DNA of 36,777 nt, taken from Acetobacteraceae bacterium (lineage in GTDB: Bacteria; Pseudomonadota; Alphaproteobacteria; Acetobacterales; Acetobacteraceae). Below the pieces are notes generated by a model. It had not been told where the DNA came from. It made no database searches and worked only from the letters and a program-made list of their open reading frames with translations. A program made the position numbers and the translations under genes. The stretch lies in NCBI GenBank assembly GCA_027488195.1, contig JAIYCD010000125.1:1-36777 (forward strand). Direction: 5' to 3'. Below are positions 1-36,777 of the stretch, in pieces. Within the stretch, counting starts at the first letter, position 1. Each line of letters opens with the position of its first letter.

Positions 1-1
1 G

Positions 2-793
2 CGAATCGCGGTCGCCGGCGGCGGTGTGGCGGAAATCCTTTGCGCGCTCGGGCTGGAGGCAGGGCTTTGCGGCGTGGATTCCACGGCCGAGCATCCCGCG
101 CGGCTGCGCGCCCTGCCGCAACTCGGCTACCAGCGCGCACTCTCGGCCGAGGGCGTGCTCTCGCTCAGGCCCGACCTCCTCGTCCATGCGCATGAGGCCG
201 GGCCACCGGCCGTGCTGGCCCAGCTGCGGATGGCGGGACTGCCGATGCTGGCCGTGCCGCGGATCGCCGATGCCGATGGGCTGATCACGGCCGTCACGCA
301 GCTGGCCGACGCGCTGGCGGTGCCGGCCGCGCCTTTGGCGGTCGCGCTGCGGGCGGATTTCTCGGCACTGGCCGCCATGCTGCCGCGTGGTGCGCCGCCC
401 CGCGCGCTCTTCCTGCTTTCCGCGGGAAATGGGGCACCGCAAGCCTCCGGGCGCGGCACGGCGGCTGCGGCGATGTTCGACCTCGCCGCCATCCGCAACG
501 TGGTGCAGGGCTATGAGGGCTACCGGCCTCTCTCGCCCGAGGCGGCGCTGACATTGGGCGCGGATTGGCTGGTTGCGCCCCGGCACAGCGTGGAAGCGCG
601 CGGCGGTGCCGCCACCTTCCTGGCCCAGCCGCAACTGGCGCTGCTGCCCGCCGCCCGCGCCGGAAGGCTCTACACGCAGGACAGCCTCTATCTGCTGGGC
701 TTCGGCCCCCGCAGCGCCCATGCGGCGCGGGATCTGGCGGAGGCGCTGCATGGCGTGGCCTTGCCTCCACTGCCGGAGCGACCCTGGCTGTGA
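2..793 (+). CDS. hmuT: Haemin ABC transporter periplasmic binding protein (5' end cut off)
   Basis: Periplasmic haem-binding component of a haemin importer, passing haem to the permease and ATPase encoded next. The frame is open from base 2, so the start codon and signal peptide lie outside the window; about 263 residues are present. The first visible residues (IAVAGGGVAEILCALG) match the usual HmuT opening strand. They are followed by GVDSTAEHP, the hallmark LPQLGYQRALSAEGVLSLRPD and AGPPAVLAQLR. Near the C-terminus LYLLGFGPRSAHAARDLAEAL is also typical of the family. The TGA stop overlaps the GTG start of the permease gene (GTGA), indicating translational coupling. A cobalamin or siderophore receptor is less likely because the RALSAEGVLSLRPD block is characteristic of HmuT. 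Confidence 0.9.
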   Translation, partial: RIAVAGGGVAEILCALGLEAGLCGVDSTAEHPARLRALPQLGYQRALSAEGVLSLRPDLLVHAHEAGPPAVLAQLRMAGLPMLAVPRIADADGLITAVTQLADALAVPAAPLAVALRADFSALAAMLPRGAPPRALFLLSAGNGAPQASGRGTAAAAMFDLAAIRNVVQGYEGYRPLSPEAALTLGADWLVAPRHSVEARGGAATFLAQPQLALLPAARAGRLYTQDSLYLLGFGPRSAHAARDLAEALHGVALPPLPERPWL

Positions 794-1791
794 TCAACTG
801 GCGCTTGCCGGCCCTGGCCGGGATGACAGGATTGGTGCTCGCGCTGCTGCTGGGGGTGGGCGCGGTGCCGATCCCGCCCTGGCGGGTGGTGGGGGCGGTG
901 CTGGGTTCGGGCGTCGGTGCGGATGCGGCCATCCTTTGGGGCCTGCGGCTGCCGCGCACGCTGCTCGCAGCACTCGCAGGCGCGGCCCTGGGGCTTTCGG
1001 GCGCCGTCATGCAGGGGTTGTTCCGTAATCCCCTGGCCGATCCGGGCTTGCTCGGAGTCTCGGCCGGGGGCGCCTTTGGCGCGGTGACGATGATCGTGCT
1101 GCTGCTGCCGCAGGTCCCGCCCGGGCTGCGCCCGCATGCCGTGGCGCTGGCGGCCTTCACGGGCGCGCTGCTCGTCACAGCCCTCGTGCTGCTCCTCGCC
1201 CTGCGCGAGCGCCAGGTGGGTGTCGCCGGACTGCTGCTGGCCGGCATCGTGCTCAACGCCTTCGCCGGGGCCGGCACCTCGGCCATGATCTACGCGGCCG
1301 ACGACATGCAGCTGCGCGACGTCACCTTCTGGACCATGGGCTCGGCCGCCGGCGCCACCTGGACCGTGCTGGGGGCGACGCTGCTGGCGGCACTGCCCTT
1401 GCTGCTGGCAGCCCCGCTTCTCGCCCGCGGCCTGGATGCGCTGATCCTGGGCGAGCGCGAAGCCGCCAGCCTCGGCATCCGCGTGGAGTGGCTGAAATGG
1501 GGTGCCGTCGGGCTGGTCGCGCTCGCGGTTGGAGGCGCGGTGGCGGCGACGGGGCTGATCGGCTTCATCGGCATGGTGGCGCCCCATCTGGTGCGCCTCG
1601 CGGGGGGCGCGGGGCATCGCTGGGTGCTGCCCGCCTCGGCCCTGATCGGCGCGCTGCTGCTGGCCGCCGCCGATGGACTGGCGCGCACCGCCGTCGCCCC
1701 GGCCGAGCTGCCCATCGGGCTTGTCACGGCGCTGCTGGGCGCGCCGATCTTCCTCGCGCTGCTGCTGCGGGCGGAGGGGCCCGGGCGATGA
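790..1791 (+). CDS. hmuU: Haemin ABC transporter permease, FecCD family
   Basis: Inner-membrane permease of the haem importer, 333 aa, with about nine or ten hydrophobic segments. Family landmarks are RLPRTLLAALAGAALGLSGA near residue 50, NPLADPGLLGVSAGGAFGAV (the BtuC/FecCD signature) just after it, and GLIGFIGMVAPHLVRLAGG in the C-terminal third. The GTG start at 790 overlaps the hmuT stop; starting here gives the usual family length and a first hydrophobic segment right after the start. The frame stays open upstream, but that part lies inside hmuT. The stop overlaps the hmuV start (ATGA), so hmuTUV is one translation unit. The closest alternative is a siderophore permease, which the hmuT neighbour argues against. 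Confidence 0.92.
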   Translation: MINWRLPALAGMTGLVLALLLGVGAVPIPPWRVVGAVLGSGVGADAAILWGLRLPRTLLAALAGAALGLSGAVMQGLFRNPLADPGLLGVSAGGAFGAVTMIVLLLPQVPPGLRPHAVALAAFTGALLVTALVLLLALRERQVGVAGLLLAGIVLNAFAGAGTSAMIYAADDMQLRDVTFWTMGSAAGATWTVLGATLLAALPLLLAAPLLARGLDALILGEREAASLGIRVEWLKWGAVGLVALAVGGAVAATGLIGFIGMVAPHLVRLAGGAGHRWVLPASALIGALLLAAADGLARTAVAPAELPIGLVTALLGAPIFLALLLRAEGPGR

Positions 1792-2549
1792 CCATCCTCG
1801 CTGAACGACTGCGCGTCACCCGCGCCGGGCGCGTCCTGCTTGACCTGCCGCGCCTTGCGGTGGCCCCTGGCGAGGTGCTGGCGGTGCTGGGGGCGAATGG
1901 CGCAGGGAAATCCACCCTCCTGCGCTGCCTCTCGGGCGAGTTGCGGCCGGAAGCCGGAGCGGTCCGCCTGCTCGGCCGCCCCATCGCGCAATGGCCGGTG
2001 CGGGAGATGGCGCGGCACCGCGCCGTGATGCCGCAGGCGAGCAGCCTGGCCTTCCCGCTCCGCGCAAGGGACGTGGCGGCGCTTGGCCGGATCCCCTGGG
2101 GCGGCGGCGAGGTGGGGCTGGACGCGGCACTCGCCACGGCGGGCGCTGGGCATCTCGCACAGCGCTGGTACGGCACGCTCTCAGGCGGCGAGGCGCAGCG
2201 GGTGCAGCTGGCCCGCGTGCTGGCCCAACTGCATGGCACGCCGCCGGAGCGGAGCGCCCTGCTGCTCGACGAGCCGACCGCCAGCCTCGACCTGCGGCAT
2301 CAGCACCGCATCCTGGAGGCCGCGGCTGCCCGCGCCGCCGCCGGCGCCGCGGTGGTGATGGTGCTGCATGACCTGCACCTCGCGGCGCGCCACGCGACCC
2401 ATGTGCTCCTGCTGCGCGAGGGCGTGGCGCTCGCGGCCGGTCCCCTGTCGCAGATGCTGGATGCGGCGCTGCTCAGCAGCACCTATGGGGTCCGGCTGCG
2501 GCGCGTGCCGGACCCTGCGGGTGGCGCGGTGCTTTTCGTCTCGGGGTGA
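1788..2549 (+). CDS. hmuV: Haemin ABC transporter ATP-binding protein
   Basis: Cytoplasmic ATPase driving haem import through HmuTU; 253 aa, the usual HmuV length. Walker A is GANGAGKST at about residues 35-43, the Q-loop lies in MPQASSLAFP near 81-90, and the ABC signature LSGGE is at 131-135 followed by the typical AQRVQLARVLAQL. Walker B plus D-loop LLLDEPTASLD is at 158-168 and the switch histidine is in VMVLHDLH near 195. The insertion between signature and Walker B (HGTPPERSA) is characteristic of haemin ATPases. The ATG overlaps the hmuU stop by four bases. An 11-bp inverted repeat follows 5 bases after the stop and may end the operon transcript. Confidence 0.93.
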   Translation: MTILAERLRVTRAGRVLLDLPRLAVAPGEVLAVLGANGAGKSTLLRCLSGELRPEAGAVRLLGRPIAQWPVREMARHRAVMPQASSLAFPLRARDVAALGRIPWGGGEVGLDAALATAGAGHLAQRWYGTLSGGEAQRVQLARVLAQLHGTPPERSALLLDEPTASLDLRHQHRILEAAAARAAAGAAVVMVLHDLHLAARHATHVLLLREGVALAAGPLSQMLDAALLSSTYGVRLRRVPDPAGGAVLFVSG

Positions 2550-2554
2550 ATCGT

Positions 2555-2578
2555 GGCCCGGGTGGTTCCACCCGGGCC
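2555..2578 (+). terminator. Hairpin after hmuV
   Basis: Perfect 11-bp inverted repeat GGCCCGGGTGG-TT-CCACCCGGGCC starting 5 bases after the hmuV stop. There is no T-run behind it, so it is a terminator-like or mRNA-stabilising hairpin rather than a canonical intrinsic terminator. Confidence 0.5.
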
Positions 2579-2619
2579 GTTCCGCCCCTAGTTTGGCGAG
2601 AACCCCAGGAGAGAGACGG

Positions 2620-4932
<2,313 letters not shown>

Positions 4933-4935
4933 GAA

Positions 4936-5054
4936 CGAGGGGCGCTGCCCCTCGTGCTCCCCGGCAGGAAACCCAGTTTCCTGCACCTTCGACAAATAGG
5001 GGTGCAGGGAACCCGTTCCCTGCTGGGGGAGCGCGAGGGGGCAAGGCCCCCTCG
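4936..5054. repeat. Nested-hairpin extragenic repeat (large imperfect inverted repeat)
   Basis: Four perfect small hairpins in mirror order: CGAGGGGC/GCCCCTCG (4936-4954), CAGGAAAC/GTTTCCTG (4965-4983), CAGGGAAC/GTTCCCTG (5005-5022) and CGAGGGGGC/GCCCCCTCG (5034-5054). The left half (4936-4987) is also nearly the reverse complement of the right half (5001-5054), with GTGCTCCCC answered by GGGGGAGCGC. The unit could therefore fold as one long arm or as four short ones. It resembles REP/BIME-type or small MITE-like extragenic elements. It ends two bases before the ribosome-binding site of the SPFH gene. No second copy was seen in this window. Confidence 0.8.
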
Positions 5055-5067
5055 CAGGAGACCACCC

Positions 5068-5985
5068 ATGGAATTGCTCATCCTCGTCGGCGTCATCCTG
5101 CTCGTCGCCATCGTCGCCATCATGATGGGCGTGCGCACCGTGCCCCAGGGCCAGGTCTGGACGGTGGAGCGCTTCGGGCGCTTCACCCGCACGCTCGACC
5201 CCGGCCTCGGCCTCATCATCCCGCTGGTGGACCGCATCGGCCACCGCATGGTGATCCAGGAGACCGTCCTCGACATCCCTGAGCAGGCCGTGATCACAAA
5301 GGACAATGCCGCGGTCCTGGTGGATGGCATCGTCTATTACCGCGTGATGGATGTTGTGAAGGCGGCCTACCAGGTGGCGGGCCTCGCCAATGCGCTGGAA
5401 GCGCTGGCCATGACCAATCTGCGCAGCGTCATCGGCTCCATGACCTTCGACGAGACGCTGAGCAAGCGCGACGAGATCTCCCGCCAGCTGATGACCGTGC
5501 TGGACGCCGCGACCGACCCATGGGGCGTGAAGGTCACCCGCGTCGAACTCCGCAAGGTGGAGCCGCCCGCCAACCTGGTCGAGGCGATGAACCTGCAGAT
5601 GACCGCCGAGCGCCGCCGCCGCGCCGTGGTCGCCGAGGCCGAGGGCAAGCGCGAAGCCGTGGTGCTCGAAGCCCAGGGCCGCAAGGAAGCCGCCGACCTC
5701 GACGCCCAGGCGCGCGAACGCCTGGCCGAGGCCGAGGCCAGGGCCGTGACCTCGGTGGCGCAGGCCTCCGAGGGCGCCGGCAACGCGGCACTCAGCTATT
5801 TCGTGGCGGAGAAATACATCAAGGCGCTGGAGGCGCTGGCCGCCAACCCTTCCACCAAGACGCTGATCATGCCGATGGAGACCGCCTCCATGGCCGGGCA
5901 GATCGCGCAGGTGATGGCGGTGCTGGCCGCGAACAACCCGCCGCCCGAGCCCGCGCCCGCGCCGCCCCGGCGCTACCCCGCATGA
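5068..5985 (+). CDS. SPFH/Band 7 (stomatin-like, QmcA-type) membrane protein
   Basis: Membrane-anchored SPFH protein of 305 aa. It has one N-terminal transmembrane helix (about residues 2-22), then the Band 7 domain beginning TVPQGQVWTVERFGRFTRTL and containing the conserved AVITKDNAAVLVDGIVYYRV near 75-95. A charged coiled-coil follows (about 175-235, rich in AEAE and REA), then an Ala/Pro-rich tail. Such proteins organise membrane microdomains and protease access. The ATG at 5068 has AGGAG 8 bases upstream, and the frame upstream of it lies in the hairpin repeat. The stop overlaps the start of the NfeD gene, the classical SPFH/NfeD pairing. Confidence 0.92.
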   Translation: MELLILVGVILLVAIVAIMMGVRTVPQGQVWTVERFGRFTRTLDPGLGLIIPLVDRIGHRMVIQETVLDIPEQAVITKDNAAVLVDGIVYYRVMDVVKAAYQVAGLANALEALAMTNLRSVIGSMTFDETLSKRDEISRQLMTVLDAATDPWGVKVTRVELRKVEPPANLVEAMNLQMTAERRRRAVVAEAEGKREAVVLEAQGRKEAADLDAQARERLAEAEARAVTSVAQASEGAGNAALSYFVAEKYIKALEALAANPSTKTLIMPMETASMAGQIAQVMAVLAANNPPPEPAPAPPRRYPA

Positions 5986-6416
5986 ACTGGGAGATCCTCG
6001 CCATCCTGGCCCTGGTACTGCTGGGGCTGGAGATGCTGACGCCCTTCACCGTCTTCCTGTGGATGGCGATCGGCGCGGCGGCGGCGGCGGGCGCCTCCTG
6101 GCACGGCATTGCCTGGCCTGGGCAGCTGGGCGTGTTCCTGCTCGGCGCCTCGGGCAGCATCGCCACCTATTTCCTGAAGCGGCCCAAGCCGCGCGGGCCG
6201 GACGTCTCTGCGCCGGGCGGCGTGCTGACGGGGCTGCAAGGCGTCGCCCTCGGCGAGCTTTCGCCCCAGGGCCGCGTGCAGGTGGCCGATGGCAGCTGGC
6301 ATGCACGGACGGCCGATGGTGGCACCATCGCCGATGGCGCCGCCATCGAGGTGACAGGTCATGATGGCGCGACGCTGCTCGTGCGCGCGCTGGAGAGGCC
6401 CCCTACCCCGCCGTAA
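5982..6416 (+). CDS. NfeD family membrane protein (short form)
   Basis: Partner of the upstream SPFH protein; 144 aa. Two or three hydrophobic segments occupy residues 1-65 (ILAILALVLLGLEMLTPFTV and following), then a C-terminal OB-fold domain starting near GLQGVALGELSPQGRVQVADG and ending with the usual VTGHDGATLLVRAL. It lacks the ClpP-like protease domain of long NfeD proteins. Its ATG overlaps the SPFH stop (ATGA), so the two are co-translated. The 3' end overlaps the convergent Bug gene by 14 bases. Confidence 0.9.
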   Translation: MNWEILAILALVLLGLEMLTPFTVFLWMAIGAAAAAGASWHGIAWPGQLGVFLLGASGSIATYFLKRPKPRGPDVSAPGGVLTGLQGVALGELSPQGRVQVADGSWHARTADGGTIADGAAIEVTGHDGATLLVRALERPPTPP

Positions 6417-7377
6417 TGCCAAGCGCGCGGATCATGCCGCCCACCTGCGCCACATCCCGCTGGACGAAAGCGGTGAATTCCGCGGGGGCCAGAGGCGTCG
6501 GCGCGATGGCATGCTCCAGCAGGCGCGGACGCACCTGATCGCTGCGCAGCGCCACCAGCGTCTCGGCATTCAGCCGCTCGACGATGGGGGATGGCAGATT
6601 GGCGGGCCCTGAGATGCCCACCCAGTTCAGCACGACCACCGTGGGGAAGCCCAGTTCCGGCATGGCGGGCAGGCCGGGCGCCATCGGGTTGCGCTCGGCC
6701 GCACTGACCGCAAGGCCACGCAGGCGGCCCGCCGCGAAATGCTCCAGATATTGCGGCATGGTGTCGAAGGCGAGCGGCACCTGGCCGTTCAGCAGGTCCG
6801 GCAGGAGGGGCGCGCTGCCGCGATAGGGCACATGGGTCAGTTCCACATTGGCCGCGCGCTGGAACATCTCGCCATAGATGTGGCCAACCGAGCCGGCGCC
6901 CGAGCTGCCGAAGCTGGGCGGGGTTCGCTGCGCGCGGATCCAGGTGATGAGGGAGGGCAGGTCCGTCGCGGGGATGAAGCGCGGATTGACCACGATCGCC
7001 GCCGGGGCGGCGCCGATATAGGTGATATGGGTGAAGCTGCGCACCGGATCATACCCGGCCTGCGGATAAAGCGGGGGCGAGGTCGTGATGGGCGCGGTGT
7101 TGGACAGGAACAGCGTGTAGCCATCGGCCGGCTGCTGCGCGACATGCAGGGCGGAGAGCGTGCCGCCCGCGCCGGGCCGGTTGTCCACCACGAAGCGCTG
7201 GTTGAAGGCGGCCGAGTAATGCTCGGCCAGAAGACGCGCCGTGATGTCCGAGGAACCGCCTGGCGGGAAGGAGACGACGATCCGCACCGGCCGCGTGGGC
7301 CAGACGGCCTGGGCGCGGGCCTGCACAGCGGGCAGGCAGAGCGGTGCCACGAGCAAGGGCAATTGACGACGACGCAT
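6403..7377 (-). CDS. Bug/TctC-family solute-binding receptor
   Basis: Periplasmic binding protein of the tripartite tricarboxylate transporter type, 324 aa. A signal peptide covers about residues 1-23 (MRRRQLPLLVAPLCLP, ending AQA). The family blocks are SFPPGGSSDITARLLAE, DNRPGAGGTLSALHVA, ADGYTLFLSN and HVPYRGSAPLLPDLL. The ATG at 7377 has GGAGG 8 bases upstream; an in-frame ATG at 7395 would place that site inside the gene, so it is rejected. It is the last gene of a minus-strand operon, 47 bases after the racemase-like gene. No TctA/TctB membrane genes are nearby. The ligand is unknown; the neighbours suggest a carboxylate. Confidence 0.92.
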   Translation of the reverse strand: MRRRQLPLLVAPLCLPAVQARAQAVWPTRPVRIVVSFPPGGSSDITARLLAEHYSAAFNQRFVVDNRPGAGGTLSALHVAQQPADGYTLFLSNTAPITTSPPLYPQAGYDPVRSFTHITYIGAAPAAIVVNPRFIPATDLPSLITWIRAQRTPPSFGSSGAGSVGHIYGEMFQRAANVELTHVPYRGSAPLLPDLLNGQVPLAFDTMPQYLEHFAAGRLRGLAVSAAERNPMAPGLPAMPELGFPTVVVLNWVGISGPANLPSPIVERLNAETLVALRSDQVRPRLLEHAIAPTPLAPAEFTAFVQRDVAQVGGMIRALGITAG

Positions 7378-7424
7378 GGGCCAAACCTCCATCAACGGAG
7401 GAGCCGTGCATCAATCATGCCGCA

Positions 7425-8093
7425 TTACGCATCCATCATCTGCAGCGCCGCGCGCAGCCCGAGCAGCGTTGCGTCCCAGACGGGCTTGCCCGCGCATTCC
7501 TCGCCGATCAGCGGAACCGGGTAGTTGGTGCACCAGCCCAGCAGCAGGTCGCAATGCGGCGCCACGCGCGCGGCCTGAGCCGCGATCACCTCGCGCGGGG
7601 TCGCGGCGTAGGAGAGGTTGTCCGAGAGGCCCAGATGGTCCTCGGCCGAGACTGCCCAGCCGCGCGCGGCGAAGGCGGCGATGAGCTTGGCCTGGTAGGC
7701 GTCATTATAGGGTGTGATCAGCCCGATCCGGGTGGCCCCCCGCGCCGCCAGCGCCGCTTCGAGCGCGAGGCCCGAGGTGGTGGCGGGAATGCCCGTCGCC
7801 GCCGTGATCCGCCGTGCCAGGTCCCGGTCGTGATCGAGGCCAATGGCGCCGCCCTTGCTGCCATTCCACAGGATCACGCCGGGCTTCGCGTGGCTCAGCA
7901 ACTCGGCGGCGCGGAGCATGCCGTCCAGGTCGTAGCTGTCGGGAAACGGGTCGCTCGTGCCATGCACCGGAATGCGCGCGAAGATGGGCAGCACGCCCGG
8001 CACATCGCGCAACGCCGCCTGCGTCACCGCCTCCACCACCGTATTGCCGGAGGGGGTGATGGTACCGAGCACCTTGGGGCCGCTGAGGATCAT
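7425..8093 (-). CDS. Asp/Glu racemase superfamily protein (maleate isomerase / arylmalonate decarboxylase-like)
   Basis: Cytoplasmic enzyme of 222 aa. The opening KVLGTITPSGNTVVE and the middle block TSGLALEAALAARGATRIGLITPY are typical of the maleate cis-trans isomerase/arylmalonate decarboxylase group. These enzymes normally use two opposed cysteines. Here the second is present (C188, in LLLGWCTNYP) but the first position reads WNGSKGG with N77 instead of Cys. Single-cysteine members include arylmalonate decarboxylase, so decarboxylation or a new reaction is possible. The ATG at 8093 overlaps the stop of the PhoX-like gene (ATGA), which fixes the start over the longer frame. The downstream receptor may supply its substrate. 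Confidence 0.85.
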   Translation of the reverse strand: MILSGPKVLGTITPSGNTVVEAVTQAALRDVPGVLPIFARIPVHGTSDPFPDSYDLDGMLRAAELLSHAKPGVILWNGSKGGAIGLDHDRDLARRITAATGIPATTSGLALEAALAARGATRIGLITPYNDAYQAKLIAAFAARGWAVSAEDHLGLSDNLSYAATPREVIAAQAARVAPHCDLLLGWCTNYPVPLIGEECAGKPVWDATLLGLRAALQMMDA

Positions 8094-9496
8094 CGAGCGA
8101 GCGACAGCAGCGCGGAGCGCGGCGGCATCCCGGCCTCGAATTCCGGCCAACGGGTGGAAGGGCGGTTGAAGGTCGCGCCGGGCTCGGCACCCGGCCGTCG
8201 CGCTACGGTGAAGATGGTGCCGCCATCAGGCGAGGCAACGGCATTGCCGATGCCCGCCGCCCGCGCCGCGCCATAGAGCGCCGTCACGCTGCCGCCCTCC
8301 ACCGCCCAGAGCGTCTGCGCGCGTGCGCCGACCGGCCCCCCCGTATCGGTGCCGATCAGCAGCCGCCCGCGCGCATCGGCCGTCGCCGTCTGCACCGCGC
8401 CGAGCCCCTGCGTGTTGATCATGGTGCCAGCCATGCCGGGCGAAGCGGGGTCGCCGCCATCAGGGACAAAGCCCAGCACGCCGAAGCCGCCGGTCATGAG
8501 CAGGCGGTTGCCGCGCGGGTCCCAGGAAAGGCTGGACGGCGCATCGAAGGCCATGCCGCCCGCGGCGCGCGCCGCATCGACGGGGTTGGCGGCCGCGCCC
8601 TCGGGCAGCGCCACCCAGGCGATGCGCGCATTCTGCAATTGCGCGACGCTGAGCGTGCCGCGGTCCAGCGCATCGGCATCCCGCGCCGGGCCCGCGGAGA
8701 CGAAGCGGAAGAGGTAACCCCCGGCGCCGCGCTCGGCCACAAAGACCACCGCCTGGCCGCCGCGCGCCTGTGCCGCCGCCGCATCCGCCTTGCCGAAGCG
8801 GCCGAGCGCCGTGCGTTTTACCGGGATGGATTGCGGGTCGAGCGGATCAAGCTCGACCAGCCAGCCGAAGCCCTCGCCGCGCTGGAAGCGGCGATCGAGC
8901 CCGCCCAGGCGGTTGGACCACAGCGCCGGATCGCCCTCGGCCAGCAGCAGCGAGGCCCAGGGCGTCGCCGCCCCCCCATTGATGCCGAGCACGCCCTGCA
9001 CCGAGGAACCGGCCTGCTCGGCCAGCGGCCCGGAGACGCGGCAAAGGGTGGAGGCCGTGAGCCGGCGCGACTGGAAGCCGCCATCCACCACGATCCAGCG
9101 TCCGCCCTGGAGTTCCAGGTTGAGCAGCGAGGCGCCCTGCATCTGCGCGGCGACGGCCGGCCGGTCGAGCCCGCCGGGGAAGGCCATCGCGGCCTCCACC
9201 GTCGGGTGCGCGATGGCGAGGACGGCGCGCGTCACGCCATCGGCCGCCATGGGCGGAACGACCTGGGCGGCGATCCGCGCATCCCAGCCGAATTGGGCCG
9301 AGGCGCCCTCGGCATCCACAGTGGCCGGGTCGAATGGCGGCGCGTCGAAGGTCACGCGGTCGCCCCAGCGGATCAGCACGCCACGGCGAAGGCCCGGGCC
9401 CACCGTATCGTCCTGCTTCACCGGCGGCGCCGTCTGCGCGGCGGCCACCGCCGGGAGAAGCGCGGGCGTGGCCAGAAGAGCGCGGCGGCGGATCAT
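8090..9496 (-). CDS. PhoX/DUF839-like secreted protein (short form)
   Basis: Predicted exported protein, 468 aa, with an arginine-led signal peptide (MIRRRALLATPALLPAVAAA, cleavage near AAA-QT) compatible with Tat or Sec. PhoX-family landmarks are GEGFGWLVELDP, the block ending KRTALGRFGKADA, and AVVFVAERGAGGYLFRFVS. PhoX proteins are Ca/Fe alkaline phosphatases with a beta-propeller and usually exceed 550 residues. This one is shorter, and its equivalent of the LTNN segment is reduced to APSSLSWDPRGNRLLMTGG, so phosphatase activity is uncertain. The ATG overlaps the stop of the molybdoenzyme gene and the stop overlaps the racemase start, placing it in the middle of a coupled operon. Its role beside a molybdoenzyme is not obvious. 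Confidence 0.8.
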   Translation of the reverse strand: MIRRRALLATPALLPAVAAAQTAPPVKQDDTVGPGLRRGVLIRWGDRVTFDAPPFDPATVDAEGASAQFGWDARIAAQVVPPMAADGVTRAVLAIAHPTVEAAMAFPGGLDRPAVAAQMQGASLLNLELQGGRWIVVDGGFQSRRLTASTLCRVSGPLAEQAGSSVQGVLGINGGAATPWASLLLAEGDPALWSNRLGGLDRRFQRGEGFGWLVELDPLDPQSIPVKRTALGRFGKADAAAAQARGGQAVVFVAERGAGGYLFRFVSAGPARDADALDRGTLSVAQLQNARIAWVALPEGAAANPVDAARAAGGMAFDAPSSLSWDPRGNRLLMTGGFGVLGFVPDGGDPASPGMAGTMINTQGLGAVQTATADARGRLLIGTDTGGPVGARAQTLWAVEGGSVTALYGAARAAGIGNAVASPDGGTIFTVARRPGAEPGATFNRPSTRWPEFEAGMPPRSALLSLAR

Positions 9497-11793
9497 GCGG
9501 GCATCTCCTCGATGACAGGAGGAACAAAGGACCGGACCGCCGGCAACGGGCCCGTCCAGGGCTCCACGCGAACCAGGCAGGATTGCGCGGAGGGGCCCTG
9601 CGTCAGGCTCGACGTGCCGATATCGGCGGTCAGCACATTCGGATTGCCATGGACGCAAAGGCTGCCCGGCACCCCGGGCTCCAGCGGGTCGAACCAGGCG
9701 CCGGTCGCCAGCAGCGCCACGCCGCGCGTGAGGTTCCCGTCGAGCCGAACGCCGGCGAGGCAGGCGCCGCGCGTGTTGAACACGCGCACCACCTGCCCAT
9801 CCTCAAGGCCGCGCGCCGCCGCATCCTCGGGGTGCAGGCGGATCGGCTCGCGCCCGTGGATCTTGTCGGCGGCCGCGATCGGTCCGGGGTCGAGCTGCGA
9901 GTGCAGGCGCGTGGGCGGCTGCTGGCTCAGCATGTGCAACTCATCCGTCGCGGCGCCACCCAGCCATTCGCGGGGCGTGAGCCAGGTGGGATGGCCCGGG
10001 CAATCGGCGCGTTGGAACGCCGCGATCGTCTCGGAGAACAGCTCCACCTTGCCGGAGGGGGTGTTGAGCGGATGCGCCTGCGGGTCGGCCGCGAAATCGC
10101 TGAACTGGGTGAAGGCCTCATGCGCCTCGATGGGCGGCATCTCCACATGGCCCTCGGCCCAGAAGGCGTCGAAATCCGGCGCGTCGAAGCCCAGGCGCGC
10201 GCAGGATGTGCGCCACTTGTCATAGAGGAAGCGCAGCCAGGCGCCCTCGTCGCGCTGCTCGGTGAAGCGGGTGCGGAAGCCCCCGGCATCCGCGAGGTCG
10301 GCCAGGATGTCGTGGTCGTTCCGCGCCAGGCCCTGCGGCGGGATGGCCTGGTGCATGGCACGCACGAAGCGGTCGCGCGAGGAATGCGCGATGTCGTTGC
10401 GCTCGAGCGTCGTGGTGGCGGGCAGCACGATATCGGCGTGCCGCGCGAGCGCGGTCCACCAGGGCTCCTGCACCACGATGGTCTGGGCGCGGGACCAGGC
10501 GCGCAGCAGGCGGTTGAGGTCCTGGTGGTGGTGGAACGGGTTGCCGCCGGCCCACCAGACCATCTTGATGTCGGGCAGCGGAAGCTCGCGCCCATTGTAG
10601 TGCAGCATGCCGCCAGGGCGTTCCAGCAATTCCGTGACGCGGCCCACGGGGATGAAGTCGGAGACCGGATTTCGTGCCGCGGGGAGCTGGATGCCAGGCA
10701 TCTCCCGCCGCGGATTGCCGATGCCCCCCGAAGAGCCATAGCCGAAGGCCACCCCCTGCCCCGGCTTGCCGATATTGCCCAAGGCCGCGGCCAGCGCGAT
10801 CAGCGCCCAATAGGGCTGCTCGCCGTAGTCGGCGCGCTGGAGTGACCAGGCGGCGGTCAGCATGGTCGGCTGCGCCAGGCATTGTTCGGCAAGTTCGCGG
10901 ATGGTGGCGGCGGGCACGCCGGTGATGCCCTCGGCCCATTCCGGCGTCTTGCCCGTGAGCGTCGGCGCCAGCTTGTCCCAGCCCACGCAATGCGTGGCGA
11001 GGAAGCCGCGATCCTCCCGACCGAGGGCCACGATATGCCGGATCATGGCAAGGATCATCGCGGCATCCGTGCCGGGGCGGATCGGCACCCATTCGGCGGC
11101 CAACGCGTCCTCGGTGTCGCCGCGATAGGGCGAGATGTTCACGAAGCGCAGCCCCGCCGCGCGGGCCGCGCGCATGTTGGGGCCATAGGTCATGGCCGCC
11201 CCGCCGGAAGTGACGTAGCCGTTCTTGGCGGCCAACCCACCAAAGCAGAGCATCAGCTTCGCGTGCTGGGCGATGGCCGCCCAATCCGTCATGCGACCCA
11301 GCACGATCTCGTTGGTGCCGACCACATGCGGGATCAGCGCCTGGGCCGTGGCGTAGGAATAGGCGTTGATGGAATAGGTGTAGCCGCCCCCCATGCCCAG
11401 GTAGCGCTGCAACTGGCTCTTCGCATGGTGGAACCGCCCGGCGCTGCTCCAGCCGTAGGAGCCGCCATAGATGGCGTTGTCGCCGTGCTCCGCCCGGGTG
11501 CGGGCCGTTTCTTCGGCGAGCAGGCGCGTTACGCGATCCCAGCTGACGGGCACGAAGGCATCGCCGCCGCGCGCATGGCCCGAGCGGCGGCCCTCCAGCC
11601 AGCCCTTGCGGATATGGGGCTGGTCCACCCGGGCCGCGCTGTGCACCGTCGCCGGCATGGAATCGATGAGCGAGGCCGGCACGGGATCCCGCGCAAAGGG
11701 CCGCACGGCGACCAGGCGCCCGCCCTCGGTTACGGCATCGAAGAAGCCCCAATGGGCGGCATGCGGCCGAATGGAGGTTTTGATCTCGGTCAT
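9493..11793 (-). CDS. Molybdopterin-dependent oxidoreductase, BisC/TorA-like (DMSO reductase family)
   Basis: Bis-MGD enzyme of 766 aa. No N-terminal 4Fe-4S cysteine motif and no Tat signal are present, so it resembles cytoplasmic biotin-sulfoxide reductase (BisC) more than periplasmic TorA/DmsA. Family blocks are YGGSYGWSSAGRFHHAKSQL (from about 109), NAYSYATAQALIPHVVG (S146 is the likely Mo ligand) and ENNP-like WWAGGNPFHHHQDLNRL. The C-terminal molydopterin-binding domain contains GAWFDPLEPG and HGNPNVLTADIGTSSLTQG. The ATG at 11793 is chosen because homology begins there; the longer frame adds residues with no similarity. It leads a four-gene minus-strand operon. Likely substrate: an S- or N-oxide, not determinable here. 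Confidence 0.9.
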   Translation of the reverse strand: MTEIKTSIRPHAAHWGFFDAVTEGGRLVAVRPFARDPVPASLIDSMPATVHSAARVDQPHIRKGWLEGRRSGHARGGDAFVPVSWDRVTRLLAEETARTRAEHGDNAIYGGSYGWSSAGRFHHAKSQLQRYLGMGGGYTYSINAYSYATAQALIPHVVGTNEIVLGRMTDWAAIAQHAKLMLCFGGLAAKNGYVTSGGAAMTYGPNMRAARAAGLRFVNISPYRGDTEDALAAEWVPIRPGTDAAMILAMIRHIVALGREDRGFLATHCVGWDKLAPTLTGKTPEWAEGITGVPAATIRELAEQCLAQPTMLTAAWSLQRADYGEQPYWALIALAAALGNIGKPGQGVAFGYGSSGGIGNPRREMPGIQLPAARNPVSDFIPVGRVTELLERPGGMLHYNGRELPLPDIKMVWWAGGNPFHHHQDLNRLLRAWSRAQTIVVQEPWWTALARHADIVLPATTTLERNDIAHSSRDRFVRAMHQAIPPQGLARNDHDILADLADAGGFRTRFTEQRDEGAWLRFLYDKWRTSCARLGFDAPDFDAFWAEGHVEMPPIEAHEAFTQFSDFAADPQAHPLNTPSGKVELFSETIAAFQRADCPGHPTWLTPREWLGGAATDELHMLSQQPPTRLHSQLDPGPIAAADKIHGREPIRLHPEDAAARGLEDGQVVRVFNTRGACLAGVRLDGNLTRGVALLATGAWFDPLEPGVPGSLCVHGNPNVLTADIGTSSLTQGPSAQSCLVRVEPWTGPLPAVRSFVPPVIEEMPA

Positions 11794-11873
11794 GCGATGG
11801 ATATTGCCCCCTTTCTCCCCTTCCGCGAAGCGCCGGGAGGGATAGACTGCGGGGAAGCACAGAGGATGCCACC

Positions 11874-13268
11874 ATGACACCGCCGCGCAATTCCAACGCC
11901 GCCCGCGATATCGCCAACCTCATGCACCCCTATACGGATGCAAGGGCGCATCAAAAGAACGGTCCGCTCGTCATCACCCGCGGCGAGGGCGTGCGCGTCT
12001 TCGACGAGCAGGGCAACGCCTATATCGAGACGGTGGCCGGCCTCTGGTGCGCCTCACTCGGCTTCGACAATGAGCGCCTGGTGCAGGCCGCACTGAAGCA
12101 GATGCGCCAACTGCCCTTCTACCATTCCTTCACCGGCCGCAGCCATGAGCCCGCCATCGATCTCGCCGAGATGCTGATCGAGCGCGCGCCGGTGCCGATG
12201 AGCAAGGTGTTCTTCTGCAACTCGGGCTCCGAGGCGAATGACACCGCGGTCAAGATGATCTGGTACTTCAACAACGCCATCGGCCGGCCCGAGAAGAAGA
12301 AGATCATCGCCCGCATCAAGGGCTATCACGGCGTGACGGTGGCCTCCGCCTCGCTCACCGGCCTGCCTTACAACCACAAGCTCTTCGACCTGCCGATCCA
12401 GGGCATCCTGCATGCCGGCACGCCGCATTACTACCACTGCGCCCTGCCCGGCGAGACCGAGGACCAGTTCACCACGCGCCTCGCGAACGAGCTGGAAGAG
12501 ATGATCGTCCGGGAAGGCCCTGAGACGGTCGCCGCCTTCTTCGCCGAGCCCATCATGGGTGCGGGCGGCGTGATCGTCCCGCCCGCCGGCTATTTTGAGA
12601 AGATCCAGGCGGTGCTGCGCCGGCACGACGTGCTCTTCGTCGCCGACGAGGTGATCTGCGGCTTCGGGCGCACCGGCAGCTACTGGGGCAGCCAGACCTT
12701 CAACATGGAGCCCGACATCCTGACCTGCGCCAAGGCGCTGAGCAGCAGCTTCCTGCCGATCTCGGCCGTCATGGTGAATGACCGCGTCTTCCAGGGGCTG
12801 GCCGATGGCTCGGCCGGGCTTGGCACCTTCGGCCATGGCTACACCTATTCGGGCCACCCGGTGCCCGCCGCCGTCGCGGTCGAGACACTGAAGATCTATG
12901 ACGAGATGGACCTGGTCGGCCATGTCCGGAAGGTGGCACCCACGCTCCAGGACGGGCTGCGCAGCCGCTTCGCCGACCATCCGCTGATCGGCGAAATCCG
13001 GGGCGTCGGCCTGATCGGCGCCGTCGAGTTCGTTTCGAACAAGGAAACCCGCGCGAATTTCGACCCGGCCGTGAAGATCAGTCCCCGCCTGGTGAAGATC
13101 GCCGAGGGCCATGGGCTGATCATGCGCGCCCTGCCGGGCGACGGCATCGCCTTCTCGCCACCGCTCATCATCACCGCGGAGGAGGTGAACGACATGCTGG
13201 ACCGCTTCGGCCGTGCGCTGGATGACCTCACGGTGCAGCTGCGCCGCGAGAGCATCGCCGCGGTTTGA
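11874..13268 (+). CDS. Class III PLP-dependent aminotransferase (omega-transaminase type)
   Basis: Fold-type I aminotransferase of 464 aa, probably using pyruvate as amino acceptor. The PLP lysine is K287 in ILTCAKALSSSFLPISAV, the pyridine-N aspartate is D258 in FVADEVICGFGRTG, and phosphate binding is CNSGSEANDTAVK at 115-127. YHGVT (151-155) and LWCASLGF (57-64) match the beta-alanine/putrescine-pyruvate group. The long motif THGYTYSGHP is present as GHGYTYSGHPVPAAVA. The ATG has GAGGA 7 bases upstream. Divergent from the molybdoenzyme operon, with only 80 bases between. Its TGA overlaps a TTG start of the next gene. Amine substrate unknown. Confidence 0.93.
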   Translation: MTPPRNSNAARDIANLMHPYTDARAHQKNGPLVITRGEGVRVFDEQGNAYIETVAGLWCASLGFDNERLVQAALKQMRQLPFYHSFTGRSHEPAIDLAEMLIERAPVPMSKVFFCNSGSEANDTAVKMIWYFNNAIGRPEKKKIIARIKGYHGVTVASASLTGLPYNHKLFDLPIQGILHAGTPHYYHCALPGETEDQFTTRLANELEEMIVREGPETVAAFFAEPIMGAGGVIVPPAGYFEKIQAVLRRHDVLFVADEVICGFGRTGSYWGSQTFNMEPDILTCAKALSSSFLPISAVMVNDRVFQGLADGSAGLGTFGHGYTYSGHPVPAAVAVETLKIYDEMDLVGHVRKVAPTLQDGLRSRFADHPLIGEIRGVGLIGAVEFVSNKETRANFDPAVKISPRLVKIAEGHGLIMRALPGDGIAFSPPLIITAEEVNDMLDRFGRALDDLTVQLRRESIAAV

Positions 13269-14464
13269 GCAATCGCCTCTGGCCGCTGGCGGTGGCGCTG
13301 GCGGTCGCTCCCTTCATCGTGGTGCTGCAAAATCGCACGCTTGCGCCGATCACGCTGCTGGCCTTTGGCGGCGTGATCCTCGCGGCATGGCGCGCGGGCT
13401 GGCGGCCCTCAGCGCCGCCGAAATTGATCTGGCCGGCCCTGGCGCTGCTGGGCTGGGCGGGGATCTCGGCGCTTTGGGCGCTGGAGCCCGGCCGCGCGCT
13501 GGAGACGGTGCTGCGGCTGGCAGCGCCCCTGGCGCTGGCCGTGCTGGCGGTCGATGCGCTGCGGCAGGCGCCCCCTTCCCGGCTGATGCCGCGCGCGGCG
13601 GCTCTGGGCCTTGGGGTCGGCATCGCGGCCGCGCTCTTCGATGATCTCTCAGGCCATGCGCTGCGCGCCTTTGTGCGCGGGCTGAACGAAGCTCCCATCA
13701 CCCTTGCCTTCGGCTTGAAGAACGCGGCCTCGGTCATTGCGCTCCTGCTGCCGCTCGCCGTCTTCGCCACGGACCTGCCGCGCGGGGTGCGTGTGGCGCT
13801 CGGTGTCTCGGGCGCATTGGTGGCGCTGCTGCTGCCCGGCGAGAGCGCCAAGCTGGCCGTGTTGGTCGGGCTGGCGGCTGGCCTGGCCGCTGGGCAGGCG
13901 CCACGCGCCACGCGGATCGGCTTGGCCGGGCTGGCGGCGCTGCTGATCCTGGCCCTGCCCTGGCTGCTGGGCGCCAGCCTGCCGCGCGATGCAAGCGCCC
14001 TGCCCAATTCCGCCGCGCACCGCCTGCTGATCTGGGATTTTGCGGCCGAGCGCATCGCCGAGCGGCCGCTGATCGGCTGGGGCATGGATAGCAGCCGCGC
14101 GATTCCGGGCGGTGCTGGCCGCGCCGATGCGGGAATCCGCGAGGCCTTCGGGCTGATTTCCCCGGCGGCGGCGCAATGGTTCGCCCAGGCGCAATTGCTG
14201 CCACTGCATCCGCACAACCTGGCCTTGCAGGTCTGGCTGGAGCTGGGGGCCATTGGCGCGACGCTGATGGCGTTGCTGCTGGCGCTCATCGCCCTGGCCT
14301 GCCGCAGCCCCGCCGCCTGCGGTGCCTTCGCCGCGGGACTGGTCATCGCCATGCTCAGCTATGGCGCGTGGCAATATTGGTGGGTCAGCGGCCTGTTGCT
14401 GGCGGGGGTTACGGCACCGCTCGTCAGTCGGGGGGCGCTCGCGCCCGAGCGCAAGCCGGCCTAG
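13265..14464 (+). CDS. O-antigen ligase/polymerase-like membrane protein
   Basis: Polytopic inner-membrane protein of 399 aa with about ten hydrophobic helices. A large periplasmic loop near residues 245-320 carries RLLIWDFAAERIAERPLIGWG and PLHPHNLALQVWLELG, the Wzy_C/WaaL-type ligase signature with the conserved His pair. Such proteins join polysaccharide to lipid A core or polymerise sugar repeats. The start is taken as TTG at 13265 overlapping the aminotransferase stop (TTGA), because the first helix begins at once; no ribosome-binding site is obvious, so coupling is assumed. No sugar-nucleotide or glycosyltransferase genes adjoin it, so the polymer it acts on is unknown. Confidence 0.82.
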   Translation: MSNRLWPLAVALAVAPFIVVLQNRTLAPITLLAFGGVILAAWRAGWRPSAPPKLIWPALALLGWAGISALWALEPGRALETVLRLAAPLALAVLAVDALRQAPPSRLMPRAAALGLGVGIAAALFDDLSGHALRAFVRGLNEAPITLAFGLKNAASVIALLLPLAVFATDLPRGVRVALGVSGALVALLLPGESAKLAVLVGLAAGLAAGQAPRATRIGLAGLAALLILALPWLLGASLPRDASALPNSAAHRLLIWDFAAERIAERPLIGWGMDSSRAIPGGAGRADAGIREAFGLISPAAAQWFAQAQLLPLHPHNLALQVWLELGAIGATLMALLLALIALACRSPAACGAFAAGLVIAMLSYGAWQYWWVSGLLLAGVTAPLVSRGALAPERKPA

Positions 14465-14473
14465 CTTCGCCCC

Positions 14474-14806
14474 ATGCAACGTTTCTGGTTCAGCGCGGCG
14501 GGGCTCTGTGGGGCGCTTGCCGTGGGTCTCGCCGCCATCGCCGCCCATGTCGCGCTCGATTCGCGGGCCATGGTGCAGAGTGTCGCCATGCTGCTGGGCT
14601 GGCACGCGCCGGCGCTGATCGGCCTGGGCCTGTGGCAGCGCTCGGCCTGGGTGCCGGGAGTGCTCCTGGCGGGCCTCACCCTGTTCAGTGGCGCGGTGCT
14701 GATCCGCGCCTTCCTGGGCGTCTCGCTGGGGCCGGTGGCCCCCATCGGCGGCATGACGATGATCGCGGGCTGGCTGTTGCTGGCCGTGCTCGCGTGGCGC
14801 CGATGA
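14474..14806 (+). CDS. DUF423 family membrane protein
   Basis: Small inner-membrane protein of 110 aa with four hydrophobic segments. The YgdD/DUF423 pattern is visible: AGLCGALAVGLAAIAAHVAL, then MLLGWHAPALIGLGL, LFSGAVLIRAFLGVSLGPVA and PIGGMTMIAGWLLLA. The family function is unknown. It starts 9 bases after the ligase-like gene and its stop overlaps the methyltransferase start (ATGA). Confidence 0.87.
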   Translation: MQRFWFSAAGLCGALAVGLAAIAAHVALDSRAMVQSVAMLLGWHAPALIGLGLWQRSAWVPGVLLAGLTLFSGAVLIRAFLGVSLGPVAPIGGMTMIAGWLLLAVLAWRR

Positions 14807-15708
14807 TCCGCGCCGCCTACCTGGCCGATGAAGGGCTGGAACGCCCGCTGGCCGAGGAGCTCGAGCTGTCCGGCCGCAGCATCTCCGCCTGGCATGGCCG
14901 CCTCGCCCTCTCGCCCGATCCGCCGGCGCCGGCTGCCTGGGCGCTGGATGTCTGGGACGACCCGCGCGAGATCCCGGCCCCCTCGGTCAAGCTCGCGGCC
15001 GATGGGCTGCGCGCCATCCAGCGCAACTGGTCCCTCGTGCCCGCGCTGCATCATCGCCGCGCGGCCCTGATCGAGGAGCGGCTGCCTCCCGTGAAGGCGC
15101 GCCCCCTCGCCTTCCCCGAGCCCGCGCCCACCGGGCATCTCGGCGGTTGGACGCTGCTGACGCAGGAGCTGATTCTCGCCTCGCCCACCAAATCCTCGCC
15201 CTTTCCCGGCGGCGCCCCGCGCTTCGTCGAGGACCGGGAGGGCCCGCCGTCCCGCGCCTATCTGAAGCTATGGGAGGGGCTGACGCGGCTTGGCCGTTAC
15301 CCGGGCCCGGGCGAGACCTGCCTCGACCTCGGCGCCTCGCCGGGCGGCTGGAGCTGGGCGCTGGCGCAGCTGGGGGCCACCGTGACCGCGGTGGACAAGG
15401 CCCCGCTGGAGGATCGCGTGATGGCCATGCCCAACGTCACCTGGCGGCAGGAGAGCGCCTTCGCGCTCCCGCCCGAGCCGGTGGATTGGCTGTTCAGCGA
15501 CGTGATCTGCTACCCGGCGCGGCTCTTCGCCCTCGTCACCCGCTGGCAGGACTTCGCGCGCAACATGGTCTGCTCGGTGAAGTTCCAGGGCGAGACGGAC
15601 CACGCGGCGGCGGCGCAATTCGCGGCCATCCCAGGCGCGCGGCTGTTCCATTCGGCGCACAACAAACACGAGCTGACCTTCGTGCGGCTCGAGGGAGACA
15701 GGCCATGA
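14803..15708 (+). CDS. RlmM-like 23S rRNA 2'-O-ribose methyltransferase (FtsJ fold)
   Basis: SAM-dependent RNA methyltransferase, 301 aa. The C-terminal FtsJ/RrmJ domain begins CLDLGASPGGWSWALAQLGA (SAM motif I at about 173-192) followed by VTAVDKAPLE. The catalytic tetrad K-D-K-E is complete: K155 (AYLKLWEG), D233 (LFSDVICYP), K260 (CSVKFQG) and E290 (KHELTFVR). RlmM of E. coli methylates C2498 of 23S rRNA. This protein is shorter at the N-terminus, where the THUMP-like region is reduced, so the exact target is inferred. ATGA overlaps join it to both neighbours. Confidence 0.85.
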   Translation: MIRAAYLADEGLERPLAEELELSGRSISAWHGRLALSPDPPAPAAWALDVWDDPREIPAPSVKLAADGLRAIQRNWSLVPALHHRRAALIEERLPPVKARPLAFPEPAPTGHLGGWTLLTQELILASPTKSSPFPGGAPRFVEDREGPPSRAYLKLWEGLTRLGRYPGPGETCLDLGASPGGWSWALAQLGATVTAVDKAPLEDRVMAMPNVTWRQESAFALPPEPVDWLFSDVICYPARLFALVTRWQDFARNMVCSVKFQGETDHAAAAQFAAIPGARLFHSAHNKHELTFVRLEGDRP

Positions 15709-16793
15709 CCGCGCTCACCATCCAGTCCATCACCATCCGCGCGGTGGATGCGCCCATGGACCCACCGCTGCGCAACAGCCTGAACGTCATTCCCCGCGCG
15801 CCGCTGGTCATCGCAGAGGTGCAGACGGCGCAAGGCCCGCTCGGCACCGCCTATGCCTTCGCCTATGCGCCGGCCGCTCTCGGCCCGCTGGCCGTGCTGA
15901 CGCGCAACCTGGGTGCCGCGCTGGTAGGGCGGGAGGTGGCGCCGCAAAAGCTCTGGGACGAGATGCTGAACGCCAACCGGCTGCTCGGCGCCGAGGGGCT
16001 GGTGATGATGGCGATCTCGGTGCTCGACATGGCGCTGTGGGATGCGCTGGCGAAGGCGGCCCACCTGCCGCTCGCGCGCCTTTGGGGCGGCGATCTCTCG
16101 CCCATTCCGGCCTATGGCAGCCTGCGCGGCTGGGGCCCGGCCATGCTGGCCGAGGAAGGCGGGCGCGCTGTCGCCACCCACGGCTTCCGCGCGGTGAAGT
16201 GCAAGCTGGGTGCCCCCAGCGTCGCGGGCGACATCGAGACGGTGCGCGCGTTGCGGGACGCCGTCGGCCCCGCCGTCGAGATCCTGGTGGACTACAACCA
16301 GGGCCTCGACCGGCCCGAGGCGCTGCGACGCGGCCTCGCCCTCCAGGCCGAGGGCGTGCGCTGGATGGAAGAGCCGCTGCATGTCACCGACGATGAGGGC
16401 CTCGCCTGGCTCGCGGACCAGCTGGAGATGCCCGTACAGGGCGGCGAGAACTGGTGGGGCGTCACCGGCATGGCGCGCAGCCTGGCAGCGAAGGCGACCG
16501 ACCTCTGCATGCCCGATGTCATGAAGATGGGCGGCGCCACCGGCTTCCTGCGCGGCATGGCGCTGGCGGCCGCCCATCGCGTGCCCCTCTCCTCCCACAT
16601 CTTCATCGAGGCGAGCGCCCATCTGCTCAGCGTCTGCCCGCTGCGGCATTACCTGGAGCACCTGGACATCGCGGGCGCGCTGCTGCGCGAGCCGCTGAGG
16701 ATCGAGGCCGGATGCGCCATCCCGCCGGATCGCCCGGGCCTCGGCCTGGAATGGGATGCGGCGGCGCTGGCCCGCCACGCCGCCGACGCCTGA
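15705..16793 (+). CDS. Mandelate racemase-like enolase-superfamily enzyme
   Basis: TIM-barrel enzyme of 362 aa that abstracts the alpha-proton of a carboxylate. Every catalytic residue of Pseudomonas mandelate racemase has a counterpart shifted by one: K165/K167 (AVKCKLG), D196 and N198 (LVDYNQ), E222 (MEEPL), E248 (GGENWWG), D271 (MPDVMKMGG), H298 (LSSHIF) and E318. The capping domain also matches, with APLVIAEVQTAQGPLG and YAFAYAPAALGPL. A true mandelate or related 2-hydroxyacid racemase is therefore plausible. The ATG overlaps the RlmM-like stop, and an HSL-type esterase follows after 23 bases, which might release the hydroxyacid from an ester (inference). Confidence 0.9.
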   Translation: MTALTIQSITIRAVDAPMDPPLRNSLNVIPRAPLVIAEVQTAQGPLGTAYAFAYAPAALGPLAVLTRNLGAALVGREVAPQKLWDEMLNANRLLGAEGLVMMAISVLDMALWDALAKAAHLPLARLWGGDLSPIPAYGSLRGWGPAMLAEEGGRAVATHGFRAVKCKLGAPSVAGDIETVRALRDAVGPAVEILVDYNQGLDRPEALRRGLALQAEGVRWMEEPLHVTDDEGLAWLADQLEMPVQGGENWWGVTGMARSLAAKATDLCMPDVMKMGGATGFLRGMALAAAHRVPLSSHIFIEASAHLLSVCPLRHYLEHLDIAGALLREPLRIEAGCAIPPDRPGLGLEWDAAALARHAADA

Positions 16794-16816
16794 ACCACCC
16801 AGAGGAAGCGAAGAGA

Positions 16817-17788
16817 ATGGCCGACGACCCCCGCATGGACCCCGAGATGGCGGCCTTCACCGCCCATATGGCGACGCAGATGGCGGGCTACCCGCCCATC
16901 ATCCTGCCCAACCCGCCGCGCAGCGCCCCCTTCGATGAGCCGCGCCGGATCAATGACGGCCCGCAGGTGCCGCTCAGCGAAGGCGGCCCGGTCATGGCCG
17001 AGAGCCGCGACCTGCTGCTGCCCATCCGCGGGCGGCGCATGCAGGTGCGCTTCCATCGCCCGAGCAACGACCCGAACCTGCCCGTGCTCATCTACATGCA
17101 TGGCGGCGGCTGGGTCTGGGGCAGCATCGACACGCATGACCGGCTGATGCGCAGCTATGCGGCGGCCAGCGGCTGCGCCGTGCTGGGCCCCGACTACGCG
17201 CTGAGCCCCGAGGCGATCTTCCCGCAGGCGATCGAGGAGTGCCACGCCGTGCTGCGCCATGTGGCGACGCAGGGCGCGGAGCTGGGCCTGGACCCGAGCC
17301 GCATCATCCTCGGCGGGGACAGCGCAGGGGCGAACCTCGCATCCGGCCTCGCCCTGCTGAATGCCGAGCAGCCGGAGCCCATCCCGCTCGCCGGCCTGCT
17401 GCTGAACTATGGCGTCTTCGACCACAGGCTCGACACCTCGAGCTACCAGGAGTTCGCCGATGGCTACGGACTGACCCTCGCCAAGATGCGCTTCTACTGG
17501 GACGCCTATTGCCCGGACCCGGTGGCCCGCGCCTCGGCCTTCGCCTCGCCCATGCGCGGCCCTCTCTCGGTGCTGCCGCCCACGCTGCTGCACATTGCGG
17601 AACTCGACGTGCTCTGCGCCGAGAACCTCGCCTTCGCGGAGAAGCTGCGCGCGGCCGGCGTGCCGCTGGAGACCGAGCTGTTCCGCGGCACGGTGCACGG
17701 TTTTCTGCGTGCGCTCGGCCGGGTGGGGGCGGCGGATCGCGCCGTGGAACTGGCGGGCGCCTGGCTGAAGGCGCGCTTCAGCCGGTGA
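16817..17788 (+). CDS. Alpha/beta hydrolase, HSL-type esterase
   Basis: Carboxylesterase of the hormone-sensitive-lipase family, 323 aa, no signal peptide (cytoplasmic). The oxyanion-hole motif is HGGGW at 95-99, the nucleophile is S169 in GGDSAGANLA, and the acid and base are D264 (AELDVL) and H294 (GTVHGF). A cap-like N-terminal helix region lies at 1-45. AGAGGAAG lies upstream of the ATG. It is the last gene of the plus-strand run and its end overlaps the convergent Bug gene by 11 bases. Substrate unknown. Confidence 0.92.
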   Translation: MADDPRMDPEMAAFTAHMATQMAGYPPIILPNPPRSAPFDEPRRINDGPQVPLSEGGPVMAESRDLLLPIRGRRMQVRFHRPSNDPNLPVLIYMHGGGWVWGSIDTHDRLMRSYAAASGCAVLGPDYALSPEAIFPQAIEECHAVLRHVATQGAELGLDPSRIILGGDSAGANLASGLALLNAEQPEPIPLAGLLLNYGVFDHRLDTSSYQEFADGYGLTLAKMRFYWDAYCPDPVARASAFASPMRGPLSVLPPTLLHIAELDVLCAENLAFAEKLRAAGVPLETELFRGTVHGFLRALGRVGAADRAVELAGAWLKARFSR

Positions 17789-18716
17789 TGTTCATGCGCC
17801 GGAGCAGCGGGCCCCAGCGCTCGCTCTCCGTCCGCAGGAAATTGGCGAATTCCTCCGGGCTGCTGCCGATGGCGAAGATCCCCTCGGCCAGCAGCCGCGC
17901 GCGGAAATCCTCGGTGCGGATGGCCTGCACCGCGGCCGCATTCACCCGCTGCACCATGGCGGTCGGGGTGCGGGCCGGGACCAGCAGGCCGAACCAGGTC
18001 TGCGCCACGGTGCCGGGGCGGAAATCGGCCACCAGCGGCACCTCCTCATTGCCCGGCATGCGGCGCTCACCCGTCCAGGCGAGGATGCGGCCCTGCCCCG
18101 CGCGGTGCATGGCAAGCCCCGTGCTGCCGCCCACCACCAGCAGGTCGAGCCGCCCGCCCAGAAAATCCGCGACCTGCGCGGCATCGCCGCGATAGGTAAC
18201 ATCCTGCATGCGGACGCCGAAGGCCTCGTTCACCAGCAGCATCGCGATGTTGTTGAAGCTCGAAGGCCCATTGGTGCCGTAGGTGATGGTGCCGGGCGCC
18301 GCCTGGGCCCGGGCCATCAGCACCTCCAGACTGGCGGCGCCGTCGGGGCGCGCCACGATGGCGAAGGGCAGCGTCGAGATCAGCGTGACCGGCGCGAAAT
18401 CCGCCTCCCGATAGGGAATGTTGCGGACGATGTGCGGGTTGATCGTCAGCGTGGAGCCCGAGGCGATCAGCACCGTGTGCCCATCGGCCGCCGAGCGCGC
18501 CACGAATTCGGCGCCGATCACGGTCGCCGCCCCCGGCCGGTTCTCGACCTGCACGGGCAGGCCGAGCGGGCCCGCCATGCGCTCAGCGAGGATGCGGGCG
18601 GTGACGTCGGTCGAGCCGCCGGGTGGGAAAGGCACGGTGATAGTCACCGGCCTCGCCTGGGCCAGAGCCGCGCCCGGCAGCAGCGCCGGCGCGGCCAGCA
18701 AGGCGCGGCGTTTCAC
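17778..18716 (-). CDS. Bug/TctC-family solute-binding receptor
   Basis: Periplasmic receptor of 312 aa. A signal peptide spans about residues 1-19 ([19 protein letters not shown], then Q). Family blocks are TVPFPPGGSTDVTARILAER, ENRPGAATVIGAEFVA, DGHTVLIASG, YGTNGPSSFNNIA and MQDVTYRGDAAQVADFL. The start is GTG, overlapping the stop of the upstream alcohol dehydrogenase gene (GTGA), so the two are co-translated. No TctAB permease is nearby. An alcohol or aldehyde-derived carboxylate would fit the neighbour but is not shown. Confidence 0.92.
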   Translation of the reverse strand: MKRRALLAAPALLPGAALAQARPVTITVPFPPGGSTDVTARILAERMAGPLGLPVQVENRPGAATVIGAEFVARSAADGHTVLIASGSTLTINPHIVRNIPYREADFAPVTLISTLPFAIVARPDGAASLEVLMARAQAAPGTITYGTNGPSSFNNIAMLLVNEAFGVRMQDVTYRGDAAQVADFLGGRLDLLVVGGSTGLAMHRAGQGRILAWTGERRMPGNEEVPLVADFRPGTVAQTWFGLLVPARTPTAMVQRVNAAAVQAIRTEDFRARLLAEGIFAIGSSPEEFANFLRTESERWGPLLRRMNITG

Positions 18717-19774
18717 GACGCCACCAGGATTGTGCGGCCGGTCACCTTGCCGTCGCGCAGGCGCATGAGCGCGGCATTGGCGTTCTCCTGCTTCTCCAGC
18801 GTGATGGGGATGCCCGGCACCTTCCCCTTCTGGGCCAGCGCTACCAGCGCCTTCAGCTCCTTCAGGCTGCCCACATAGCTGCCCTGGATGGTCAGCGCCT
18901 TGATCGGCATGAGCGGCAGCGGCACCCGCATCTCGCCGCCGAACAACCCCACCTGGATGAGCTTGCCGCCCTTGGCCAGCGCATCGAAGGCGGCCATGGC
19001 GGTCTTTGTGCCATTCACCAGATCAATGATGCCGAGAACCGGCCCGCCGCAGGCCTTCACGATGTGCTGCGCCGTGTCGCCACCGGCCAGCACGGTCTCG
19101 GTGGCACCCTGCACCTTCGCGGCCTCGAGCTTCGCCTCGTCCACATCCACGGCGCAGATGCGCTTGTGGCCCATCGCCTTCAGGATCGCGATGGCGTTCA
19201 GCCCAAGCCCGCCCGCGCCGATGATGACGATCGGGTCCGTCTTGCCGATGGGCTGGAGCTTGCGGATCGCCGAATAGACCGTGACGCCCGAGCAGGCATA
19301 GGTGGCGGCCAGCGCGGGATCGAGCCCGTCGATCGGCACCAGGTGCTTCCAATGCGTGGCCAAGACATGGGTGGCGTAGCCGCCATTCTGGTAGACGCCG
19401 AGCGCGCGGGGCTTCACCGCGCAAAGATTCTCCTCATCGGCCTTGCAGCGCGCGCAGGTGCCGCAGCCGACCCAGGGAAAGACAAGGCGGATCTGGCCCT
19501 TCTTCAGTCCCTGCCCTTTTGCCCCCGGCCCCCACTTCACCACCCGGCCCACGATCTCATGGCCCGGCGCCAGCGGCAGCTTCAGGCCGCGATCGGCCAT
19601 TCGCAGCTTGCCCCGCGTGCCGAGGTCATACTCGCCCTCCCAGATGTGCAGGTCCGAATGGCAGACGCCGGCATGGGTGACTTCAAGGAGCACCTCGTCC
19701 CCCTGCGGCTCGGGGGTGGGAAGCTCGATCTCCTGGAGCGGCTTGCCCAGCTCGGTGATGGCCCAGGCGCGCAT
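18713..19774 (-). CDS. Zinc-dependent alcohol dehydrogenase (MDR family)
   Basis: NAD(P)-dependent medium-chain dehydrogenase, 353 aa. Catalytic zinc ligands are C38 (GVCHSD), H72 with E73 (PGHE) and C161 (YACSGVTVYSA). The structural zinc cysteines C104, C107, C110 and C118 are all present, and the Rossmann motif is GAGGLG at 186-191 with the acidic D of VDVDEAK after it, favouring NAD. AGGGAGAGA precedes the ATG. First gene of a two-gene unit with the Bug receptor, divergent from the 19907 gene across 132 bases. Substrate is probably a primary alcohol or aldehyde. Confidence 0.93.
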   Translation of the reverse strand: MRAWAITELGKPLQEIELPTPEPQGDEVLLEVTHAGVCHSDLHIWEGEYDLGTRGKLRMADRGLKLPLAPGHEIVGRVVKWGPGAKGQGLKKGQIRLVFPWVGCGTCARCKADEENLCAVKPRALGVYQNGGYATHVLATHWKHLVPIDGLDPALAATYACSGVTVYSAIRKLQPIGKTDPIVIIGAGGLGLNAIAILKAMGHKRICAVDVDEAKLEAAKVQGATETVLAGGDTAQHIVKACGGPVLGIIDLVNGTKTAMAAFDALAKGGKLIQVGLFGGEMRVPLPLMPIKALTIQGSYVGSLKELKALVALAQKGKVPGIPITLEKQENANAALMRLRDGKVTGRTILVAS

Positions 19775-19906
19775 GGTCGTCTCTCCCTCTTGCTGTTGGC
19801 GATATGGGAAACCCTCGGCGGCCCGCGGTCAATCGGCATCGGGTGGCGGGGGTGACACGAAGCCGCCATATTGCCGCCGCCTGCCCAGGGCAGGTGACGT
19901 GAACGC

Positions 19907-22153
19907 ATGGAGCCTCGCGCGCCGATGACACGGCTGATGGTCGCCTTTTTCTGCTCGGGCTTCGCCGCCCTGCTCTGCCAGATCATCTGGCAGCGCATGC
20001 TGGGCGTCTTCGCGGGCTCCGACACGGTCTCGGCCGCGCTGGTGGTGGGCGCCTTCCTGGCCGGGCTTGGGCTCGGCTCCATCATAGGCGCCAAGCTGGC
20101 CGACCGGCTTTCACCGCATCGCGCCCTGCTCGGCTTCGCGCTGTGCGAGGCTGGGGTCGCGGTCTGCGCACTTCTCTCGAAGTTCTTCCTCTACGACCTG
20201 ATCGCCATGGGCCTGTCCGAGGTGGTGGAGCAGCCGGCCGCCATCTTCGCCCTTTGCTTCGCGGGCCTCGTCATCCCCACCACGCTGATGGGCGCCTCCC
20301 TGCCCCTGCTGGCGCGCGCGGTCACGACCGACCTCGCCAGCGCGGCCAGCCGCATTGGCACGCTCTACAGCCTGAACACCCTGGGCGCGGGGCTGGGTGC
20401 CCTGATCGGCGGCTGGTTCATCGTGGGGAGCCTCGGCTTCGTCGCAGCCCTTGTCTTCGCGGCGGGGCTCGACCTGGTGGCCGCGGCACTGGCGCTGACG
20501 CTGCTGCCCGGCCTTTCGCGCGAAGCACCGCCCGCGCCCGAGCGGCACGCGGCCGCCCCGGCCGAGCCCTTTGGCGGCCTGGCCCTCTGGTGCCTGCTGG
20601 TCTTTCTTTCCGGCTATGTGATCGTGGCGCTGGAGATCATCTGGGTCCGCATGCTGGGCCAGGTGGGGCAGTATCACGCCTACCTCTTCCCGACAGTGCT
20701 CGGCGTGTTCCTCCTGGCCGATGGGCTCGGCATGTCGCTCGCCTCGCGCATGGTGCGCAACATGCCCGACCCCCGCCCCGCCTTCTTCCTGACCCAGGGG
20801 GCAGGCTTCGTGCTCGGCGTGGCGCTGCTCGGCCTGCTCTGGTGGCTGATGGGCGTGGCACCCCTCAAGGATGTGATGGCGGTGGATTTCGACCGCTTCG
20901 GTCCGCGCGAAATCGCGATCTCGACGGCCATCATCGTGGCGGTGGTGGCGCCGCCTTCCTTCATCATCGGCATGACCTTCCCCTTCGTGCAGCGCGCCGT
21001 GCAGCAGGATCTGGCCAGCGTCGGCGCCCGCGTCGGCTGGGTGCAGCTGGCCAATATCCTGGGCAATGCGGCGGGCTCCATCGCGACGGGCCTGCTGACC
21101 TTCCATCTGTTTGGCACAATGGGGACGCTGCTGCTGCTGGCGATCCTCTCCCTCGCGCTGCTGGGCTTCTGGGTGATGAAGGCCCAGGCCTCACGCCCGG
21201 CCACGCTCGCACTCGCCGGGCTCACGGCGCTGATCGCCATCGCGGTGCCGAGCAACCAGGCCTTCTGGTCGCGCATGCATGGCCTGCCCGCCAACACCGA
21301 ATCCGCCTGGGGCGAGGACCGCTCCGGCATCGCCTTCTGGCGCGAACGCGGCGAGGGCGAGGGCCGCGCCCCTGGCCGCTTCTTCATCATGGGCCATGGC
21401 CAGGGCTTCGTGCCCTTCCTGGATACCCACATCCTGCTCGGCATGCTGGGGCCGATGATCCACGCCGACCCGCAGCGGGTGCTGACCATCGGCGTGGGCT
21501 CGGGCGGCACGCCCTATGGCGCCACGGTGAACCCCGCCACGCGCGAGATCCGCTCGATCGAGCTCATCAAGCCGGTGCTGGACGCGCTGGAGGAAATCGC
21601 CCGCGAGCGGCCGCAATCGGGCGTGGCGGCGCTGATCGCCGATCGCCGCGTCAGCCTGGAATATGGCGATGGCAGGCGCGCGCTGACGCGCGGCACGGGC
21701 CTTTATGACGTGATCGAGGCCGATGCGATCCGGCCGCAATCCTCGCATTCCGGCCTGCTCTACAGTGCCGAATTCCTGGAGCAGGTGCGCGGCCGTCTCG
21801 CGCCTGGCGGGCTCTATGTGCAATGGGCGCCCACCTGGCGCGTGGTGGACACCTTCGCCGCCGCCTTCCCCTACGCCGTGCTGCTGCGCCCGGTGAATGT
21901 CATGATCGGCAGCGACCGGCCCATTCCACTCAACCAGCCGGCCTTGCTAGCCGCCCTGCGCCGGCCCGAAATCATCACCTTCGCCCAGCGCGGCAATCCC
22001 GACGCAACCGATCTCACCAAGCTCGTGGATGGCGAGGTCACGGTCTGGACGCCCCAGACGCCCCGCGTCGCCCCGCCTTTGACCGACATGTTCCCACGCG
22101 ACGAGTTCTTCCTGAACCACGCGCAGCTGCACAGCTGGGCGCCGCGGCGCTGA
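19907..22153 (+). CDS. Fused multi-pass membrane / spermidine-synthase-like protein
   Basis: Large inner-membrane protein of 748 aa. The first ~450 residues hold about twelve or thirteen hydrophobic segments with an MFS-like repeat; FFCSGFAALLCQIIWQRMLG near the start is echoed by FLSGYVIVALEIIWVRMLGQ near 230-250. The C-terminal ~270 residues form a spermidine-synthase-type SAM fold: VLTIGVGSGGTPYGATV (GVGSGG at 529-534), an acidic strand IRSIELIKPV, and YDVIEADAIRPQ near 600-611. In true spermidine synthases that last motif is DxxD; here D606 is followed by Ala-Ile-Arg, so aminopropyl transfer is doubtful. ATG 19907 is the longest start; ATG 19925 is equally possible. Substrate unknown. Confidence 0.85.
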   Translation: MEPRAPMTRLMVAFFCSGFAALLCQIIWQRMLGVFAGSDTVSAALVVGAFLAGLGLGSIIGAKLADRLSPHRALLGFALCEAGVAVCALLSKFFLYDLIAMGLSEVVEQPAAIFALCFAGLVIPTTLMGASLPLLARAVTTDLASAASRIGTLYSLNTLGAGLGALIGGWFIVGSLGFVAALVFAAGLDLVAAALALTLLPGLSREAPPAPERHAAAPAEPFGGLALWCLLVFLSGYVIVALEIIWVRMLGQVGQYHAYLFPTVLGVFLLADGLGMSLASRMVRNMPDPRPAFFLTQGAGFVLGVALLGLLWWLMGVAPLKDVMAVDFDRFGPREIAISTAIIVAVVAPPSFIIGMTFPFVQRAVQQDLASVGARVGWVQLANILGNAAGSIATGLLTFHLFGTMGTLLLLAILSLALLGFWVMKAQASRPATLALAGLTALIAIAVPSNQAFWSRMHGLPANTESAWGEDRSGIAFWRERGEGEGRAPGRFFIMGHGQGFVPFLDTHILLGMLGPMIHADPQRVLTIGVGSGGTPYGATVNPATREIRSIELIKPVLDALEEIARERPQSGVAALIADRRVSLEYGDGRRALTRGTGLYDVIEADAIRPQSSHSGLLYSAEFLEQVRGRLAPGGLYVQWAPTWRVVDTFAAAFPYAVLLRPVNVMIGSDRPIPLNQPALLAALRRPEIITFAQRGNPDATDLTKLVDGEVTVWTPQTPRVAPPLTDMFPRDEFFLNHAQLHSWAPRR

Positions 22154-22174
22154 CCGGGCACCCGGCGGGTCAGC
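22149..22174. terminator. Bidirectional hairpin at convergent gene ends
   Basis: Inverted repeat GCTGACC (22149-22155) / GGTCAGC (22168-22174) with an inner GGG/CCC. The stop codons of both convergent genes lie inside the arms (TGA at 22151 on plus; TGA read from 22172 on minus). No T-run follows. Confidence 0.45.
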
Positions 22175-23072
22175 CCATTTCCGGCAGATGGGGCAGCAGT
22201 TTGTCCAGCCGGATCGGGTAGTCGCGCACCCGCGCGCCCGTCGCGTTGTGGATGGCATTGGCCACGGCGGCGCCCACGCCGCAAATGCCAAGCTCCGCCA
22301 CGCCCTGCGCCTTCATGGGTGAGGAAATCGGGTCCACCTCATCGAGGAAGATCACCTCCTGGCGCGGGATGTCCGCATGGACCGGCACCTCATACCCTGC
22401 CAGGTCGTGATTCACGAAGAAGCCGTGGCGGTGATCGACCGCGAGTTCCTCCATCAGCGCGGCACAGACGGCCAGCATGCGCCGCACCCGTGTGCCGCAG
22501 CGGCAGATGTTGCCGCTCATCCGCTCACGGATTTCCTCGGGCGTGACCTGCGGCGGCGCCAGCAGATCGGCCGTCACATGGCTCGGCATGCCGGCGGCGA
22601 TTTCCTGCAGCGCGGCGCCCGAGGCGCAGATCTGGCCGGGCGTGCAATAGCCGCATTGGTAGCCGTCATGCTTGATGAAGGCTGCCTGCATGGGGTGCAG
22701 CGCATCTGGCTGGCCGAGGCCTTCGATGGTGACGACCGTGTCGCCCTGATGCATCACGGCCAGGGTGAGGCAGGAATAGATCCGGCGCCCATTCACCAGC
22801 ACGGTGCAGGCGCCGCATTGCCCGTGGTCACAGCCTTTCTTGCTGCCGGTCAGGCGCAGATGCCCACGCAGGGCGTCGAGCAGCGTCGTGGGCGGCTCCA
22901 GCTCCATCTGCGCATCCGTGTCGTTCACGCGCAGCGCAACCGGCACCAGGCCCGTTGCGCGCTTGTTCAGAGCGGAAGCGCTCTCGGCCATCGCTTCAAG
23001 ACCGGTCGTGGTCGCCGCGGCGGCGGCGGCCAGGACGCGCCTGGTCAACAGCACATCGGCGGTGCCTGTCAT
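22170..23072 (-). CDS. PaoA-type 2Fe-2S subunit fused in frame to the C-terminus of a PaoC-type Mo subunit (deletion remnant)
   Basis: Frame of 300 aa. Residues 1-193 are a complete PaoA/YagT-like iron-sulfur subunit: a twin-arginine leader (LLTRRVLAAAAAA), the plant-type cluster C81, C86, C89, C101 (GCDHGQCGAC) and the second cluster C140, C143, C190, C192 (GYCTPGQIC, NICRCG). The usual short C-terminal helix after CRCG is missing. Instead residues ~200-300 match the end of the PaoC molybdenum subunit (FFVNHDLAGYEVPVHADIP, MKAQGVAELGICGVGAAVAN, ATGARVRDYPIRLDKLL). The paoB gene and most of paoC are absent. A ~3 kb in-frame deletion in a paoABC operon explains this best. Electron-transfer function without partners is doubtful; the frame itself is intact. 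Confidence 0.88.
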   Translation of the reverse strand: MTGTADVLLTRRVLAAAAAATTTGLEAMAESASALNKRATGLVPVALRVNDTDAQMELEPPTTLLDALRGHLRLTGSKKGCDHGQCGACTVLVNGRRIYSCLTLAVMHQGDTVVTIEGLGQPDALHPMQAAFIKHDGYQCGYCTPGQICASGAALQEIAAGMPSHVTADLLAPPQVTPEEIRERMSGNICRCGTRVRRMLAVCAALMEELAVDHRHGFFVNHDLAGYEVPVHADIPRQEVIFLDEVDPISSPMKAQGVAELGICGVGAAVANAIHNATGARVRDYPIRLDKLLPHLPEMG

Positions 23073-23142
23073 GATCCCTGGTCCTCATCGCGTGCGGCGC
23101 CCCGCTTGCCTTTCTCCCGGCTTTCGGTGCAAGGCGAGTTGC

Positions 23143-23850
23143 ATGGCCCTGCTCCTCGCCTTCCTTGCCGGCTTCCTGCTCTGGCCCGGCCTCGCCTCGG
23201 CGGAGGCGGCGTCCGGCTTCCAGCATGCCGTGCCGGCCAGCAAGATCTTCGCCCTGCTCTTCCTGATGATCGGGCCGATGAAGATCCTGGCCCCCTTCGT
23301 CATGATGACGCGCGGCACGGATGCCCATTTCCGCCGGCAGCTGGCCACCCGCGCGATCCTGTTTTCGGCCGCGGCCCTCACCGTTGCGGGGCTGCTCGGC
23401 CAGCGGATGTTGCGGAATTTCGATATCCCGCTCCAGATGCTGGCGCTGACCGGGGGGCTCGTGCTCTTCCTCGTCGCGTTGCAGACCCTGCTGGAGCAGT
23501 TCAAGCGGCCCGAGGCCCCGCGCGGCGATCCGACCCCGCCCAGCCTGGCCATGGCGAGCAGCCCCCTCGCCTTCCCCATCATCGTCACACCCTACGGCAT
23601 CGCCGCGATGATCATCTTCGTGGCGCTGGTGGAGGGCGATCCGGCGGCGCAGCTCACCATCGCCGGGCTCGTGGCGCTGATCCTGGCGATGAACTGGATG
23701 GCGATGCTCTATGCCCATGCGATCCTGAAATATGCGGGCACCGCGCTTCAGGTCTTCGCCGTGGTGCTGGGGGTCACGCAGGTGGCGCTGGGCCTGATGA
23801 TCATCCTGCAAAGCCTGAGCGGGCTCGGCGTCTTCACGCTGCGCATCTGA
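23143..23850 (+). CDS. MarC family integral membrane protein
   Basis: Inner-membrane protein of 235 aa with about six hydrophobic segments. Family features are the segment ALLFLMIGPMKILAPFVMMT, the region SPLAFPIIVTPYGIAAMIIF (the conserved PLxxPxxxGPG-like loop appears as PIIVTPYG) and a C-terminal segment QVFAVVLGVTQVALGLMIIL. An extra N-terminal hydrophobic stretch (about residues 1-21, ending ASAEA) looks like a signal peptide. Function of the family is unsettled. The ATG at 23143 has AAGGCGAG at good spacing; longer upstream frames are antisense to the PaoA-type gene. Transcribed divergently from that gene across 70 bases. Confidence 0.87.
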   Translation: MALLLAFLAGFLLWPGLASAEAASGFQHAVPASKIFALLFLMIGPMKILAPFVMMTRGTDAHFRRQLATRAILFSAAALTVAGLLGQRMLRNFDIPLQMLALTGGLVLFLVALQTLLEQFKRPEAPRGDPTPPSLAMASSPLAFPIIVTPYGIAAMIIFVALVEGDPAAQLTIAGLVALILAMNWMAMLYAHAILKYAGTALQVFAVVLGVTQVALGLMIILQSLSGLGVFTLRI

Positions 23851-23877
23851 GCGGCTTGCCGGGCCTGGGCCCGCCGC
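23851..23877 (+). terminator. GC-rich hairpin after the marC-like gene
   Basis: CGGGCC-TG-GGCCCG (23860-23873) directly after the stop, flanked by GCGGC and GCCGC that can extend the stem. No T-run, so a weak terminator candidate only. Confidence 0.35.
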
Positions 23878-23915
23878 CTAGCCTTCCCTCAACGAACCAA
23901 GGGGGAAACGGCCGC

Positions 23916-25055
23916 ATGAAGGTCACCGATGTCATCTGCCACGTGGTACAATCCAAGGTGGAGAAGCCCTTCACCTCGGCGCGCGGCTGGCTCTACACCA
24001 CCCGCGCCTCCTGCCTCGTCGAGATCCGCACCGATGAGGGCGTGACCGGCTGGGGCGAGTGCTACGGCCCGGCGATGGTCAACAAGACCATCATCGAGAC
24101 GCAGTATCGCTCCCGCGTCATCGGCCGCGACCCCTTCGACGTGGAGGTGATCTGGGAGGATCTCTACAACCGGATCAAGGATTACGGCCTGACCGGCATG
24201 ACCATCTGCGCGCTTTCGGGCATCGACATCGCGCTGTGGGACGTGATGGGCCGCGCCGTGAACAAGCCCATCCACAAGCTGATCGGCGGCGCGCATCGCA
24301 CGGAACTCGTGGCCTATGCCACGGGCCTCTACTTCATCGACATGAACCGCCTGGTCGAGGAAGCCGTCGAGGAGGCGCTGGCTTACAAGGAGCAAGGCTT
24401 CCGCGCGGTGAAGATGAAGATCGGCCTGGGCGACCCCAAGCTCGACATCCGCCGCATCGCCGCGGTGCGCGAAGCACTCGGCGATGGCGTGCAACTCGCG
24501 GTGGACGCGAACCACTGCTTCACCGTGCCGCAGGCCATCAAGCTGGGGCGCGAGATGGAAAAGCTCGACCTGCTCTGGTTCGAGGAGCCGATCAGCCCCG
24601 AGGATCATGAAGGCTATGTCGAGGTCTCCCGCGCGCTGGATCTCGCGGTTGCGGGCGGCGAGAACGACTTCACCCGCTGGGGCTTCCGCGACGTGATCGC
24701 GAAGAAGGCGATGGACATCGTCCAGCCCGATGCCTGTGCGGCGGGCGGCATCAGCGAATGCCGGAAGATCGCGGCCCTGGCCAGCGCGCATGGGGTGGAA
24801 TGCGTCCCACACGCCTGGGGCTCGGCCATCGGGCTCGCCGCGACGGTGCAGTTCCTGGCCGCCCTGCCCGATACGCCGCCCGCCTTCCGCCCCATGCCGC
24901 CCATGCTGGAATTCGAGCAGACGCCCAATCCGTTGCGCGACCACCTGGCGAAGGAGCCCATCGTGCAGGTGAACGGCATCGTCCGCGTGCCGGATGGGCC
25001 GGGCCTCGGCATCGAGGTGGATCTTTCCGTGCTGGAAAAATACCGCGTGGCCTGA
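23916..25055 (+). CDS. Mandelate racemase/muconate lactonizing enzyme family protein (probable acid-sugar dehydratase)
   Basis: Enolase-superfamily enzyme of 379 aa. The mandelate-racemase-subgroup residues are K166/K168 (AVKMKIG), D197 and N199 (VDANH), E223 (FEEPISPED), E249 (GGEND), D272 (QPDACAAGG) and H299 (CVPHAWGSAIG). The His-Asp dyad plus KxK suggests proton abstraction from a 2-hydroxy acid; many members with this layout dehydrate sugar acids. The second mandelate-racemase homologue (15705-16793) is only distantly similar. AAGGGGGA precedes the ATG. A Bug receptor follows 60 bases later in the same direction and may bind the substrate (inference). Confidence 0.9.
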   Translation: MKVTDVICHVVQSKVEKPFTSARGWLYTTRASCLVEIRTDEGVTGWGECYGPAMVNKTIIETQYRSRVIGRDPFDVEVIWEDLYNRIKDYGLTGMTICALSGIDIALWDVMGRAVNKPIHKLIGGAHRTELVAYATGLYFIDMNRLVEEAVEEALAYKEQGFRAVKMKIGLGDPKLDIRRIAAVREALGDGVQLAVDANHCFTVPQAIKLGREMEKLDLLWFEEPISPEDHEGYVEVSRALDLAVAGGENDFTRWGFRDVIAKKAMDIVQPDACAAGGISECRKIAALASAHGVECVPHAWGSAIGLAATVQFLAALPDTPPAFRPMPPMLEFEQTPNPLRDHLAKEPIVQVNGIVRVPDGPGLGIEVDLSVLEKYRVA

Positions 25056-25115
25056 CAAGCTCCCGACAACGCCATGCCGGAGTAACCGGCAGGCCAATTT
25101 CAGGGAGGAATGACG

Positions 25116-26066
25116 ATGCGGCGAATCCTGCTGCTCATGCTCGCGCTCGCCGCACCAGCGGCCGCTCAGGACTATCCGACGCGGGATATCCGCTTCCTCA
25201 ACGCCTTCGCGCCCGGGGGCACGTCGGACCTCTTGGGGCGCGTGCTGGCCGAGCAGCTTTCCCAGCAGATGGGCCGGCGCGTGGTAGTGGATAACCGCAC
25301 GGGGGCCAGCGGCGCCATCGCGGCCGGCGAACTCGCCCGCGCCGCGCCCGATGGCTACACGCTGCTGCTCGTCTCGATGAGCATGATGGCCGTGCTGCCG
25401 CAGATGCAGCGCCTGCCCTATGACACCGACCGCGACATCACGCCCATCGTGAACGTCGCCAATGTCTACAACATCCTGGTGGCCTCGCCCGCCTCGGGCA
25501 TCCAGACCTGGCAGGATGTGCGGCGCATGGCGCAGGAGCGCCCCGGCGCCTTGCGCTGCGCGACCGTCGGCCCGGGTTCCAGCCAGCAATTATCCTGCGC
25601 GCTCTTCATGTCGCTCACCAACACGCGGCTGGAGCAGGTGGGCTATCGCGGCGGCGCGCCCGCCATCCTCGACATCGTGGCTGGCCGGGTCGAGGTGATG
25701 TGGGGCAACATGCCGGAATACCTGGCGCAGATCCGCGGCGGCGGCCTGCGCGCCATCGCCTATGGCGCGGCCAGCGCCTCGCCCCTGCTGCCGAACCTGC
25801 CGGTGATGTCGCAGGATGGGTTGCCCAATTTCGTCATTCCGAACTGGTTCGGCGTGGCGGGCCCGGGCGGCATGGCGCCGGCCCTGGTGCAGCGGATCAA
25901 TGCCGAGGTGAACCGCGCCATGATGGCGCCCGAGGTCCAGCGCCGCTTCGAGGAGAATGCGATGCTGCGGGTCGGCGGCACCCAGGCGGACATGGTCCGG
26001 CAGATCGGCCAGGACCGGGAGCGCTGGGGGGCCGTGATCCGCGACCACGACATCAAGCCGGAATAG
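25116..26066 (+). CDS. Bug/TctC-family solute-binding receptor
   Basis: Periplasmic receptor of 316 aa, with a signal peptide at residues 1-18 (MRRILLLMLALAAPAAAQ). Family blocks are FLNAFAPGGTSDLLGRVLAE, DNRTGASGAIAAGELA, PDGYTLLLVSMSMM and EQVGYRGGAPAILDIVAG. Two ATGs lie six bases apart; GGAGGA touches the first (25110) but sits 6 bases before the second (25116), so the second is the likely start. Probably co-transcribed with the enolase-superfamily gene. The TAG stop lies in one arm of a perfect hairpin shared with the convergent gene. Confidence 0.92.
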   Translation: MRRILLLMLALAAPAAAQDYPTRDIRFLNAFAPGGTSDLLGRVLAEQLSQQMGRRVVVDNRTGASGAIAAGELARAAPDGYTLLLVSMSMMAVLPQMQRLPYDTDRDITPIVNVANVYNILVASPASGIQTWQDVRRMAQERPGALRCATVGPGSSQQLSCALFMSLTNTRLEQVGYRGGAPAILDIVAGRVEVMWGNMPEYLAQIRGGGLRAIAYGAASASPLLPNLPVMSQDGLPNFVIPNWFGVAGPGGMAPALVQRINAEVNRAMMAPEVQRRFEENAMLRVGGTQADMVRQIGQDRERWGAVIRDHDIKPE

Positions 26067-26082
26067 ACCGACCTATTCCGGC
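26057..26082. terminator. Bidirectional terminator hairpin over two stop codons
   Basis: Perfect 10-bp inverted repeat GCCGGAATAG / CTATTCCGGC with a 6-base loop (ACCGAC). Each arm contains the TAG stop of one of the two convergent genes. No T-run; GC-rich stem base. Confidence 0.6.
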
Positions 26083-27398
26083 GGTGTGACGGGGGCCGTC
26101 TCCTCCCGCACCGCCAGCACCTTGTCCACGCGGCGGCCATCCATGTCGATGATCTCGAAACGCCAGCCGGCATGGGCGATGCGGTCGCCCTCGCGCGGGA
26201 TGCGTTGCAGCAGCGCCAGCATCAGGCCGCCCACCGTGTGATAGGCGCCCGATTGCGGCGGCGGGGCGAAGGCTTCGAGCCGGTCGCGCAGTTCATCCAG
26301 CGCCATCATCCCGTCCAGCAGCAGCGAGCCATCATGGCGCTGCACGGCGGAGGGCTTGCCGGATTCCGGCGCGGGCCCCAGCTCGCCCACGATGGCCTCC
26401 AGCAGGTCGGAGGCGGTGACCACGCCTTCGAAGCTGCCATATTCATCGAGCACCAGCGCCATGCCGAGGGCATCGGTCCGCAACCGCTCCAGCGCATCCA
26501 GCGCCGAGAGGCTGTCCGGCATCACGATGGGCTGGCGCAGGGCGGCGGCGATGTCGAGGGCCGCGCCCTCCAGCATCTGGTCCAGCAGGTCCTTGGCGGC
26601 GACCACGCCCACCACATTGTCCACGCGTCCATCGGCCACGACGAAGCGCGTGAGCGGCTCGGCCCGCAGTGCCGTCGCGATCTCGGGCGGCGCCGCGTTG
26701 CGGTCCAGCCAGGCGACCTCCGGGCGGGGCGTCATCAGGGCGCGCACCGGCCGGTCGGCCAGGCGGAGCACGCGCTCGATCATCTGCCGCTCGCCATGCG
26801 CGAGGGCGCCGGCCTCGACACCTTCGGCCACCACGGCCTTCACCTCCTCTTCCGTGACGCTCTGGTCGGTCGGCTGGTAGGCGCCGAAGAGACGCAGGAT
26901 CAGCGCCGAGGAGCGGGAGAGGAACCAGATGAAGGGCGCCGTCATGCGGGCCAGGGCCGTCAGTGGCAGGGCCAGCGCGGAGGCGACCTTCTCCGGGTTG
27001 CGCAGCGCCAGCTGCTTGGGAACCAGCTCGCCCAGGATCAGGTTCATGTAGGTGATGGCCATGACCACGAAGAAGAAGGCGAGCTCGTGGCCCAGGTTTA
27101 CCATGAAGGGATAGGTTTCCAGCCAATCGCCGAAGGGGCCGGCGATGGCCGCACCACCGAAGACGCCGGCGAGGATGCCGACCAGCGTGATGCCGACCTG
27201 CACCGTCGGCAGGAAGCGCTGCGGGTCCTCCTGCAACGCGATGGCCGCGGCGGCCCCGCGGCTCCCCTGGCGCTCCATCGCCAGCAGCCGCCCCTTGCGC
27301 GAGGAGACGACCGCCAGCTCGCTCATGGCGAAGACGCCGTTGAGCAGCGTGAGGAGAAGGACGAAGATGATCTCGAGGCTGACACCCATGGCGGTCAT
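26073..27398 (-). CDS. CNNM/TlyC (CorC-HlyC) family CBS-domain membrane protein
   Basis: Inner-membrane protein of 441 aa. A DUF21/CNNM domain with three or four helices covers about residues 1-190 (FVLLLTLLNGVFAMSELAVV; ITYMNLILGELVPKQLALRN), then a CBS pair (VRALMTPRPEVAWLDRNAA; AMALVLDEYGSFEGVVT region) and a C-terminal CorC_HlyC domain (SLLLDGMMALDELRDRL; HTVGGLMLALLQRIPREGD). The family is linked to Mg/Co export and was first called haemolysin III-like. ATG 27398 gives the normal length and has GGAGGGG upstream, though at a long spacing of about 14 bases. ATGs at 27482 and 27503 would run into the divergent gene. Confidence 0.88.
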   Translation of the reverse strand: MTAMGVSLEIIFVLLLTLLNGVFAMSELAVVSSRKGRLLAMERQGSRGAAAAIALQEDPQRFLPTVQVGITLVGILAGVFGGAAIAGPFGDWLETYPFMVNLGHELAFFFVVMAITYMNLILGELVPKQLALRNPEKVASALALPLTALARMTAPFIWFLSRSSALILRLFGAYQPTDQSVTEEEVKAVVAEGVEAGALAHGERQMIERVLRLADRPVRALMTPRPEVAWLDRNAAPPEIATALRAEPLTRFVVADGRVDNVVGVVAAKDLLDQMLEGAALDIAAALRQPIVMPDSLSALDALERLRTDALGMALVLDEYGSFEGVVTASDLLEAIVGELGPAPESGKPSAVQRHDGSLLLDGMMALDELRDRLEAFAPPPQSGAYHTVGGLMLALLQRIPREGDRIAHAGWRFEIIDMDGRRVDKVLAVREETAPVTPPE

Positions 27399-27480
27399 GT
27401 AGGGCAGAAACCCCTCCGCGGGTATCGCCGAAGCGGAGGATTCACTTGCGCCTTCGCCCGGGCGCGGTAGTTCTGCATCC

Positions 27481-27921
27481 ATGGACACGATGACCCACCG
27501 CACCGCCTGGCTCCTCGGCCTCGCGGGCCTCCTGCCCTTCGCCGCCTGCGCGCTGGCCTTTTTTGCCGCCCCCGATTCCTGGTCGGGCTTCGCCGAGGGG
27601 GCGCTGATCGCCTACGGGGCGGTGATCCTGAGCTTCCTGGGCGCCGTGCATTGGGGACTCGCCCTGCGCGCGCCGGTTGAAGAAGCGGCGTATGGCCCGG
27701 CGCGGCTCCTGCTGGGGGTGGTGCCGGCGCTGCTCGGCTGGGTTGCATTGCTGCTGCCGGATGTCTTCGCCCTGACGCTCCTTGCCCTGGGCCTGCTGGG
27801 CACGGCTAGCATGGAGCAATGGGCGCGCGGCCCAGGCCTCGTGCCGGGCGATTACCTCGTCCTGCGCTGGGTCCTCTCGATCGGCGCCGCACTTTGCCTG
27901 ATGGCGCCCATCACGGGCTGA
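27481..27921 (+). CDS. DUF3429 domain membrane protein
   Basis: Small inner-membrane protein of 146 aa with four or five hydrophobic helices. The DUF3429 pattern is visible: WLLGLAGLLPFAACALAFF, IAYGAVILSFLGAVHWGLAL (the conserved GAVHWG motif) and a final LRWVLSIGAALCLMAPI. Function unknown. ATG 27481 overlaps a minus-strand ATG in the palindrome CCATGG; ATG 27490 (MTHRTAW) is an equally good start. Divergent from the CNNM gene. Confidence 0.85.
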   Translation: MDTMTHRTAWLLGLAGLLPFAACALAFFAAPDSWSGFAEGALIAYGAVILSFLGAVHWGLALRAPVEEAAYGPARLLLGVVPALLGWVALLLPDVFALTLLALGLLGTASMEQWARGPGLVPGDYLVLRWVLSIGAALCLMAPITG

Positions 27922-27926
27922 ACCCC

Positions 27927-27962
27927 TCCCGCAACTCAGGATTGCCGCCCGGGTTTGCGGGA
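27927..27962 (+). terminator. Possible terminator after the DUF3429 gene
   Basis: 8-bp perfect arms TCCCGCAA (27927-27934) and TTGCGGGA (27955-27962) around a 20-base loop, just after the stop. Long loop and no T-run make it weak. Confidence 0.3.
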
Positions 27963-27996
27963 TGACCTGGGGCTGTTCTGATCAGGAAAGTAAAGC

Positions 27997-28025
27997 TTGT
28001 CTTAAAATCGGTACGGTGTTATAAA
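27997..28025 (+). promoter_or_regulatory. Sigma-70-type promoter
   Basis: TTGTCT (27997-28002), a 17-base spacer, and TATAAA (28020-28025), in the most AT-rich patch of the window. The start codon of the 90-aa gene is 30 bases downstream. Confidence 0.65.
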
Positions 28026-28055
28026 ATTGTTAACACTTGGACCGTGGAGACTTCG

Positions 28056-28328
28056 ATGGCCGACATCCTCACCTTCCCCCAGAAGCCGGAAGACCGCCTG
28101 CGCGCTGCCCTTCGCCGCCTGGATGACGCGCTGGTCGAGCAGAAGCTCGCCTTCACAGAGTTCCGGACCAATCTGGCCGCCCTGGGCGGCGCGGTAAACG
28201 GCCTTGAGGGCAGTCTGCACCAGTATCGCGACAGCCTCGCCTCCACGCAGCAGGATGTGGCCCGCACCCAGGCGGCCGCCCGGCGCCTGGAAGACACCGC
28301 CGACATCTGGCTCCAAAAGGCGCGCTGA
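28056..28328 (+). CDS. Small acidic/helical protein of unknown function
   Basis: Unrecognised 90-aa soluble protein. It is predicted almost fully helical, with heptad-like spacing of hydrophobics from RLRAALRRLDDALVEQKLAF to the end (SLHQYRDSLASTQQ, AARRLEDTADIWLQKAR), suggesting a coiled coil. No cysteine, signal peptide or membrane segment. The ATG at 28056 has GGAGA 5 bases upstream; a GTG at 28044 would overlap that site. It has its own AT-rich promoter and is followed after 9 bases by the YedK/HMCES gene, so the two probably share a transcript. Confidence 0.75.
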   Translation: MADILTFPQKPEDRLRAALRRLDDALVEQKLAFTEFRTNLAALGGAVNGLEGSLHQYRDSLASTQQDVARTQAAARRLEDTADIWLQKAR

Positions 28329-28337
28329 GCCGCAGCC

Positions 28338-29087
28338 ATGTGCGGCCGCTACGTCCTGCAGCGCGACCCGGCCGGCCTGGTTCGGTATTTCGGTGCCTCA
28401 CCGCCGGTGCCGAACCATCCGCCAAGCTGGAACATGGCGCCGACCCAGCAGAGCCTCGTACTGCGACGCAACCCGCAATCGGGCACCCGGCATCTGGACG
28501 TCCTGCGTTGGGGCCTCGTGCCCCGCTGGGCCAGGGATACCGCGGGCGGCGCGCGGCTGATCAATGCGCGGAGCGAGACGGTGCTCGAGAAGCCCAGCTT
28601 CCGCGACGCCTTCCGCAAGCGCCGCTGCCTCGTCCCCATGGATGCCTTCTACGAATGGGCGCAGGACTCCCAACCCAAGCAGCCCTTTGCCGTCGGCTTG
28701 CGCAGCGGTGCGCCCATGGCGGCGGCAGGACTCTGGGAGGGCTGGCAGCAGCCGGACGGCAACTGGCTCAGGACCTACAGCGTCATCACCTGCGCCTCAT
28801 CCGCGCGCCAGGCGGAGTTGCACCCGCGAATTCCCGCCTTCCTGGCGCCCGAGGAGTGGCCGGCCTGGCTGGGAGAGGTCGCAGCCGACGAAACGGCGCT
28901 GATGGGCCTCCTTCGGCCGATCAAGGATGGGGAATTGGCCTTCTGGCCCGTCGCGGCGCGTGTAGGGCGCGTCACGGAAAACGATGCAGGCTTGTTGAAA
29001 CCTGCCGCGGCCGAGGGATGGCCCGGCCTGCGAGACGCCCCACCCGATTGGGAGCGTCCGCTGGAAAATCCGGCACTGGCTTCCTGA
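28338..29087 (+). CDS. SRAP (YedK/HMCES) abasic-site processing protein
   Basis: SOS-response-associated peptidase family, 249 aa. It forms a covalent thiazolidine crosslink with abasic sites in single-stranded DNA through Cys2, exposed after removal of Met1. All hallmark residues are present: C2 (MCGRY), N76/R78/E80 (LINARSET), E106 (DAFYEWAQ) and H162 in LHPRIPAFL, where most members have HDRMP. No LexA box was recognised upstream; it probably shares the promoter of the small helical protein. GC content and codon use match the neighbours. Confidence 0.93.
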   Translation: MCGRYVLQRDPAGLVRYFGASPPVPNHPPSWNMAPTQQSLVLRRNPQSGTRHLDVLRWGLVPRWARDTAGGARLINARSETVLEKPSFRDAFRKRRCLVPMDAFYEWAQDSQPKQPFAVGLRSGAPMAAAGLWEGWQQPDGNWLRTYSVITCASSARQAELHPRIPAFLAPEEWPAWLGEVAADETALMGLLRPIKDGELAFWPVAARVGRVTENDAGLLKPAAAEGWPGLRDAPPDWERPLENPALAS

Positions 29088-29097
29088 GAAGGAGGCC
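29078..29097. terminator. Hairpin between convergent SRAP and dksA-like genes
   Basis: GGCTTCCT-GAGA-AGGAGGCC: an 8-bp stem with one G-T pair and a GNRA-type loop, overlapping the SRAP stop. Could act for both genes; no T-run. Confidence 0.45.
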
Positions 29098-29102
29098 GAG
29101 GA

Positions 29103-29519
29103 TCAATCGTCGCGGTGCACCTTCTCCATCCGCTCGTGGCGCTCCTGCGCCTCGATCGAGAGGGTGGCAATGGGGCGGGCTTCGAGGCGGCGCAGGCCGA
29201 TCGGCTCGAAAGTCTCCTCGCAGTAACCATAGGTGCCCTGGGCGATGCGCTCGATCGCCTGGTCGATCTTGCTGATCAGCTTGCGGGCGCGGTCGCGGGT
29301 GCGGAGTTCAAGGGCGCGGTCGGTCTCGACGCTTGCGCGGTCAGTCAGGTCGGCTTCGGTGATGCCCCCGGCGGAGAGGGAATTCAGAGTGGCACCCGCC
29401 TCGCGGAGCAGCTCGTGACGCCAGCGCAGCAACTTCTGGCGAAAATACTCCTGCTGCAAAGCATTCATGAACTCTTCGTCTTCTGATGGACGATAATCGG
29501 ACGGCAGGGTGACGACCAT
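29103..29519 (-). CDS. dksA: DksA/TraR-family RNA polymerase-binding regulator
   Basis: Transcription factor of 138 aa that enters the RNA polymerase secondary channel and acts with ppGpp. The N-terminus DYRPSEDEEFMNALQQEYFR and the coiled-coil tip DLTDRAS (D-x2-D-x-A, the functional aspartates) are conserved. The zinc-finger region is altered: E. coli has four cysteines, but here YCEETFEPIGLRRLEARP and ATLSIEAQERHER keep only one. I recall that zinc-less DksA forms are common in alphaproteobacteria. The ATG at 29519 matches the family N-terminus and has GGTGAGG upstream; the longer frame has no similarity. It neighbours fliX, as in Caulobacter-type genomes. Confidence 0.92.
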   Translation of the reverse strand: MVVTLPSDYRPSEDEEFMNALQQEYFRQKLLRWRHELLREAGATLNSLSAGGITEADLTDRASVETDRALELRTRDRARKLISKIDQAIERIAQGTYGYCEETFEPIGLRRLEARPIATLSIEAQERHERMEKVHRDD

Positions 29520-29669
29520 GAGTCTGTACCTCACCCCGTGGCGCGTCCGGCCCGACGCCAGATGCATTCCCGAGGCGTCCGGACCATATGCAAAGCCGCT
29601 CGCCGCGCCAAGGGGTGATTTGCCCCAGGTGCATGTCACGCTTCCGATTTCATAGGATTGTCCCCGGTT

Positions 29670-30086
29670 TCAGGCTCCGTGGCGGGTCAGCTCGACCCGC
29701 GCTCGCAATGAGATCGCCTGCATGATCTCACGCAAAGCGGGATCGGCCCCGGCTTCGCCCTCGGCCAGGAGCGCGAGTCGGGACAGGCGGGCCACGCTGA
29801 CCCCACCATCCAGCAGCGCCAGTTGCAGCGCGCCCAACTCGCCCAGCACAGCCTGCGCACGGCGCTGAGCTGCGGCATCGGCCTCCGCCGGGCTCCAGTC
29901 ATCCTGCAGGCCGAACATGGCTTGGGCCTGGGTGGTGGCGGAAGAGGCGGCGGTGCCGTGCGGAGCGCAGGCTTGTGGTCCCCCGGGCTGGGCTGTCCCT
30001 TCCGGCAAGATAAAGCCGGCTGGGCCGGTCCGGCGCGGCCGCGCCGTGGGGCCAGGCGCCTGAGGCAATCGGACCGGTGGCAGCAT
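29670..30086 (-). CDS. fliX: Flagellar assembly regulator FliX
   Basis: Class II flagellar regulator of 138 aa. In Caulobacter FliX couples completion of early flagellar structure to FlbD, the activator of sigma-54 promoters. The N-terminal half is low-complexity and Pro/Gly-rich (PPVRLPQAPGPTARP; PAGFILPEG). The conserved C-terminal domain starts at about residue 70 with AAAQRRAQAVLGELGALQLAL, continues with LDGGVSVARLSRLALL and ends ALREIMQAISLRARVELTR, the usual FliX finish. GGAAAGGGTGAAG precedes the ATG. Divergent from flgI, sharing a 189-base region with a sigma-54 promoter facing flgI. Confidence 0.88.
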   Translation of the reverse strand: MLPPVRLPQAPGPTARPRRTGPAGFILPEGTAQPGGPQACAPHGTAASSATTQAQAMFGLQDDWSPAEADAAAQRRAQAVLGELGALQLALLDGGVSVARLSRLALLAEGEAGADPALREIMQAISLRARVELTRHGA

Positions 30087-30150
30087 TCTTCACCCTTTCC
30101 TCATCACGGCGCTTTCTGCCGGGGCCTTGCGGCGGCCTCCGCCCCTCCCC

Positions 30151-30163
30151 GGCAGTTCCTGCC
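30151..30163. promoter_or_regulatory. Inverted repeat upstream of the flgI sigma-54 promoter (possible activator site)
   Basis: GGCAG-TTC-CTGCC, a perfect 5-bp dyad about 20 bases upstream of the -24 element, between fliX and flgI. Position and symmetry would suit an FlbD-type enhancer site, but I cannot verify the consensus. Confidence 0.35.
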
Positions 30164-30183
30164 ACCAGCGAGCGTCCCAGGGC

Positions 30184-30199
30184 TGGCACGGCGGTTGCC
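30184..30199 (+). promoter_or_regulatory. Sigma-54 (-24/-12) promoter for flgIJN
   Basis: TGGCACG-GCGG-TTGCC matches the sigma-54 consensus TGGCACG-N4-TTGCW in every fixed base except the last, with the required 10 bases between GG (-24) and GC (-12). It faces flgI, whose start lies about 77 bases downstream. Caulobacter-type late flagellar operons are sigma-54/FlbD dependent, and the regulator gene fliX is adjacent. Confidence 0.88.
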
Positions 30200-30275
30200 C
30201 ATGACCGCCAGGACGAACTGGTAATGACAGCAGCGCGGAGTGCCAGGAACAGTGGCGGCAATTCCTTTCGGCCGG

Positions 30276-31376
30276 ATGAACATGGCGGGGCTGGTGCTCG
30301 GACTGGGGCTGTTGCTCTGGCCTGCACTCGTGGGGGCACAGCCTGTCCGCATCAAGGATATCGCCGATGTCGAGGGCGTGCGCGACAACCAGCTGGTCGG
30401 CTACGGCCTCGTGGTTGGCCTCCCCGGCACGGGGGACCGCCTCCGAACGGCGATCTTCACCCGCCAGTCGCTGGTGGGCATGCTGGAGCGCCTTGGCGTC
30501 AACACGCGCGACAACGAGGCGCGGCTGGAGACGCGCAACATCGCGGCCGTCATGGTGACCGCGAACCTGCCCGCCTTTGCCCAGCCCGGCAGCCGGATCG
30601 ACGTTGCCGTCTCATCGCTGGGCGATGCGTCGAACCTGACCGGTGGCACGCTGCTGGTCACGCCCCTGCTCGGCGCCGACGGCGCGGTCTATGCCGTGGC
30701 CCAGGGCGCAGTCGCAACGGGCGCGATTGCCGCGCGGGGGGCTGGCGCCTCCATCGCGCGCGGCGTGCCAACCTCGGCGCGGATCTCCTCGGGCGCCATC
30801 GTCGAGCGCGCCATTCCCTATACCCTGGCCGGACGGGACCACATTCGCCTCGCGCTGCGCAACCCGGACTTCACCACGGCACAGCGCATCGCCGCCGCCA
30901 TCAATGGCCGCGGCGGCAACGTGGCGCGCGCGGTGGACCCGCGCACGGTCCTGCTCACGCTGGGCGGCCGCGACCCGATGAGCTTCATCACCCAGATCGA
31001 GCAGCTGCGCGTGATCCCCGACCAGGTGGCGCGCGTCATCATCGAGGAGGCGTCGGGCACCATCGTGATGGGCGAGCAGGTGCGCGTCTCCACCGTCGCC
31101 ATCGCGCAGGGCAACCTCACCATCCGCATCACCGAGACGCCGCAGGTCAGCCAGCCCAACGCCCTGGCCAATGGGGAGACGGTGGTGGTGCCGCGCACGC
31201 AGATCGAGGTGGATGACCAGGCGGAGCGCCGCATGGGCGTGCTGCGCGGCGGCGTCACCCTCAGCGAGCTGGTGCGCGGGCTGAACAGCCTCGGCGTCGG
31301 CCCGCGCGACCTGATCACCATCCTGCAGGCAATCAAGGCGGCGGGCGCGCTGCAGGCCGAACTGGAGGTCCGCTGA
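30276..31376 (+). CDS. flgI: Flagellar P-ring protein FlgI
   Basis: Periplasmic P-ring subunit of the flagellar basal body, 366 aa. A signal peptide (AGLVLGLGLLLWPALVGA, then QPV) precedes the family opening VRIKDIADVEGVRDNQLVGY and GLVVGLPGTGD. Further landmarks are NIAAVMVTANLPAFAQPGSR, IDVAVSSLGDASNLTGGTL and the C-terminal VVPRTQIEVDD plus LSELVRGLNSLGVGPRDLI. Start choice is uncertain: ATG 30276 is used, ATG 30282 is as good, and GTG 30240 would add a basic residue to the signal peptide; none has a clear ribosome-binding site. The stop overlaps the flgJ-like ATG (TGATG). Confidence 0.93.
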   Translation: MNMAGLVLGLGLLLWPALVGAQPVRIKDIADVEGVRDNQLVGYGLVVGLPGTGDRLRTAIFTRQSLVGMLERLGVNTRDNEARLETRNIAAVMVTANLPAFAQPGSRIDVAVSSLGDASNLTGGTLLVTPLLGADGAVYAVAQGAVATGAIAARGAGASIARGVPTSARISSGAIVERAIPYTLAGRDHIRLALRNPDFTTAQRIAAAINGRGGNVARAVDPRTVLLTLGGRDPMSFITQIEQLRVIPDQVARVIIEEASGTIVMGEQVRVSTVAIAQGNLTIRITETPQVSQPNALANGETVVVPRTQIEVDDQAERRMGVLRGGVTLSELVRGLNSLGVGPRDLITILQAIKAAGALQAELEVR

Positions 31377-31696
31377 TGATTCCCCTGAACACCCTCCCAC
31401 CCGCCGGCGGCGCACAGACGCCGGCCCGCATGCGCCAGACCGCCCAGGCCTTCGAGGCGCAGGTGCTGGCCCAGCTCATGCAGCCCGCCTTCGACACGGT
31501 GGACACGTCCAAATCCGCCTTCGGTGGTGGCTCGGCCGAGGCGCAGTGGCGCCCCATGCTGGTCGAGGCCTTCGCCGCCGGCGCCGCGCGTTCCGGCCAG
31601 GGCATCGGCATCCAGGACATGGTGCTGCGGCACATGCTCCGGCTGCAGGACCAGGCCCGAAATCCCATCCCACCTGAAGAGGAGACCCGCCCATGA
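31376..31696 (+). CDS. flgJ: Rod-binding protein, FlgJ N-terminal domain only
   Basis: Short FlgJ-type rod-assembly protein of 106 aa, corresponding to the rod-capping domain. The muramidase domain of enterobacterial FlgJ is absent, as usual in alphaproteobacteria, where the gene is also called cheL. The conserved stretch is RQTAQAFEAQVLAQLMQPAF, then FGGGSAEAQWRPMLVEAFA and a C-terminal GIGIQDMVLRHMLRLQ. One-base overlap with the flgI stop and ATGA overlap with the next gene show tight coupling. Confidence 0.88.
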   Translation: MIPLNTLPPAGGAQTPARMRQTAQAFEAQVLAQLMQPAFDTVDTSKSAFGGGSAEAQWRPMLVEAFAAGAARSGQGIGIQDMVLRHMLRLQDQARNPIPPEEETRP

Positions 31697-32094
31697 TGGA
31701 CGCCGTGATCGCCGCCGGAGAGCGCCTGGCCGAGGCGCTGCGCGCCGAAAACGAGGCCCTGGCCGCGCTGGACCTGACGCGCGCCGCAGCGCTGGCCACC
31801 CGCAAGATGCAGGCGACCGACGCCTTCGCCGCCGCCACAGCCGCCGCCACGCGCACGCAATCCCGCGCAGAGGGGCCGATGCGCGATGCGGCGGAGAATC
31901 TGGCGCTGAACCTTTCCAGCCTGGGGCAGGAAAACCGCAAGCTGCTGGAAGCGGCCATCGCCCTGCAATCCCGCGTGATCGAGACCATCGCCGGCGCCGC
32001 GCGCCCGCTCGCCGCCGCCCCGGGCTATGGGCGCGCGGGGCGGACGCGCCCACCCGTGCAGGCGGCCGCCATGGCGCTGGCCACGCGGGTCTGA
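31693..32094 (+). CDS. FlgN-like flagellar chaperone (FlbY-type)
   Basis: Helical protein of 133 aa with the FlgN layout: long amphipathic helices (VIAAGERLAEALRAENEALA; KMQATDAFAAATAAATRTQS; NRKLLEAAIALQSRVIETIA) and a Gly/Ala-rich tail (GYGRAGRTRPPVQAAAMALA). FlgN chaperones hook-associated proteins FlgK and FlgL; in Caulobacter the gene at this place is flbY. Similarity is weak at sequence level, so the call rests on helix pattern, length and position. ATG 31693 or 31696; GAGGAG lies about 8 bases upstream. Last gene of the flgI operon. Confidence 0.75.
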   Translation: MMDAVIAAGERLAEALRAENEALAALDLTRAAALATRKMQATDAFAAATAAATRTQSRAEGPMRDAAENLALNLSSLGQENRKLLEAAIALQSRVIETIAGAARPLAAAPGYGRAGRTRPPVQAAAMALATRV

Positions 32095-32139
32095 GGGGGC
32101 GCCTGACAGAAGCCCGCGCCTGGGCTATCAGCGCGGCGC

Positions 32140-32880
32140 ATGGATGCCCCCCAGGACGACCCCGATTGGCAGGCGCTGCGCGAAGGGCGGGGCGGCAAGC
32201 TCGCGCCGCTTTTCGCGCCGCTGCTGGAAGCGCCGGCGGCTGGGATTGTCATAGGCCGCCTGGCGCAGACGCTGGATGGGCGGATCGCGACCCTTTCGGG
32301 CAACAGCAAATGGATCGGCGGCCCGGGCGACCTGCGGCACACGCACCGGCTGCGCGCACTCTGCGACGCCGTGATCGTGGGGGCCGGCACGGTGCGCGCC
32401 GATGACCCGCAACTGACCACGCGGCTGTGCAGCGGCGCCTCACCCGTGCGGGTGGTGCTGGATGCGGGGCGAAGGCTCGGCACGGATCATGGGCTGTTTC
32501 GCGAAGGCCCGGCCACGCTGCTGGCAACGGCCACTCCCGGTCCGGAGCGGCACGGCACGGCCGAGGCGCTGCTTGTCCCACGCGCGGAATTCGGCGGGCT
32601 CGACCTCGCGGCGCTGCTCGATGCCCTGGCCGCGCGGGGACTGACAAAAATCTTTGTGGAAGGCGGCGGGCAGACCGTCTCGGGCTTCCTTCGCGCCGGG
32701 CTGCTGGACCGGCTGCATGTGACGGTGGCGCCGATGATCCTGGGTTCCGGCCGGCCTGCCTTTGATTTGCCCGAAGTGGGGCGCATCGAACAGGGCATGC
32801 GCTTCGCCTGGACCGTCCACGACATCGCCCCCGATGTCCTCTTTGACATCGCCCTCGACCGGCGCGCGCCACATGAATGA
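32140..32880 (+). CDS. RibD C-terminal-domain (DHFR-like) reductase, standalone
   Basis: NADPH-dependent reductase fold of 246 aa, as in the reductase half of riboflavin-biosynthesis RibD; the deaminase half is absent. Family motifs are GRLAQTLDGRIATLSGNSKW (about 39-58), LRALCDAVIVGAGTVRADDP (NADPH site), VEGGGQTVSGFLRAGLLDRL and VTVAPMILGSG. A ~35-residue N-terminal extension precedes it. Standalone copies act on riboflavin precursors or on pterin-like rings; here the downstream genes form a tight cluster with a PTPS-fold protein, so a non-riboflavin substrate is plausible. First gene of the cluster, 45 bases after the flagellar operon. Its end overlaps the next gene by 8 bases. Confidence 0.88.
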   Translation: MDAPQDDPDWQALREGRGGKLAPLFAPLLEAPAAGIVIGRLAQTLDGRIATLSGNSKWIGGPGDLRHTHRLRALCDAVIVGAGTVRADDPQLTTRLCSGASPVRVVLDAGRRLGTDHGLFREGPATLLATATPGPERHGTAEALLVPRAEFGGLDLAALLDALAARGLTKIFVEGGGQTVSGFLRAGLLDRLHVTVAPMILGSGRPAFDLPEVGRIEQGMRFAWTVHDIAPDVLFDIALDRRAPHE

Positions 32881-33868
32881 CCGCCGCGAGACGATGGCGC
32901 GTGCCCTTTGGCACATGGCCCCTGGCAGGGCAGGGCTGCGCGAAGCACGCCTCGCCTTGCCGGCGGAGGGCGCGTTGCTGGTCCAGGCGCTGGCCTCCGG
33001 CGTCTCGCGCGGGACGGAGCGCCTCGTGCATCACGGCCGCGTCCCCGCCTCGCAGCACGCGGCCATGCGCTGCCCGATGCAGGAGGGCGACTTCACCTTC
33101 CCCGTGAAATACGGCTATGCGGCGGTGGGCCGCGTCGAGGAAGGGCCGACCGAATTTCTCGGCCGCCGCGTCTTCGCGCTTCATCCGCACCAGTCGCGCT
33201 TCGTCATCCCCGCCCATTTCTGCGCGCTGATCCCCGATGGCGTTAGCGATGCGCGGGCCTGCCTCGGCGCCAACATGGAAACCGCGCTCAATGTGATGTG
33301 GGATGCGACGCCCCGCCTCGGCGAACGCGCGCTGGTCATCGGCGCGGGCGTTGTCGGGCTGCTCTCTGCCTTCCTGCTCGCGCGCATCCCCGGTGTCGCG
33401 GTGACGGTGGTGGATCGTGACCCCGCGAAAGCGGTTCTGGCGCGTGGCTTCGGCGCGGATTTCGCCCCGCCGGAGGCGGCGCCGCGCGAGCAGGAACTCA
33501 TCATCCATGCCAGCGCCAGCGCGGCCGGGCTGCGCCTCGCCCTTGAATGCGCCGCCTTCGAGGGCCGCATCCTGGAGGCCAGCTGGTTCGGCGATGCCGA
33601 ACCCGCCTTGCCGCTCGGCGCCGAGTTCCACCAGAAACGGCTGCAGCTGCTCTCGACGCAGGTGGGCAGCGTCTCGCCCGCCATGCGCGGGCGGCGCAGC
33701 CATGGGCAGCGCATGGCCTTGGCCCTCGCGCTGCTGGAGGATGCGCGGCTGGACGCGCTGCTCGGCCCCTTCGTCGCCTTTGAAGACCTGCCTGACGCCT
33801 TACCTGCACTGTTGGACCCGCCGCCCGGCGCGCCGCAACCTCTTTGCCCCGTCATTCGCTACGCTTGA
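32873..33868 (+). CDS. MDR-family dehydrogenase lacking zinc ligands
   Basis: Medium-chain dehydrogenase/reductase of 331 aa. The Rossmann motif is GAGVVG (about 157-162) followed by VTVVDRDPAK, favouring NAD. The catalytic zinc site of ordinary members is gone: GVCGSD reads GVSRGTE (about 43-49), PGHE is replaced by VKYGYAAVG (78-86), and there is no structural Cys lobe. Other conserved-looking blocks are LHPHQSRFVIPAHF, ANMETALNVMWD and GAEFHQKRLQLLSTQVGSVS. I recall this SRGTE-type family beside PTPS homologues in other alphaproteobacteria (not verified). ATG 32873 overlaps the previous stop by 8 bases; ATG 32894 is an alternative. Confidence 0.85.
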   Translation: MNDRRETMARALWHMAPGRAGLREARLALPAEGALLVQALASGVSRGTERLVHHGRVPASQHAAMRCPMQEGDFTFPVKYGYAAVGRVEEGPTEFLGRRVFALHPHQSRFVIPAHFCALIPDGVSDARACLGANMETALNVMWDATPRLGERALVIGAGVVGLLSAFLLARIPGVAVTVVDRDPAKAVLARGFGADFAPPEAAPREQELIIHASASAAGLRLALECAAFEGRILEASWFGDAEPALPLGAEFHQKRLQLLSTQVGSVSPAMRGRRSHGQRMALALALLEDARLDALLGPFVAFEDLPDALPALLDPPPGAPQPLCPVIRYA

Positions 33869-33882
33869 AGGATACCCGCCCC

Positions 33883-34284
33883 ATGTTCAGCCTCACCGTC
33901 GTGGACCACATCATGGTCGCGCATTCCTTCCGTGGCGCGGAGTTCGGCCCGGCCCAGCGCCTGCATGGCGCAACCTTCGTGGTGGAGGCTGAGTTCCGCG
34001 CCCCCAAGCTCGATGACCTGCATCTCCTGATCGATATCGGCCTGGCCAAGGATGAGCTGCGCAACACCCTCAGCGCGCTCGACTACCGCAACCTGGACGA
34101 GGAGCCGGTCTTCGCCGGCAAGAACACGACGACCGAGTATCTCTGCCTGCATATCCATGGCCTGCTGGCCGCCGCCTGCCAGGATGGTCGGATGGGTCCG
34201 GGCGGGCCCGGTGTCAGCGCCATCAAGGTGCTGCTGCGCGAGAGCCACATCGCCTGGGCCGCCTTCGAGGGGCCCGTGAGGTAA
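33883..34284 (+). CDS. 6-pyruvoyl/6-carboxytetrahydropterin synthase-fold protein with altered active site
   Basis: Tunnelling-fold protein of 133 aa aligned by motif with QueD/PTPS. The scaffold is kept: H14 (VAHSF), LHGATF at 27-32, a LLIDIGLAKDEL strand, LDYRNLDEEP (66-75), TTTEYL with E85, and E120 (LLRESH). Against E. coli QueD the zinc triad H16/H31/H33 becomes H14/H28/A30, the catalytic Cys27 becomes Ala24, and catalytic Asp70-His71 becomes D67-Y68. Standard PTPS or QueD chemistry is therefore unlikely, though automatic annotation will call it 6-carboxytetrahydropterin synthase. GAAGGA precedes the ATG. It lies 14 bases after the MDR gene and 2 bases before the glycosyltransferase. Confidence 0.87.
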   Translation: MFSLTVVDHIMVAHSFRGAEFGPAQRLHGATFVVEAEFRAPKLDDLHLLIDIGLAKDELRNTLSALDYRNLDEEPVFAGKNTTTEYLCLHIHGLLAAACQDGRMGPGGPGVSAIKVLLRESHIAWAAFEGPVR

Positions 34285-34286
34285 CC

Positions 34287-35321
34287 ATGAGAATCGCGCT
34301 GCTCGTCCCCGGGCCATTCGAGACCGTCTCGGGCGGCTATCTCTATGACCGCCGAATGGCCGAGGGGCTGCGCGCCCTGGGGCACGCGGTGCGCGTGGTG
34401 GAACTCGAGGGCAGCTTTCCCATGCCGGATGACGCGGCGCAGGATTCCGCGCGCGCCGCCTGGGCAGGCCTGGCGGAGGGCGAGGTCGCGGTGATCGACG
34501 GCCTCGCCCTACCGGCCTTTCGCCCCTTGGCGCGGGAGCTTGCCGCGCGCTCGGCCGTGGGCCTGATCCATCACCCGACCTCGCTCGAGCCCGGCTCCTT
34601 CCAATCCGAGCTTGCGGCCCTGGAGCGCGCGGTCTTCGCCGCGTGCGGCCGCCTGGTCGCGACCTCGCCCTACACGGCGAAGGGGCTGCCGCCGCTGGGT
34701 GCGGAACCCTCGCGCATCGGCGTGGTCGAGCCAGGGACGGACCCGGCACCGCGCGCCACCGGCTCGGGCGGGCCCGGGGCGCGGATCCTGGCCGTGGGCT
34801 CGCTCATTCCGCGCAAGGGCCATGACGTGCTGCTGCGCGCGCTGGCCCGCCTCACCGATCTGGAATGGGCGCTGCGCATCGCCGGCCCCGCCGCCGATCC
34901 GGTGCATGCCGAGGGGCTCGGCGCCCTGGCCGAGGAGCTCGGTCTCACCCATCGCGTCACCTTCCTTGGCCCCGTGACGGATGCCGCGCTGGAAGCCGAA
35001 TACGCCGCGGCCGATCTCTTCGCGCTGGCCACCTGGTTCGAGGGCTATGGCATGGCGGCGGCCGAGGCGCAGGCGCGTGGCCTGCCGCTGATCCTGTGCA
35101 CCGGCGGCGCCATCGCCGAACTGGTCGGGCCGGGGGCCGCGATCCTGGCCGCACCCGGCGATGTGAACAGCCTGTCGCGCGGGATGCGCCGGCCGATCTA
35201 TGACGCTGCGCTGCGCGCCCAGATGGCGGAAGCCAGCTGGCTGGCCGGGCAATCCCTGCCCCGTTGGGAAGACCGCGCCGCGCGTTTCGCGGCCGAGCTG
35301 GAGGCCGCCGGCCATGGATGA
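34287..35321 (+). CDS. Glycosyltransferase family 4 (GT-B)
   Basis: Cytoplasmic retaining glycosyltransferase of 344 aa. The N-terminal acceptor domain opens LLVPGPFETVSGGYLYDRRM and ends near VATSPYTAKGL. The donor domain has the linker VVEPGTDPAP, ILAVGSLIPRKGHDVLLRAL and WFEGYGMAAAEAQARGLPLI, which carries the E-x7-E pair of GT4. No membrane segment or signal. It follows the PTPS-fold gene by 2 bases and overlaps the methyltransferase start by 8. In this context a small-molecule glycosylation is more likely than surface polysaccharide synthesis (inference). Confidence 0.92.
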   Translation: MRIALLVPGPFETVSGGYLYDRRMAEGLRALGHAVRVVELEGSFPMPDDAAQDSARAAWAGLAEGEVAVIDGLALPAFRPLARELAARSAVGLIHHPTSLEPGSFQSELAALERAVFAACGRLVATSPYTAKGLPPLGAEPSRIGVVEPGTDPAPRATGSGGPGARILAVGSLIPRKGHDVLLRALARLTDLEWALRIAGPAADPVHAEGLGALAEELGLTHRVTFLGPVTDAALEAEYAAADLFALATWFEGYGMAAAEAQARGLPLILCTGGAIAELVGPGAAILAAPGDVNSLSRGMRRPIYDAALRAQMAEASWLAGQSLPRWEDRAARFAAELEAAGHG

Positions 35322-36198
35322 CCCCACCGAGCAATTCGACGGCGACTGGCTCTCGCTCCGCGAGCCCTTCGATGCGCGCGCGCGGAACCCGGACATCGCC
35401 CGCGCGCTCATGGAGCATCTGGACGAGAAGGGCCGGCCCCGCTTGCTCGATATCGGTGCCGGCACGGGCAGCCTGACGCGCTGGCTCGGTCATTTCGTCG
35501 GCCGGGCGCATGCATGGGTGCTGGCTGATGCCGATGCGGAGCTCATGGCCCGCGCCTTCGACACGATGATGGATTCTGCCGAGGCCATCGGCTGGCGCGC
35601 CACCTGGCCGCAGCGCAAGGTGCTGCTGCTGCACCCGCCCGAAGGCGCCTGGCGGATCGAGGGCGTGCTGACCAACCTGGCCGAGGCGCCGGACGGACTG
35701 CCGCTCGAGAATGTGGATGCGGTGACCTGCAGCGCGCTTTGCGACCTCGTCTCTGAGGCCTGGCTGGTGCGTTTCGCGGCGGCCTTGGCCCGGCGGCGCC
35801 TACCCTTCTATGCGGCGCTGAACGTGACGGGGCGCGAGCGCTTCATGCCCCCCTGCCCCGGCGATGCGCTGGTGGCCCGCGGCTTTGCCCGTGACCAGCG
35901 CCGCGTAAAAGGCTTCGGCGGCATGGCGCTGGGTGCCGCGGCGACCGAGACCATCGCGCGGGTCTTTGCCGGCCATGGCTATCGGGTGCTGCGGGGCGCC
36001 AGCCCCTGGATCATTCCGCGCCAGGCGCGTGAGATGGCCCTGGAACTCGCCCTCGGCCATGCCGAGGCGGCGTTGCGGCATGAGCGCCGCGGGACCGCGC
36101 AGATCAACGCATGGGCCGAGATGCGGGCCGACCAGGCAGATGCTGGGCTGCTCTCGGCGCGGGTGGAGCACCAGGACATTCTCTGCCTGCCCGGATAG
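35314..36198 (+). CDS. Class I SAM-dependent methyltransferase
   Basis: Methyltransferase of 294 aa. SAM motif I is LLDIGAGTGSLTRWL (about 43-57), with the acidic motif VLADADAELMARAF next and VDAVTCSALCDLVSEAWL as motif IV. An unusual feature is a long C-terminal half with a Pro-rich loop (FMPPCPGDALVARGF) and a final helix-rich segment GTAQINAWAEMRADQADAGL. It ends the five-gene cluster; the ATG at 35314 overlaps the glycosyltransferase stop (ATGGATGA). The substrate is probably the product of the same pathway. Confidence 0.88.
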   Translation: MDDPTEQFDGDWLSLREPFDARARNPDIARALMEHLDEKGRPRLLDIGAGTGSLTRWLGHFVGRAHAWVLADADAELMARAFDTMMDSAEAIGWRATWPQRKVLLLHPPEGAWRIEGVLTNLAEAPDGLPLENVDAVTCSALCDLVSEAWLVRFAAALARRRLPFYAALNVTGRERFMPPCPGDALVARGFARDQRRVKGFGGMALGAAATETIARVFAGHGYRVLRGASPWIIPRQAREMALELALGHAEAALRHERRGTAQINAWAEMRADQADAGLLSARVEHQDILCLPG

Positions 36199-36230
36199 GG
36201 ATTGGACGCGTAAGGAAGCGCGATACTGAT

Positions 36231-36258
36231 TTGTAAATGGGCAATTGCCCGGTATCTG
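36231..36258 (+). promoter_or_regulatory. Palindrome and weak promoter-like site upstream of urtA
   Basis: Perfect 12-bp palindrome GGGCAATTGCCC (36239-36250) lying between TTGTAA (36231-36236) and TATCTG (36253-36258), 16 bases apart. It could be an operator inside a weak promoter of the urea-transport genes, in the AT-richer 166-base gap before urtA. Speculative. Confidence 0.35.
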
Positions 36259-36364
36259 CACGGACAATTGGCATTGCGCTGCCTCCACTGGCGTTTTCTC
36301 TCCATGGCTTCATGTGCAGGACATGGAATTGGCGAGGCGGGCCTCACTAGGTTCTGGCCGTCTC

Positions 36365-36777
36365 ATGTCCCTGGAGGATGCTTTGTCCAAGTCCTTGCCC
36401 CCCATCTCCCGCCGCGCCCTGCTGGCCGCTCCCTTGGCCGGGGCCTTGGCCGCGCCCGCCATCGGCCAGACCGCGCCGATCCGGGTGGGCGTGCTGCACT
36501 CCCTCTCCGGCACCATGGCCATCTCCGAGACCGCGCTGCGCGACACCGCGCTGATGATGATCGAATGGCAGAATGCCCGCGGCGGCCTGCTCGGCCGGCG
36601 CCTGGAAGCCGTGGTGGTGGACCCCGCCTCCAACTGGCCGCTCTTCGCCGAGAAAGCGCGCGAGCTTCTCGCCGTCTCCCGCGTGGATGTCACCTTCGGC
36701 TGCTGGACCTCGGTCTCCCGCAAGTCGGTGCTGCCGGTCTTCGAGGAGCTGAACGGCCTGCTCTTCTACCCCGTCCA
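36365..36777 (+). CDS. urtA: Urea ABC transporter substrate-binding protein (3' end cut off)
   Basis: Periplasmic urea receptor; 137 codons are present before the window ends. A twin-arginine-like leader ([18 protein letters not shown]) precedes [18 protein letters not shown], then [20 protein letters not shown] and [20 protein letters not shown], which are near-identical to the UrtA signature and clearly different from amide or branched-chain amino acid receptors. ATG 36365 is the longest start, but TTG 36383 has GGAGG exactly 5 bases upstream and is the better initiation site. urtBCDE would be expected beyond the right edge. Confidence 0.93.

Follow-up and report, generated by a model that had tools for sequence, protein, structure and literature searches.

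The window, a stretch of 36,777 nucleotides that makes up one entire contig of an Acetobacteraceae bacterium, carries five plus-strand open reading frames (Table 1); the view of genes downstream of them ends at position 36777. Successive reading frames were spaced by -8, +14, +2 and -8 bases, and the coordinates thus bear out the two overlaps of 8 bases and the gaps of 14 and 2 bases given in a preliminary description of this DNA. The ATG start of the second reading frame sits within a listed TTG open reading frame.

Table 1. Genes of the five-gene cluster in the window
Feature	Length (aa)	Position	Strand	Basis of assignment
Standalone RibD_C-type reductase	246	32140..32880	+	Pfam RibD_C 7.1e-43; nearest solved chain 6p8c
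MDR dehydrogenase without zinc ligands	331	32873..33868	+	Ligand comparison; model fold matches
PTPS-fold protein, SCO6650 subfamily	133	33883..34284	+	PTPS 1.5e-19; 3d7j (SCO6650) 4e-43; AQxxHGA
GT4-family glycosyltransferase	344	34287..35321	+	Glycos_transf_1 1.1e-25; solved chains 3c48, 7qsg
Class I methyltransferase	294	35314..36198	+	Weak sub-cut-off Pfam; model fold matches

Sequence features of the encoded proteins

Pfam reported no deaminase domain in the reductase, which places the protein outside the bifunctional RibD enzymes. The nearest solved chain (2.1e-26) is named a reductase of 2,5-diamino-6-ribosylamino-4(3H)-pyrimidinone 5'-phosphate (DARoPP). In PMC3631187, Lys at the RibD specificity position is described as favoring the deaminated intermediate of riboflavin synthesis. 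At this position, Lys151 in the numbering of B. subtilis RibG, the window's reductase has Arg. Lys was found in this column in 0 of 121 cluster reductase rows, which had mostly Arg and also His, Gln or Ser, and was kept in 18 of 18 bifunctional RibDs from the genomes of relatives. The Asp199 and Glu290 positions were retained in the cluster reductases. With a RibD_C domain, the catalytic residues and no Lys151, the window's protein has the pattern of RIB7/RED-type enzymes, with Arg in place of their Thr or Asn. The enzyme is predicted from these residues to reduce DARoPP while retaining its 2-amino group, and the lost Lys speaks against a role in riboflavin synthesis, in agreement with the earlier claim that the product is not riboflavin.

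Pfam matches of the MDR dehydrogenase fell only below cut-offs. The best NCBIfam match was BchC (TIGR01202; 2.5e-14), yet its score of 53.1 of 291.25 bits was far under the cut-off and does not place the protein in that family. Aligned with the zinc alcohol dehydrogenase of the same window (18713-19774, minus strand), and with ligands compared by eye, the MDR dehydrogenase had SGVS for AGVC and KYGYA for PGHEI, and the structural-zinc loop was absent. This alignment confirmed the earlier observation that zinc ligands are missing, and separates the protein from zinc-dependent MDR enzymes. A fold search with its structural model (pLDDT 94.5) returned generic MDR-family matches, and weak similarity to ketose reductase and sorbitol dehydrogenase covered the nucleotide-binding part alone. 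The protein is predicted to oxidize a secondary alcohol.

The PTPS-fold protein matched the profile of the SCO6650 subfamily at 4.6e-57, and its alignment to SCO6650 itself (PDB 3d7j) covered residues 1-129; 3d7j likewise contains AQRLHGA. Full-length similarity and the AQxxHGA signature thus place the protein in this subfamily. The motif, found in 139 of 150 loci, has Ala-Gln where QueD/PTPS enzymes have the catalytic Cys or Glu, and alignment of the window protein to solved PTPS chains likewise revealed no Cys or Glu before HGH. The third zinc His is replaced (HGA for HGH), which leaves the protein without the set of three histidines. The first zinc His was retained as AHS in 148 of 150 loci, and a late Glu was invariant. 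The QueD model score was below the cut-off, at 37.5 of 89 bits. These residue patterns speak against a QueD/PTPS role and agree with the earlier claim that the product is not queuosine.

The solved chains nearest to the glycosyltransferase were 3c48 (3.8e-15) and 7qsg, an inositol-phosphate glycosyltransferase (1.2e-12). All Pfam matches of the methyltransferase were under cut-off, and a fold search with its model (pLDDT 96.8) returned generic methyltransferase-family matches. An anti-phage role, suggested by one weak PADLOC match of this protein (mad2, 7.2e-9), was set aside.

Conservation and genomic context of the cluster

Conserved co-localization, the test named in the preliminary description, held across Alphaproteobacteria and further taxa. 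Genes for the MDR dehydrogenase, PTPS-fold protein and GT4 glycosyltransferase followed one another in this order, all on the same strand, in 33 of 35 loci from Acetobacteraceae, in 31 of 34 loci from other alphaproteobacterial families and in 29 of a further 31 loci (21 of them Actinomycetota by title). These counts are profile matches, with profiles trained on part of those loci; a simple gene caller often picked shadow open reading frames in GC-rich DNA. Five control loci centred on PTPS-family genes of weak similarity (L057-L061) gave no MDR or RibD match. With the arrangement repeated in distant taxa, the association of the five genes is more than chance and is no local accident.

The view of the cluster as a five-gene unit was upheld as regards linkage and needs amendment as regards gene content. 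By profile matches, the methyltransferase was missing from 12 of 35 Acetobacteraceae loci, and one locus (L054) had the PTPS gene alone, without the rest of the cluster. Elsewhere the set exceeds five genes: outside the window's family, frequent extra members were GTP cyclohydrolase II (GCHII), a creatininase-family amidohydrolase, a CDP-alcohol phosphotransferase and an LPG-synthase-type membrane protein. In two loci (L188 and L189), whose genomes measure roughly 1.6 and 1.4 Mb, genes for creatininase, MDR, PTPS, GT4, methyltransferase, RibD and GCHII adjoined one another. The possibility that a CDP-alcohol phosphotransferase is an overlooked sixth member in the window's family was also considered and rejected; matches in 76 of 80 genomes (best 1.6e-9; best in the window's own genome 2.5e-6) were read as generic members.

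A GCHII gene accompanied the cluster in 12 of the 34 loci from other alphaproteobacterial families and in 22 of the 31 further loci, and a creatininase gene in 6 of 34 and 15 of 31, respectively. None of 35 and none of 49 loci of the window's family had GCHII, creatininase, CDP-alcohol phosphotransferase or the LPG-type protein close to the cluster. An origin from GTP is thus favored by the GCHII and creatininase genes of many related loci, but these genes are absent from the loci of the window's own family. Creatininase was present in 11 of 11 loci in which GCHII has Met or His in place of Tyr and in 6 of 23 loci with Tyr GCHII, an association confounded by relatedness of the loci. A local RibD was found in 1 of the 11 Met/His loci, and linkage of the reductase step is therefore not universal; in such loci the reductase may come from RibD_C genes elsewhere in the genome, of which five actinomycete genomes had 11 to 28 each. 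The creatininases of the window's own genome are not clearly of the cluster type: of the three, the two that were scored reached 162 and 134 bits with the cluster profile, and neither was a clear orthologue.

A candidate pathway from ring-opened GTP

The gene set probably builds a molecule bearing a sugar and a methyl group from a ring-opened fragment of GTP. A GTP-derived branch is supported by gene linkage and residues: linkage across taxa, GTP-cyclohydrolase context in relatives, and loss of both the PTPS/QueD residues and the riboflavin-specific Lys. Also counted in its favor are the role of BrbF in making DARoPP, the association of Met/His GCHII with creatininase, the adjoining genes of L188 and L189 and the weak polyol-enzyme likeness of the MDR dehydrogenase. 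That the five genes form the core of a single biosynthetic pathway, branching from GTP ring opening before the deamination of the riboflavin route, we regard as an evenly balanced proposition. We infer all substrates, the MDR and PTPS-fold reactions, the pterin ring, the reaction order and the product.

In the proposed scheme, GCHII, joined in some bacteria by a creatininase-family formamidase, would generate DARoPP; in the window's genome, the candidate source is an unlinked GTP cyclohydrolase on another contig (C308). The RibD-like reductase would act directly on DARoPP and yield DARIPP, a ribityl compound that still bears the 2-amino group lost in riboflavin synthesis; oxidation of a secondary alcohol on the ribityl side chain would fall to the zinc-less MDR dehydrogenase. 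The PTPS-fold protein may hold the 2-amino-4-oxo ring while the chain ketone and the 5-amino group close to form a pterin-like bicycle. A sugar would be added by the GT4 glycosyltransferase and a methyl group by the methyltransferase.

Several observations count against a GTP-branch pathway. The Arg that predominates at the Lys151 column is still basic like Lys, and the likeness of the MDR dehydrogenase to polyol enzymes is weak and confined to the nucleotide-binding part. The missing GCHII and creatininase linkage in the window's family, the scarcity of a local RibD among Met/His GCHII loci, the loci without a methyltransferase and the solitary PTPS gene of L054 weigh in the same direction.

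The same GTP-derived branch could instead end in a monocyclic product, a decorated ribosyl- or ribityl-aminopyrimidine, with the PTPS fold merely binding or protecting the pyrimidine and the MDR dehydrogenase acting either on the chain or on the GT4-added sugar. This outcome is possible, if on the unlikely side: none of the cluster genes proves a bicycle, and a PTPS-fold protein without known catalytic residues does not indicate ring chemistry, but the retention of the zinc-less fold at one position in the cluster across distant taxa, with its invariant Glu, weakly suggests a pterin-like ligand. A role for the cluster as a side branch of, or a back-up for, riboflavin or deazaflavin synthesis, in which a flavin precursor is modified or a flavin analogue made, is improbable. 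RibD-type reductases, GCHII and creatininase-family formamidases are all known from riboflavin synthesis (PMC9478397); however, a separate riboflavin operon is present on another contig of the genome (C48, read by eye), the reductase lacks the Lys for the deaminated intermediate, and lumazine or riboflavin synthase was not found as a recurrent neighbor in 35 loci. A divergent queuosine or biopterin function, with the PTPS gene replacing QueD or PTPS, is very improbable given the absent Cys and third zinc His and the low QueD score; the gene is the sole PF01242 match in the genome, but that genome is 88% complete and a second PTPS-family gene may be unseen. Least probable of all is that the genes are neighbors by inheritance beside flagellar genes with no common pathway: FlgI accompanied the cluster within the sequence examined in no more than 17 of the 35 Acetobacteraceae loci, and the genes stayed together in the 18 FlgI-free loci (L054 excepted) as well as in other families and other phyla, neighborhood counts that contradict flagellar linkage as the cause.

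The GTP-branch pathway could also be read more broadly, as a widespread second bacterial pterin route free of GTP cyclohydrolase I. Such a route would combine GCHII (with a formamidase where needed), a 2-amino-keeping reductase, a zinc-less ribityl dehydrogenase and metal-free closure by a PTPS fold, followed by glycosylation and methylation, to give a cofactor or signal. We regard this extension as rather doubtful.

Significance and relation to known systems

No description of the pathway was found in the literature searched, which covered open papers and does not prove that none exists. An orphan pathway in one gene order over several phyla and two small genomes points to a widely used metabolite or cofactor. 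The cluster provides context for SCO6650, a solved PTPS homologue without function. GCHII of Streptomyces stops at the formyl intermediate, and the cluster possibly gives context to this enzyme as well. Genes of the subfamily presumably carry annotation names after QueD/PTPS or RibD, and we suggest that they are misnamed.

SCO6650, from Streptomyces coelicolor, is of the same subfamily as the window's PTPS-fold protein. Related Streptomyces loci (L136, L142, L144 and L149) share the order MDR-PTPS-GT4-methyltransferase with the window, but lack a local RibD and have, in addition, genes for CDP-alcohol phosphotransferase, LPG-type protein, creatininase and Met-type GCHII. QueD/PTPS enzymes (COG0720) have in common with the cluster protein the fold family, the Pfam PTPS match and the late Glu, whereas their CxxxHGH or ExxHGH stands against AQxxHGA and the QueD score is sub-cut-off. 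The cluster reductase differs from bacterial RibD in deaminase domain and Lys151, and resembles the DARoPP reductases (RIB7/RED) of fungi and archaea in its RibD_C domain, kept Asp199 and Glu290 and the name of 6p8c; the fungal and archaeal enzymes have Thr or Asn at 151, in contrast to Arg, His, Gln or Ser in the cluster.

BrbF of Sinorhizobium and relatives, a creatininase-family enzyme, converts the formyl intermediate to DARoPP, according to PMC9478397. The likeness is at the family level, creatininase-family genes adjoining GCHII or RibD in many related loci, whereas creatininase is unlinked to the cluster in the window's family. Bacterial pterin glycosides exist, for example cyanopterin and limipterin, and the proposed outcome for the cluster, a glycosylated GTP-derived product, would resemble them at that level.

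Organization and conservation of the cluster

ORF coordinates confirmed the five plus-strand genes of the preliminary description, with their overlaps of 8 and 8 bases and gaps of 14 and 2 bases. The host genome comprises 4.57 Mb (88% complete, 6% contaminated), of which the window is one entire contig (C22, 36,777 b). When the five proteins were scored, none reached an NCBIfam cut-off: the reductase scored 145.0 against 150.15 bits for ribD_Cterm, the PTPS-fold protein 37.5 against 89.25 bits for QueD and the MDR dehydrogenase 53.1 against 291.25 bits for BchC, and the methyltransferase (MT) had no NCBIfam match. The PTPS-fold gene is the sole PF01242 match in this 88%-complete genome.

Genes of the cluster and their Pfam assignments
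Gene	Position	Strand	Pfam
RibD-type reductase	32140-32880	+	RibD_C, clear
MDR dehydrogenase	32873-33868	+	match below cut-off only
PTPS-fold protein	33883-34284	+	PTPS, clear
GT4 glycosyltransferase	34287-35321	+	GT4, clear
Class I methyltransferase	35314-36198	+	match below cut-off only

SRAP, DksA, FlgI and FlgJ/FlgN-like genes lie upstream (28338-32094), a block also found 5' of the cluster in some Acetobacteraceae loci. Judged by eye, the contig breaks off inside a gene for an ABC-transporter substrate-binding protein (36245-36777), and three further ORFs (6403-7395, 17778-18716 and 25110-26066) look like Bug/TctC-type periplasmic binding proteins.

The PTPS-fold protein had matches in 71 of 150 family genomes including its own, 67 strong (2e-29 or better) and 4 weak. 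Profile matches were found in 54 of 337 class genomes, 40 of which (its own among them) are strong at 3.9e-41 or better, and in 106 of 349 phylum genomes, where the 22 strong matches reach 9.9e-52 or better and the best of the rest 2.9e-15. Forty family stretches were fetched, 35 at strong matches (set A) and 5 at weak ones, together with 34 of the 39 remaining strong class matches (set B). In a wider contig scan, at least 571 of at least 595 stretches encoded a relative; among the best 80 of these, Roseococcus, Falsiroseomonas and Roseomonas came first, followed mainly by Actinomycetota, with some Acidobacteria, Gemmatimonadota and Pseudomonadota. These 80 were divided by locus number, not by taxonomy check, into 49 Acetobacteraceae-like loci (set C; genomes partly shared with A, some loci clipped at contig ends) and the remaining 31 (set D; by title 21 Actinomycetota, 5 Pseudomonadota, 3 Acidobacteria and 2 Gemmatimonadota).

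Neighbors of the PTPS-fold gene (limits 4.5 kb for MDR, GT4 and MT, 9 kb for all others; C and D are the best 80 of at least 571)
Neighbor	A	B	C	D
MDR, PTPS, GT4 in order, same strand	33/35	31/34	43/49	29/31
MT following these	23/35	29/34	36/49	27/31
RibD	33/35	26/34	45/49	17/31
GCHII	0/35	12/34	0/49	22/31
Creatininase	0/35	6/34	0/49	15/31
CDP-alcohol phosphotransferase	0/35	10/34	0/49	25/31
LPG_synthase_TM	0/35	0/34	0/49	24/31
FkbM methyltransferase	0/35	6/34	0/49	4/31

The co-localization expected of a single pathway was thus borne out, also beyond the class, by the MDR, PTPS, GT4 order in all four sets. Pfam bore out the extra neighbor families in 10 representatives. No MDR or RibD match was found at the weak-match loci L057 to L061, and L054 has the PTPS gene without the other cluster genes. 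The version at L051 to L053 is divergent: RibD lies on the opposite strand, and MT was sought there and not found. In two small alphaproteobacterial genomes (L188 and L189, ~1.6 and 1.4 Mb), creatininase, MDR, PTPS, GT4, MT, RibD and GCHII genes adjoin one another. The extended cluster repeatedly has an FkbM-type methyltransferase close by, namely at L122, L131, L141 and L145 (Acidobacteria, Gemmatimonadota and one gammaproteobacterium).

GTP cyclohydrolase II and creatininase-family genes

SCO6655 is reportedly a GTP cyclohydrolase II (GCHII) whose reaction ends with the formyl intermediate. One GCHII column was surveyed at 35 loci, with L182 left out for a gap there. Where this residue is Tyr, RibD was at the locus in 23 of 23 cases and creatininase in 6 of 23, whereas with Met or His creatininase was present in 11 of 11 and RibD in 1 of 11. 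Because all 11 Met/His loci are from actinomycetes, and Micromonospora or Actinoplanes account for all seven Tyr loci from this group, relatedness may explain this pattern. Five actinomycete genomes, four of the Met/His type, have 11 to 28 RibD_C genes each; therefore, a putative reductase may be supplied from elsewhere in the genome where a local RibD is absent. The creatininase-family formamidase BrbF deformylates AFRPP to 2,5-diamino-6-ribosylamino-4(3H)-pyrimidinone 5'-phosphate (DARoPP) (PMC9478397).

GCHII matches in the window's genome lie on contigs C308 and C48, the latter read by eye as the riboflavin operon. In alignment, the RibBA of this operon (L158:2117-3241) has a degenerate-looking GCHII part, and the C308 RibA looks intact. 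Over long stretches, the C308 protein shares 29 to 52% identity with GCHII proteins encoded near the cluster in other Alphaproteobacteria; judged from this similarity, it could serve both the riboflavin and the cluster routes. Three creatininases were found in this genome, none clearly of the cluster type. Photolyase/cryptochrome-like genes, read by eye, adjoin two of the three (L159:8956-11327 on C225 and L160:6844-14066 on C246).

Residues and relatives of the cluster enzymes

Lys (B. subtilis 151) of bacterial RibD/G favors the deaminated substrate AROPP; fungi have Thr and archaea Asn at this position, and both reduce DARoPP (PMC3631187). The T35K substitution in yeast RIB7 makes AROPP an approximately threefold better substrate than DARoPP (PMC3631187). 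Among 122 cluster reductase rows (1 gap), this column holds Arg in 71, His in 21, Gln in 19, Ser in 9 and Leu in 1, and Lys in none of 121. When RibDs of the same genomes were compared (gene found in 29 of 30 fetched loci from 21 genomes), Lys occurred in 18 of 18 bifunctional RibDs and Arg in 11 of 11 cluster reductases. The numbering was set with approximate reference sequences, and the genome's own canonical RibD (C48) yields the same column. The Asp199 and Glu290 positions are conserved in every cluster reductase row with a letter, and Arg206 in all rows but one.

The MDR protein lacks the zinc ligands present in a zinc ADH of the same window. Its nearest solved sequences, ketose reductase (5.1e-8) and sorbitol dehydrogenase (4.6e-6), match in the nucleotide-binding part only. 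A fold search with its model (pLDDT 94.5) gave many MDR alcohol dehydrogenases, including polyol enzymes. The GT4 protein is nearest to MshA-like glycosyltransferases, among them 3c48, presumably MshA. Neither sequence nor model matches indicated an acceptor for the methyltransferase.

Proposed pathway and relation to known systems

The simplest chain using every enzyme would run from GCHII through the reductase, MDR, PTPS fold and GT4 to MT; the steps from MDR to MT, and the sequence in which they occur, are our inference. GTP would be converted to DARoPP by GCHII, plus a formamidase where needed, and DARoPP to its ribityl form (DARIPP) with the 2-amino group retained. MDR may then oxidize the ribityl chain of DARIPP, the PTPS fold may close or hold the ring, and GT4 followed by MT would act last. 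Condensation of a 2'-ketone with the 5-amino group would give a 6-substituted dihydropterin, the same ring that GTP cyclohydrolase I forms through an Amadori rearrangement. These data support a pathway that derives from GTP and differs from both queuosine and plain riboflavin synthesis; the pterin ring suggested in the preliminary description is hypothetical. No description of the cluster pathway was found in the open-access literature searched.

Compared with RIB7, the window reductase falls short of a full match, its Arg at the Lys151 column being still basic. PTPS-III has the motif ExxHGH. At the corresponding site, 139 of 150 loci (sets A to D, overlapping in genomes; C and D the best 80 of at least 571) have AQxxHGA; among the matches listed, the other 11 have ARxxHGA (3), AHxxHGE (2), AQxxHGC (2) or singletons (4), and the first His is retained as AHS in 148 of 150. 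All 13 PTPS-fold sequences that were aligned keep a late Glu. In profile alignment with the solved PTPS chain 2g64, the cluster protein has Ala for Cys, HGA for HGH and Tyr for the His following Asp. An approximate QueD sequence, whose first His was aligned by eye only, bears this out at the motif. The nearest solved chain to the window's PTPS-fold protein is the Streptomyces coelicolor PTPS homologue SCO6650 (3d7j; 4e-43, next 0.12; profile search 4.6e-57), which reportedly lacks zinc and PTPS activity and has a pterin-like pocket.
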